Source of the DNA: Brachypterus glaber
Lineage: Eukaryota > Arthropoda > Insecta > Coleoptera > Kateretidae
Assembly (NCBI GenBank): GCA_958510825.1
Contig: CAUEHQ010000001.1
Location: forward strand, 248,001-312,000
Length of the DNA: 64,000 nucleotides
Reading direction: 5' to 3'
Every line of letters begins with the position of its first letter. Within the stretch, counting starts at the first letter, position 1. A program made the position numbers and the translations under genes. This document shows positions 1 through 64,000 of this stretch, piece by piece. The notes beneath the pieces were generated by a model that had not been told where the DNA came from, did not search any database, and saw only the letters and a list, made by a program, of their open reading frames with translations.

Positions 1-759
1 CGGTAGTAGGTACTCAGTGTCTGATCTAATCTATATGTGAATGGTTTCGTGACAGGATTTTTTAATCAACTAGTTAACGATGACCGCAGGTAAATTAATT
101 ATTATTTTTTAATAATACAGTCTTAACTCTATATGGAATTAAAACATTGGCTGTTATTAATTTTAATAATTGTAATTGTAATTGTAAATTTATTAACCAA
201 TTACATTACAGGTACATTTTGTACATTTGGCAAGTCAGTTAATTAATTTTAATGATACATTCATTTATTCATAAATATCCTATGGGGTATTAATGGGAAA
301 ACAATTTAAATTAAGTGAAAATGGTATGGTTCCACCGCACTTATTTTCTTTCGAAAATATGCAGACAAGTTTTGAGATTTTGTTTATTTTGTTGTTATTT
401 GTACAATCAGTTTGCATTTATATTCGGTCATCAATGATAACCCATCATGAAAAAGTAGCAGTTTTTAAAAAATCGAATTTTTCGATTTTTTGTTCATCGA
501 TAAATTAGGGACCCTGGAAAATTTCGTTGTATTTTTTATACTGAATTTTATTTGTTAATGCATATTTTTTATTTATATCGCCACCACTGGTATTTAATAC
601 TTTACTTGTGATATTATATACTGCAATCTGTGTATTGTATACAAAATGTTGCCATACTAACATAGAGACCACGCTGGTACATTTGGATCCCCCCGCAACA
701 TGTGTTTATTAATACTGTAATATTTGGTAAATTATAATAATTATTAATTCGTGTCTTTA

Positions 760-1086
760 AGTCATCTAGCTCAGTTGGTTATGTTTGGTAAACTATTCCT
801 TCCTCATAAAAAATCTAGTGGTGTTAGGTCAGGAGAGCTTGGTGGCCAATTATTCCCCTAGAAACATGACGGAAGTAATACCATGAGGTAGAAAAGTGAT
901 GGAAGCAAGACGGCCCTCCCCTTCATACTAATAATTCAACCACTCAATATTTAAATAATAAAAATTTTCCAAAAAAATGGATAAAAACAGGGGAATAATT
1001 TTTTGGCCACCAAGCTCTCCAGACCTAAAGCCACTAGATTTTTTTATGAGGAAGGAATAGTTTACCAAACATAACCAACTGAGCTA
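760..1086. repeat. Foldback fragment of a mariner-type transposase (copy 1)
   Basis: Positions about 760-858 and 990-1086 are inverted copies of each other. The right arm on the + strand reads as W-P-P-S-S-P-D-L..P-L-D-F-F, the region around the third acidic residue of mariner-type DD-E/D transposases. The same foldback is at about 6718-7077 and 20895-21250. The left arm is a rearranged inverted duplicate of the gene fragment, not a second gene. No reading frame remains open across it. Confidence 0.75.
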
Positions 1087-2814
1087 TGAGATTAAGATTA
1101 ATTTTATTTTTCAAATATAATTTTTTTTTTCAATATTACTTTTTTTAATTTTTTTAAATTATTTTAATGGATATCTCCGGAATGGCTTATCCGATTTTAA
1201 AAATTAAAAATGAATTTTAATCAAAATAAAAATACCTTTCAATTCATGCTATACGACCCATATTGCTATTTGAGATTGTAAAGTTGGCGTTGCTGGGGGT
1301 TAGGTAGGGACACTAGATCTAGGGTTAGGGGGTGAGTTAGAATAGAAAGCTTACTGAAAATATCTAATTGACCTGCTTTTTGAATTTTTGATATCTCTTA
1401 CAGTTTTCAAGATAATGCTTGTAGGAAAGTTAATGGGACACCCTGTATATTTCTTTTTTGTAAAATAAATTTGGTTTTTAGACAATTAAATTTTATTTTT
1501 TTGAGTTTTTTTTGTCTTTAGATAAAGTCCGATATACTGGGTGTTTCAGGAATTTTTTTGGCACTTCCGGTTTTGCCGAAAATAAAAAGGGCACAGCTCC
1601 GCCATTTTGAAAGAAAAAAATTTGTTTTTTTAGGTTGTACACTTAATATTCCTTTATACCGTGCCGTGTTGAAAAAAAATTAAAAAAATCTTTGTGCCTT
1701 AAAAAAATGAGAAAACTAAAGAGATAGAACTTTTTAAAAAATTGCTGTGAGTGACCTCTCCATTTTTTCAAAAATTATGAAAACAATCAGGGATGATACT
1801 CCTACCCCAGTGTACAAATTAGGGGGTGAAACCTCAAAAAAAATTATTTTAAAATTTTGGTTAAAAATTAAAAAAAACAAAATACAGCCAGATAAATACC
1901 GAATGTTTTAATTCCCATTACGTTAAAAAATCCATCTTCCGAAAATTTGACAGTAAAAAAAATCTTAAAGGCACATCCTTTTTTTATAAGTCAGCCAAAT
2001 TTAATTAAAAAATATTTATAAATGCAAGATATACAGACATTTAAAAAAATGTGTTTTTTTTTCTTAAAAACCCTGTATATAAAAACTGTGGGGTCGTAGC
2101 CCAAATCTGAAAAAAGATTTGGAATCAGGAGAAAAAATGCTTCAAGATAGATTATGTCAGAAAAAAAATATATTTTCGTTGTGGGACAGTGTAATAAGAT
2201 TTTTAAAAATATATTATTTTTTTTAAATAATAATTTATTTGCAGTCTTGAATTATGCAAAATTTTGTATTACTCTTTATAAATTGGTGTCCCAGTTTCAA
2301 ATATTTATAAGCAGTATAGTTTCTATGGCCTTGTCTACACAGTTAAAATATGTTTATTTACGTTTAATCCAGTACCTATTTAGATAATTAATGTAATCTT
2401 ACTGACACAACATAGTTATGCATAGGTGAATATTGTATTAAACTGATTTATATATACAAACACAATATTTAATAACTTTAATAAAAAATATAATTTTTAA
2501 TTATAATTATCCGTCAATGTAATAAAACCTCGAATAAAATTTTGCAAACATGAAAATAAATAACTCATGGCTCCCCGATTTATTATTTTTGTATTCTAGA
2601 TATTACCTAACACCCCTATTGGGGGGGGGGGGGTTAGCCAAAATATGAAATATCTACATCCTTTAATAAAGCGAGAAACGGGTATGAAGTGTATGAATGT
2701 TGGTCAAATTGCGTGACGTATTTTATGGACGACCCCTTAAAGGGGCAATTTAATGAAGGTGGGGAGAAGAAAGCATAATTTTTCCAATTTTTCGACTAAA
2801 GAATTCCCAACTTT

Positions 2815-3045
2815 TATACATGACTAAATGTGACTTAATAAAGGTCATTACTACCTCAGTATGTCACCTACCGTAAAATTCTTAGTAAATATACCTGTGA
2901 CAAAGACTAAGTTTTTAATCCTTTTATCCATGACTAAATGTGACTTAATAAAGGTCATTACTACCTCAGTATGGCACCTATCGTAATATTCTTGGTAAAT
3001 ATACCTGTGACTAAGACTAAATTTTTAATCTTTGCCTGTGACTTG
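2815..3045. repeat. Two tandem 112-bp sub-repeats
   Basis: The block beginning CATGACTAAATGTGACTT is present twice in a row, with a few differences, in copies 1 (about 2815-3045) and 2 (about 8900-9110). It is present once in copy 3 (about 23155-23265). This is a local duplication or loss within the 6-kb unit. Confidence 0.85.
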
Positions 3046-3277
3046 CCAACTTTTTCTTGTGATTAGTAAACTTATGAAGTAAAAATATTAAAGTTCATTT
3101 GCGAATTTTATATTCATGAATTTGCCATCTTTTTTTTCAACATTCAATATTGTACATAGGTAGGCTCTGCCAATAACCTCCCTTAGCTACGGCTCTGACG
3201 TAAAATAAAAATTCAAAAAGTTTTAAAACCTTTAACCCTTTCGCTTCCTATCCAGAAGCTTGCATAGGAACATAAAA

Positions 3278-3355
3278 CATAAGAATGCGATGCCGTGATT
3301 GGCTTACAAGATAAATGGCGGCACATCAAGCCAATCACGGCTTCGCATGTTATGT
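3278..3355. repeat. Short palindrome inside the macro-repeat
   Basis: ACATAAGAATGCGATGCC at the left pairs with GGCTTCGCATGTTATGT at the right, with the shared core GTGATTGGCTT / AAGCCAATCAC. The stem is about 30 bp around a short loop. It recurs at about 9423-9500 and 25441-25514. It is probably a minimal MITE; no coding content. Confidence 0.7.
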
Positions 3356-3854
3356 ACTATGTTGTTATGCGAGCCTGTGGATATGCCCTAAGAATCCAAC
3401 AAAAAAAGAAATTCATTAATTTGACACACTAACTGGGTTTCTTTGTGCAGGGTCACATAGCGTTTTAAAGCTGCTCAAATATATCCTATTAGTAACTTAT
3501 AGTTAAGCATTGATATAATTTGATATCAAGTTTGGAATATAAAATACTAATATGTCCCTGTTCTGTGCATTATAAATGTTTTTTTTGGCTATATGATTTG
3601 ATAAACATCTGCTGGGATATATATATGTCCCTACAGGAGCTAAGGGATTAAGGTATAGTCTAAGGATATTATAAATTAGTCGTGAAGATATACATATAAT
3701 GCTACACATTCCGTTATATACTCTTCACAAATGGATGGTTTATTGCATTTTTCGAAATAGCTATTACATAAATTTAATTAAAATTATTTAAAACGCAAAA
3801 TATATAACTGAAATAAAATAAAAATAAGTTAAAAAAAATAAATAAAAAAAGTTG

Positions 3855-3893
3855 TATCCAGAGATGGGATTCGAACCCCTGATCTCTGGATCC
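3855..3893 (-). other. tRNA-like hairpin: acceptor-type stem joined directly to a T arm
   Basis: On the - strand a TCCAGAGAT / ATCTCTGGA stem encloses GGGGTTCGAATCCC, which matches a tRNA T arm (Pol III box B, GGTTCGANTCC). No D arm, anticodon arm or box A is recognisable where a whole tRNA would need them, so this is not a tRNA gene. It recurs at 18096-18134 and 26016-26054. It may be the remains of a tRNA or tRNA-derived SINE. Confidence 0.6.
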
Positions 3894-4580
3894 TTTATTT
3901 TTACGTCAATGTGCGACCCATATCAATTTTTGTTTTTTTTTCGGGTATATTTTATTAATACCAGTGAGTATTTTTTTCCTAAAAAAATACGCCAATCCGA
4001 CTTTTACTTCAGCTTTTTTCGATTTTTTTTTAAATTTAACCCCCATAACTTTTTTGTTTTTGGGCTGATTATTTTTAAACACAATAGGGAGCTTTCTCTC
4101 ATAAAACTTGATTTTTCCTAAAAATCTCGACATTTTCAAACCTACTTATTTTTTTCATAAAACACAGTTCACTGAAAAAGGGATTTGGTTGGGGTAACTA
4201 GATCAATAGGTAAGTAGGAACTATTTTTTTTTTTTCTGGCTACTGGCAACGACACAACTTATTGGGGTTACCAGAAACAAAACTTAGATTACAAGAATCT
4301 GGCGCGCACAAAAATTTTTTCAGCGTTTCGGGTGTTTCACTCGTACACATTAAAACGATTTTTTTAAATATTTATTGCACTAATAGATTGTTATAGGTGT
4401 GCTACAATTAGACTAATATATCAGTTAAATAAGCTATTAAAACCCTAAAAAAAAATTTAAAAAAATAATGAAGATGTAAGCAAATTCTTCCGTTTCGGGT
4501 GTTTCATTTTTTTGCCTTGTGTTTATGTATAGAGTTCAAATATTGTTAAAATCTACGAATTTATAAGCGCCTAACCTATA

Positions 4581-5282
4581 CAGGGTTTTCCAGAAATAAC
4601 TTCAAAAAATTTAAGAGGTGATTCTACGTTAAAAAATATGAAAAAAAAAATCCTATAAAGATTGGTCCGGAAATGAGCCCTAAGGGAGATACGACTCCTT
4701 GTAATTGTAATAAAAATAAGGTTTTTAATTAATAACTCTTGTACCCTTTAAGCTAGAGCGACGAGCTTTTGCATGTATACTAGTATTAATAAGGGCAATA
4801 AGTTTATGTTAATTTATTTTTTTTAATTTGTCCAGAGACGTGCCTAGATGGACAAAATATGTTAGGCTTAACATATTTTGGCCCAATCTTTTTTATGTAT
4901 ACATTATTTGGATTTTTTGTAATAAATACAGATTCCTTTAGTAAAAGTACATAAAAATGTCGTATAGTGTAACACTGTAGGTGCACCCGTTAAAAAAAAT
5001 GCATTTAAGAGGAAGTAACATTTTGTGCCACTAAAAAAGTCTATAACTCCTTTAATATTAAGTTTAGGTATTTTGGTGAAGAATACTTTTTTGTTTAGTT
5101 TTAAATGAAGAATCGCCCAGCAGCATTAAAATTTTATTGGTGCTTTTTTTGTTCCCCATTCAATATGTCCATCTTCGAAAGGCCGCAGCTTCCTTAGGGC
5201 TCATTTCCGGACCAACCTTTATTGGAACTTTTTTTCATATTTTTTAACGTAAATTTCTCCAACTTATTTCTGAATAACCCTG
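4581..5282. mobile_element. 702-bp TIR element with TA duplication (macro-repeat copy 1)
   Basis: Left end CAGGGTTTTCCAGAAATAA and right end TTATTTCTGAATAACCCTG form the tips of inverted repeats about 110 bp long. TA flanks both sides, as in Tc1/mariner-type insertions. No transposase ORF is present, so it is non-autonomous. The same element is at 18791-19491 in copy 2. Confidence 0.85.
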
Positions 5283-5287
5283 TATAT

Positions 5288-5406
5288 CACTCTGTAGGGC
5301 AATTGAAACTTATTAAGACTTAATAAATGAGTTTTGTATATATACATTTTTTATATAACAATTATCTATTAAGTTAATTAATAAGGTTCAATTACACTAC
5401 AGAGTG
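5288..5406. repeat. 119-bp palindromic MITE
   Basis: Ends CACTCTGTAG...AATTGAA and TTCAATTACACTACAGAGTG are inverted copies with a short AT-rich centre. It lies directly after the 702-bp TIR element. The second copy is at 19497-19615. Confidence 0.75.
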
Positions 5407-5470
5407 CTTTTTAATTTTCGCGCTATAACGTCGAAGCGTATTTTCTCGCAGAATGGAGTTAAATAAACAT

Positions 5471-5721
5471 ATTACTAATAATATTATTAGAAAGTTATCT
5501 ATCTGTCGTTAAAATAAAATGAACAGGAAACAGTGAATAGTACAATTTCATCCTTTTTGGGAACCATACTTTTATATCTATCTAACGTTTCATTTAAATA
5601 TTAACAACATACAGGATACACAGTGCTGATGATTTCCAAAAAGGATGAAATGGTACTATTCACTGTTTCCTGTTCTTTTGATTTTAACGACAGATAACTT
5701 TCTAATAATATTATTAGTAAT
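5471..5721. mobile_element. 251-bp foldback MITE
   Basis: ATTACTAATAATATTATTAG at the left is inverted at the right. The stem continues through AACAGGAAACAGTGAATAG and CATCCTTTTTGG for about 100 bp per arm. The loop is about 60 bp. The copy at 19680-19930 is nearly the same. No coding capacity. Confidence 0.8.
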
Positions 5722-6957
5722 ATAATATATTATATAATATATTATATAATATATTATATAATTTCGGCTATTAACCGACAAATGTGCAGTATATAAATAA
5801 ACAGTTGTTACAAACAATTACAAATTAATATTTTAAAAATTTTTGGTATTTATTTTTTTATGTATGCAAGTAGATTAAGCATATATTTTATCTTGTATAT
5901 GAATGATTCGATACTTAATAGGTTACAATGATCTCTGATAATGTTTCAATAATTATTGCCCGAACGGTAGTAGGTACTCAGTGTCTGATCTAATCTATAT
6001 GTGAATGGTTTCGTGACAGGATTTTTTAATCAACTAGTTAACGATGACCGCAGGTAAATTAATTATTATTTTTTAATAATACAGTCTTAACTCTATATGG
6101 AATTAAAACATTGGCTGTTATTAATTTTAATAATTGTAATTGTAATTGTAAATTTATTAACCAATTACATTACAGGTACATTTTGTACATTTGGCAAGTC
6201 AGTTAATTAATTTTAATGATACATTCATTTATTCATAAATATCCTATGGGGTATTAATGGGAAAACAATTTAAATTAAGTGAAAATGGTATGGTTCCACC
6301 GCACTTATTTTCTTTCGATAATATGCAGACAAGTTTTGAGATTTTGTTTATTTTGTTGTTATTTGTACAATCAGTTTTCATTTATATTCGGTCATCAATG
6401 ATAACCCATCATGAAAAAGTAGCAGTTTTTAAAAAATCGAATTTTTCGATTTTTTGTTCATCGATAAATTAGGGACCCCGCACTTGGAAAATTTCGTTGT
6501 ATATTTTATACTGAATTTTATTTGTTAATGCATATTTTTTATTTATATCGCCACCACTGGTATTTAATACTTTACTTGTGATATTAAATACTGCAATCTG
6601 TGTATTGTATACAAAATGTTGCCATACTAACATAGAGACCACGCTGGTACATTTGGATCCCTCCGCAACATGTGTTTATTAATACTGTTATATTTGGTAA
6701 ATTATAATAATTATTAATGCGTGTCTTTAAGTCATCTAGCTCAGTTGGTTATGTTTGGTAAACTATTCCTTCCTCATAAAAAATCTAGTGGTGTTAGGTC
6801 AGGAGAGCTTGGTGGCCAATTATTCCCCTAGAAACATGACGGTAGTAATACCATGAGGTAGAAAAGTGATGGAAGCAAGACGGCCCTCACCTTCATGGTA
6901 ATAATTCAACCACTCAATATTTAAATAATAAAATTTTTCCAAAAAAATGGATTAAAA

Positions 6958-7222
6958 CAGGGGAATAATTTTTTGGCCACCAAGCTCTCCAGACCTAACG
7001 CCACTAGATTTTTTTATGAGGTATTTGGTAAACTACCAAACATAACCAACTGAGCTAGATGACTTAAAGACACACATTAGTAATGCTTGTGAGACTATTA
7101 ATCCGGATATGGTATACGCAGCTTGCAGAAGAAATTTAATGTCACGATTTGAACAGTGCATAAGTGAAAATGGTGGTCATTTCGAGCATTTTATGTCATA
7201 TGGATGCAGTTAATGTTAGAAT
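6958..7222 (+). pseudogene. Mariner-like transposase C-terminal relic (macro-repeat copy 2)
   Basis: Translation of about 6958-7222 gives the W-P-P-S-S-P-D-L-T-P-L-D-F-F block. After a short disturbed stretch, in another frame, it gives D-L-K-D-T-H-I-S-N-A-C-E-T-I-N-P-D-M-V, then A-C-R-R-N-L-M-S-R-F-E-Q-C and G-G-H-F-E-H. This order is typical of the C-terminus of mariner-type transposases from insects. The same relic is at about 21145-21385 in copy 3; copy 1 has lost the tail. It is a dead fragment with no start and frame breaks. Confidence 0.75.
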
Positions 7223-9774
7223 TTGGCCAATAAGACAATTAAGATTAATTTTATTTTTCAATATATTTTTTTTTCAATATTACTTTTTTTTAATTTTTTT
7301 AAACTATTTTAATGGATATCTCCGGAATGGCTTATCCGATTTTAAAAATTAAAAATGAATTTTAATCAAAATAAAAATACCTTTCAAATCATGATATACG
7401 ACCCATATTGCTATTTGAGATTGTAAAGTTGGCGTTGCTGGGGGTTAGGTAGGGACACTAGATCTAGGGTTAGGGGGTGAGTTTTAGAATAGAAAGCTTA
7501 CTGAAAATATCTAATTGACCTGCTTTTTGAATTTTTGATATCTCTTACAGTTTTCAAGATAATGCTTGTAGGAAAGTTAATGGAGGGTGTATATTTATTT
7601 TTTAACTTTTTTGTAAAATAAATTTGGTTTTTAGACAATTAAATTTTATTTTTTTTGAGTTTTTTTTTGTCTTTAGATAAAGTCCGATATACTGGGTGTT
7701 TCAGGAATTTTTTTGGCACTTCCCGTTTCGCCATTTTGAAAGAAAAAAAATTGTTTTTTTAGGTTGTACACTTAATATTCCTTTATACCGTGCCGTGTTG
7801 AAAAAAAATTAAAAAAATCTTTGTGCCTCAAAAAAATGAGAAAACTAAAGGGATAGAACTTTTAAAAAATTGCTGTGAGTGACCTCTCCATTTTTTCAAA
7901 AATTATGAAAACAATCAGGGATTATACTCCTACCCCAGTGAACAAATTTGGGGGTGAAACCTCAAAAAAATTTATTTTAAAATTTTGGTGGGTCCCCGTT
8001 AAAAATTAAAAAAACAAAATACAGCCAGATAAATACCGAATGTTTTAATTCCCATTACGTTAAAAAATCCATCTTCCGAAAATTTGACAGTAAAAAAAAT
8101 CTTAAAGGCACATCCTTTTTTTATAAGTCAGCCAAATTTAATTAAAAAATATTTATAAATGCAAGATATACAGACATTTAAAAAAATGTGTTTTTTTTTC
8201 TTAAAAACCCTGTATATAAAAACTGTGGGGTCGTAGCCCAAATCTGAAAAAAGATTTGGAATCAGGAGAAAAAATGCTTCAAGATTTTTAAAAATATATT
8301 TTTTTTTAAATAATAATTTATTTGCAGTCTTGAATTATGCAAAATTTTGTATTACTCTTTATAAATTGGTGTCCCAGTTTCAAATATTTATAAGCAGTAT
8401 AGTTTCTATGGCCTTGTCTACACAGTTAAAATATGTTTATTTACGTTTAATCCAGTACCTATTTAGATAATTAATGTAATCTTACTGACACAACATAGTT
8501 ATGCATAGGTGAATATTGTATTAAACTGATTTATATATACAAACACAATATTTAATAACTTTAATAAAAAATATAATTTTTAATTATAATTATCCGTCAA
8601 TGTAATAAAACCTCGAATAAAATTTTGCAAACATGAAAATAAATAACTCATGGCTCCCCGATTTATTATTTTTGTATTCTAGATATTACCTAACACCCCT
8701 ATTGGGGGGGGGGGGGGGTTAGCCAAAATATGAAATATCTACATCCTTTAATAAAGCGAGAAACGGGTATGAAGTGTATGAATGTTGGTCAAATTGCGTG
8801 ACGTATTTTATGGACGACCCCTTAAAGGGGCAATTTAATGAAGGTGGGGAGAAGAAAGCATAATTTTTCCAATTTTTCGACTAAAGAATTCCAAACTTTT
8901 ATCCATGACTAAATGTGACTTAATAAAGGTCATTACTACCTCAGTATGTCACCTACCGTAAAATTCTTAGTAAATATACCTGTGACAAAGACTAAGTTTT
9001 TAATCCTTTTATCCATGACTAAATGTGACTTAATAAAGGTCATTACTACCTCAGTATGGCACCTATCGTAATATTCTTGGTAAATATACCTGTGACTAAG
9101 ACTAAATTTTTAATCTTTGCCTGTGACTTGCCAACTTTTTCTTGTGATTAGTAAACTTATGAAGTAAAAATATTAAAGTTCATTTGCGAATTGGCAATTT
9201 TATATTTATACCTTCTGGAAAATCAAAAATGGTAATAAATTGCCAACTTCTCTATTTTATATGCATGAATTTGCCATCTTTTTTTTCAACATTCAATATT
9301 GTACATAGGTAGGCTCTGCCAATAACCTCCCTTAGCTACGGCTCTGACGTAAAATAAAAATTCAAAAAGTTTTAAAACCTTTAACCCTTTCGCTTCCTAT
9401 CCAGAAGCTTGCATAGGAACATAAAACATAAGAATGCGATGCCGTGATTGGCTTACAAGATAAATGGCGGCACATCAAGCCAATCACGGCTTCGCATGTT
9501 ATGTACTATGTTGTTATGCGAGCCTGTGGATATGCCCTAAGAATCCAAAAAAAAAAGAAATTCATTAATTTGACACACTAACTGGGTTTCTTTGTGCAGG
9601 GTCACATAGCGTTTTAAAGCTGCTCAAATATATCCTATTAGTAACTTATAGTTAAGTATGGATATAATTTGATATCAAGTTTGGAATATAAAATACTAAT
9701 ATGTCCCTGTTCTGTGCATTATAAATGTTCTTTTTGGCTATATGATTTGATAAACATCTGCTGGGATATATATA

Positions 9775-10004
9775 AATTACGTTGCAACCTTGCCGTAAGA
9801 AGTTTTTAAAAAGTTATTTTAAAGTTTTTTGAAGTATTTTATTGAATTACAAATTTATTAAATAATGTTAATAGTTTACAATATAATTACAGATTGATTG
9901 AAAGAAAGTAAAAAGCTACATAGGTAAACTATGCTGACAAAACAATATACATTTTATTATATAAACAATAAGTTGCTGAGTAGCATGACTCCGGTCATGT
10001 AACT
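9775..10004 (-). repeat. 3' LTR of the retroelement
   Basis: Second copy of the 230-bp LTR, at the env end of the element, flanked by TATA at 9771-9774. Confidence 0.95.
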
Positions 10005-10015
10005 CCTCCCTCCTC
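10005..10015 (-). promoter_or_regulatory. Polypurine tract
   Basis: On the - strand GAGGAGGGAGG lies immediately before the 3' LTR, where the plus-strand primer of reverse transcription is expected. Confidence 0.85.
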
Positions 10016-11570
10016 AAAATGAAGCATCCCCTGGGAGGTTGAAGTTCTGTCCGGGGGGGAGTGGTTGGAGTTCCTCTTCCTGTGGAATGGGTTCTCTCTT
10101 TCTCTCCTGGATTCGGCTTCTGATGAATTTCAGTCCAAAATATGTTAACGCCATGACGATTACCACGTAGAGGGAAATGGTCATGATGCTTGGGGTGAAA
10201 ATATCTTGTTGATTTTTCTCCATTGGTATAACTGCATTTTCCGAAATTTCGTTTAATTTCAGCGTTTTTAGGTTTATTTTTAAATTTTGTATTTGTCGGT
10301 CCTCTATGGCAAGGTTTAAATTATTTACGAGGGCAGGCTTTCCAGATGATTTTTCTTCGAAAAATAGCTTGTTTTGTTTGAAAAAAATTTCGCAGTTTTC
10401 TTCTTTTATGAGGTAAATTCCTTGAAGTGACTTAGTTTCGCTTTCTTCGTTGCATTTAATGTGGAGTTTTTCTTCGTTGGGAAATACTCCGAGAAACTGG
10501 TTAATTTCCGGGATGACTTCCATATGGTTTTCGGTAATATCAAGTTTTATATACGAGCATGAGTGTGAGTTTTCCTGTAGGATAATATTCTTCTCACAAG
10601 TCACATCCTGACTTGCTTGCAAATAGTTTGCGCATTGAAACCTTTTGCCCTTTTTCCAAATGTCATTCAATGGTACAAATCCATTTTCTTTTGACTTTAA
10701 TAAATATTTAGTTTTTGGAATTATCGTCACAAACTCTGATTTGAACAGGGTAGGGATGGGTGTGAGGCGGTATAATTCAAAATCTGTTTCGTAATTTATT
10801 GGGAGGGATAGAAAATATGTTATTCTTGTAGGCTCAATTTGACAGTTAATTTGAATAAGGTTTTCAAGTTCTAAAATGTTTTCGTATTTTAACTCCACTG
10901 GGAGTTGGTTTTTATAGTGTTCGGCGATTTTTCTAATTTCGAGGAATAATTCATCTGTTTTTATTATGCTAGGGTGCATTGTTTTCAACTTACAAAATGT
11001 TATCGAGTTTTCGATATCCGTTAGAATATTTAAAATTGTATTATATATAATTAAAATTTGGTTATGGAGGTCTTGTGCAAACAACATAAAAATTTGGCTC
11101 TGAACTTTTTCGTTCATGAAGTTATTTAATTGTAAAATTTTATTTTTTAAAATATTTTCATTATGCTGTATTTCTTGTAGAGTATCATTAAAATTTTGTA
11201 TTAGTTTTTGATTAATAGAGTATTGTTGATTTAATTGCGACTGAAAGTTATCGTTTTTCTTGCGAATGTCGGTTAAAATTTTGTATATTTTTTCACCGTC
11301 ATTTGCATCTAAATTACCTGTAATGCCCTTAATTATGGTTCCAAAACCATTAATAAGTCCCCGTTTGTTTCTTGTGAAACTTTCGTTATACCCTAAATTA
11401 ATATGATTAATTTTTTCATAAATTTTTCCCTGTGTATAGTTAATAATTTTCTTATAATTATCTAATTCTCTACTATAAAAAGTTTTGTTAATCTTAAGTA
11501 AATCTAGCCTATTATATTCTAAGTTAAGTTTTTCGAATTGGTCGAAAAGTGGTTGTAATTCGTAGGACAA
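10014..11570 (-). CDS. env: Env-like membrane fusion protein
   Basis: A 518-residue frame after integrase whose first listed codon is TTG; the frame is open upstream to a stop near 11608. It has a furin-type R-N-K-R site (residues 67-70) followed by a glycine-rich hydrophobic stretch and a helical region. A single membrane segment is near residues 461-482, and a polar cytoplasmic tail of about 35 residues follows. This layout fits the baculovirus F-like Env of errantiviruses. It lacks its own ATG and signal peptide; both could come by splicing from the leader (donor at about 17451, acceptor at about 11586). Cysteines are few and lie mostly in the C-terminal part. Confidence 0.85.
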   Translation of the reverse strand: MSYELQPLFDQFEKLNLEYNRLDLLKINKTFYSRELDNYKKIINYTQGKIYEKINHINLGYNESFTRNKRGLINGFGTIIKGITGNLDANDGEKIYKILTDIRKKNDNFQSQLNQQYSINQKLIQNFNDTLQEIQHNENILKNKILQLNNFMNEKVQSQIFMLFAQDLHNQILIIYNTILNILTDIENSITFCKLKTMHPSIIKTDELFLEIRKIAEHYKNQLPVELKYENILELENLIQINCQIEPTRITYFLSLPINYETDFELYRLTPIPTLFKSEFVTIIPKTKYLLKSKENGFVPLNDIWKKGKRFQCANYLQASQDVTCEKNIILQENSHSCSYIKLDITENHMEVIPEINQFLGVFPNEEKLHIKCNEESETKSLQGIYLIKEENCEIFFKQNKLFFEEKSSGKPALVNNLNLAIEDRQIQNLKINLKTLKLNEISENAVIPMEKNQQDIFTPSIMTISLYVVIVMALTYFGLKFIRSRIQERKREPIPQEEELQPLPPGQNFNLPGDASF

Positions 11571-11585
11571 AAGTATGGTCCGTGC

Positions 11586-11588
11586 GCT
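11586..11588 (-). promoter_or_regulatory. Candidate splice acceptor for env
   Basis: On the - strand AATTGCAG|CGC lies just upstream of the env frame, after the last in-frame stop. Joining it to the leader donor would keep the env frame open. The polypyrimidine tract is weak, so this is a prediction. Confidence 0.4.
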
Positions 11589-11636
11589 GCAATTTTGCAG
11601 GGCCCAAATTTATAGGAAGGATACCAAGGTTTGTTG

Positions 11637-13289
11637 TTATGTTGCGGATGTCCGCTGCTCGTCCGCATGTGAGCAACCTGGAATAGATAAATCTTGTTGA
11701 GTTTTTGAGTTACTGTTTTTTCTAGGGCGTTTTATATTCGAAAGGTGGATTTTATCTATGGTATTAAAATGGGTTGGGTCAATTTTTGCGGTTTTTAATT
11801 TCCAGTTTATATTTTTGATTTTTTCTTTTTTGAATTTATTTTTGGTTTTTGACTGTTTTTGTTTATTTTTAACGAATACTTTTTCGGGTATACTTTTGGG
11901 AATTTCTTCACGTTTTTCATTTAATTTGTTAATAATTTTTTCTTTCGTCTTTTGTGCGTCTTTGTTTATTTTTTGATATAAAATTTTGGTTTTTTCTTTA
12001 TGGTTAAATATATAGTTATTCATTAATTGTTTGTTCAATTCTAAGTTAAAGGGTGAATCTGTGCCTAAGTGTCCTGTGATTATTTCTGAAGGTTTTAATT
12101 TTGTAGTGCTATGTATTGTATTATTATAGGCCAATATTGCATAATTTATTTTTATCTCAATTGGCTCGCTCTTAAAAATATCTTGGTTATTAAGTAACCT
12201 TATGTGCTCGATTAGGGTGGAGTGAAATCTTTCTACTGGAGAATTTGAATCGGGGTGTTGCGAGCTTATGAAGTGGATTTTGATTTTATGGAGTTCTAGT
12301 AACTCTTTTAACACACCGCTATTAAACTCACCACCATTATCCGATACGATTTGTTCGGGGATGGAATGGTGCGTAAAATATTTTATGAGATTATTTACTA
12401 CTTCTATGCTTGAAGCAGCACTTAGTTTATACGCTTGACTATATTTTGAGAAAGTGTCAATTATTGTAAGAAATTTAGATTTTTCTAGGGTGATACTGTC
12501 CATGTGTAAAATTTGGAATGGTCTAGTCGCTGTCGGTGTCAAGTTAAATTTTAATTTTAGGGGGTTTCTGTCGTATTTCGTAAGTTGGCAAATTTCACAG
12601 TTATTTATGTACGTTTGAATCACACGACGTTGATTCGGAAAATAGTACGACTCTTTTATACGTTTTTCGGTTTCTTCGATTCCCCGGTGGTTCGTTTTTC
12701 CCTCGTGAAAATTTTTTATAATTTCTTTTATTTCTACCTCCCCTATTACGTCTGTAAGGTATTTTGTACACCTAATTAAATTTATTTGTCCATTTTTAAA
12801 ATATGTTTGTAATACAGCACAAAATTGTTCATAGATTGGATCCTCGAAAAATACATAATACTTAATTTTTGGGGCGATATATTCTTTCATAATTTTTATT
12901 ACATCTTGTTCAAAATTATTTTTTGACAATTGAACAAGCATTCTTTGTTTTGATTTATAGAGGATAACGATTGAGGGGGTTGCAGGGGCAAATTCTACTA
13001 GTGAAAGAATAATTTGGTTTTTGCCATAATTGACTGGACAAGTTACTATTGGGACACCAATAATTGGGTTTTCCGCGTTAGAGTGTACTGTATTAAGATC
13101 GGTTTCTGTAGGTTGTTCCGCTTGCTTAATATTTTCTTCCCGCTCTAAGTCGTCAAGGTCCCCTGTTTCAACAATTATAGACATATTGTCTGAGTCTTTA
13201 TTCGCGGAAAAGCTGTCGTTAAACTTTTGCATATAATCTAATAAGGGTTCATTAATATTGTCTGTAATGTCAGGTTCGTCATTTGTCAA
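11637..13289 (-). CDS. pol: Pol part 2: integrase
   Basis: A 550-residue frame in the same reading frame as pol part 1, beyond a single UAA and one codon. Its first codon is TTG. Residues 1-190 are a linker with an acidic start. An HHCC zinc finger follows (H-E-G-K-T-N-H near 195 and C-E-I-C near 233). The catalytic core has D in H-M-D-S-I, D in S-D-N-G-G-E-F and E in S-P-V-E-R-F-H, the last two 35 residues apart (DD35E). The tail is very lysine-rich. It inserts the cDNA into host DNA. It needs either readthrough of the UAA or another way of starting, or the UAA is a fresh mutation. Confidence 0.92.
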   Translation of the reverse strand: MTNDEPDITDNINEPLLDYMQKFNDSFSANKDSDNMSIIVETGDLDDLEREENIKQAEQPTETDLNTVHSNAENPIIGVPIVTCPVNYGKNQIILSLVEFAPATPSIVILYKSKQRMLVQLSKNNFEQDVIKIMKEYIAPKIKYYVFFEDPIYEQFCAVLQTYFKNGQINLIRCTKYLTDVIGEVEIKEIIKNFHEGKTNHRGIEETEKRIKESYYFPNQRRVIQTYINNCEICQLTKYDRNPLKLKFNLTPTATRPFQILHMDSITLEKSKFLTIIDTFSKYSQAYKLSAASSIEVVNNLIKYFTHHSIPEQIVSDNGGEFNSGVLKELLELHKIKIHFISSQHPDSNSPVERFHSTLIEHIRLLNNQDIFKSEPIEIKINYAILAYNNTIHSTTKLKPSEIITGHLGTDSPFNLELNKQLMNNYIFNHKEKTKILYQKINKDAQKTKEKIINKLNEKREEIPKSIPEKVFVKNKQKQSKTKNKFKKEKIKNINWKLKTAKIDPTHFNTIDKIHLSNIKRPRKNSNSKTQQDLSIPGCSHADEQRTSAT

Positions 13290-13292
13290 CTC

Positions 13293-13295
13293 TTA
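13293..13295 (-). other. In-frame UAA between the macro domain and integrase
   Basis: The pol frame stops with UAA, then GAG, then TTG opens the integrase frame without any frame change. The UAA is the only break in what would otherwise be one pol frame of about 1,540 codons. Confidence 0.9.
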
Positions 13296-16268
13296 GCAGA
13301 ATTCTTCTATAAAGCTGGAAATAGCACTTTTATTATTTTCGTGATTAGTGACGTTAATTTCAACTTTTTGGGGTGGGTCAATATTGTAAATAAGTATTTT
13401 AATTTTAGAGTTTTGAAATATAATTTTAATTAAATTAAGTATGATATCCCATTTTAGGTTATCTAGGCCGGATCCAATTTTTGGCATAGCTACAGTAAAA
13501 TCTTGTAGCTCTAAACATAATCTTTTGAGGCTTATCAAGGCGGAAATTATAGTAGTGTAGGTGGGTTTGTCCCTAAATATCTTTTTGGTAATTAAATAAT
13601 AAATATTTCTTGTAGGAAGTTTTAAATATGCAACTTCACCTACAGGTTTGTTTTGTGCTTTTAGTGTGTTTACGCAATTAAATTTTTCCCTGAAATTACG
13701 GGCGATTCCTTTTTTCATGCTAAAACACTGGGAGACGCAATGAGCAAGAGATATATTCTCGTCACAATTAAATAGATCATTGTCGATTATTTTTACATTA
13801 TTATTAATTATATTAAGGTTATTATAAATTATTTGACGAAGAGTTTCATTTTTATAAACGGCGTCTGAAAGTTCATTTAAATTTATTTCGTACGTGGGAA
13901 TAGATTCGCATATATTGTCATCGTAATCTGATACTTCCTTATCTTTGAAACTCGTACGTGACTTTATGTTATTTTGTAGAGGTGAATTACTTATAGTATT
14001 TTTATTGTAATTATTACTTAAAACTTGGGCATAAGTTAAGTCAGTGGCGTTACCGATTTTTTTTATTTGGGGGGGTTCGTTTGTGGGGTTTTGTAGTTGG
14101 TCGGGATTTTTGGGAATATCGGTTTCTGGGTTTATTACGATGCGTGACAAGGCATCTGCGTTACTATTAAGGACACCTTTTTTATAAATAATTTCATAAT
14201 CATATTCTTCTAAGTACAACCGCCACCTACATAATTTGGAATTAGGTTCTTTAAGGGAGAACAACCACTGCAAGGGTTTATGGTCAGATACTATTGTAAA
14301 TTTTCGGCCATAAAGGTAGGGCCTAAAGTATTTAACAGCCCAAACGATTGCTAGGAGTTCCCTTTCGATAGTACTTAGATTACATTCTGATTCGTTAAGG
14401 GTGCGACTTGCGTAAGCTACTGGCAAATCAGAGCCTATTTTCCCTTGTGACAACACCGAACCTAAAGCAAAACTAGAAGAGTCGCAAGTTAGAATGAAGG
14501 GTTGATTAAAATCTGGATACTGCAGTATGGGTTGGTTAATCAACAAATTTTTACAATGGTTAAAACATTTTACATACTCGGGGTCCTTAATATTAATTTT
14601 ATGATTCTTTTTCAGACAGATAGTCATAGGTTTAGTTATTTTCGCAAAATCTTTTATGAATTTGCGGTAATAACCCAATAGTCCCAAAAAAGCCTTAATT
14701 TGTCGTGTAGTTTTAGGAATAGGATAGTTTTGAACAGCTTTAATTTTTTCAGGATTCGGTTTTACGCCCTGGGGTGTCACTATATGACCTAAAAACGCTA
14801 CTTCTTTTTGCAAAAATTCGCATTTATCGACTTGTAATTTAAGATTAGCAGATCGCAATCTATCAAAAATCTCTTTGAGATTGTTTATATGTTCTTGTAA
14901 ACTTGTACTAAAACAAATGATATCATCAAGAAATACGCAGCATTTTTTATTTAATATACCCCTTAACAGGTTGTCCATGACCCTCTGGAATGTGGCTGGG
15001 GCCGTTTTAAGGCCAAAGGCCATGCGCAGGAATTCATAGTGACCATTTTCTGTGCTGAAAGCAGTTTTTTGAATATCCTCCCTAGCCATTTCCAGCTGGT
15101 GATAACCACTGGCTAAATCCATTGTACTAAAGTATAAACAACGTCCCAACTTGTCCAATAAGTCCGTAATGTTCGGCAATGGGTATCGGTCATCAATAGT
15201 TTTTTCATTTAATTTACGATAGTCAACTACTATGCGCCATTTGCGTTCAGCAAAAGGGGCACTTTTCTTGGGGACCACCCAAATTGGCGAACTCCACGGG
15301 CTATAAGAGGGTCTTATGATTTTTTGTTGTAACATTTTTTTAATTTGTTTATCTACCTCTTGCTTATGGACATTTGGAAAACGATAGGACTTTGTGTACA
15401 CTGGTATTTCGTCTTTAGTAACTATTTTATGTTTAATTTTATGCGTAAAAGTTAAGGGTTTTCCTTCTGAATGAAAAATATCAGAGTACTCATTTAAAAG
15501 ATTTAAAATTGCTTGTTTTTCCTCTGCATTCATATGATTTATTTTAATTTTAGACAGATCAATTGGCGAGTTATCGCAATATGTATTAATATTATTAAAA
15601 TTAGAAGCTGTGTGGTGTTCGTATTCGTCGAACATTTGCACAGTTATTGGGTTTATTTTAGCAGAAATGTCCCTATCTGTAGGGTTAACAATACTACAAT
15701 AAGTAGAAAAATCTTTTACACTGGCTACGCTTTCTATTATTTCTAGATCACCAGCTTTCATGTGAGGAATTATTACGTCACCATTTTTAACATTTTTAAT
15801 ATTTATTTTAATAATTTGTTCTGTCTTGGCAGGGACGACTATGCTGTCGGCCCCACTAGATAACTCAAGGTAGTGAATTTTGATTCTGCGGGATGGTGTA
15901 ATTAATACATCATTATGCAGGTCGACAATCGCGTTTAATTTCTTTAGGTTATCTAAGCCTAGTAGACAGTCAAATTGTTTATGAAAGTTGAACATATGAA
16001 ATTTAAGATTAATGTTATTTTTAAACAATTTGCCACACGGGATCTTTGTACTATACTTTTCCAAGGAAGTACCGTGTGCACTAGATATTAAAAATGGGTC
16101 ATGTATAATATTCCTAGAAAAAAATTTATTTGCGATGTCATGTTTAACAAACGACTTTGTGCTACCACTATCTAATAAAACTTTTAAATTTAAATCTGGG
16201 TAAATTATATAGCACAATTGACTTTTTTCGTTTGTTAAACTCATGATATCTATTTTTCCGAGGCTCAA
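13293..16268 (-). CDS. pol: Pol part 1: protease, reverse transcriptase, RNase H and a macro domain
   Basis: A 991-residue frame in -1 relation to gag. Its first codon here is TTG, so it is most likely expressed by frameshift. Order: aspartic protease (L-L-D-S-G-S-T near residues 31-37); reverse transcriptase with V-D-Y-R-K-L-N, S-G-Y-H-Q and the catalytic F-L-D-D-I; RNase H (C-D-S-S, then E-R-E-L-L-A, then S-D-H-K-P-L). A linker of about 120 residues follows. Residues about 823-963 form a macro domain resembling OARD1/TARG1: S-L-A-H-C-V-S, K-K-G-I-A, G-E-V-A-Y-L-K, Y-Y-L-I-T-K-K, K-P-T-Y, then M-P-K-I-G-S-G-L-D. The frame ends with UAA (13295-13293), and integrase continues in the same frame one codon later. 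An extra enzymatic domain between RNase H and integrase is not part of the standard gypsy pol layout. Confidence 0.93.
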   Translation of the reverse strand: MSLGKIDIMSLTNEKSQLCYIIYPDLNLKVLLDSGSTKSFVKHDIANKFFSRNIIHDPFLISSAHGTSLEKYSTKIPCGKLFKNNINLKFHMFNFHKQFDCLLGLDNLKKLNAIVDLHNDVLITPSRRIKIHYLELSSGADSIVVPAKTEQIIKINIKNVKNGDVIIPHMKAGDLEIIESVASVKDFSTYCSIVNPTDRDISAKINPITVQMFDEYEHHTASNFNNINTYCDNSPIDLSKIKINHMNAEEKQAILNLLNEYSDIFHSEGKPLTFTHKIKHKIVTKDEIPVYTKSYRFPNVHKQEVDKQIKKMLQQKIIRPSYSPWSSPIWVVPKKSAPFAERKWRIVVDYRKLNEKTIDDRYPLPNITDLLDKLGRCLYFSTMDLASGYHQLEMAREDIQKTAFSTENGHYEFLRMAFGLKTAPATFQRVMDNLLRGILNKKCCVFLDDIICFSTSLQEHINNLKEIFDRLRSANLKLQVDKCEFLQKEVAFLGHIVTPQGVKPNPEKIKAVQNYPIPKTTRQIKAFLGLLGYYRKFIKDFAKITKPMTICLKKNHKINIKDPEYVKCFNHCKNLLINQPILQYPDFNQPFILTCDSSSFALGSVLSQGKIGSDLPVAYASRTLNESECNLSTIERELLAIVWAVKYFRPYLYGRKFTIVSDHKPLQWLFSLKEPNSKLCRWRLYLEEYDYEIIYKKGVLNSNADALSRIVINPETDIPKNPDQLQNPTNEPPQIKKIGNATDLTYAQVLSNNYNKNTISNSPLQNNIKSRTSFKDKEVSDYDDNICESIPTYEINLNELSDAVYKNETLRQIIYNNLNIINNNVKIIDNDLFNCDENISLAHCVSQCFSMKKGIARNFREKFNCVNTLKAQNKPVGEVAYLKLPTRNIYYLITKKIFRDKPTYTTIISALISLKRLCLELQDFTVAMPKIGSGLDNLKWDIILNLIKIIFQNSKIKILIYNIDPPQKVEINVTNHENNKSAISSFIEEFC
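13380..13800 (-). other. Macro domain (OARD1/TARG1-like ADP-ribosyl hydrolase) inside pol
   Basis: This segment of pol matches the small macro-domain enzyme OARD1/TARG1 along its length. Seen in order are D-L-F-N-C, S-L-A-H-C-V-S, M-K-K-G-I-A, G-E-V-A-Y-L-K, I-Y-Y-L-I-T-K-K, K-P-T-Y and M-P-K-I-G-S-G-L-D. In human OARD1 the catalytic pair is a lysine in the L-I-T-K segment and an aspartate in the G-L-D segment; both are kept here. The family removes ADP-ribose from glutamate/aspartate residues and deacetylates O-acetyl-ADP-ribose. A role against host ADP-ribosylation, or in element RNA or protein handling, is inference. Confidence 0.85.
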
Positions 16269-17440
16269 TTCTCTAAAAAAGATGAGTCATCTTGATTTTT
16301 ATTTAAATTTTCCTCCGGAAACTCTACTTTCGGCGTATTATGCAAGTTGAAAACCTCTTCTATTTGAAAATTAGGCGTTCTAATTTGATTATTTGAATTA
16401 TTTCTATTATTAAAATTTTGCCTAGCATGGGACATATTAGTGTTTCGCGTAGAAACACTCATTGGAGTTGGTCTCGGTAACCTTACATTAGGGTTTGGCC
16501 TAAACACATCATTTCTGGAGCTAGGCCCTGGCTGATTTTGAAAGTTTGTATTTGTGTTATTATTATTAAAACCATTTGGCCTTGGCTGGAAATTTTGTGG
16601 GTAATTTGTTAGTTGCAATTGCCTAATATTTGGCAATTGCTGCCTTCCTTGTGTAAAGTTACGATTATTATTAAAGTTTGGCTTTTGTCTAGGATTTTGG
16701 CTATAAGAATTTCTAATTATTTGGTCATTTATTTCTAATTGAAAATCGTTCGTTAGCATATTTAACGCAGAGTTCAGATCTTCTGGATTTTTGGTTCGCA
16801 TTAAGGATCCTATTGGGTCTCGGAGGCCCCTCAATAAAACCCTTAAGGCGTATTTTCTTAAGTATGCGGTTAAAGTTCCGACCTCTTGTGCATTACCATG
16901 ATGCACCGTTAAATATGCTATCTGAAGGTTAAGTAGCATAAGTATACTATTGTAAAAATCGAAAACTGACTGTTTGAGCCCTTGCTTTAACTCTGTCATT
17001 TCCAATTGCAAGCTGAAAACGTCGCGTTTATCGCTATATGTATTCTGGAGTGCTAATTTTAAGTCATTCCAGTTATTCAGAATGCAAGAGGATATTTTAG
17101 TTGCGGCATCGCCCTTTATTTTAGCCAAAATGCTAGACATTAGGTACTCATTCTGAAAGTCCGTCGGGTCATTAAGGTTATAAAATTTATTGACTAATTT
17201 TTCACATATATCGATGAATCTAGGAAGGAGTTCTGACTCGCCCCTAAATTCAGGGATCATGTTCAAGTAGTCGGCTTTCAGAACGTTAGCCATGTTTAAA
17301 TTTAAATTATTTATTTCGGGAATGGGGTTATTTGTTTCTATTATGGTAAGTTCTAGTTCAGAGTTTGTTTCGGACTCGGAACTGGACTCAGAATCGATTA
17401 AAGTATTTTGAAAATTGAATCTGCAATCACTAAATGACAT
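16265..17440 (-). CDS. gag: Gag protein
   Basis: A 391-residue frame starting at an ATG just after the leader. The N-terminal half is an acidic stretch (residues about 15-45) and then a helical capsid-like region. The C-terminal third is rich in Asn, Gln, Pro and Arg (about residues 245-345) and suits RNA binding. I see no CCHC zinc knuckle; many errantivirus Gags also lack one. Its role is to form the intracellular particle that packages the element RNA. It ends at UGA (16267-16265). A T-TTT-TTA slippery heptamer lies six codon-positions or fewer upstream, and pol continues in the -1 frame. Identification rests on position, length and composition more than on a diagnostic motif. Confidence 0.85.
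   Translation of the reverse strand: MSFSDCRFNFQNTLIDSESSSESETNSELELTIIETNNPIPEINNLNLNMANVLKADYLNMIPEFRGESELLPRFIDICEKLVNKFYNLNDPTDFQNEYLMSSILAKIKGDAATKISSCILNNWNDLKLALQNTYSDKRDVFSLQLEMTELKQGLKQSVFDFYNSILMLLNLQIAYLTVHHGNAQEVGTLTAYLRKYALRVLLRGLRDPIGSLMRTKNPEDLNSALNMLTNDFQLEINDQIIRNSYSQNPRQKPNFNNNRNFTQGRQQLPNIRQLQLTNYPQNFQPRPNGFNNNNTNTNFQNQPGPSSRNDVFRPNPNVRLPRPTPMSVSTRNTNMSHARQNFNNRNNSNNQIRTPNFQIEEVFNLHNTPKVEFPEENLNKNQDDSSFLEN
16274..16280 (-). promoter_or_regulatory. -1 ribosomal frameshift heptamer between gag and pol
   Basis: On the - strand the gag-frame codons read T-TTT-TTA, the X-XXY-YYZ form of a -1 slippery site, just before the gag stop. Slipping back one base enters the pol frame, which has no stop here. 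Any stimulating RNA structure downstream was not examined. Confidence 0.7.
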
Positions 17441-17448
17441 AGGTACTT

Positions 17449-17451
17449 ACA
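17449..17451 (-). promoter_or_regulatory. Candidate splice donor in the leader before gag
   Basis: On the - strand CCT|GTAAGTACC lies about 10 bases before the gag ATG. An ATG opens a short hydrophobic reading frame just upstream of this donor (ATG near 17484). It is therefore a good source for a spliced env start and signal peptide. Confidence 0.55.
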
Positions 17452-17452
17452 G

Positions 17453-17610
17453 GCAAATGGTCGCTGCTATGATGTCCTTCATCTGTGATGTGCACTCACA
17501 CTCGAAGAAAACTTTTTTTTGTAATTTCTCTTGTTTGGAAACTACCAGGTTCTATCACCAACAAATCGTCGAAACGAATCAATTTTATGCTAAATTGATT
17601 GGTGAAAACT
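17453..17610 (-). other. Leader between the primer-binding site and gag
   Basis: About 160 bases of untranslated leader. The only features I see are a short ATG-started frame near 17484 and the splice donor at its end. Packaging signals cannot be recognised by eye. Confidence 0.6.
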
Positions 17611-17623
17611 GCCGACTGCGCCA
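17611..17623 (-). promoter_or_regulatory. Primer-binding site
   Basis: Directly after the 5' LTR the - strand reads TGGCGCAGTCGG, sharing the last T with the LTR. TGG at this place is the usual start of a tRNA primer-binding site. From memory the sequence resembles the serine-tRNA site of the 17.6/297 group; the tRNA identity is an inference. Confidence 0.8.
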
Positions 17624-17852
17624 ATTACGTTGCAACCTTGCCGTAAGAAGTTTTTAAAAAGTTATTTTAAAGTTTTTTGAAGTATTTTATTGAATTACAA
17701 ATTTATTAAATAATGTTAATAGTTTACAATATAATTACAGATTGATTGAAAGAAAGTAAAAAGCTACATAGGTAAACTATGCTGACAAAACAATATACAT
17801 TTTATTATATAAACAATAAGTTGCTGAGTAGCATGACTCCGGTCATGTAACT
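17623..17852 (-). repeat. 5' LTR of the retroelement
   Basis: A 230-bp direct repeat of 9775-10004. On the - strand it begins AGTTACATGACC and ends GCAACGTAATT. I saw no difference between the two LTRs. TATA follows at 17853-17856 as target duplication. Confidence 0.95.
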
Positions 17853-18790
17853 TATATATATATATATGTCCCTACAGGAGCGAAGGGATTAAGGTATAGT
17901 CTAAGGATATTATAAATTAGTCGTGAAGATATACATATAATGCTACACATTCCGTTATATACTCTTCACAAATGGATGGTTTATTGCATTTTTCCAAATA
18001 GCTATTACATAAATTTAATTAAAATTATTTAAAACGCAAAATATATAACTGAAATAAAATAAAAATAAGTTAAAAAAAATAAATAAAAAAAGTTGTATCC
18101 AGAGATGGGATTCGAACCCCTGATCTCTGGATCCTTTATTTTTACGTCAATGTGCGACCCATATCAATTTTTGTTTTTTTTTCGGGTATATTTTATTAAT
18201 ACCAGTGAGTATTTTTTTCCTAAAAAAATACGCCAATCCGACTTTTACTTCAGCTTTTTTCGATTTTTTTTTAAATTTAACCCCCATAACTTTTTTGTTT
18301 TTGGGCTGATTATTTTTAAACACAATAGGGAGCTTTCTCTCATAAAACTTGATTTTTCCTAAAAATCTCGACATTTTCAAACCTACTTATTTTTTTCATA
18401 AAACACAGTTCACTGAAAAAGGGATTTGGTTGGGGTAACTAGATCAATAGGTAAGTAGGAACTATTTTTTTTTTCTGGCTACTGGCAACGACACAACTTA
18501 TTGGGGTTACCAGAAACAAAACTTAGATTACAAGAATCTGGCGCGCACACTCGTACACATTAAAACGATTTTTTTAAATATTTATTGCACTAATAGATTG
18601 TTATAGGTGTGCTACAATTAGACTAATATATCAGTTAAATAAGCTATTAAAACCCTAAAAAAAAATTTAAAAAAATAATGAAGATGTAAGCAAATTCTTC
18701 CGTTTCGGGTGTTTCATTTTTTTGCCTTGTGTTTATGTATAGAGTTCAAATATTGTTAAAATCTACGAATTTATAAGCGCCTAACCTATA

Positions 18791-19491
18791 CAGGGTTTTC
18801 CAGAAATAACTTCAAAAAATTTAAGAGGTGATTCTACGTTAAAAAATATGAAAAAAAAAATCCTATAAAGATTGGTCCGGAAATGAGCCCTAAGGGAGAT
18901 ACGACTCCTTGTAATTGTAATAAAAATAAGGTTTTTAATTAATAACTCTTGTACCCTTTAAGCTAGAGCGACGAGCTTTTGCATGTATACTAGTATTAAT
19001 AAGGGCAATAAGTTTATGTTAATTTATTTTTTTGAATTTGTCCAGAGACGTGCCTAGATGGACAAAATATGTTAGGCTTAACACATTTTGGCCCAATCTT
19101 TTTTATGTATACATTATTTGGATTTTTTGTAATAAATACAGATTCCTTTAGTAAAAGTACATAAAAATGTCGTATAGTGTAACACTGTAGGTGCACCCGT
19201 TAAAAAAAATGCATTTAAAGGAAGTAACATTTTGTGCCACTAAAAAAGTCTATAACTCCTTTAATATTAAGTTTAGGTATTTTGGTGAAGAATACTTTTT
19301 TGTTTAGTTTTAAATGAAGAATCGCCCAGCAGCATTAAAATTTTATTGGTGCTTTTTTTGTTCCCCATTCAATATGTCCATCTTCGAAAGGCCGCAGCTT
19401 CCTTAGGGCTCATTTCCGGACTAACCTTTATTGGAACTTTTTTTCATATTTTTTAACGTAAATTTCTCCAACTTATTTCTGAATAACCCTG
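18791..19491. mobile_element. 701-bp TIR element with TA duplication (macro-repeat copy 2)
   Basis: Copy of the 4581-5282 element, with the same tips (CAGGGTTTTCC / ATAACCCTG) and TA flanks. It sits at the matching place of copy 2, so it was in the unit before that duplication. It is absent from copy 3, where the array ends first. Confidence 0.83.
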
Positions 19492-19496
19492 TATAT

Positions 19497-19615
19497 CACT
19501 CTGTAGGGCAATTGAAACTTATTAAGACTTAATAAATGAGTTTTGTATATATACATTTTTTATATAACAATTATCTATTAAGTTAATTAATAAGGTTCAA
19601 TTACACTACAGAGTG
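19497..19615. repeat. 119-bp palindromic MITE (copy 2)
   Basis: Same palindrome as at 5288-5406, at the equivalent place of copy 2. Confidence 0.72.
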
Positions 19616-19679
19616 CTTTTTAATTTTCGCGCTATAACGTCGAAGCGTATTTTCTCGCAGAATGGAGTTAAATAAACAT

Positions 19680-19930
19680 ATTACTAATAATATTATTAGA
19701 AAGTTATCTATCTGTCGTTAAAATAAAATGAACAGGAAACAGTGAATAGTAAAATTTCATCCTTTTTGGGAACCATACTTTTATATCTATCTAACGTTTC
19801 ATTTAAATATTAACAACATACAGGATACACAGTGCTGATGATTTCCAAAAAGGATGAAATGGTACTATTCACTGTTTCCTGTTCTTTTGATTTTAACGAC
19901 AGATAACTTTCTAATAATATTATTAGTAAT
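19680..19930. mobile_element. 251-bp foldback MITE (copy 2)
   Basis: Same foldback as at 5471-5721, at the equivalent place of copy 2. The AT-repeat next to it is much shorter than in copy 1 (5722-5762). Confidence 0.75.
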
Positions 19931-22900
19931 ATAATATATTATATAATTTCGGCTATTAACCGACAAATGTGCAGTATATAAATAAACAGTTGTTACAAAC
20001 AATTACAAATTAATATTTTAAAAATTTTTGGTATTTATTTTTTTATGTATGCAAGTAGATTAAGCATATATTTTATCTTGTATATCAATGATTCGATACT
20101 TAATAGGTTACAATGATCTCTGATAATGTTTCAATAATTATTGCCCGAACGGTAGTAGGTACTCAGTGTCTGATCTAATCTATATGTGAATGGTTTCGTG
20201 ACAGGATTTTTTTAATCAACTAGTTAACGATGACCGCAGGTAAATTAATTATTATTTTTTAATAATACAGTCTTAACTCTATATGGAATTAAAACATTGG
20301 CTGTTATTAATTTTAATAATTGTAATTGTAATTGTAAATTTATTAACCAATTACATTACAGGTACATTTTGTACATTTGGCAAGTCAGTTAATTAATTTT
20401 AATGATACATTCATTTATTCATAAATATCCTATGGGGTATTAATGGGAAAACAATTTAAATTAAGTGAAAATGGTATGGTTCCACCGCACCTCTTTTCTT
20501 TCGAAAATATGCAGACAAATTTTGAGATTTTGTTTATTTTGTTGTTATTTGTACAATCAGTTTGCATTTATATTCAGTCATCAATGATAACCCATCATGA
20601 AAAAGTAGCAGTTTTTAAAAAATCGAATTTTTCGATTTTTTGTTCATCGATAAATTAGGGACCCTGGAAAATTTCGTTGTATTTTTTATACTGAATTTTA
20701 TTTGTTAATGCATATTTTTTATTTATATCGCCACCACTGGTATTTAATACTTTACTTGTGATATTAAATACTGCAATCTGTGTATTGTATACAAAATGTT
20801 GCCATACTAACATAGAGACCACGCTGGTACATTTGGATCCCTCCGCAACATGTGTTTATTAATACTGTAATATTTGGTAAATTATAATAATTATTAATGC
20901 GTGTCTTTAAGTCATCTAGCTCAGTTGGTTATGTTTGGTAAACTATTCCTTCCTCATAAAAAATCTAGTGGTGTTAGGTCAGGAGAGCTTGGTGGCCAAT
21001 TATTCCCCTAGAAACATGACGGTAGTAATACCATGAGGTAGAAAAGTGATGGAAGCAAGACGGCCCTCACCTTCATGGTAATAATTTAACCACTCAATAT
21101 TTAAATAATAAAAATTTTCCAAAAAACTGGATTAAAACAGGGGAATAATTTTTTGGCCACCAAGCTCTCCAGACCTAACGCCACTAGATTTTTTTATGAG
21201 GTATTTGGTAAACTACCAAACATAACCAACTGAGCTAGATGACTTAAAGACACACATTAGTAATGCTTGTGAGACTATTAATCCGGATATGGTATACGCA
21301 GCTTGCAGAAGAAATTTAATGTCACGATTTGAACAGTGCATAAGTGAAAATGGTGGTCATTTCGAGCATTTTATGTCATATGGATGCAGTTAATGTTAGA
21401 ATTTGCCCAATAAGACAATTGAGATTAAGATTAATTTTATTTTTCAAATATAATTTTTTTTTTCAATATTACTTTTTTTAATTTTTTTAAACTATTTTAA
21501 TGGATATCTCCGGAATGGCTTATCCGATTTTAAAAATTAAAAATTAATTTTAATCAAAATAAAAATACCTTTCAAATCATGATATACGACCCATATTGCT
21601 ATTTGAGATTGTAAAGTTGGCGTTGCTGGGGGTTAGGTAGGGACACTAGATCTAGGGTTAGGGGGTGAGTTTTAGAATAGAAAGCTTACTGAAAATATCT
21701 AATTGACCTGCTTTTTGAATTTTTGATATCTCTTACAGTTTTCAAGATAATGCTTGTAGGAAAGTTAATGGGATACCCTGTATATTTATTTTTTAACTTT
21801 TTTGTAAAATAAATTTTTTTTTAGACAATTAAATTTTATTTTTTTGAGTTTTTTTTTTGTCTTTAGATAAAGTCCGATATACTGGGTGTTTCAGGAATTT
21901 TTTTGGCACTTCCGGTTTCGCCGAAAATAAAAAGGGCACAGCTCCGCCATTTTGAAAGAAAAAAATTTGTTTTTTTAGGTTGTACACTTAATATTCCTTT
22001 ATACCGTGCCGTGTTGAAAAAAAATTAAAAAAATCTTTGTGCCTTAAAAAAATGAGAAAACTAAAGGGATAGAACTTTTTAAAAAATTGCTGTGAGTGAC
22101 CTCTCCATTTTTTCAAAAATTATGAAAACAATCAGGGATGATACTCCTACCCCAGTGAACAAATTAGGGGGTGAAACCTCAAAAAAAAATATTTTAAAAT
22201 TTTGGTTAAAAATTAAAAAAACAAAATACAGCCAGATAAATACCGAATGTTTTAATTCCCATTACGTTAAAAAATCCATCTTCCGAAAATTTGACAGTAA
22301 AAAAAATCTTAAAGGCACATCCTTTTTTTATAAGTCAGCCAAATTTAATTAAAAAATATTTATAAATGCAAGATATACAGACATTTAAAAAAATGTGTTT
22401 TTTTTTTCTTAAAACCCCTGTATATAAAAACTGTGGGTCGTAGCCCAAATCTGAAAAAAGATTTGGAATGAGGAGAAAAAATGCTTCAAGATAGATTATG
22501 TCAGAAAAAAAATATATTTTTGTTATGGGACAGTGTAATAAGATTTTTAAAAACATATTTTTTTTAAATAATAATTTATTTGCAGTCTTGAATTATGCAA
22601 AATTTTGTATTACTCTTTATAAATTGGTGTCCCAGTTTCAAATATTTATAAGCAGTATAGTTTCTATGGCCTTGTCTACACAGTTAAAATATGTTTATTT
22701 ACGTTTAATCCAGTACCTATTTAGATAATTAATGTAATCTTACTGATACAACATAGTTATGCATAGGTGAATATTGTATTAAACTGGTTTATATATAAAA
22801 ACACAATATTTAATAACTTTAATAAAAAATATAATTTTTAAGTATAATTATCAGTCAATGTAATAAAACCTCGAATAAAATTTTGCAAACATGAAAATAA

Positions 22901-23458
22901 ATAACTCATGGCTCCCCGATTTATTATTTTTGTATTCTAGATATTACCTAACACCCCTATTGGGGGGGGGGGTTAGCCAAAATATGAAGTATCTACATCC
23001 TTTAATAAAGCGAGAAACGGGTATGAAGTGTATGAATGTTGGTCAAATTGCGTGACGTATTTTATGGACAACCCCTTAAAGGGGCAATTTAATGAAGGTG
23101 GGGAGAAGAAAGCATAATTTTTCCAACTTTTCGACTAAAGAATTCCCAACTTATCCATGACTAAATGTGACTTAATAAAGGTCATTACTACCTCAGTATG
23201 GCACCTATCGTAATATTCTTGGTAAATATACCTGTGACTAAGACTAAATTTTTAATCTTTGCCTGTGACTTGCCAACTTTTTCTTGTGATTAGTAAACTT
23301 ATGAAGTAAAAATATTAAAGTTCATTTGCGAATTGGCAATTTTATATTTATACCTTCTGGAAAATCAAAAATGGTAATAAATTGCCAACTTCTCTATTTT
23401 ATATGCATGAATTTGCCATCTTTTTTTTCAACATTCAATATTGTACATAGGTAGGCTC

Positions 23459-25051
23459 TCCCCCGAAAAAGCCGAAGCATTTGCCGACACAATGCAAGAT
23501 CAATTCAAACCAAACCCCCCAATTCCTGACCCCGTACCAGAAACCGACTCTGAACCCGATTCTGACGACTCTGACTACGAGCAACTCACGCACGAAAGAG
23601 AAATAAAGCACACCTACGATAGAATCACAACCCAAGTCGAAAACGACATTATCACCCCCACAACCCCCGAGGAAATCAAAAGTATCATCAAAAATCTCCC
23701 AAAAAGAAAAGCCCCCGGCCCAGACCAAATACCGAACAAAATCTTAAAAATTCTCCCCCGCAAAACCATTATGGCCATCGTTAACATTATTAACGCAATG
23801 CTCAGACTGCGACATTTTCCAAAGTCCTGGAAAAACGCAGATGTAATAGTAATCAAAAAACCCGGTCAAAATCCGACCTTTCCCCAAAGTTATCGCCCCA
23901 TAAGCCTCCTATCCTCCCTGGGCAAAATAGCCGAGAAAGTCATCTCAACCAGACTCCAAACTTTAGTTGAAGAGCTCAATCTCCTACCAAACGAGCAATT
24001 CGGTTTCCGAAGCAGACACTCCACAGTCCACCAGGTGGCTCGCCTAGTAGACTCAATTACAGATGGATTAAATAGGCGCGAAGCCGCGGGACTGATCCTC
24101 CTGGACATCGCAAAAGCCTTTGATAAAGTCTGGCACATAGGTCTTGTAGTCAAACTTCATCTTCTCGGCCTCCCCCTAGGCATCACCAAGCTCATAGCCT
24201 CCTTCCTTGAAGGCAGAGACTTTCAAATCAAAATAGGCGACTCTAAGTCCAGCACTCGCCCCATCGAAGCTGGCGTTCCACAAGGCTCCCCACTATCCCC
24301 CCTTCTGTACAATCTCTTCACCGCAGATATCCCAAAAACACAGGCTACTGAAATAGCCCTGTTCGCCGACGATACCGGCATACTAGCAAAAGCTAAAAAC
24401 CCCCAGCGCATCCATACCGCCCTCCAGCGCCAAATGGATGCCCTAATAAAATGGTTCTCCAAATGGAAAATCAATGTAAACGCTAACAAAACAAAAGGCA
24501 TTCTAATCTCTAGGATTAGAAGAGGCCCACCCCAACCCATTCAGATAAACGGCCAAGCCATTAACTGGGAAAACCATGCCAAATACCTTGGCATTACCCT
24601 ATCCAAAAATCTTACGTGGAATCAGCACGTCAAAAATACCCTCCAAATAGCAAACATCCGCCTCTCCAAACTCTACCCTCTTATAGGGAGAAAGAGCCCC
24701 CTATCAATTAAAAACAAACTTCTACTTTACAACCAAACTCTAAAGCCAGTACTCCTCTATGGAGCACCAGCCTGGAACAAAATCACCCTTAAAAAAACGC
24801 TCTCAGCCAAACTCCAGGCCTTTCAAAACAAGGTACTCAGAATATGCATTGATGCCCCCTGGTTCATGCGGAACAACCAAATTCACAGAGATCTCGACAT
24901 GCCCCTCCTAAAAACGGAAATCATCCGATACAGTAAGTCTTTTATACAAGACAATTTAGACCACCCAAACCCCCTCATCTCAAATTTTCTAGATTACGAT
25001 CACGAAATCCACTACACTTACAAAAAGATCAAAAATGTCCTCAACCAGTAA
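23459..25051 (+). CDS. Jockey-like reverse transcriptase (ORF2 C-terminal part)
   Basis: About 530 codons of ORF2 with the endonuclease missing through 5' truncation. Reverse transcriptase motifs in order: K-A-P-G-P-D-Q-I-P-N, S-Y-R-P-I-S-L-L, Q-F-G-F-R, L-L-D-I-A-K-A-F-D, A-G-V-P-Q-G-S-P-L-S-P and the catalytic F-A-D-D-T. After that come the thumb region and a C-terminal tail with L-L-Y-G-A-P-A-W. This order fits the Jockey clade. The frame has no internal stop, so the insertion is recent. It cannot move by itself without the missing N-terminal part. Confidence 0.92.
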   Translation, partial: SPEKAEAFADTMQDQFKPNPPIPDPVPETDSEPDSDDSDYEQLTHEREIKHTYDRITTQVENDIITPTTPEEIKSIIKNLPKRKAPGPDQIPNKILKILPRKTIMAIVNIINAMLRLRHFPKSWKNADVIVIKKPGQNPTFPQSYRPISLLSSLGKIAEKVISTRLQTLVEELNLLPNEQFGFRSRHSTVHQVARLVDSITDGLNRREAAGLILLDIAKAFDKVWHIGLVVKLHLLGLPLGITKLIASFLEGRDFQIKIGDSKSSTRPIEAGVPQGSPLSPLLYNLFTADIPKTQATEIALFADDTGILAKAKNPQRIHTALQRQMDALIKWFSKWKINVNANKTKGILISRIRRGPPQPIQINGQAINWENHAKYLGITLSKNLTWNQHVKNTLQIANIRLSKLYPLIGRKSPLSIKNKLLLYNQTLKPVLLYGAPAWNKITLKKTLSAKLQAFQNKVLRICIDAPWFMRNNQIHRDLDMPLLKTEIIRYSKSFIQDNLDHPNPLISNFLDYDHEIHYTYKKIKNVLNQ

Positions 25052-25322
25052 TGGTGCCCACAAACACAGGACAGGTGCATCTCCAGCACCAGTGAACTAG
25101 TTTCACTCCCCCCACACCTCCCTCCAATCCCTACTCCATCCCCCCAAATCCCCCTCCCACCTTCCTCGTCGCAACACCCAAAAATTCATGACAGATGCAA
25201 ATCAGCATCAGTGAGCAGAGACTCACTCCCCCAATTATCCATTCAAATTAATTCAAATTTTAGATAAATGAGCCATAGGCACTGAGCCTGTCTCTTAAAG
25301 ACCAAACAAATTACAGATGATG
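23460..25322 (+). mobile_element. Jockey-like non-LTR retrotransposon, 5'-truncated (copy A)
   Basis: Flanked by an 11-bp duplication AGGTAGGCTCT (23449-23459 and 25323-25333) that occurs once at the same place in macro-repeat copies 1 and 2, so both ends are exact. The 5' end is cut inside ORF2. The 3' end is ATTACAGATGATG, not poly(A). The base composition is far more C-rich on this strand than its surroundings. A related copy on the - strand runs from about 62000 to the window end. Confidence 0.92.
25052..25322 (+). other. 3' UTR of the Jockey-like element
   Basis: C-rich stretch after the ORF2 stop, with two diverged repeats around GACAGRTGCA and CASTGARC...TTTCACTCCCCC or similar. It ends at ATTACAGATGATG just before the target duplication. 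Confidence 0.7.
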
Positions 25323-27009
25323 AGGTAGGCTCTGCCAATAACCTCCCTCTGCTACGGCTCTGACGTAAAATAAAAATTCAAAAAGTTTTAAAACCTTTAA
25401 CCCTTTCGCTTCCTATCCAGAAGCTTGTATAGGAACATAAAACATAAGAATGCGATGCCGTGATTGGCTTACAATAGCGGCACATCAAGCCAATCACGGC
25501 TTCGCATGTTATGTACTATGTTGTTATGCGAGCCTGTGGATATGCCCTAAGAATCCGACAAAAAAAGAAATTCATTAATTTGACACACTAACTGGGTTTC
25601 TTTGTGCAGGGTCACATAGCGTTTTACAGCTGCTCAAAAATATCCTATTAGTAACTTATAGTTAAGTATTGATATCATTTGATATCAAGTTTGGACTATA
25701 AAACACTAATATGTCCCTGTTCTGTGCATTATAAATGTTCTTTTTGGCTATATGATTTGATAAACATCTGCTGGGATATATATATATGTCCCTACAGGAG
25801 CGAAGGGATTAAGGTATAGTCTAAGGATATTATAAATTAGTCGTGAAGATATACATATAATGCTACACATTCCGTTATATACTCTTCACAAATGGATGGT
25901 TTATTGCATTTTTCCAAATAGCTATTACATAAATTTAATTAAAATTATTTAAAACGCAAAATATATAACTGAAATAAAATAAAAATAAGTTAAAAAAAAT
26001 AAATAAAAAAAGTTGTATCCAGAGATGGGATTCGAACCCCTGATCTCTGGATCCTTTATTTTTACGTCAATGTGCGACCCATATCAATTTTTGTTTTTTT
26101 TTCGGGTATATTTTATTAATACCAGTGAGTATTTTTTTCCTAAAAAAATACGCCAATCCGACTTTTACTTCAGCTTTTTTCGATTTTTTTTTAAATTTAA
26201 CCCCCATAACTATTTTGTTTTTGGGCTGATTATTTTTAAACACAATAGGGAGCTTTCTCTCATAAAACTTGATTTTTCCTAAAAATCTCGACATTTTCAA
26301 ACCTACTTATTTTTTTCATAAAACACAGTTCACTGAAAAAGGGATTTGGTTGGGGTAACTAGATCAATAGTTAAGTACGGAACTATTTTTTTTTTCTGGC
26401 TACTGGCAACGACACAACTTATTGGGGTTACCAGAAACAAAACTTAGATTATAAGAATCTGGAGCGCACAAAAATTTTTGCCTATAGGGCCATTCCAGCG
26501 TTTCGGGTGTTTCACTCGTACACATTAAAACGATTTTTTTAAATATTTATTGCACTAATAGATTGTTACAGGTGTGCTACAATTAGACTAATATATCAGT
26601 TAAATAAGCTATTAAAACCCTAAAAAAAATAAAAAAAATAAAGAAGATGTAAGCAAATTCTTCCGTTTCGGGTGTTTCATTTTTTTGCCTTGTGTTTATG
26701 TATAGAGTTCAAATATTGTTAAAATCTACGAATTTATAAGCTTTTATAATGAATTATTTATCACAACGTATAGTTAAATTTATGCTTTGTTCTATCATAA
26801 CATTAGCAATAAATGTTATAAATATTTTTTTTTAAGTAAAATTAAGTAAAATAAAATGAACGTTTCGGGTGTTTCATATAATTTGTTTCGGGTGTTTCCC
26901 TTAAAAAATATATACGTTTTTAAATCTTAAATTCAAATTTATATTATGAATTAATAAGTAATCTCAAAAATAATTTCGGAAAGACGATTCGGCATAAAAA
27001 AATAGTATA

Positions 27010-29220
27010 ATTGATATATGATATGATGAATTGATATGGCAAATGCTGACTGGCAGATTTTTAGTACCATTAAAGATGTAAACTTTCTCTCTAATATCCT
27101 AATAAACAGATACAAATCTTCAGTAGAGGAGTGTTTCCTTTAAAAAAATGTATCAATAGCGGTAAACCACCAGTTAAATGGTTTAACAAGTTTTTATTTG
27201 ATTTGCGTGATAAAGTATCTTGCTTGAGAATTAAAGCAAACACTACCAGACTACAAAAGGATGAAGAAAAATATAAAAAATTACGTTTAGAATACAAAAA
27301 ACAAATTATTTTTCACAAGAAAAAATCATATGAAAACTATCTAAAAAACTCAAAAAATAAAAGTAGGGACACATGGAGATTAATTGAATCGCATAAGCCA
27401 AGAAAAACAAAACCTGGCTCAAAAATTACGCATGATGAATTTAACATTTTTTTTTTCCTCCATTGCAGATAATTTAATTGACTCCATCCCTGACTCAAAT
27501 GTAAACTACAATGATTATCTTAAAAAGGCTCCATCAAATAAAAAATGCCTATTTCTAAACCCCGTAAGCCCAAGCGAGGTATATAATACAATCCTTGCCT
27601 TGAAAAATTCAAATTCTAGTGATATATATGAATTTAATTCAAGTCACTTAGAAAACACGGCTGATATAATAAAATTTCCCCTGGCTGAACTATTTAACTT
27701 GTGCCTTGAACAGGGAGTTTTTCCTGACGCTTTTAAACTGGCTAAGGTGATCCCGATATTTAAAAAAGGAGACCACAACAATACAAATAACTTTCGTCCT
27801 ATATCAATACTACCAATATTTGGCAAAGTACTTGAAAAACTAATTAATATTAGACTAATTACTTTTTTAGAAGCGAGTAATATGTTTAGCGAACGGCAAT
27901 TTGGTTTCCGCAGGGGTCGTTCGACGATTCAAGCCATCTCAAAACTATTGGAGGATGTAGTGGAGGGCCTTGAGGGGGGCGAGCATAGTAATATAACTTT
28001 GTTCGACCTCACCAAGGCGTTCGACTGCGTCCCCCATCCAAAACTGTTGGAAAAAATGAAACACTTTGGGATTCATGGTATGGCACTGTTACTTTTTTCA
28101 TCTTATCTTACAAAAAGAAAGCAATGCGTTTTTTATAATGATATGTTATCAGAAATGGTAGAGATCAATATAGGGGTCCCCCAGGGGTCCATACTGGGCC
28201 CTATATTGTTCCTATTATTTATCAACGATTTGCCCTTCTGTTTAGAACCAGAAAAAACAATTTTTTTTGCAGACGATTCGTCTATGATCAACAAAAATAA
28301 AGATATTGAGACCCTTGAAGGTAACAGTGAAATACTAAAAAATAAAATGGAAAATTGGTTTAATTCAAATAAACTAAAATTAAATAAGGCAAAAACTCAA
28401 AACCTATTAATTTCTACCAACCAAAATTTAACCTGCAACAATTCAGTCAAGCTGCTTGGTATCTTTATCGACGACTCTCTCAAATGGACAGTCCATGTAG
28501 ACTACCTGGCCCAAAAACTCTCAAGTGTCACATACTTAATAAGAGAATTAAATAAAACAATGAATACAAACATCCTTTTAACAACTTACCATGCTAATTT
28601 TCACTCACTTATAAGCTATGGTACCATTTTATGGGGTAACAGTACAAGCTCAAACAGAATATTTATTCTTCAAAAAAGATGCGTCAGAATAATTGCTGAC
28701 CTAAAATACAATGACCATTGTAGATCTTCTTTCATTAAGTTTGGTATCATGTCTTTACCTTGCATTTATATTTTTCAAACACTGCTTGACATTAAAAATA
28801 ATTTTAAAAAGCATGAAACGTTCACAAATAAACATAGTTACCCTACCAGCTCAGCAAATAAGGAATTTTTTATTAAAAAATAAATCCTTCAAATATGTTA
28901 AATCTCAAAAGAATAGTCCAGATATAGGTATTTTTAACAAATTACCAGACAGTTACAAAGACCTGCCTTTAAAAAAGTTTAAAAGCTTGGTGAGCTCTAT
29001 GTTGTGCAGGCTCTGCTTCTACTCTGTGGAGGAATATATGGATGCATCCATGGACACGCTGGATTTTACCAAATGGTAATATATCAGTTTTTTTTTTTAA
29101 ATGTAAATGTATTTGTAATTTAAATTTGCAATTTGAATATTTTGTATTTTATATATGACTTGTGTAAGAATTTTTAGAAATTTGAAGGCACCAATAAATT
29201 AATCTAATCTAATCTAATCT
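27010..29220 (+). mobile_element. CR1-like non-LTR retrotransposon with (AATCT)n tail
   Basis: An ORF2-type protein with frame breaks, followed by an AT-rich 3' UTR and the microsatellite tail AATCTAATCTAATCTAATCT. Short microsatellite tails are usual for CR1-like elements. The 5' end is truncated. A possible duplication ATAGTA lies at about 27003 and 29221 but is too short to be sure. Confidence 0.8.
27036..29079 (+). pseudogene. CR1-like ORF2: linker and reverse transcriptase, with frameshifts
   Basis: Three overlapping pieces (27036-27472, 27384-28883, 28711-29079) make one protein. Reverse transcriptase motifs seen: N-F-R-P-I-S-I-L-P, R-Q-F-G-F-R-R-G-R-S-T, F-D-L-T-K-A-F-D, G-V-P-Q-G-S-I-L-G-P and catalytic F-F-A-D-D-S. 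The third piece gives the C-terminus with N-K-L-P-D-S and F-Y-S-V-E-E-Y. Breaks lie at the A run near 27140, at the T run near 27447 and near 28850. The endonuclease is missing. The family call (CR1-like rather than Jockey) rests on motif style and the tail. Confidence 0.8.
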
Positions 29221-29225
29221 ATAGT

Positions 29226-30684
29226 AATAAAAATACTTAACATTACGTTCTTAAAGAGTTTATTTCTTACATAAATATTATTTTTAATATTAATCATAGT
29301 GAATACTAAAAATAAAACCAAACAATATTTTTTACAAAAACTCTATCTATATCTAATAAATTAACAAATTTAACAATATTTTTTATAATTCATTAAATTA
29401 ATTACGCCGAAACATAGCTTTCAAAATGGAAAGGGGAACATCGTCTTCGGACTTTTTTAAAGCGTTGCTTTACAGGAACCGCAGGAGCCATCGTGGTCAA
29501 TTTATAAACACTAAACCACAAATCAACAAACTTACAGTTTTCATGAATGACATGATTTTCGTATGCTTTTTTATTATAATAAATACTGACAATAAACTGA
29601 AATACTGCTGTCAACAAACTAATATTTTTCCCTATAAGCCTAGGTTCATTAAAATCGAAAACGAAAAACAAATAAAAAAAAACAATTTTTAATTTTTTTT
29701 TTGTATTTCAATTTTTTTTTAAGTTTCTTTTTTCGTAAAACGAGAAACAAATTAGAAAAAAAATATTTTTGAAAAAAATTGTTTTTACCCCCATTTTAAC
29801 CAAATCCAATTTTTACTAAAAATAATCCCAGCCTAGAACTTTTCATAATCAACCTATGGTCCAAATTTGAAGTCGTTAGCTCAAAGCTTTCTTAAGTTAT
29901 CGTGGTCACAAATATTCCGGACAGACACAGATTTTTTTTTACGGAAATCGAATTTTTTGGATATAAAACGTCAAGAAACGTAAAAAAAGCAATAAAAATT
30001 TTTCGATTTTTTTTTACTAAGGCAAGACTTTCCTAGGGGAAATTAAAAACCCAAAATATTTCTACGGCGGGGGTGGAGGGGGTGTTGTAATTGGGTGATC
30101 AGAAAGTTAAAAATAAATATCGCACTAAAAAAATAATATCAAAGTCTAAATTAAATAATAAGCGGTAGTAGCTAAATAATTTTATTTGGCATTTCGGGTG
30201 TTTCATAATGTCTTATGCCGTTTTAGTACCGAAATCGTGAATGGAATCGGACTACTTTGCAATCTTTAGGAGTGTCCATATATACCAAATATTGCCAAAA
30301 AAGCTTTAAGTGGTAGGCTACAAAATATTTTTTTGCACTTTTTTCGTTTCGGGTGTTTCATTTTTTTTCTTCATTAAAAAAAGCTTTAAAAACAGTTTTA
30401 AACAGGAAAAATAACTAAAAATATATATGTTGTTTCTTCTAATTAAAAAAAAAACGATATTAGGTTGTAAAACATTACCATCACTTAAAACTAAAAATAC
30501 TACTATAAAACACTAAATCCTCTAATAAAACGATGTCTACAAAAATATATAAAAATTAAGCTTATATATTACTTTCATTAAAAATCGTGTTGGATTAATA
30601 AATTATAGAGTTTTTACTTTAGTTATTCACATTAATTAATTTTATACAGTAATGTTTAAAAATTACTACCCATGTCCTTAAACG
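29226..30684. other. No gene; right part of the TIR element
   Basis: AT-rich stretch without a credible ORF. At about 29830-29935 it holds CTTAAGTTATCGTG and a CCGGACAGACA block that also occurs at about 51400-51500, so the two share a dispersed repeat. Two copies of TTTCGGGTGTTTCA lie at 30185 and 30347. Confidence 0.6.
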
Positions 30685-30769
30685 GCTGGAATGGCCCTAT
30701 AGGCACATTTTAATAATTTTGGTATTTTGTGAAGTAGAAAATATATCTTCAAAAATACGCATATTTCAG

Positions 30770-30846
30770 ATGACAGCATTTCAGAGGCTAAACCAGAAGA
30801 CCATCAAAATGGAAAGATCGCGACGGATGAAGAAGGGCAAATTGAG
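30770..30846 (+). CDS. yin: SLC15 exon a: N-terminal cytosolic tail
   Basis: Acceptor CATATTTCAG and donor GAG|GTAGGT frame a 77-base exon that reads D-S-I-S-E-A-K-P-E-D, ending G-Q-I-E. It joins in phase to the next exon. Short acidic tails ahead of the first membrane segment are usual in SLC15 proteins. Confidence 0.75.
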
Positions 30847-33800
30847 GTAGGTGTGCTAATGAAGACTTTTAATCAATATTTTTTTTGCATATTTAATTGG
30901 CTTAAAAACGAAAACCGACAAAGCAATTTTTTGAACAAATTTAAATAATTTTCATTTACTTTAGAAAAGGATGTTGTATGATTTTGCTGCTGACGCGTCA
31001 ACAGCAAAATCACGTCATAACGGTTAATTATTGTCTAGTTTCTCCTCTGCTGGGAAAGACTGTTGGTTTGGGTGATATAAGACATCTTAAAACACAAAGC
31101 GAAAGGGCAGTCGTCCCCAGCATTCGTATATTTGAAGGTTAAGACAATTAAGTCACATTTTTATTGTTCCGAGAATTGAATTTCTGATCAAACCGGTAAA
31201 CAAAAAAATAGACCTTTGTGTTTACTAGGATGCTATTAAAGAATCTTAAAATCTGTATATGTTATAAAACACTACTTCTTACTATAATATAATAAGTATA
31301 ATATAATATATATTATATTATAATAAGTTTTTGTTAAAAGGGCTGAAAGGAAATTTGTGAGATGTGTGAAATAAAGGTAAAACCAGCTTAATTTTTAAAT
31401 GCTTACAACATTTTTGTGAAAATTAGTATATACAGTTTATGGGGACGCTAAAAATGAGTCTGAAAATAACAATTTTTTAACTCCACACCCGCGGGGCCCG
31501 GGGGGCAATTGCTTAATTGCTAAAAATTAATCTAATAACAATTTTTTTTTAAATTATGCCCCGCCCTCTGGGTATGACGCTTTTTTGTAAATTAATATAC
31601 CAGTGACAGAATTTTGTCAAAAAAGTGGCTGTCTTTCCTCATATATTATTATATTAGATATCAAATGAACTTTACAACATCGTAAAGGGAGACTGATTCC
31701 CTTATAATATTATAACGGAATCAGTCTCCCTTTACTCATTTTTTTTTGCATAATTTGTCTAAAGTGTATAATCATTATTATTATTATTTTTATTACAGAA
31801 AGTGACATATCCCAAATCAGTATTTTTCATCGTCAGCAATGAGTTTTGCGAAAGATTCAGCTTCTATGGAATGCGAAGTAAGTTTTTTAATCACATCATC
31901 TGAAATGTGAAATGGGTCTCTGGGAAGTAATTTACATCTCTTCTAGCTGTGATGTGATATAATCACCGGTGAACGCCGCTATCGAAAATAAATGCTTTGA
32001 GTTGGCGTTCACTGGCGATCAGGTGCTATAATGTTATCACATAACATGGAATGATTATCGCTACTCAGATCTACTTCTTACCGTTACATTCAAAATAAAA
32101 ATTCCTTTATACAGGGTTATTCTTTTAAATGGTGCAGTGTCTCTAACTTTTAAACGGCGTAATATATCGACTTGAAATTTGGAACTGATATACTACATAA
32201 GACAAAATATGTTTGGCTGTAACAAGTATATTTTAATAATTTAAATTAAGATTGCGGGGGGGGGGGGGGCGGCACAGAGAGGCAATCTTTTAAATAGAAG
32301 GGGATTATTCCAAGTTAATTGAAATATAATATTTACTTAAAAAAAAAAAATAAAATATGAAAATTCTATAAAATAGGTCACTGTATAGTACCCCCAACTA
32401 CCCTAACTTCAAAATTTTAAATAGCGACCCTCTTTTTATATCCTAAACTAAAGGGAAAAGAAAGTTTTTTATTTAAAAAGTAATAAATAGTAAAACAGTA
32501 ATTGACCCTTACTTGGAGTGCAGGTTAATTTGTTATTAAAATTAAACCAGGGTAGGAAGGGGCAAAGATTTTTTTTTTTGTAGTACCAACATAAAGCTTA
32601 ATTTATACCCTTCAATAAATGGCATAAAAGTTAAGTGGTTGTTATTTAAAATTTTGGAGTTGGGGTAGGGTAGGGTTTATTGTATTCTTCAAATATGCAG
32701 ATATATGCAACCCTAATGATAAATAACAACAAATTTTAATTAGTTTTGGAGTTAATAAGGAAGGACCATCACATTCGAATGCAATAAATTTAAAAGTTAA
32801 ATAAAATATATCAATTTAACTGGACATCTAAAAACAAATATGCTGTTGGATAGACAATTTAAATACCATTTAAATAGTGTATCACACGATCGCCCTTCCT
32901 ATTTAAAATTTTGCCCTCCTGTGGCCCTAGTCTTAATTTAAATTAGAAAGATATACTTATTACAGCCAAAGTTAATTTATTATATGTTGTATATTATTAA
33001 AAGTTAGAGGCACTGTACAATTTAAAAGAATAATCTTGTATATAAAAGTATAATTCTTATAATATCGCTTCGACTTTTGAAATAGTGGCACAACTCAAAA
33101 ATTTTTAATAAACTCCCTTACGACGCATTTTTAGACGTACGTTTGCAGGAAGTTTTTCTCATATTTTCTCACGGCGACCCCTAAAAAATATAAGTTAAAC
33201 TAGAAATACGTAAAAACGGAACACGCCATATTGTAGCCACAAAACTGGAGAGTATAGAGCCGTTTACCATAAAAGTCCAAACTTTGTTAAATAACGTTAA
33301 AAGATGTTTTTGAATGCTAAGCTAGTTTAAATCGAAGCTTCTATATTATACTTCAAATTCAACAGTTCAATATATTACTATGGTGTCCCTATCAAGTTTT
33401 TATTATTTTGTGAATAAATATTGAAAATTTTACATGAAAATGATAAATAATTATAATTAGTCTTAACATGATAATACACCATGTATTAACTATTTTGACC
33501 TTTTTGCGCAAAATTTCCAAATTTTTTTTTTTTAATATTGAAAACTTCATCAATTTTGAATAAAAAAATCTTCAAAAAAAAAATAAAAAATAAATAGTTA
33601 CGTAGTTAAATAGATAATTTTAAGTCCTTTAACAAGACGTATCACAAGACCTAGGGTCTCATTTAAAATATTGTCCCCCATTTCCCCCCTAGCGCCGCCT
33701 TAACGAGTAAAAAATAAAAAAAAATATGGCAAAGGTGCAGATAAAGAATTGAAAAATATGACAAATTATAGTTTTTGTTGTGTAATATATCTATTCCAAA

Positions 33801-36800
33801 TTTTAAGTTTATATCTCATTCCGTTCAAAAGTTACGGTGGTTGTACCATTTGCGATATAATAATAATCTTTATTTGTGCTATTTAGGGGTTACACATGTC
33901 AAAATACATAATAATTAAAATTAATAGTATTAATAGTAGGTACAGAAAATTCATAAAATTAAATTAAAAAATAAAAAGTACACAAAACAAAATTCATATA
34001 AGTTAAAATATTTAAAGTAGTTAAAATGGACAAAAACACGAAATAAAATAAACAATTATACAGAAATTTATATATCGTTAAAATTATTATACAGATATTC
34101 GTCAGTCATATGATCATAGAATGCTTTCTTTAATAAATATTGCTTAACTTTATATTTAAAAGGTTTAATTTCTAGTTGTTTCACCCTTAGTGGCAGGACA
34201 TTGTAAAACTTTAAACTATAGTAATTGATACCCCTTTGAGTCCTGCTTAGCCTAATAAAGTCTTGACAGACGTTTTTACCGTTACGCATGTTTTTCATAT
34301 GTGCTTGGTCAAAAGTAGAATAAGCAGGAAAGTCACTTTTTGTATAAATTAGATTTTCCAGAATATAAAGACATGGTAAGTTAAGAATATTTATGAAATA
34401 AAAGCGACTTTACAGTCATCTCTCCGTCATCTCCAAATCCAATACCAGCTAGGATTCTTATCGCACGCCATTGTAATTTAAAAATGCGGTCTTTTATACT
34501 GACCCCAAAACATTTAAAAGAATAACCTTGTATAACGCGCAAACCAAATAATTTTATGCGTAGTCTATTTAAACACGACACGATTTTCTTCGGGAAATCA
34601 GGCGTAAATATGGTAAAATGAACACTTAAACATTTTTTTTTTTGAGTCGTGCCACTACTGCATTCATTAAGCGATATAATTACTAGAAAAACAGCTTTTG
34701 TTGATTAAACCTTCTATATTATTTACCAACTGAAAAAAAGGCCCGTTTTTTTTTCTGAAAAAAATACTTAAATCCTTACTTTAATAATTTTATACACGAA
34801 ATAAATATTAAATCTATTAATTTATTTTTAGCCATCCTCACATTGTACCTCAAGAACATACTATTATACTCCGAATCGGATTCAAAAATCATCTACCACA
34901 GCTTTACTATGTTCGTCTACTTCTTCCCAATACTTGGTGCTATAATTTCAGATAGTTACCTAGGAAAATTTAACACTATTCTGTACGTTTCTGTGATATA
35001 TGCAGCTGGTAGTATCATTATAGCCACTGCATCCGCGCCTTGGGTGCTACCTCAAAAAGCTTTTACCATGGTCGGACTGGCCTTGGTAGCAGTCGGTACC
35101 GGAGGAATAAAGCCATGTGTTTCAGCTTTTGGAGGTGACCAGTTTGTGCTGCCTCAGCAAGAATTGCAATTAGTAAGATTTTTTTCGCTATTTTACTTTG
35201 CGATTAACTCTGGCAGTTTAATTTCTACATTTTTAACTCCAATTCTAAGAGAGGATGTACATTGTTTTGGTAATGATCATTGCTATCCTTTGGCATTTGC
35301 AATTCCTGGTGGGTTGATGGTGATATCAATTGGTAAGCATTTTTAAATTTTTAATATACCTACCTTTTGAGCCTAGGCTATTATTTACCTAATTAGATAA
35401 ATAATATCTAATATTAGCAAATTAAATAAATAATAATTATAATATTATCTATGTTTTATAATTATAACTAAACAAAATCAATAATAAATCAAGCTCAGTC
35501 CCAGGTAACTAAGGTAACACGGTCCACCTGGAAGATTTTAAATAAAAATTTCGTGGACCCCTACATTTTTTAGACTAAAACATACCTGATGATATAAGAA
35601 ATCAATTTCCATTTGAAAGAAAATCGTAAAAGATACACTTTTTTAGAAAGATAAAAAAATGTTTTTTTGAGTAATAGGGTGTGTCAAAAAATCCCGATTT
35701 TCAAAATCGAAAACGCTTTCTGGCCACTCAAAAATGAGCCAAATTGATTAATGTTTAGAGGTAGCTCAAAGCACTCAAACTTTGAAAAATATCGGTACCT
35801 GTTTTTCGGATAAAAAGTGATTGTATATAAAATTAAGGAAATTTTGGAGGGCTTCTTTGGTAATATTTAGAAACAATACTAATTGTGAGAAACTAACAAA
35901 ATTAATTACCCTTACCCTTAAGTTAGAACATAAAAAATTATTATTTGAAGACTTCGCGAAAATTTATTAAAAATAGGGCATATTTAAGGACATAACTTCC
36001 TTGTGAATGATTTTTTGACCAAGGTGCATATAAATTTTTTCTATGTTTTTAATGTTAAATAACCACTCATTACTAAAATATTTGTTTTTGGCTTTATATT
36101 TTTTTATTTTTGGTTCTTCATGCGTAAAAATTTACTTTTAAATGCATTTATCTTTAAAACGGTTAAACCTGCGATGTTAAACCACAGAAACTTTTTTGTG
36201 TATTTTTACATGAAAAAGTATATTCCAACAAGACAAAATCAAAAAAAGTAGAGCGAAAAAAGTTTTAGGCAAAAAACAGAATATCCACCCGGTTTCGAAT
36301 TGAAATTAATTTTTTTTTTACTCAACAAAAAAATAATGTCTTCTGTATAGTCATGTAGGTTAACATGTATATATGCTTATATACTAATATATAAGTTTGC
36401 AAATTTTTTATTTAAAACTATATTTTATGCACTTTTAAAAACTAAAATGGTATTTTCGCGAATCTGCAAATAATTGGCGATTTTTTATGTTCTAACTAAA
36501 GGGGAGGGGGATATAATTTTTTTAGTTCTTACAATTAGTATTGTTTCTAAATATTACCAAAGAAGCCCTCCAAAATTACCTCAATTTTTATCGGTATCAG
36601 TTTTTATCCGAAAAACAGGTACCGATTTTTTTTGAAAGTTTTAGTGTTTTGGGCTACCTCTAAACATTAATCGATTTGGCTCATTTTTGAGTGGCCACCG
36701 TTTTTTACTAAGAAGCAACTTTTAAGCCAGAGAGCGTTTTTGATTTTGAAAATCGCGATTTTTTGACACACCCTATTACTCAAAAAAACGTTTTTTTATC

Positions 36801-39800
36801 TGTCTAAAAAAGTGTATCTTTTACGATTTTCTTTCAAATGGGAATTGATTTCTTATGTCATTAGGTATGTTTTAGTCCAAAAAATGTAGGGGTCCACGAA
36901 ATTTTTATTTAAAATCGCCCAGGTGAACCGTGGTAACTAGGATCACACATTCTCATTCAACTCCTTTTATTTAATCCAACCAGGTTGAAGTCGTCTGAAT
37001 ATGAACAGAAGATTTATTAACTATATCCCTCTATAACCCAGTCCGCAGAACCTCGTCAAAATGACGTCATAATCTGGTGACTTATCTCCAGATATGACGT
37101 GACTATATAACGACAATATGACGTGAAAATGACCTCCTAATGTCACAGACCGATGACGCAATATATCTGACGTCATTTTTAAGTCATGAAATGTTATTAT
37201 GACGTGAATTTCACGTCTTAAAATATTTTTTATTTACCAAAAAACCACTGAATATTATTGTGTAAGTGTATATATTGACCACACTATAATAACAATGTTA
37301 CATAATCTAATATAGACGTAAACAAAATATAAATTGTACAGAGATATCACTTGGTATGGAAGCAGTAACCAAACTTCTTGACTATTTTAAAATGGCTTTT
37401 ACTTATTTTACCTCTTCGCTTAATTTTCGCACTTCTTTATAGATATCCTCCTAACCTAAAATAATAAAAAAATTATTATGTTATAACTGTCTAATTAAAT
37501 TAATATAGTGTAAAATACCCATAAAAATAGGCCCTAGAACGACAATAAACCATTACAATTACAATAAAAAATAATGTTATAAATTATTTCAATATTTAGG
37601 GTGTCCCCAGTTCGCAACTATCATAGTCATAGTTATTCTAGGTACTTACCCACGAAAATATAAGGAAAATACTCGGAAAAATCAAAAACAAACAAAAGAA
37701 AAACTCAAAACAATCACGTAGAGCTGGCGTCCATGTTGCTGGCAAGATTCAAGATGGACGTGTACTACTCGCGTAGCCAAAAATAAGAGCGCGTAATTTA
37801 AACTATACATAGTCGAAATTAATTAATTTTGACACATAAAAAAAATATGCATACATAAATTGTAGTTTAGGTAGCTACGTAAAATATAAAAAAAATGTAA
37901 GTACCATATGCGTTTGAGTAAAGGGAGTTACTTAAACAATAAACGATATTTTATTTTTGATGATAGATTTTTTTTTACATACCATACCATAATAACTAAG
38001 AAAATGCTTTCCAAGTACTACCTATTGCAGACTATACAACTGGTTGGTGTTAGTTATAGTTTCTAATAAAAATAATAAAATTATAATATATTATATCACC
38101 AAGAAAAGTTGGCAATATGACGTGATTAAATAACGTCAGAAATTCTTCAATTAACTGACGTCAAAATGTCGTCGATCATTGGTCGACTGACGTCTATTGA
38201 CCAGTAATCACCAGATTTTGACGTCATTTTGACGTGCCTCTGCGGACTGAGAACATAAAATAGTTTTTTCCTCTGTCAACAATAGTTTTCCTCTGCCAAC
38301 TTTTAGTACCCCCTGCTCGCTTCGCTCGCCAACCCGTTTAACCCTCTATAATATAAAATGTTAAAGTTGACAGAGGAAAAAACCCGGGGGTTGGCGAGCG
38401 AAGCGAGCAGGGGTACCCCCCTACTCTGCAAAAAAAATATTTTCGGTTTCTTTGGGAGGCATAGCGTAGTGGCTAGCGCGTATGCATAGCAAGTCTACTA
38501 GTGTAAGTTCGATTCTCACTAGCACCGATTTGCCTTTTTCAATTAATTAATAATTGAAATTTGGCGAAGGCGATAAGTGAAACGAACACTCCCTAGAAAC
38601 TGGTTCGAAAGTCAGTATAAGCCGATGGTTCCCTCTACTACTAGCCCACACAAGTCCTGGACTTAGGGGATGCTTAATTAAGTAGAATAGTACGAGGTTA
38701 AACAAAAAAAAACATGTATTAATCAACTCTGTACATGATGACTGGTAACTTATACAAACTCTAATTTTTTACTCGAATATATGGTCTGGTTCATCAAGCA
38801 AGAGAGTAAATTAAAAATCGCACAGTGAATATTTTCAAAACAGATTCGAATATTGGATGTGCGAATATACTGAGTAGTTTTAGTATAAAACATAACTATA
38901 TTCTATACACAAACGTATACTATTCAAACCTGTTGTAAAAATATTTACTGTGCGATTTTTAATTTACTTCTTTTTTGATGAAACAGACATTAGCGTAACT
39001 TATAAACTGAGTGGATTGTGGTCTGTTTCATCAAGCAAGATAGTAAATTAAAAATCGCACAGTGAATATTTTTCCTACGATGGATCTAGTTAATAGAAAA
39101 TCTATTATTATTATTATTAATACCCTATTGAAAATGACGGGTTTGTGCACCATTTATACCCGCCCAGACCCGTAATTTTCAACAGGGTATTATTAAAAAC
39201 AGTGCGTTTCCGCAAACAGATTCTTATACTCGAACTCTACTTTTCTCTCAATAAAATATAATAAGTAAATAATTTATAAAAATAAAATTTAAGCTCTTGT
39301 CAATATTTTCAATAATAATCCTTCTTACAGTTCGTTAATGTTAAGTTGCTTAATATTTTAAATCCAATATTTTTCTTAGTTATTTTTTTTCTAATTTTGT
39401 TGTGTGATATTTGATATATATCACCAGTACCCGGCGTGTTTCCAGTTATAGTCCAGTCTTCAGGTCAATAAAAAACGCTTTACCCTGAAATAATTCAGGG
39501 AGTTTTGCTTTTCGGTTTGTGGATAGGGTTTAAGGCCGCAAATAAAAAAAAATAATTTTGCAACGTTGAACTCGATTTGGAACTGTCATTGTTTTAATGT
39601 ATTTTTCACAAAAAAACGGATTTTTCAAAATATCCTAATATCGGTGCATCCTAGGAGAAAAGACGTACTATATAAAAATAAAGAAGACCAAATTTACAAA
39701 AAAAATTATTCCAGTTCAGCGTCGCAAAATTGTTTTTTTTATTTGCAGCGTTAAACCCTACCCAATAAACAGAAAATCAAAACTCCCTGAATTATTTTTA

Positions 39801-42800
39801 GGTAAAGCGTTTTTTATTGACTGGACTATAACTGGAAATACGCCGGATACTGTAAATCACTATGTGAACCCACTAGATAATATAGCTGAGAAGTATATTT
39901 TAATAAAACTTTTAATTTTAGTTATTTTTGCACTTGGAAAGTCACTGTACAGAATAGAACAACCCAAAGGAAACGTTGTTGTTCAAGTATCAAAATGCAT
40001 TGGTGTAAGTAATAATAAATTTTTTCTAACAGTTTTTCTTACGAAGCATTACTTTTAGAACGCAATCAGTTTAAAGATGAAACGTGATAAAACTAAAAAA
40101 GCAAAAGAACACTGGTTGGACTACTCTACGGAAAAATATGGCACGCAATTGGTCAACAATGTCAAGGATACTTTAAAAGTTTTGGTACTGTATATCCCTC
40201 TACCAATTTTTTGGGCCTTGTATGATCAACAAGGATCTGCATGGACACTACAGGCTGCACGTATGGATGGAGACATAGGTTAGTGGCACTAGTAGAAATT
40301 ACTGTTCATAAAAAATTAAAAAAAAAGGTACCTACTCTGATATTGGAATATTATTTTACCACACTAAACTCCAAAAGAGAAACGAACCTAAAATATTGTC
40401 CAAGTTTGAGGAATCAGATGCTTGATTGTAATTAATTATGCTTTATTTTATAGTCACATTTTAAAAAAAGATGACACTTTTTGCACTATTTTTAAATCGC
40501 ACTGTGAATTTTTCAAACTCCATTTAAGTTAATGCCACCGGTGCGTCATCGCTTTATTTCTAGAGCGGCGCACGAAGCACCCGTGCGTCATGTTCACTGG
40601 AAAATTTAACGGTCAGTATTTCGCTTGCTGCGAAGGTGTTGAATAGTTGTTAGTTGTTAAACAAAATTAACTTTAACTTCTGGTTTTGGTTTCATATGTT
40701 TGTCTTTCTTAGTTTAAAAAATACATGTTTTTAAGCAAAAAACGACGTTTAGGTGTTTTTTGTCGACCATGGAATAACTCAAATATTCTTCCATATTCTG
40801 GTGGTTTACAATAAAACTAATAATTTAAACCCAAACATTTTAAAATCTATGAAGTTAATAATTTTTTATTCGCAATGAGGTTTACGTTAACTCCATACGT
40901 GTATACACGGCTTGTTTTAAAAACATTCACCTAATAGGTCTGGCACCTCCAATATTTTTTTCTGAATATGGTTCTTTGGTATATTTTAAGTATTCTCTAC
41001 AAAACTTAAAAAAAGTTAGATGACTTTTCGCAATATCGTCTTAAAGCCTTTTCGGATGCCTTGGTTATTACATTGGTAATATGATTAATCATCATTATTT
41101 CTATAACCAAACCAGTTCAGAAATATATACTTTAAAGCTCTTTAGATATCCTTTGGTTATAAGTTTAATCATATCGAAAAGCATTTTAACCGTTTGTATC
41201 CCAACCCCATTGAAAATGACGGGTCTGTGCAGGTATAAGTGGTCATAAACCGGACTTGAGCGGGTGACTTTCAACCGCTTAAGTCCGGTTTATGCACCAT
41301 TTATACCCGTGCAGACCCGTCATTTTTAATAGGGATTGTATTAAATACACAGCCACACAAAGAAATCATTATCCAGATACTAGACCAACGCATTTTTATA
41401 TGTTCAGGTCGCTGAAACCGAATTTGACCTAAGAATTGATTCATCAGGTCACATTTTTTTATACACTTAAATTCAGATGTTTTTAACCTCTTGTCTACCA
41501 GAGTATCAAATTTGTAACAAACCGAATTAAACAAGAAAATATGTAAAATATTTAAAAAGTATCAGTTTTCGCCATTGTATTTTGTTTGTAAACTAATATT
41601 TACAAGTTTTTAAGGCACAAAGACCTCTGGCCCGTTTTAAATGAGTTTTCTTTTGCCCAAAAGGTATTATGGCTTTATTTTGCAATGATAAATTTTTTTT
41701 AAAATAATTATTTATACAGGGTGCCCCAAAATAAATAAATACCACCTTTTTTTAATAAAATAAAAATTTAAACAAAATATACATTATTATTGACTTAACT
41801 TTTTATTTTGATCTTCTTTTTACAAAAATATATTTGTTCTTATTAGCATTTAATAATTCAATACACAATAGGTTAAGTGTAGAAAAAAATTGTGACCTGA
41901 TTGAGCAATTCTGAGGTCAACTTCGGTTTCGGTTGCGACCTAGAATATATTAAAATGCGTTAGTCTAGTCTAGTCTGGTACATGATTTTTTTTTGAGTAA
42001 TAAAAATTTTTTTTTCATGTGCCAGAGACTACTATCGGCGACAAATGAACAGACACGTGTGTTTCAGATCTATTTAAAAAAAAACTATGCCTTGAAAAAA
42101 ATTCAAAAAAATATATGTTGATATTTAGCTATATCTGCATAGTATTGTGAAGTTTCAAAATTTTATTACACTCGTTTATTTATAATTCATAAAAATCCAA
42201 AAAAATAGCACGTTCTTTGGCTATATTGAAGAAAGTTTAACTTTTACAGTCAATAAGTTGGTTAATACTTAATATTTTTTTATGAAATTTTCAGAATGTA
42301 AAGTGATGTTTTCTATTTCACATAAATTAAAAAAAAAGAAAAAAAATGCTCGTTTTTTAATAAAAATATAAACTGTAGGGAGTTCCTATACCTAATTTAC
42401 AACAAAGATATAAAGAACTTTCACTTTCGGGTTTAGACCGTGTTAATGGATTTTCACTTTCCGACGTTTCGTCTCTTACTACTAGAGACATCTTCAGGGA
42501 TTAATCTGAAACTAAGTTTCGAATCAACTTGTGTCACTATTTATGACGAGTTGTGGTTATTCACCCGTGACGAGGTTTTTCCTATCAAAGACTTCCATAT
42601 TGCAGGTAAGTGGAAGTCTTTGATAGGAAAAACCTCGTCACGGGTGAATAACCACAACTCGTCATAAATAGTGACACAAGTTGATTCGAAACTTAGTTTC
42701 AGATTAATCCCTGAAGATGTCTCTAGTAGTAAGAGACGAAACGTCGGAAAGTGAAAATCCATTAACACGGTCTAAACCCGAAAGTGAAAGTTCTTTATAT

Positions 42801-45800
42801 CTTAATGGCCGTGAAAGCTTAAAATCTAAAATTACAACAAAGAATTTTTTTTTCGGGATATTATATAATATACAATATATAATATTAATATATTATGCAT
42901 AATATAAGTAAAAATCATTTTTAATAAAATAATTCTAAATAATATATTTTTAAGGACAAAAAGAAATATTTTGTAAAATTAAATTAGTAAAACTATTTAT
43001 CCCTTTCTATTCTCGGTTAACCACTATCTTTATATAGCGGAGAATTTAAATTTATTATGGTATTTTCGCTGAGGTTTTGTATTTTGCTAATATTTATAGT
43101 TAATATATAACTATAAATAATAATCTTATTTTTCCTTTTACAAGAATAATACAGAAAATTTTCTGTTTTAACATAGAAAATGTGTAAATACAACATTAAA
43201 ATAGGATATAAAAATAAAAACTTTTAATTTATAGTTTACAGTTTTGTACTTATGATAATAATATTTCCACATACCTAAATATTTAGCGATGCCATTCACT
43301 AACTTACAAACGAAAGATACTATCATACAAGTAGAAAGCTTTTTTGATAAAGAAAAAAATAATGGAATACAAAGTATAAATGTAAACAAAAAATTGCAAA
43401 GAACAGCTGGTTTTCTGGGTATTAGTTTATCAACTGTTAATCGAGTATTGACTAGGTTTATTTTGGTTCTCGAAAATGGCAGTTCTGAACTGTTTCGAAA
43501 ACGGTGCAGTTGCAAGTGCGCAATGCACAGTCACACCTGCGCTGATTTCGAAAGAGTTCAGAACTTCGATTTTCGAGAACCAAAAAAACCTACTGAGTAT
43601 AAAGTAAGTGGCTTTAAAAACTGGTGGCGGCCGAAAAAAAGATAGAAATTGTATCTATAAGAAGAAGCGTAGTAGCCTTTTATTTTGAGCGAAATTTTCC
43701 TACCGTAATAGAAGTTCATCAAAAGCTAAAGGAAAATGTTGATGATTTTTGGAGTTGCGTTCCATCCGTGGAACGGGCAACATGTATACTTTCGGCTAGA
43801 GTTTATAAAACGGTAACAACGTTTATTTTACGCATTAAGTATTTTATGTGAAAATGTGTTTGTCAAGAAAATATTAATACTTCGAAACCGTTCTAACTAT
43901 TGAAATTGATTTTACAATGGAAAATTTGATGTTTGTGGTGTATTTTCGTGGATGATTCTGGATTAGGGTTGCCAACGTGTTTTTGTGGTTATGTTGAGAA
44001 GAAAATTTATTTATTTGAAACGATTAGAGGGACTCACTTCAAGGCTAATATTTGTATCTGGTCAAAAAGAACGAGAGTTCAAGACCATTAAGACTTTTTG
44101 GGCCACTTTAATTTAGTGTCCAAAAGGTAATTTTAAAGAAGAAGAAGAAGTTGATGATTTTTCAGTTATTTACAACAGAACCTTATTGCGATGGTTCAAG
44201 AAGATAAAATTTTCATACCAAAAATTAAACAAAAGGCCTATTTTAATGGAAAAAAATTCCGCAGCCAAAAGATCAGAATTTTTGTATAATATTGAGCGGT
44301 ATCGTGAACCCGATTGGAAAATATATCATACTGATGAAACCTGGTGTGGTGCTAATTATTTCAAGCAATTTGGGTGGAATGTGGAGCCAGAAATGAAAGG
44401 CGCCCCAAAACCTATCTTGAAAACTTGTATATTTCATTGATCCAAAACAAAATTTTTATTGTCTTGAAAAGTGGTATTTTTAGGCTTAAAAAAGTTGTAA
44501 TTTTTGACTTTCTCTTCCCCCCCCCCCCCCCACAAAAACTTCTTTGCTACGGCCCTGGAGGAGACGTACAAGAAATAAATGGCTATAGAGGCGAAATACA
44601 GAAGCCATCTAGAGCTGGAAAGCGAGATATAATTTTACACATACGAAATAAAAATGGATTCTTGGAAGAGTGTAAAATGTTTTATTGGAGTAAAAGTCCA
44701 AACCAAATGTTTTATTAGAGTAAAAGGCTCCGGTGATTATGATGGCGAAATGAATAAGCAACATTTTGAAGATGATTTCGGTTGGTCTTCCACCCAATAA
44801 GTCTGTCATTGTAATTGATCAGGCACCTTTCATACCTTGTTAGATCCTGAGTTTAGGAACCTAAAAATAAAGTGGAGAAAAGCTGAAATTATAGAATGGA
44901 TATCAAAAAGATAAATAATTTTACCTGAGGGCGTGCTTAAATTCGAAAATATAACGTAAATTCGACTTTTTGATTTGATCATTTAAAAAAAAAACTTCCT
45001 ACTGGATAAAATAAGGAGGAAAGAATGTAAAGTTACTATGGCTACCGGTTGCTCGTTGCTAATTTAACGCAAAAAAAGGTGGCAAAACTAAATACAACTT
45101 TTAAGATAAATGATATTTTGCAATTATGTATTGATACAATGCAAAACTACCTGGTTTAGTTTGGAAAAATTATGTTGAGCATGCTAAAAAAGTTGAAAAA
45201 AAATATCGTTCCAAAGAACATCTTATAGACCATGTATAAATATGGCGACGATGATGAAGAAGAGGAGGAAAAAGAAGAAAATTTATTTGAGTCAGAATCT
45301 GATTTGGTGATATTTAATTTTTTACATATACTTTTTAATAATATACTACTTGTATAATAAAATATTGCTTAAAATGTATAACGTTTAAGGTAATAATAAA
45401 AAAAAATACAAAAATATAAAAGTCAAAAATAAAAATAAATGTGCGGCTTCGTTCAAATAGTTATGTAAATACGCGAGCGAAGCAGCGTGCGCATCTCTAA
45501 ACGACGATTAAAATTTATTTTTTGCACGACCAAGACTAAAACCTAATTTTACGCTTTCATTTTCGGGACTAAACTTGCCGTTTTTCTCCCTAGGGAATAA
45601 AAATCACGGCAACCTTGATAATATTAAAATATTATACTTACTATGTGCTTTGCTGGTTCAAAAATTAGGTTTGGAGGTGTTTTGTAATAAATTAGCGATT
45701 CAAACCAATTTATTTGATTTTAACAAAGAAAACCTTTAAAAATAACATTGTTATAACAATTTATACATACCTTAAAATTTATAATCTTCGTCCATTTTTT

Positions 45801-47300
45801 TGACGTTTGTGTCAACCATATTAAAAAACAATTGAAATCGCGATAGCCATGAAACTGACTTTTCGCAATTTACATTTTGATTAAATTACGAAAATAAAAC
45901 AACCGATTTTAGACGCGTGGTTTTTAATTTTAATTTTATCTACCTACCTAAATTATGTTTGGTCCTGCAAAAAATAGTGATTGCATTGCATTTCTGTTTC
46001 CCTCGCTCGCTACGCTCGCTCAGGAAACACTAATGCAGCGGGACTAAAACAGCCAGTTTAGTCCCTTGTTATATAAATAACTATTTCAAAGCGTTAACAC
46101 AGGATAAAATAATTAAAAAAAAAAAAAAAAAATTATATATACATGCTATCAAATTTTTGAAAAAATCTCCCTATTAATACTTTTCAAACAAAATTATTAT
46201 CAGCTGTTACCAAAGAAGTATTCTTCATGTGAACAAAATTTCAAAAATAATGTGTACTTTTAGGCATTCGCGGCATAGCGCATACTTTGTTTAAACGCTA
46301 TATAGCAAACCGATCACAAAGAGTTAACTTAAATCATTATTTAAGTGACTCTATGACTGTAACCAGGGGCAGTCTCAAGGTACAGTCATGGGTCCTATTT
46401 TGTTTTTGCTTTACATAAACTCAATCTTTGATATTAAAGACTTTAAAGGTGGAATATTTTCATTTGCGGACGATACTGCCATGGTGTTTCAGGCCAACAC
46501 CTGGGATGAGGTTTATGAGTTGGCTGGATATGGACTTCTTCAAATTAAAGATCGGTTAAATTTCAGCCTTCTTAGTCTTAATGTAGATAAGACACACTTT
46601 ATTCTCTTTAACAAATGCTGGAAGACCGACAAATGATTATTTATACTTTAACTGTACCTATGTAAAACGAAAACAAGTTGTAAAATGTCTTGGTGTTTTG
46701 CTCGACCAGCATTTGAAATCGAGAGAACAGACAAACTATGTAAACTCTAGGCTGGGGAGGCTGGTGTATAAGTTGTATCTGCTCCGTTCAGTATTATCCA
46801 AAAAATTGTTTACCATAGTATATGGCGCCTTGGCTGTATCCATATTAAGATACTGTATAGGTATCTGGGGTGCAATGTTAGAAGATTTTTTCTTTAATGG
46901 CCTAGAGGAACTCAGAGAACGTTACTTAAAATTTTGTTTACCAAAAATCGTCGGTACTCAACCGAACTTTTGTTTGAGGCAACAAAAGTACTTACAGTAA
47001 GACAACTTTTTATGTTTCATGCGATAGTATGGGCGCGTCAAAATCTTGATAACTTACCAGTGTCCATTCATTGTAAAAATCATCTAAGTATTCCCTTTTA
47101 TAGAAAAACAGGTACTCAAAGATCACTCTTTTTTTATGCACCAAAACTTTTTAATCAAATTCCCGCTGAAATCAAACTAATTCGAAACAACAAAAGATTT
47201 AAATTAGTTTTAAAGGAAATTATTCTTAATCACAGCCAAATGTTGGAAAATGTTTTTAAACCCTTAATTTCCCCCACCATGCCCCTCTCTTTCTCTTTCA

Positions 47301-47342
<42 letters not shown>

Positions 47343-50300
47343 TACACTCTCCCTACTATTAGAAGTTATTAATTACATATTATTCACTTTTCTCATTTTT
47401 TGTATGTTTTATAATTAAATTCTACAAAATATTTAAATTTATAAATATTTTATTATTAATGATTGGAACAAATGTAAATTTAGATGGTTTTTATATATAA
47501 AATATAATAACTATGTATTTATAAAACTTTAAATGAATAAATTGAATTAAATTGACTTACCATTAAAGTTACAGGTTAATTAAACATGGGTGTTCCTAAA
47601 ATATCGGTAAAAACATGTATTTTTTTTCTTTATTCGATATTTCACAAGCCAAAAAAGCTAGGATTGTTTTTTGTTGACAAATAATGTAGAAATAAATGTT
47701 CTATCAATTAAATTTTGTTTCATTAAAATTGATGAAGTATATTTTGAAAAATTATATCTCAAACACACCTGTCAATTTATTTGTCACGGATATTAGACAA
47801 CGCATTATTATATTTTGGGGTCGCTGAAACCGAATAAAAAAAATTGACCTGGTGGAGCAATTCTGAGGACAGATTCGGTTTCAGCTACCCCGAAAATATA
47901 AAAATGCGATGCTCTAGAATCTGGAAAACATTTTTTTTTATATTATACGCATGTGACCTCATTGTTTGAGGTTATTATTAAATGTTTAGGTTTTTGGAAT
48001 ACTAAAATAATACTAATAATACTAGAATAATGAATTAAAAAAAAAAAACGGAATATAAACGGTTAAACTAAACACTTTTACCAAAAAGCAAAAATTTATC
48101 CAAGACCTGGCAAAAATAGTTTTTGCGGAATATTGAATTTTATATTGGGCATGTTAAAACTTACGACGCGAAGAATAATACATAAAATAAAATTCGTTAA
48201 CATCGAGTAAACGGTTCTGGAGTTATAATAATTATTATATTAATAACTTCAGAACCGTTCAGTCAATGTCAACGAATTTTATTTTATAACTAACTTTTGT
48301 TAATTACTATTATATTGGACATTAAACTTAAGCAAAATTTTAGGTGCGCCTCCTTTTTTTTTGAGTTTAGTGTACAGTTTCAGTAGAAAATAACACTAGG
48401 CAACAAATCGCAACTTTTTTTTTTGCCCCGATCTGAAAGTAAATTTTTCGTTTGGACTTTTTAAATAAAAAGGTTAAAATGAAAGTGCAGAGTTTACTTA
48501 ATTGCTCATTTGTGGCAAAACTGTCAAATTTTTTTAAAAACTTTATAGAACTTAATTTGTAGATTATAAAATTCTATACAAAAATATTTATACAAATATT
48601 TTTTTTATTTTGCTTAGTTTGTTCCTAAAAAGTAAATAAATGAAAAAGATATAAAATTAAAGTACACAGTGTAAACAATTTTCCGAGCTCAAAAAATATA
48701 TTTTTCTTATCAATTTAAAGGCGCAGAATCCAAATTTGACCTTAAAAAAATTCAGCACGTCTTATTTTTTAAATTTTAGTACATGCAATTATGCCAATTT
48801 AAAAATAATTTATAAAACAAAATATTGTGTATTTTTGTTTATTTTTTTAATGGTTCTACATCATAAAAATGTTACTTTATTACATAAGAACCATAATACG
48901 TAACATTTTTTTAGTTCATTTTTGACCCCCTAGTAATGATTTTTGACAATTTTTAGCATTAGTACGTGGCGATAAGCTTGTCCCCTTATGCAGCCTTCTT
49001 CTTACCCTCCACCCCTACTTAGTTTTGTCACATTATCCTTTTTTTTAATATTTTTTTTTCATAATATCCCTATTTATTCTACCTATGAATTTAAAATTTC
49101 TATGTTTTAAGTTGGGTATTTTTTAACTAATATTGAGTCGCCGAATCCAAATTAGTCCTTGAAATATTTTTGTCTCCCATGATTTTAGAACAAAAGAGGG
49201 ATAAAATAATGATTTTTTAACATTTTTATCTTATTTTTCTCAGAAAACTTAGGTAATAGAAATATTCTGAGGCCAGATTCGGTTTCAGCGACCCAAAATT
49301 AGTTAAAAAACATATGACTCCAATCGGGGCAAGAAACCGTGTTGCCTAGTGTAATTTAATTATTTTTTTTTTAGGTTTTTATACTATTCTCCCAGACCAA
49401 ATGCAAGTGGTAAATCCTTTGCTGATTCTTAGCTTCATTCCTCTCTTTACCTACGTTGTATATCCCCTCCTTGGAAAAATTAATCTACTGAAAACACCTT
49501 TACAACGAATGTGCTGTGGAGGATTTCTAGCAGCTGCAGCATTTGCATTAACTGCTTGTGTTTCCTTAGCTCTGGAAAGCACTGATCCGGTCCTTCCAGA
49601 GGCAGGAAATATCCAGATTAGGATTTACAACCCAGCGTCTTGCCCATTAAAAGTGGAAGTTCATGATGAAGATAAATCTTTTTTGACGTTTAAAGCTGAA
49701 GTTCCAATTTTTGACACGTATACTGAAAAGAATATTCCATACACTGAAGATAAAGTAATAAGTTTTAAAATATCCAGTTGTACTACTTTGAAAGAGTTAT
49801 ATACGTATAATATTAGCCAGGCACATGCTTATGGAATATTGGTCAATACTAAGGGAATCCAAATTTTCCTTGATAATATTGAAAAGAGCGAAGATGGAAA
49901 ACCTTTATTAAGGTATGTAAAACAATGTGTGAAGATATCATAATATAATATTATCTTCATATCTTAGATATGTAATGTTTTTATTTCCATGGTAGGTATA
50001 CTCTTTGGATACATATGTGTATGTATTATTGGACGTTTGTAAGACCACCCTTGTGGGGATTTTCGCCTGAATTAAACCAGGACTGTGGGGACTTTTGTAA
50101 TTGTGGGGACTTACACACGTCCCCTCAAGTATTTTTAGCCACAGTTTCCTTATTTTTAAACTATTTTGAAAATTTCTTAGATAGAAAGTTTCCCATTTTG
50201 TATATCTCTAAATAATATTAATTTTGTCAACAACAAAGAAGTATAATAGGAAAAAAAGTAGTTTTTTAAATGACCCCACAATACTATTAAATATTTGGTG

Positions 50301-53300
50301 TGTTAAAATTTTAAGTTTTACTATACTTGTGGGGACTAGTTGTAGTTTAAGAATGTGGCTCCCTCTGTAAAAAATAAATAAATTTTATAATTTAATTATT
50401 TTGTGTGTGTGTAACATTTTGGGGATGAAAAATGCAATTAAATTGCAATTTCTTATTTAAAATTTAGAAATTTTGGCATTATGTGTATAAATTTTTATGG
50501 GACGAAGTTTAACATTTGTTATATTTTGATTTATTTTGTGTAAATATTTTTGCTGGAACAATCAATATTATTGATATAAAATAAAATAAAAATTTTAATA
50601 TGATTTAATATATATTTTTTTAAATTCTGTATTAAGGTAAAATAAAAAAAGCTTTTTTAAATAACCTGAAACGGGTAGATGCGAAAACTTGCTTTTAGAC
50701 AAAAATAAAGTATGCGAAAATTTTCTTCTATATGAGGTGGCAGTTTTAATTTAATAATTAAGACTTTTTTGATATTTGGGTCAGGATATAAGGAAACACA
50801 TAGAGACTATTACTTACCTTTACCTATTTTTACCCAACGTGATGTTTACTGGAAAAAATCACTTGGACAACTGATTTTCTAAATAAGTTCTACTCATATT
50901 TTTTCACGAAAACTACCCTCTGCCCCTTTAGGGGTAAGTTAGAATTTTTTTATAATCAGATTCACTTTCAACAAACTTAAAAACCCCAATATAACAAGTT
51001 TCACGAAAACTAACCCCCCCCCCTCCTCAGGGGTGGATTTAGAAAAAATTTATTATCAGATTCACTTTCAGCAACCTCAAAAACCCTAATACACCAGTTT
51101 TCACGAAAACTACCCCTACCACTCAGGGAGTGAAATAGGAAAAAAAGTATTATCAGATTCATATTCGTCGACCCCAAAAACCCCTATATACCAATTTTGA
51201 AGAAAATATTAATAATATTGAAAAATATTTACCCCCTCACCCCCTCGGGGTTATAATTAGAAAAGTTTTTTTATCAGATTCAATTTCAGCTACCTCAAAA
51301 ACCCATATATAGCAATTTTCATTTTTCTAAAAAAAATGTATTTTCCCCAAATGCCCCCCTTGCCGCACCCCATTGTTTACCAAAAACAATCCCAAGCGAG
51401 AACTTTTGGTAAAATACCTGTATACCAAATTTCAAGTCTCTAGCTTAAAGCGTTCTTAAGTTATCGTGCCCATAAGATTTCCCGGACAGACCGATCGACC
51501 GATCGACCGACCGACCGACTGACCGATCGACAATTTTTTTTTGCTCAAAATTTATTTATGGGTAATTATTTCAAAAAGGGGATATTTATAGTTCATATTT
51601 TTAATTATATATTTTTTTTAATTCTGTTATTTTTGTTTAAGTTTTATTGCGAATATGTTATAACAAATAAGGAAAAAATAGTGGTCGTTATTTAATGTGA
51701 CTAACTTTAGAAAAAAACAATAATTTTTGAAGTTGGTAGGTACGGAGGTGAGGGGCTATTACGGAGGTGAGAAATTTGAAAGAAAGCAAAAATATTTTAC
51801 AGTATTGTTGTGTATTTTTAAGTAAGAGTACACTATAATGAAACAAACATAGTTTATATTTATTATTACATACTTTTTAAAGAAGGAACATAACAATTTA
51901 AACCTATATAGGAACCAAAGAAATTATTTTCAGGTACAAAAAATAATACTAAAAAATAATTTGCACAAAATCTGTATTAAAATAAAAATAAACTGTACAA
52001 GTTTAAATATAATTAGAAAAAAAATATCCACAAAATAACTTCATTTACCAAAATAAGTTATAGCATTTTTACTTTAACGTAAATTAGGCACAACGGGAAG
52101 ATTAAAAATATGTTGACCTCTTTTAATTTGGGGTTTTTTTAAAACAGATACTATATCATGGTTTGATATAATCCCGACATCTTCAACATTTGGAAAAATA
52201 AAAAAAATTCCTTTTGATGATCTTCGGAAATATTTAACAAGATAATCATTTTGGTTTTCTAAGGATATAACCACTGCTACATAATGAAAAAATTGTTTTT
52301 TTTTGCCAGAAAACCTTACCAATACATAATCATCTATCTTAAGACTTAAAGAACCTTTAACAATTTTTGAAAGAGGCACATCATCATCTGAACTGGATAA
52401 ATTTAGTCTATTAGATGACAGTGGCTGCAAAGGTAGGCTTTCTTCGCTTTCTGTGTCGGAACCATAAACGTCTACATAACGGATTTTTTTATGCATATCT
52501 AAATGTTTAAAGTTAAGATAATATTTGGCAAGTTTTAAAAACCTAATTTAGTAAATAATAAGTAAGAATTAAACGAAAACCCAAATAATTAAATGCAAAC
52601 CCAAAGAATTAAATGAATACCGAAAAAAAAAAGGATACGATTCTCTTTATTAGAAATGTTATCTTCCATCTTGTTCTTACCATAATAGTTGTACGGGTTT
52701 TCAATTTCTACTTTATAAGACATAGATCCCGAATCATAATTTATGTTTGTTTTTATGTTTGTTTTTAACCTCGTACTATTCTACTTAATTAAGCATCCCC
52801 TAAGTCCAGGACTTGTGTGGGCTAGTAGTAGAGGGAACCACCGGCTTTAATTGACTTTCGAACCAATATATCTAGGGAGTACGCCTTCGCCAAATTTCAA
52901 TTATTAATTAACTGAAAAAGGCAATCGGCGCCAGTGAGGTTTGAACTCACGATCATTAGATCAGTGTTAGGCTATATCGATGCCATTGACCACTGAGCTA
53001 AATCTCCCATAATGCATGCATACTTCATCTGCAGTGCAATCTTTACAAGTTAGTTCTCTAAAACGAATCACGAAAGGGTTTGTTTTGGTCCAAACAGCCT
53101 CGTGAACCTTCATTGTACCCTTAAACACTTCTAAAGAAGTCGGAAGTTTAGAGTCGAAGTCCAACATTTCTTGCTCATTTATGGGTAAAATTCTGATTCC
53201 TTTTAAAGTTGCAAGCTTATCGAGTAGTGTCTCGTAATTGGGTATTTCCTTTCCTCTGGCTACAATGCTGTCAGCAGTTCTCTTCACACATCCGCCGATG

Positions 53301-56300
53301 CCATCTGGAGCACCCTTACCGTGATGGCTTTCAAAATAGTGCCATCTTACTGAAGTCGCTCCTAGTGACCTGGCAAGCACCGTTAAAAAGAAAAACATTT
53401 TTTTGTTTTTATACTGGGTACTTGGCCCATCACTTAAAAAATGGACTTCATTTAAAATTGAGTGTTTGCTTTTTATATCTTTGATTATAGGACTTAAATT
53501 GGCACATATGGCGGACGGGTCATGCCTTAACGACTTCGAGAGAGTACAGTATGAAGTTGTTACTGCTTTAGGTTCTTCTGCTGTCTGTATCTTTTCGTAC
53601 GTTACAACTGTGTGCAAAGTTATTTGGGGTTTGGAGCCATTAAAATGGGCGGATTGTATTTCTTCGGAGTATTTACATAGATAATTTTCCGAGAAATCCA
53701 TGTGTATTAAAATATCATGGTTAGAAAGGTTTTTCTTTAATTTTTTAATTTGTTCATACTGGTGTAACATATTAAAATGGTGCTTTAAAAACTTAGGTAA
53801 GGTAATTTGAAATTCATATACTAATTGTTTTTTGGTACAGAAAATAGTTTTGCTTAACTTTCTTAACGCAAAGTTTTTGTTTACCTTTTACTGTATGTTG
53901 TTCCTTTTTCGTCGCCCATTTTTCATATTTAACATGTTCTTTTGGGTTAAAGTCTAAAAATAGAACTTTCTTACATTTACAATCAGGAAATTCTCTTTTA
54001 AAACACATTTCTTTTATTTTTCCTTCTGAAGAGCATGTTATATTTTTAATAACTTCTTCGCTGCTGTTTTCTTTTATAATGCTGTAAAATTTTAGTTTGG
54101 AAACAACAAATTTAAAATTTACATGTGTTTCACTCATACAAGTATCATGATCTTTAGCGTTTAGGGGTACAACCCAAAATGGTCTTAACTTGCAAAAAAA
54201 GTTGTAACTTATTTTCGTATTAGGATATATATGGCAAAACTTAGTATGTAAATCTTTTAAAGAATAATTTAAATACCGCTTTTGCTTCTTCACTTTTTTG
54301 AACGTTATAGTTTCCTTTTTGCCAGGACACATCCTACTCGAATCATCATTTTCGTAAAAGTTTTTAATATCTTTTTTAAGTTCTGTCCAGACAAGATCGC
54401 ATTTCTTTTTGTTTTTACAGTAAAGCAACCTTTTAGGAACCAACGTTTTAAGCTTTTCTTGAAATCTGTATCTTTTTATAACTTTTCCTGAAATAGTCGA
54501 CATAAGTTTTCTTCTATCTTCTCGATTATTTTTGCCCGATACATTTTGTTTAATTTGCGTGGATAATACTTCCCCAAGAAGTAAAGCTTGTTTTACCTCT
54601 GGGGTAACTATTTGGCCTTTAATAATTTCTTTAACATTCGACTTAGGAGAATCTTTTTTTGGTTCCTTTTTTTATTTCTATAGAGCTGTTTCTTGTACTT
54701 TTCTTTCTTAGATTTTTCACTTTGTAGCTCTTTCTTTAGGGTTTTAATTTTTAATTTTAACATTTTTCTGTTGCTTTTTGATCGTTTTTTTCCCGCTACA
54801 GATCTTGCTGATGGTCTAGGATTTTTCGGAACGTTATTGTTTTGAACAATGGGATCATCTTGATGTGGGGAAGATGGTGGTGTTTCCAAGCTGTTAACTC
54901 TTTGCTGCATATTTTTTTTTTCTGTCATAACATCTTTTACTTCTATCCTTCCAATTTTTTCTTAATAACCTTTGTTGTCGAGGAGTAAGTTCAGTGATAG
55001 GTTTTATTTTTCCCTGCTCTTTTCTTTGTTTGTATCTTTCCCTTTCCAACCTTTTTGCTTCTTCATACTTTTCTGGATTACTTCTAATCGCCTCTCTAAA
55101 TTTTCTTGCTCTTAATTTTGCCTTTTCTCTTATTTCCTGCCTGTTTTTTTCATTACTGTTTATTTTATGTCTAGCCATATTGTCCTAAAGAGGTTAAAAT
55201 ATAAAAAGTGCTACAAGTTTCACCTCCGTAACAAAAATTTTGTTATGGAGGTGAGGTTACGGAGGTGAGAATTTTAACGGTTTTTTAATATTATAGCATT
55301 TATTTTAAATCATTTTCTTTTCAAAGTTTATATTTAAAAAATTTACCCTTATTTACATCAAAAACAAAAAAACTCATATTTTATTTTTTTCAAACGAATC
55401 TCAAAATAGCTGTTACAATAGTGAGAAAATTGAACTTACCCTGTGTCAAAATCACCGCATGGTCACAAAAAACTAGCTCTAATTACAGGCACACATCCAC
55501 TTCGTTTCGCCGACAGGAGCAGACTGGTATAAAAGAATGCGGTTACTCCAAAAAAAGTCCCCCCTCTTCATTTCGTTGAATTTTACTGAATATAACGCAC
55601 TTGGTTATGGAGGTGAGATAAAAAGCCGAGGACAACTTATTTTTAGTAATACCGCAAAGGGCAAATAAACAAAAAATACAAAAACGCTTTTTTTTATTAG
55701 ATTTTGAGTTGTTTTAGGTCTTACAAGGCTTTTATTTAGAGTAAATGATCATTAAGTCGAAAAAAAATAAAACAGTATATTATAATCTCTATGTGGGGAC
55801 ACTGAACGCGGAGGTGAGAAATGAGACTTTAAGGATAAAAAAAAAATATTTAAAAAATAACGACTCATTATTTTATGTGTGTTTCAGTAAAAGATACTAT
55901 TCCTTTTCTGAATACTAACAGTTATTTTTTTTTTTAATATAAAATTAAAGTTAAAAAAACCAACGGGGACGGAAATATCCCCTTTTTGAAATAATTACCC
56001 TTATATCGACATAAAACGTCATAAAACGCAAAAATACACAAAAAAAATTTTGAAATCTTTTGCACGAATACAAGGCTTTCCGAAATTTTGAACATTTTTA
56101 AAATGGGAAAGCAAAATGCGGGAAATATTTTATACACGCCTGAGCTTTAAGCATATTGTGGGGACATATATACACACATGATATTTTATTAAATTGTGGG
56201 GTCACACACCTGAAGTTTACCTCTATTGTGAGGACATATATACACACCGGATATTTAATTATATTGTGGGGGCATACATACAGTTTACAAGTATTGTGAG

Positions 56301-58549
56301 GACATTTTTACACACTACATTGTGCGGACTTTTATTAATTGATTTTTCAAGTGTGTAAGGGTTTTTTTTGGAGTGTATCGAAAATTTACAGGTAGCTATA
56401 AAATCAGCAGAATCAGATCTACAATACTACGTTGCCAGATTCGAGGTCCACATAATATACGTAAAAATCCGGCGTTCCCACAATTATAGTAATACAGGTA
56501 TAGGTGTACACATGTATGTATTATGCACTTTATTGGCAGAAAACGTCACATTAAGGCACTGCAATAAGAAAGTTTTAAAATGAACAATTTTTCTATTTAT
56601 ATTTTTACTCAAAAAATATGCTATTGATAAAAAATAGGGGAACCTGTTGTACCTAGACCCTATTTTTACATTTTACGATGCAAAAAATAGGCAAATGAAA
56701 GGAACTTTTTAAAATATAGCCTATTATTTTTTCCTGTGTTTTAGGCTTGATAGTTACATTTTTAAATTTTCCTAAATTACTTTTTTATATTTTTTTACAC
56801 ACTTGAAAAAAAAATTGGATTTAGGGTCGAGGTACAACAGGGGCTTTGTACCTAGTACCGGCAGGGGTTGTACCTCGAGCACAGATATTTTAGTTAAAAT
56901 ATATGTACAACTTGATTATTTAACATTAGCTCTACTGCGCTTCTTAGTTTTTTTTTGTCAGGGGGAGCCCTCTTTTTACCATGCTTACTCCGTGGCATCT
57001 TTAGACAACTAAAAAAAATATTTTAGTTGTACGTCGAGTTACAACTAAAATATTTTTTTAGTCGTCTAAAGATACCAAGGAGAATCGATCGAACTTGCCG
57101 AAAGTACAACCAGACCCGTTCAAGGTACATTTTACACATTAGGTCCAAGGTACAACCATAGGTAGCGATACCAAAAACAATCCGTATATTTTTTTAGGTT
57201 AGAGTTAAACTTTCCACAGCGCATACATTTTATACTTTAATATGTATTTTAACAAAAAAATAAATATACTAGATATAAAGCATGTAAAGGCAACTACCAT
57301 AAAAAAAAGTCGCAGCCAAAATACTTACTTTTCAATGTAAAATATTAGTTAGCGGAATAACACACACACGCTTGCCGACAATATTTTCGAATAAACTGAA
57401 AATAACCATCTATCGGATGACTAATAAACTACCACTGTCGATTTGGAGAAATTATACCCGGAAATTTGAAATTTAAGTGTAGGTTCTAGGTACAAATAGG
57501 TCCAAGGTACAACAGTTTCCTTTACTGATCGTTTAAGATTTTCATGTTTTGATAACTGGGTCTTTTTATGGATATAACTTCAAAACACAAGGCAGTGGAG
57601 GAATTTAGTTTTTAATACTTAATTAATAGCTTTTAAGCTATTAAAATAAGTCTGGTGTCCGTGAAATGAATATCAATCACATAGGTAGAGAATATATAGA
57701 GGAAATAAACGTTTGTGCAGGGTTCTGCGCTGCGTAATAACAGTAGATAGAAAATTGACATCTAAAAGGTAAAAATGGCGTTCAACGTTGCCAACAATAT
57801 TTCAACCGTATAATTTTTAATTATAAAAACCAATAAATTGTCAATCTTTTGCTACAAATTTTAATAAGAACACTCAAAGACAGCATAAATTTATATTCAA
57901 ACCGTTTAAATGCAAGCAAACGTAAATTTACATGGGTAGGAGGTCCGACAACGCTGCACTCTGTCATTTTGTTGAATGAAATGAATGAATAAAATCGAAT
58001 AATTGGTGATATTTTGTTTGTGGCGTTGTTTGTAGTATCTGCGTGTCTTTATGGTTTTATTTTGTTTATAGTGTTAAAATTTTTAACTTAAAAATGACTT
58101 GTTTTGTAAAGACTTTTTAAAAATGTGAAAAACCTTTTTGAGGTTTTGTTTTTGTTTACAAATTTTGACGTTTAAAAGGTAAAAATGGCGGACTAAATTT
58201 TACACTTCTAATGTTTTTTTGTCTTTATCTAATGCCCACTATAGCTTCTCTACCTATGTGATATCAATTCGATAGCTTTAACAATAACACCAGAAAACGG
58301 TATGGACAATAAAATTTTATTTTTTTTTTCATGAACAAATTAACCAATAAAATTTTAAATTTTAGAACTATTGCATATAATGCAACGATGGAATACAAAT
58401 ACAGTAGTAGCAAGGAATCTTTAACTGTTCAACCAGGAAACTATGAAATGAAACAACTAGGCAGTGGTACATACACTTTGGATAAGTTGGATAAAGAATT
58501 TAAATTCAAATTAGGAGGTGTATATTCAGTCATGATAGATGAAAAAGAC
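30770..58549 (+). CDS. yin: Proton-coupled oligopeptide transporter (SLC15/POT family), seven exons, partial at both ends
   Basis: Exons at 30770-30846, 31799-31877, 34832-35332, 39922-40004, 40059-40278, 49375-49912 and 58366-58549 join with GT-AG introns and matching phases. The joined product has the POT motif E-F-C-E-R-F-S-F-Y-G in the first membrane segment and the PTR2 signature G-T-G-G-I-K-P-C-V. It also has the W-A-L-Y-D-Q-Q-G-S segment and the start of the large extracellular domain. The family imports di- and tripeptides with protons across the plasma membrane, often in gut epithelium. The initiator exon and the last membrane segments are not in the window. Introns of up to 9.1 kb are filled with mobile elements. 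The Drosophila relative is yin (opt1); orthology is an inference. Confidence 0.93.
30847..31798 (+). other. SLC15 intron with small palindromes
   Basis: 952 bases. It contains a hairpin around ATTTTGCTG...CAGCAAAAT (about 30979-31010), an AT-palindrome at about 31280-31325 and a hairpin with GTAAAGGGAGACTGATTCC and its inverse (about 31684-31736). No gene seen. Confidence 0.7.
31799..31877 (+). CDS. yin: SLC15 exon b: first membrane segment
   Basis: 79 bases between TTATTACAG and A|GTAAGT. It encodes Y-P-K-S-V-F-F-I-V-S-N-E-F-C-E-R-F-S-F-Y-G, which contains the E-x-x-E-R-F-x-Y-Y-G proton-coupling motif of the family (F in place of the first Y). Confidence 0.93.
32112..33040. mobile_element. 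0.93-kb TIR element with TA flanks
   Basis: The left end ACAGGGTTATTCTTTTAAAT and the right end ATTTAAAAGAATAATCTTGT are inverted copies. Similarity continues inward for more than 140 bases through CTCTAACTTTTAA and the TATACTT...TACAGCCAAA block. TA flanks both sides. No ORF. Confidence 0.75.
33855..34581 (-). pseudogene. Non-LTR reverse transcriptase C-terminal fragment
   Basis: On the - strand, two pieces (34581-34381 and 34298-34068) read L-Q-W-R-A-I-R-I-L-A-G and then S-R-T-Q-R-G-I-N-Y-Y-S-L-K-F-Y-N-V-L-P. This is the usual C-terminal tail of CR1/Jockey-like ORF2 proteins. The 3' UTR ends with an ATTATTATTAT tail near 33855. It is 5'-truncated and frame-broken. At about 34509-34530 it abuts a MITE arm (AAAAGAATAACCTTGTATA), so it may have landed in that MITE. 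Confidence 0.65.
34832..35332 (+). CDS. yin: SLC15 exon c: membrane segments 2 to about 5
   Basis: 501 bases. It begins I-L-T-L-Y-L-K-N and contains F-F-P-I-L-G-A-I-I-S-D-S-Y-L-G-K and the PTR2 signature G-T-G-G-I-K-P-C-V-S-A-F-G-G-D-Q-F. Next is F-Y-F-A-I-N-S-G-S. The donor is ATTG|GTAAGC. Confidence 0.95.
35518..36932. mobile_element. 1.4-kb foldback element with TIRs of several hundred bases
   Basis: The left arm runs from ACGGTCCACCTGG through AAATTTCGTGGACCCCTAC. It is matched in inverse by the right arm ending CCAGGTGAACCGT. Arms extend inward at least 200 bases, through AGATACACTTTTTTAGA and TTTTTTGAGTAATAGGGTGT, and resume further in around ACCGGTACCTG-like segments. No ORF. Confidence 0.75.
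37039..38249. mobile_element. 1.2-kb TIR element rich in TGACGT(CA)
   Basis: The left tip CAGTCCGCAGAACCTCGTCA and the right tip TGACGTGCCTCTGCGGACTG are inverted copies. The arm continues through AAAATGACGTCA and ATCTGGTGA. The terminal 160 bases at each end carry many TGACGT/ACGTCA motifs; the centre is plain AT-rich DNA. No ORF. No sure target duplication. Confidence 0.8.
38325..38412. repeat. Palindrome with CTCGCTTCGCTCGCCAACCC
   Basis: CCCCTGCTCGCTTCGCTCGC and its inverse flank a short centre (about 38325-38345 and 38389-38412). Copies of CCTCTGTCAAC lie outside. A similar GCTCGCTACGCTCGC hairpin is at about 45990-46025. Confidence 0.6.
38453..38712 (+). mobile_element. tRNA-derived SINE, copy 1
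   Basis: The head has a Pol III box A (TAGCGTAGTGGC, 38462-38473) and box B (AGTTCGATTCTC, 38508-38519) at tRNA-like spacing. A body follows with GCCTTTTTCAATTAATTAAT and CACAAGTCCTGGACTTAGG. It ends in an A-rich tail. A second copy is on the - strand at 52741-53007, which confirms a dispersed family. The first 15 bases of the head are less sure. Confidence 0.85.
38784..38989. repeat. 206-bp inverted repeat (MITE-like), with a third arm at 39020-39072
   Basis: GGTTCATCAAGCAAGAGAG and AATTAAAAATCGCACAGT at the left are inverted at the right end (ACTGTGCGATTTTTAATT, then GATGAAACAGAC). A further left-type arm is at 39020-39072. Confidence 0.7.
39119..39191. repeat. 73-bp palindrome
   Basis: AATACCCTATTGAAAATGACG pairs with CGTAATTTTCAACAGGGTATT, with inner GGGTTTGTGCA and GCCCAGACCC. 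It is related to the longer palindrome at 41205-41335. Confidence 0.7.
39431..39846. mobile_element. 0.42-kb TIR element just upstream of SLC15 exon d
   Basis: CCGGCGTGTTTCCAGTTATA and its inverse TATAACTGGAAATACGCCGG form the ends. The arms run about 130 bases each, through AGGGAGTTTTG and TAGGGTTTAA. The right end is 75 bases before the exon acceptor. ORFs inside are chance frames. Confidence 0.8.
39922..40004 (+). CDS. yin: SLC15 exon d
   Basis: 83 bases after TTAATTTTAG, reading I-F-A-L-G-K-S-L-Y-R then K-G-N-V-V-V-Q-V-S-K-C-I-G. The donor is GGT|GTAAGT. The intron to the next exon is only 54 bases. Confidence 0.9.
40059..40278 (+). CDS. yin: SLC15 exon e: cytosolic loop and the F/YDQQGS segment
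   Basis: 220 bases, reading K-E-H-W-L-D-Y in the loop and then L-Y-I-P-L-P-I-F-W-A-L-Y-D-Q-Q-G-S-A-W-T-L-Q. The latter is a strongly conserved segment near membrane helix 7 of SLC15 proteins. The donor is ATAG|GTTAGT. Confidence 0.95.
41205..41335. repeat. 131-bp palindromic MITE
   Basis: ACGGGTCTGTGC / GCAGACCCGT and TAAACCGGACTTGAGCGG / CCGCTTAAGTCCGGTTTA pair in a nearly continuous stem. It shares its outer part with 39119-39191. Confidence 0.75.
41378..41975. mobile_element. 0.6-kb TIR element of the GGTCGCTGAAACCGAAT family
   Basis: The left end ACTAGACCAACGCATTTTTA through AGGTCGCTGAAACCGAAT is inverted at the right end (CGGTTTCGGTTGCGACCT then AAAATGCGTTAGTCTAGT). The 77-codon ORF in its left arm is a chance frame. 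A palindromic relative is at 47791-47918. Confidence 0.72.
42405..42803. mobile_element. Near-perfect 400-bp foldback (hairpin) element
   Basis: The two arms of about 193 bases are inverse copies with almost no mismatch; translating either arm on its own strand gives the same 75-codon frame apart from a residue or two. The loop is about 13 bases and contains CAGGTAAGT. Arms hold TTCCGACGTTTCGTCTC and GATGTCTCTAGTAG. Confidence 0.9.
43270..45330 (+). pseudogene. Dead IS630/Tc1-mariner-type transposase
   Basis: Pieces in several frames line up in order. First is a helix-turn-helix N-terminus (T-A-G-F-L-G-I-S-L-S-T-V-N-R-V-L, about 43400). Next come F-P-T-V-I-E-V-H-Q-K-L and R-W-F-K-K-I-K-F-S-Y-Q-K-L-N-K-R-P-I-L. 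The first catalytic D follows in Y-H-T-D-E-T-W-C (about 44330), then R-A-G-K-R-D-I-I-L-H, G-D-Y-D-G-E-M-N, K-N-Y-V-E-H-A-K-K-V-E-K-K and an acidic C-terminal tail near 45290. This matches a transposase family common in insects. Two insertions (43461-43585 and about 43850-44150), stops and frameshifts make it non-functional. Confidence 0.8.
43461..43585. mobile_element. 125-bp palindromic MITE inside the dead transposase
   Basis: TTTTGGTTCTCGAAAATGGC and its inverse end the element; CAGTTCTGAAC / GTTCAGAACTTCG pair inside. It interrupts the transposase just after its helix-turn-helix. Confidence 0.75.
45990..46030. repeat. Short GCTCGC hairpin
   Basis: GTTTCC-CTCGCTCGCTACGCTCGCT-CAGGAAAC forms a compact stem. 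It resembles the GCTCGCTTCGCTCGC palindrome at 38325-38412. Confidence 0.45.
46230..47560 (+). pseudogene. Non-LTR retrotransposon fragment, C-terminal half of the reverse transcriptase
   Basis: Pieces at about 46262-46390, 46388-46636, 46640-47000 and 46934-47362 read G-I-R-G-I-A-H-T-L-F, then M-G-P-I-L-F-L-L-Y-I-N and catalytic F-A-D-D-T. Later pieces read C-L-G-V-L-L-D-Q-H-L, R-Y-C-I-G-I-W-G and F-Y-A-P-K-L-F-N-Q-I-P. This is the palm, thumb and tail of a CR1/Jockey-type ORF2, 5'-truncated and broken by frameshifts. A CT microsatellite follows in the frame (about 47303-47336), then a 3' UTR ending with AAATTGAATTAAATTGA near 47555. Confidence 0.8.
47303..47336. repeat. (CT)n microsatellite
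   Basis: About 17 CT units in a row, ending the readable frame of the non-LTR fragment. Confidence 0.95.
47791..47918. repeat. 128-bp palindrome of the GGTCGCTGAAACCGAAT family
   Basis: TTAGACAACGCATTATTATA...GGGGTCGCTGAAACCGAAT is inverted as ATTCGGTTTCAGCTACCCC...AATGCGATGCTCTA. It is a shorter relative of 41378-41975. Confidence 0.7.
48180..48290. repeat. 110-bp palindrome
   Basis: ATAAAATAAAATTCGTTAAC and CGGTTCTGGAGTTAT at the left are inverted at the right as ATAACTTCAGAACCG and CAACGAATTTTATTTTAT. Confidence 0.75.
48393..49352. mobile_element. 0.96-kb TIR element ending 22 bases before SLC15 exon f
   Basis: ACACTAGGCAACAAATCGC and the inverse of GTTGCCTAGTGT form the tips, with GCCCCGATC / AATCGGGGC inside. 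It also carries two pieces of the CGCTGAAACCGAAT family (about 49138 and 49280). Its right end lies against the polypyrimidine tract used by exon f. Confidence 0.72.
49375..49912 (+). CDS. yin: SLC15 exon f: helices 8-9 and start of the extracellular domain
   Basis: 538 bases after TTTTTTTTAG. It encodes L-P-D-Q-M-Q-V-V-N-P-L-L, then P-L-L-G-K-I, then the loop before the ectodomain (A-L-E-S-T-D-P-V). The ectodomain part has paired cysteines. The donor is AAG|GTATGT. A MITE ends 22 bases before this exon. Confidence 0.95.
50900..51345. repeat. Minisatellite, four diverged units of about 90-125 bp
   Basis: ATCAGATTCACTTTCA begins at about 50956, 51055, 51147 and 51272, each followed by an ACCTCAAAAACCC segment and a TTTTCACGAAAACTACCCC segment. 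The units are diverged and of unequal length. Confidence 0.75.
51482..51533. repeat. GACC/GATC tetranucleotide repeat
   Basis: A run of GACCGATCGACCGATCGACC-type units just after a TTTCCCGGACAG motif. The same motif without the run is near 29920. Confidence 0.85.
51741..51771. repeat. Left subterminal ACGGAGGTGAG motifs
   Basis: Two copies of TACGGAGGTGAG about 20 bases apart, 180 bases inside the left TIR. Matching copies lie near the right end at about 55221, 55244, 55257, 55597 and 55808. They may be transposase-binding sites. Confidence 0.7.
52074..55178 (-). pseudogene. Uncharacterised transposase-like gene, split by homopolymer frameshifts and a SINE
   Basis: Pieces: 55178-54894 (ATG start; very basic), 54928 to about 54650, about 54650-53814, about 53830-52967, and 52498-52074. 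Breaks one to three fall in or near A runs. The SINE splits the fourth piece; without it the frame runs on to about 52681, where TATG|GTAAGAAC is a donor. The acceptor TTTAG at 52499-52500 leads in phase to the last piece. Recognisable blocks are F-F-C-K-L-R-P-F-W-V, then H-M-D-F-S-E-N-Y, then F-L-S-D-G-P-S-T-Q-Y-K-N-K and H-H-G-K-G-A-P-D-G-I-G-G. The two D blocks fit an RNase H-like (DDE) core. The last exon has an acidic patch and a small beta-rich domain. Confidence 0.75.
52741..53007 (-). mobile_element. tRNA-derived SINE, copy 2, inside the transposase gene
   Basis: On the - strand the head has box A (TAGCTCAGTGGT, near 53000) and box B (GAGTTCAAACCTC, near 52940). The body matches the SINE at 38453-38712 (GCCTTTTTCAG, AAGTCCTGGACTTAGG, AGTACGAGGTTA). 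The tail is A-rich with repeats. CATAAT flanks both ends (52735-52740 and 53008-53013). It points the same way as the host transposase and gives its ORF a short false C-terminus. Confidence 0.88.
55219..55820. repeat. Right subterminal ACGGAGGTGAG motifs
   Basis: CACCTCCGTA (inverse), TATGGAGGTGAG, TACGGAGGTGAG, TATGGAGGTGAG and CGCGGAGGTGAG lie between the gene start and the right TIR. The first three sit just upstream of the transposase ATG at 55178. Confidence 0.7.
56150..56335. repeat. Cluster of TTGTGGGGACAT-type motifs
   Basis: Six variants of ATTGTGGGGACATATATACACAC occur between about 56154 and 56330 (no more than 20 bases shared exactly). Related GTGGGGAC copies are at about 50055, 50091, 50112, 50275 (inverse) and 50332, on the other side of the 51560-56000 transposon. 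Confidence 0.65.
56637..57522. mobile_element. 0.89-kb TIR element with GTTGTACCT motifs
   Basis: GGGGAACCTGTTGTACCTAG at the left and the inverse of AGGTACAACAGTTTCC at the right form imperfect TIRs of about 22 bases. More GGTACAAC/GTTGTACC copies lie inside (about 56830, 56869, 57165). A hairpin around TTTTAGTTGTACGTCGAGT is at about 57000-57075. No ORF. Confidence 0.65.
58366..58549 (+). CDS. yin: SLC15 exon g: extracellular domain, continued
   Basis: 184 bases between AAATTTTAG and GAC|GTAAGT, reading T-I-A-Y-N-A-T-M-E-Y-K-Y and ending M-I-D-E-K-D. The phase fits exon f. The rest of the ectodomain and the last helices are not seen before 64000. Confidence 0.9.
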
Positions 58550-59123
58550 GTAAGTATATTAGGATTTTTTTTCAGTATTAGGATTTGATAATGTTATGTT
58601 TAATAATACAACCCATCAAAATCAAATTTTGATTGTTTTGGGGCCGCTGAATCATTGAAAGTAGTTTTTCTAAATTAGCTCTAGTTTTTGAGAAAAACAG
58701 CTTTACTTAAAATTTTTTAAATTATTTATTATATTATATTTATCTAAATAGTAATTTATATTATATGAAAATAGAACCTATCTACACCAAATTATCCTTT
58801 CTTTACTGATTTTTTATACATAGTATGCATACTGAGTATCCAGTATGGAACCATTAATTCCTTAGTTCATACTTGATCATTTTAATAAAAACTTCTAATA
58901 TGTTAAACGTTATAATAGGTTTTTATACTAAAAAAATAAAGGAGGATGCAGAAAATTTCCTTAAAATTGCCTACGCTTAAATTACATAAAATTCACATAT
59001 TTTATAGATGGTACTATCCTAAACAATGCGAAAATTAAACCCATGCACAGACAGGTATTTGGCTAATCTAGCCGGCCAAAAGTCGGTCATAAAAACTTTA
59101 GCGTAAGCAGAAAAGGGAAGGTC

Positions 59124-59323
59124 CTATATAAGTCGGGAGATTGTTAAATGGGATAAGTAAATCCCCCACTCCCCGTACATTCCCAGCGCCACTACGATCA
59201 GTCGAAACTAGTTAACTTGTAAGTGAACGTTTTGTTTTTCGACTTCCTGCTCGTATACGTAGCTATTTTTCCTTTTTTTTTGTATACAGTTATAAATAAA
59301 TACCATGGATTCTGATGAAGCAG
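59124..59323 (+). other. Possible promoter and first exon of an unrelated nested transcript
   Basis: CCTATATAAGTC (TATA-like, 59124), then a GC-richer leader with ATCAGTC, then TAAATAAATACCATGG with a seven-codon frame (M-D-S-D-E-A) running into CAG|GTAAGTG at 59323. I found no second exon. It could be a transposon promoter. Confidence 0.3.
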
Positions 59324-59572
59324 GTAAGTGTGCCTATTTTACGTAGCTTTTTGTGGCTATATCTCTTACATTAACTAAAACAATACGTTTTCAGTAAGTG
59401 CTATTTTTTAGTCTATTTTTTTCGAAATTTGAGTCTAGAAGTTGTACTCCCCAAAGTGGCCCGGCATTGAGTTTAGATTTATTAGAAAGCTAGAGACTTA
59501 TTCTTTAGAAAACCTAAAAATTCGTTGCGAAATGCTGCGGTTTTTCAATATAAGGCTTTTTAAAAATAAATA

Positions 59573-60283
59573 TTCGGTCTCCCATTAAAAAGATTCAACC
59601 CTCAATAATTTTTAAACTAATTTTTTTTATAAAAAATCCTCGGACAGGTTGATTTTTTTTTCAAAGTGGGTATCTTTTGATGATATCTTCACCGTCAACC
59701 ACTCACCCCTCCACCGTGGAGAGGCACCAACTTTGAAATTCTAAATGACACTATATATTGAGTAATAACTCGTTTAAAAGATATTATAATTCTCAAGATA
59801 TTTATCCTTTAAATTTCTCGAAGCACCCCATTATTTTTTTGTTGGGATGTCCTTATCGAAAAAAAATCAAATTATCCAAGGATTTTTTTTTTAAATAATA
59901 AATTTTAAACTAAAGAAGTATGTAATGCGTAAACTGTTAAAAAATAATGGAGCACTTTTAAAAAATTTAATGTTAAATATCTTGAGAATGGCTGGACCGA
60001 TTTACAAAAACAAGACACCGTTAAATAGAGAATTAAAATACCTTTTAATCAAGGTATTACTCAATATATAGTGCCTTTTAATATTTCAAAGTTGGTAACT
60101 CCCCACGGTGGAGGGATAATTGGGAGGTGGTGGAGATATCATAAAAAAAATGTGCCCTTTGAAACAAAAATAGACCTGTCCGAGGATTTTTTTTATTATT
60201 TGGTTTAAAAATTATTAAGGGTTGTTTTATTATTTGGTTTAAAAATTATTAAGGGTTGATCCTTTTATATGGGACACCCGGTA
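59573..60283. mobile_element. 0.7-kb foldback element
   Basis: The left arm (CGGTCTCCCAT, then TCAACCCTCAATAATTTTTA, AATCCTCGGACAGGT, CTCCACCGTGGAG, TATATTGAGTAATA) is inverted on the right. The right arm has a 45-base duplication near 60195-60255. TA lies at both ends. No ORF. Confidence 0.72.
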
Positions 60284-61961
60284 TAGATAAAAATGCTTTT
60301 TTACTCTTTTATCATTTACTATAACATGAAAACGCATTCTAAATCGAATTAAGTTGAAAAACAATTTTGACCGCTCAGATTGCCCAAATACCCCATGGCT
60401 AGATTTTGAGTTATTTGCATTCACAATACTAACTACATGTAATTTTAAACAAAACAAGGGCTAACAAATAAAATCTTTCAACAGTATTTTTACTTAAAAA
60501 ATAGAAGTTTCATGTTAATTCAAACTTAACTGGGTTTGTAAAATTTTTGTCTTAATTGTTTTATTCTAAATAAAATTGTTGCTGGAGCATATTGTTCCCC
60601 AGTGAATTTAGATTAACAACTGACAGAGAAAATGGACGGTGAATCATTGTATAGGAAAATATAAGTTAAAAGCAGTACTGGAATAAACTGGAAGATAAGG
60701 ATTTAGTTTAATTTGGGTTTCTTCTAAAGCAAAATAGAACATCTGGGATTTTACTGTGAGTGTTTCTGTAATGTCCAGAGCTTCCTTTACAAATAACTGC
60801 CGTCCGTTTTCTTTGTCAATTTTTTTCTTCTAAATATTTCTGGGGACACTGTGAGAAGCTAAAAAATTCCTGTAAAAAATAGATTATACAGTTATCACAT
60901 CTAGTGATTTTAGTAGTATGTAAACCGTAAAACCTTGCAACTTTGCCATCTGCAAGGTGTTTTTTTTCTTTAAATGTGGAAATCTAGCAAAAAGGTTTGA
61001 TGTTAGCAGTTTGCGTTCTAGAAGGGTCGAGACGCCCTCAGTACTTCAAAATCAGGTAAGCAAATATCGGGTATATTTTGGCGGTTTTTAGCACTGAAAG
61101 CTAAGGTTTGCTGTGTATTCCTTTAAATATTGTTACCAAAATAGTAATATAACATTTTAGCTTATGTTAAGGGGGCGGATCTTGCAAAAGAAAGTTTAAA
61201 TAAAATTAGATATTTTTATTTTGAAAACTAGACCTGTTTTTTTGTTATAATATTTTTAAGAAGAAACACGCTCCTTATTTTATGTTCAAATTAAGTTTAA
61301 GAGAGAAGTCTTTTATTTTTTATTAGTTTTAGTCACTAGAAAAATGATGCATATAAGATACATGTTACACTTGTCATAAAATGATTTTTTTTTATTTTTG
61401 TAGTTTTTTTAACAAAAAAATATGTTCCTTACTTTCTAATTTTTTTATCCCATCCCTATACAGTGAAAAACCTATTTAAAAACGTATACAGTTGGCAAAG
61501 ATGTACTAAGCATCGTTAAAATTGACTCACAGATTTTTTTTTGTATTGTGGGCAAAGTTAAAATTTTGGATACAACTTTGCCCACCCCTTTCTTGTTTTT
61601 TTTTCTCGTAAATATCGTTAAGTTAGAAATCATACACTTTGACTTGATTAACTTCACATTGATATCAATCATTTGGCTTAATTATAATAATTATTTACAC
61701 CGATTTTTTTTTCACTAAAATGTTATTAGCAATAAACCACACCTAGGTAGCAAAATAACATGAAATTCACGTGAAAGCCACGTTAATATGTGACTTGCGA
61801 TGTTAAGAATGTAACATGGTAGGGATGTCCTAAGCCTGCCCCAAATAACATCACACAATGACATCCCGGAAATAACGTGTTTGTGACACCATAAATCCAC
61901 ATCCCTGCGCTGTTATATCGAATATCGCATAGATGTCGTTACTGTTACTTTAATTTAATAT

Positions 61962-64000
61962 TTAAATAACGACAGTTTCAACTGCAAGTGTCATGTTAAC
62001 TCTTTTCATCATCATTATCAATAGTTTGTTTGGGTCTTTAAGAGACAGGCGCAGAGGGGGTTTGGGTGGTCTAAATTGTCTTGTATAAAAGACGTGCTGT
62101 AGCGGATGATTTCCGTTTTTAGGAGGGGCATTTCGAGATCTGTGTATCTGGTTGTTCCTCATGAACCAGGGGGCATCGAGGCATATTCTGAGTGCCTTGT
62201 TTTGGAAGGCCTGAAGTTTTGCTGAGAGCGCTTTGTTAAGGGTGATTTTGTTCCAGGCTGGGGCTCCCTAAAGAAGTACCGGCTTTAGGGTTTGGTTGTA
62301 AAGAAGAAGTTTGTTTTTGATGGATAGGGGACTTTTCTTCCTATTAAGGGGTAGAGTTTGGAGAGGCGGCAGTTTGCTATTTGGAGGGTGTTTTTGACGT
62401 GCTGATCCCACGTCAGGTTTTTGGAGATTGTAATGCCGAGATATTTGGCATGGTTTTCCCAGTTAATGGGTTGGCCATTTATCTGAATGGGTTGGGGTGG
62501 GCCTCTTCTAATCCTAGAGATTAGAATGCCTTTGGTTTTATTGGCATTTACTTTGATTTTCCATTTGGAGAACCATTTGATTAGGGCATCCATTTGGCGC
62601 TGGAGGGCGATATGGATGCGCTGGGGGTTTCTGGCTTTTGCTAGGATGCCGGTGTCGTCGGCGAACAGAGCTATTTCAGTGCCCTGTGTTTTTGGAATAT
62701 CTGCGGTAAAAAGGTTATACAGAAGGGGGGATAGTGGGGAACCTTGTGGAACGCCAGCTTTGATGCGGCAGGTGCTGGACTTATAGTCGCCTATTTTTAT
62801 CTGAAAATCTCTGCCTTTGAGGAAGGAGGCTATGAGTTTGGTGATGCCTGGGGGGAGGCCGAAAAAGTGGAGTTTGGCTACAAGACCTTTGTGCCAAACT
62901 TTATCGAAGGCTTTTCGATGTCCAGGAGGATCAGTCCCGCGGCTTCGCGCCTATTTAGTCCGTCCGTTACAGAGTCTACCTGGCGAGCTACCTGGTGGAC
63001 TGTGGAGTGTCTGCTTCGGAAGCCGAATTGCTCGTTTGGGAGGAGATTTAGTTCTTCAACTAGAGTTTGAAGTCTGGTTAGAATGACTTTCTCGGCTATT
63101 TTGCCAGGGGAGGAAAGAAGGCTTATGGGGCGGTAGCTTTCGGCAAAAGTTGGATTTTGTCCGGGTTTCTTGATTACTATTACGTCTGCGTTTTTCCAGG
63201 GCTTTGGGAAGTGGCGCAGTCTGAGCATTGCGTTAACAATGTTAACGATTTCCATAATGGTTTTCCGGGGGAGTATTTTTAGGATTTTATTCGGTATTTG
63301 ATCGGGGCCGGGGGCTTTTCTTTTTGGGAGATTTTTGATGATGCGTTTGATTTCCTCGTTTTCGACTTGGTTAGTGACTCTATTATAGATGTGATTTATT
63401 TCTCTTTCATGCATGAGTTGCTCGTAGTTCTCGTCGTCAGAGTCGGGCTCGGAGTCGGTCTCTGATTCGGAGTCGGAGTCGGGGGGGATTGGGGGGTTTG
63501 GTTGAAATTGTTTCCGCATTGCGTCAGCAAATGCTTCGGCTTTTTCGGGGGTGGAGTAGACGACTCCTCTTTGGCCGTGAATTGGGGGCATGCCTCGTTG
63601 GTGGTCCAGGGATAGGGTTTTGGCCATTCTCAAAAGTGATCTATCCTGGGGGTTGAGTGACTTTATTTTTCCCTCCCAGCGGGAATTTGCTAGTATGTTT
63701 AGTCGGTCTTTGACTTCTTGGGTAAGTCTGTTTGCTTCGCGTTTTATATGGGGGTCTTGGAGGGTGCGTGCACGACGAAGAAGTCGGTTTTTCTCTCTGA
63801 TTAGGTCTTTGAGATCTCGGGAAAGGTCCTGTGGGTTTTGGATATCTATTTTTTTGATTAATTTGGCGCTGTCCATTGCGGATTTTATGGTATTGGTGAG
63901 GCTGGTTACTGCGATATCTAGTTCTTGGACGGTGTTTATTGCATTGGTTATGGTGTTGCTTTCTAGGAGTTCGGATATATAGGGGAAGTTGTAAACGGTT
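61962..64000 (-). pseudogene. Jockey-like ORF2, frameshifted
   Basis: The 5' piece (64000-62878) holds the linker after the endonuclease and the first half of the reverse transcriptase (K-A-P-G-P-D-Q-I-P-N, S-Y-R-P-I-S-L-L, Q-F-G-F-R, L-L-D-I). The frame breaks near 62900. The region with A-G-V-P-Q-G-S and F-A-D-D-T lies in other frames down to about 62600. The next piece (62593-62285) carries the thumb (W-F-S-K-W-K-I, H-A-K-Y-L-G-I-T) and breaks near 62290; the tail lies at 62162-61962. At least two frameshifts make it inactive. The frame is open at the window edge. Confidence 0.88.
62000..64000 (-). mobile_element. Jockey-like non-LTR retrotransposon (copy B), running off the window
   Basis: Same family as 23460-25322, on the - strand. 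The 3' end is near 62000 with a GATAATGATGATG tail. It extends further 5' than copy A and is still open at 64000. It is G-rich on the + strand against an AT-rich background. Confidence 0.9.

What the first reader, a model, noticed from the sequence alone, without database searches (positions are those of the whole stretch)
13380..13800. OARD1/TARG1-type macro domain captured inside the pol of a young errantivirus-like element
Residues about 823-963 of pol read as a full macro domain between RNase H and integrase. The blocks L-I-T-K-K, K-P-T-Y and G-S-G-L-D are present, and the lysine and aspartate known to be catalytic in human OARD1 are both kept. Other errantivirus features are intact, so the domain is under the same frame and likely expressed. 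PARP-dependent ADP-ribosylation takes part in antiviral and chromatin responses, and viral macro domains in other groups counter it. A retroelement-encoded ADP-ribosyl hydrolase would be a parallel solution. I do not know of a description, but I cannot search.
Basis: partly seen in the sequence, partly recalled or inferred. Interest (0 to 1): 0.92.

Follow-up and report, generated by a model that had tools for sequence, protein, structure and literature searches.

The report
Macrodomain inside insect retrovirus-like elements
A family of young retrovirus-like jumping elements carries, within its replication polyprotein, a well-preserved relative of a cellular enzyme (OARD1/TARG1) that removes ADP-ribose tags, which suggests that the elements edit a host chemical signal.

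The parts
17623..17852 (-). 5' LTR, 230 bp
   Evidence: direct repeat identical to the 3' LTR, 230 of 230
17609..17623 (-). primer-binding-site-like sequence at the 5' LTR edge (TGGCGCAGTCGGCAG)
   Evidence: read; likeness to tRNA-Ser-primed errantivirus sites is recalled, not tested
16265..17440 (-). gag, 391 aa
   Evidence: Pfam Retrotrans_gag 15.4 bits, below its cut-off
13293..16268 (-). pol, first part: protease, reverse transcriptase, RNase H, macrodomain (991 aa); ends at an in-frame stop in this copy
13380..13802 (-). OARD1/TARG1-type macrodomain, pol residues 823-963
13584..13586 (-). codon of the Lys equivalent to human TARG1 Lys84
   Evidence: alignments; residue role from PMC7050489 (passages)
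13461..13463 (-). codon of the Asp equivalent to human TARG1 Asp125
   Evidence: alignments; PMC7050489 prints this residue as Glu125, the chain has Asp
11637..13289 (-). pol, second part: integrase (zinc-binding and catalytic domains), 550 aa, same frame as the first part
10014..11570 (-). env-like ORF, 518 aa, with RNKR followed by GLINGFGTIIKG and a C-terminal hydrophobic stretch
   Evidence: 65% identical over 324 aa to the env ORF of L010, which matches Pfam Baculo_F at 1.8e-18; the window ORF itself has no Baculo_F hit
10005..10015 (-). polypurine tract GAGGAGGGAGG
9775..10004 (-). 3' LTR, 230 bp; the element lies in a (TA)n run

Best explanation
The element is an errantivirus-like (Ty3/gypsy, env-bearing) endogenous retrovirus whose lineage captured a cellular OARD1/TARG1-type macrodomain and keeps it as a working module of Pol. 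The domain is made as part of Gag-Pol and probably acts as an ADP-ribosyl hydrolase: the Lys attacks C1'' of ADP-ribose and the Asp resolves the intermediate, as proposed for TARG1. It most likely takes ADP-ribose off element or host proteins, or off nucleic-acid ends, that host PARPs modify during reverse transcription or integration. Shown: presence, predicted fold, active-site identity, domain order, family-wide conservation, signs of purifying selection. Inferred: enzymatic activity, substrate, timing and benefit.
Against: No activity was measured. dS is saturated in 3 of 7 macro pairs and high in the rest, so the ratios are rough. Pfam's Macro model does not reach its cut-off in the window copy. 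Some pocket positions vary: human Gly121 is Ala in 4 and Cys122 is Ser in 5 of the 16 other domains aligned, and Gly43 is Ala in L045. Insect-restricted alphaviruses have lost macrodomain catalytic residues (PMC7729036, passages), and chikungunya macrodomain catalytic mutants replicated unaffected in mosquito cells, with mixed effects in mosquitoes (PMC12632316, abstract), so a need to counter PARPs in insects is not a given. The window copy's pol is interrupted. No cellular OARD1 gene of the host was recognised, so the donor is unknown.
Confidence: 0.62

Rival explanations
1. The domain is a reader, not an eraser: it binds ADP-ribose or poly-ADP-ribose and steers the integration complex to PARP-marked chromatin or DNA breaks. 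Its place beside integrase would suit this.
For: It sits before integrase in 13 and after it in 5 of 19 elements read. For chikungunya virus, ADP-ribose binding rather than hydrolysis looks selected (PMC12632316, abstract).
Against: The catalytic Lys and Asp are invariant in 17 of 17 pol macrodomains, more than pure binding would seem to need. The Gag-fused domain is in an element in which no integrase was found, and it keeps both residues (L059).
Confidence: 0.2
2. The main substrate is nucleic acid: the domain removes ADP-ribose from ends of element RNA or cDNA, protecting reverse transcription, as DarG and TARG1 do on DNA or RNA.
For: The next-best structural kin are DarG macrodomains, which act on ADP-ribosylated DNA (PMC7050489, passages). 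In pol it is placed with RNase H and integrase.
Against: The sequence is TARG1-like rather than DarG-like (40-42% against 19-25% identity), and TARG1 acts on both proteins and nucleic acids, so this is a sub-case that the sequence cannot separate.
Confidence: 0.12
3. The domain is a neutral passenger, recently captured and carried along by copy number.
For: The 47 closest copies are nearly identical, so their agreement alone says little.
Against: Families 50-74% identical to the window in the domain keep its frame and active site; dN/dS about 0.1 where it could be computed; presence in pols from other sources.
Confidence: 0.04

Closest known systems
Human TARG1/OARD1/C6orf130 (ALC1-like macrodomain class)
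   Different: A free-standing cellular protein; here a domain inside a retroelement polyprotein; position 122 is Ser in the window copy, Cys in TARG1
Errantiviruses (gypsy-type insect endogenous retroviruses)
   Same: LTRs, gag, pol with PR, RT, RNase H and IN, and an env whose relative L010 matches Baculo_F
   Different: The pol domains named for the group are PR, RT, RNase H and IN (PMC5408687 passage; PMC7879559 whole text), with no macrodomain
Ray-finned-fish epsilon-like endogenous retroviruses with macro-domain ORFs (Basta et al. 2009, cited in PMC4977317)
   Same: A retroelement with a captured macro-domain gene (passage)
   Different: Retroviridae of fish; described there as additional open reading frames. 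The original paper is not held, so position and type of the domain were not compared
RNA-virus macrodomains (alphavirus nsP3) and Kadipiro virus VP8
   Same: Virus-encoded macrodomains; VP8 is the best match in the viral structure library, 46% identity, TM 0.87 by query length

Membership tests
TARG1/OARD1-type macrodomain | macrodomain fold closest to TARG1 | tested here: met
TARG1/OARD1-type macrodomain | catalytic Lys84 and Asp125 | tested here: met
TARG1/OARD1-type macrodomain | hydrolysis of ADP-ribose esters | not testable with these tools
   needs an enzyme assay
Errantivirus-like Metaviridae | LTRs, gag, pol with PR, RT, RNase H and IN | tested here: met
   gag Pfam match is below cut-off; pol frame interrupted in this copy, open between macro and IN in 28 of 30 family loci
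Errantivirus-like Metaviridae | env of the Baculo_F type | tested here: met
   indirect: 65% identity over 324 aa to the L010 env, which hits Baculo_F at 1.8e-18; direct Pfam scan of the window ORF negative
Errantivirus-like Metaviridae | RT falls in the named Errantivirus clade | not tested
   no named reference RTs were compared
Alphavirus nsP3-type macrodomain | closest relation to alphavirus macrodomains | tested here: not met

The most novel reading that the evidence does not exclude
OARD1-type macrodomains are a portable anti-ADP-ribosylation module recruited repeatedly by retroelements: in errantivirus pol at two positions, in a Gag-only LTR element, and in a separate protein with a GDSL domain. 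If so, host ADP-ribosylation is a general and so far unrecognised restriction on retroelements in invertebrates.
Probability: 0.38. Interest if true: 0.88.

Novelty: new variant of a known kind. Interest (0 to 1): 0.76.

Why it matters
Viral macrodomains are studied mainly as tools of RNA viruses against PARPs. A multi-copy, young, conserved TARG1-type domain inside insect-type retroelements would add ADP-ribosylation to the known fronts between genomes and their mobile elements, and offers a compact enzyme to test. The two places within pol (before or after integrase) and the Gag-fused version may make the function of the module separable from reverse transcription.

Tried and rejected
One-copy accident or chance motif match: rejected. 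Relaxed constraint: not supported, with the caveat that 3 of 7 macro pairs had saturated dS. Relatives without the domain: I looked by env (80 matches, 72 of 516 candidates scored) and picked by eye 6 neighbourhoods with no macro match in the lists that I had; 5 had the domain and in the sixth (L068) neither RT nor macro was found. So no clear macro-less relative was found in this genome, and I did not survey further. Cellular OARD1 of the host: not recognised, where retroelement matches fill the list; it may be split by introns.

Separate capture of the C-terminal macrodomains: the macro tree groups the integrase-macro elements (86/89; 79/72 with fewer rows), while RT-RNase H rejects that group (AU p 0.02). 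But placing the L010/L013 macro with the window group is not firmly rejected (AU p 0.07, 0.058), and RT-RNase H does not firmly reject keeping L010/L013 outside the window group either (AU p 0.10). Exchange between elements and separate capture stay open. Viral-contig scan with the window macrodomain: no relative.

Literature: ten searches; I saw the listings only, which for most were the best 10-20 of 27 to 968 papers. None of the listed titles or abstract starts describes a macrodomain in an errantivirus or Ty3/gypsy element; subscription journals are mostly not held.

Full report
The element. On the minus strand the window holds an 8.1-kb LTR element: LTRs 9775-10004 and 17623-17852, identical over 230 of 230 bases, gag 16265-17440, pol in two same-frame parts 13293-16268 and 11637-13289, and an env-like ORF 10014-11570. 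Pfam finds protease, RT and RNase H in the first part and the integrase zinc-binding and catalytic domains in the second. The env-like ORF has RNKR followed by GLINGFG and is 65% identical over 324 aa to the env of a relative, L010, that matches Baculo_F. That this pattern, the purine tract, the TGGCGCAGTCGGC primer site and insertion into (TA)n fit the errantivirus type is partly recalled knowledge.

A family trait. The genome holding the window has 648 Mb in 842 contigs. A search with the window's domain listed 151 matches, with 150 of 623 candidates scored, so this is a lower bound. The top 47 rows, the window's among them, are gap-free and at least 99% identical (one more 99% row lower down is shorter); 27 of the 47 have a listed frame of 1549 aa or more. 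1549 is the sum of the window's two stop-to-stop frames, 997 and 551, and the codon between them. I checked frames directly only within 1.5 kb of the domain, in the 30 loci fetched: 21 have no stop in the macro frame over the whole locus, and 28 are open from macro through the integrase core, the exceptions being the window copy (L023), with a stop, and L017, which changes frame. So this copy is interrupted, while one frame is the common state of the family. Two other RT-bearing ORFs over 490 aa in the window have no Macro match.

Other families. I read 19 elements for domain order: 13 from macro matches (the window; L009, L010, two in L012, L013, L014; L045-L050) and 6 that I picked from 80 Baculo_F env matches (L063-L068). 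13 have RNase H-macro-integrase (window, one in L012, L045-L050, L063-L067), 5 have integrase-macro (L009, L010, the other in L012, L013, L014), and L068 shows integrase but neither RT nor macro. Some of these copies are themselves interrupted. L011, not counted, also shows integrase followed by macro. In other sources, P0004 and P0006 have RNase H-macro-integrase in one protein. P0007, a hypothetical protein of the aphid Uroleucon formosanum, joins RNase H, macro and Baculo_F pieces; its Pfam Macro score, 17 bits, is below cut-off, but it matches the L009 domain at 6.5e-24.

Inheritance and constraint. Over 13 elements with the RNase H-macro-integrase order, P0004 and P0006 among them, identities of macro and RT-RNase H correlate (Mantel r 0.775, p 0.0001). 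The pol macrodomains form one group against human, P0005, P0003 and the Gag-fused domain with support 83/97, not decisive. The integrase-macro elements do not form one group by RT (AU p 0.02) but do by macro (86/89), which points to exchange of the domain between lineages or to a second capture; the related AU tests are not decisive (p 0.058, 0.07 and 0.10). NG86 dN/dS for macro pairs was 0.087, 0.103, 0.087 and 0.105 in the 4 of 7 pairs with finite dS. In the same call the linker before it gave 0.30 (one pair), RT-RNase H 0.035 (one finite pair), integrase core 0.20 (one finite pair), and the integrase N-terminal part 0.04-0.15 in six pairs and 0.48 in one. 25 of 140 columns are invariant in 17 pol macrodomains, two of which (L009 and L012a) are identical sequences; these columns include His32, Ser35, Lys84, Gly123 and Asp125.

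A second kind of carrier. Searching with P0005, a probable cellular OARD1, the top 63 rows have frames of 192-517 aa and look like a different family. I listed ORFs in six of the eight loci fetched and read two in full (L051, L055): a Gag/PNMA-like region (Pfam PNMA 15-16 bits, cut-off 25) followed by an OARD1-type domain (Pfam Macro 20.5 and 20.3 bits, just under cut-off). Two copies lie in elements of about 8.0 kb with LTRs of 1133 and 1142 bp (2 and 3 mismatches). Between the ORF and the 3' LTR no other ORF above 83 aa was seen in the part scanned (nearly all in L060, all but about 0.6 kb in L059), and tblastn with seven protease, RT, RNase H and integrase queries found no remnant (best E 0.42). 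This looks like a young non-autonomous LTR element that keeps a Gag-macro protein. In two neighbouring loci (L056, L058) a TAG lies between the Gag and macro parts, although one search lists a 504-aa frame there, so frame lengths in that table should be read with care.

How it may work. The shown part is an intact active site that appears to be under selection, in a module that travels with replication proteins. The host has PARP-family exons (12 matches), so the substrate system exists. I infer an eraser of ADP-ribose on proteins or nucleic-acid ends at reverse transcription or integration. Against a simple antiviral reading stand the loss of catalytic residues in insect-restricted alphaviruses (PMC7729036, passages) and the unaffected growth of chikungunya macrodomain mutants in mosquito cells, with mixed effects in mosquitoes (PMC12632316, abstract). 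Reader and eraser roles cannot be separated without an assay.

Known background. Metaviridae pol is described with PR, RT, RNase H and IN (PMC7879559, whole text; PMC5408687, passage). The precedent I found is that ray-finned-fish epsilon-like retroviruses sometimes include macro-domain ORFs (PMC4977317, passage citing Basta et al. 2009; the cited paper is not held). Ten literature searches (listings, mostly the top 10-20 rows) showed no description in errantiviruses, and term searches in two insect endogenous-retrovirus papers had no hits for macrodomain or ADP-ribosylation terms (PMC12992720, PMC13172572). The host species of the window is not known to me; insect is an inference from the element type and the aphid relative.

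Noticed in passing
L059+L061, L060+L062 (G000:C2:61729600-61741600, C1:96307600-96318600): About 8-kb LTR elements with one sizeable ORF, a Gag/PNMA-like region fused to an OARD1-type macrodomain, and no pol found; LTRs 99.7-99.8% identical. The top 63 rows look like this family; six loci listed, two read in full.
   Followed up: partly
P0003 (626 aa, contig 5.2 kb): A protein with an OARD1-type macrodomain and a GDSL-type esterase domain. It resembles ORF1 of some LINEs (recalled), so it may be another capture.
   Followed up: no
L009, L010, L013, L014 and one element in L012: The macrodomain sits after integrase at the end of pol, and its tree disagrees in part with that of RT.
   Followed up: partly
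L056, L058: A TAG codon lies between the Gag part and the macro part of the Gag-macro ORF in two neighbouring loci; it could be decay or read-through.
   Followed up: no
window 23411-25051, 27384-28883 and 62285-62950: Three other reverse-transcriptase ORFs without a macrodomain match at E 0.01.
   Followed up: no
window 34759-35346 and 49350-49943: Probable exons of a host POT-family (PTR2) transporter gene.
   Followed up: no
window 8896-9115: A 110-bp unit in two tandem copies, 95% alike, about 0.7 kb outside the 3' LTR.
   Followed up: no
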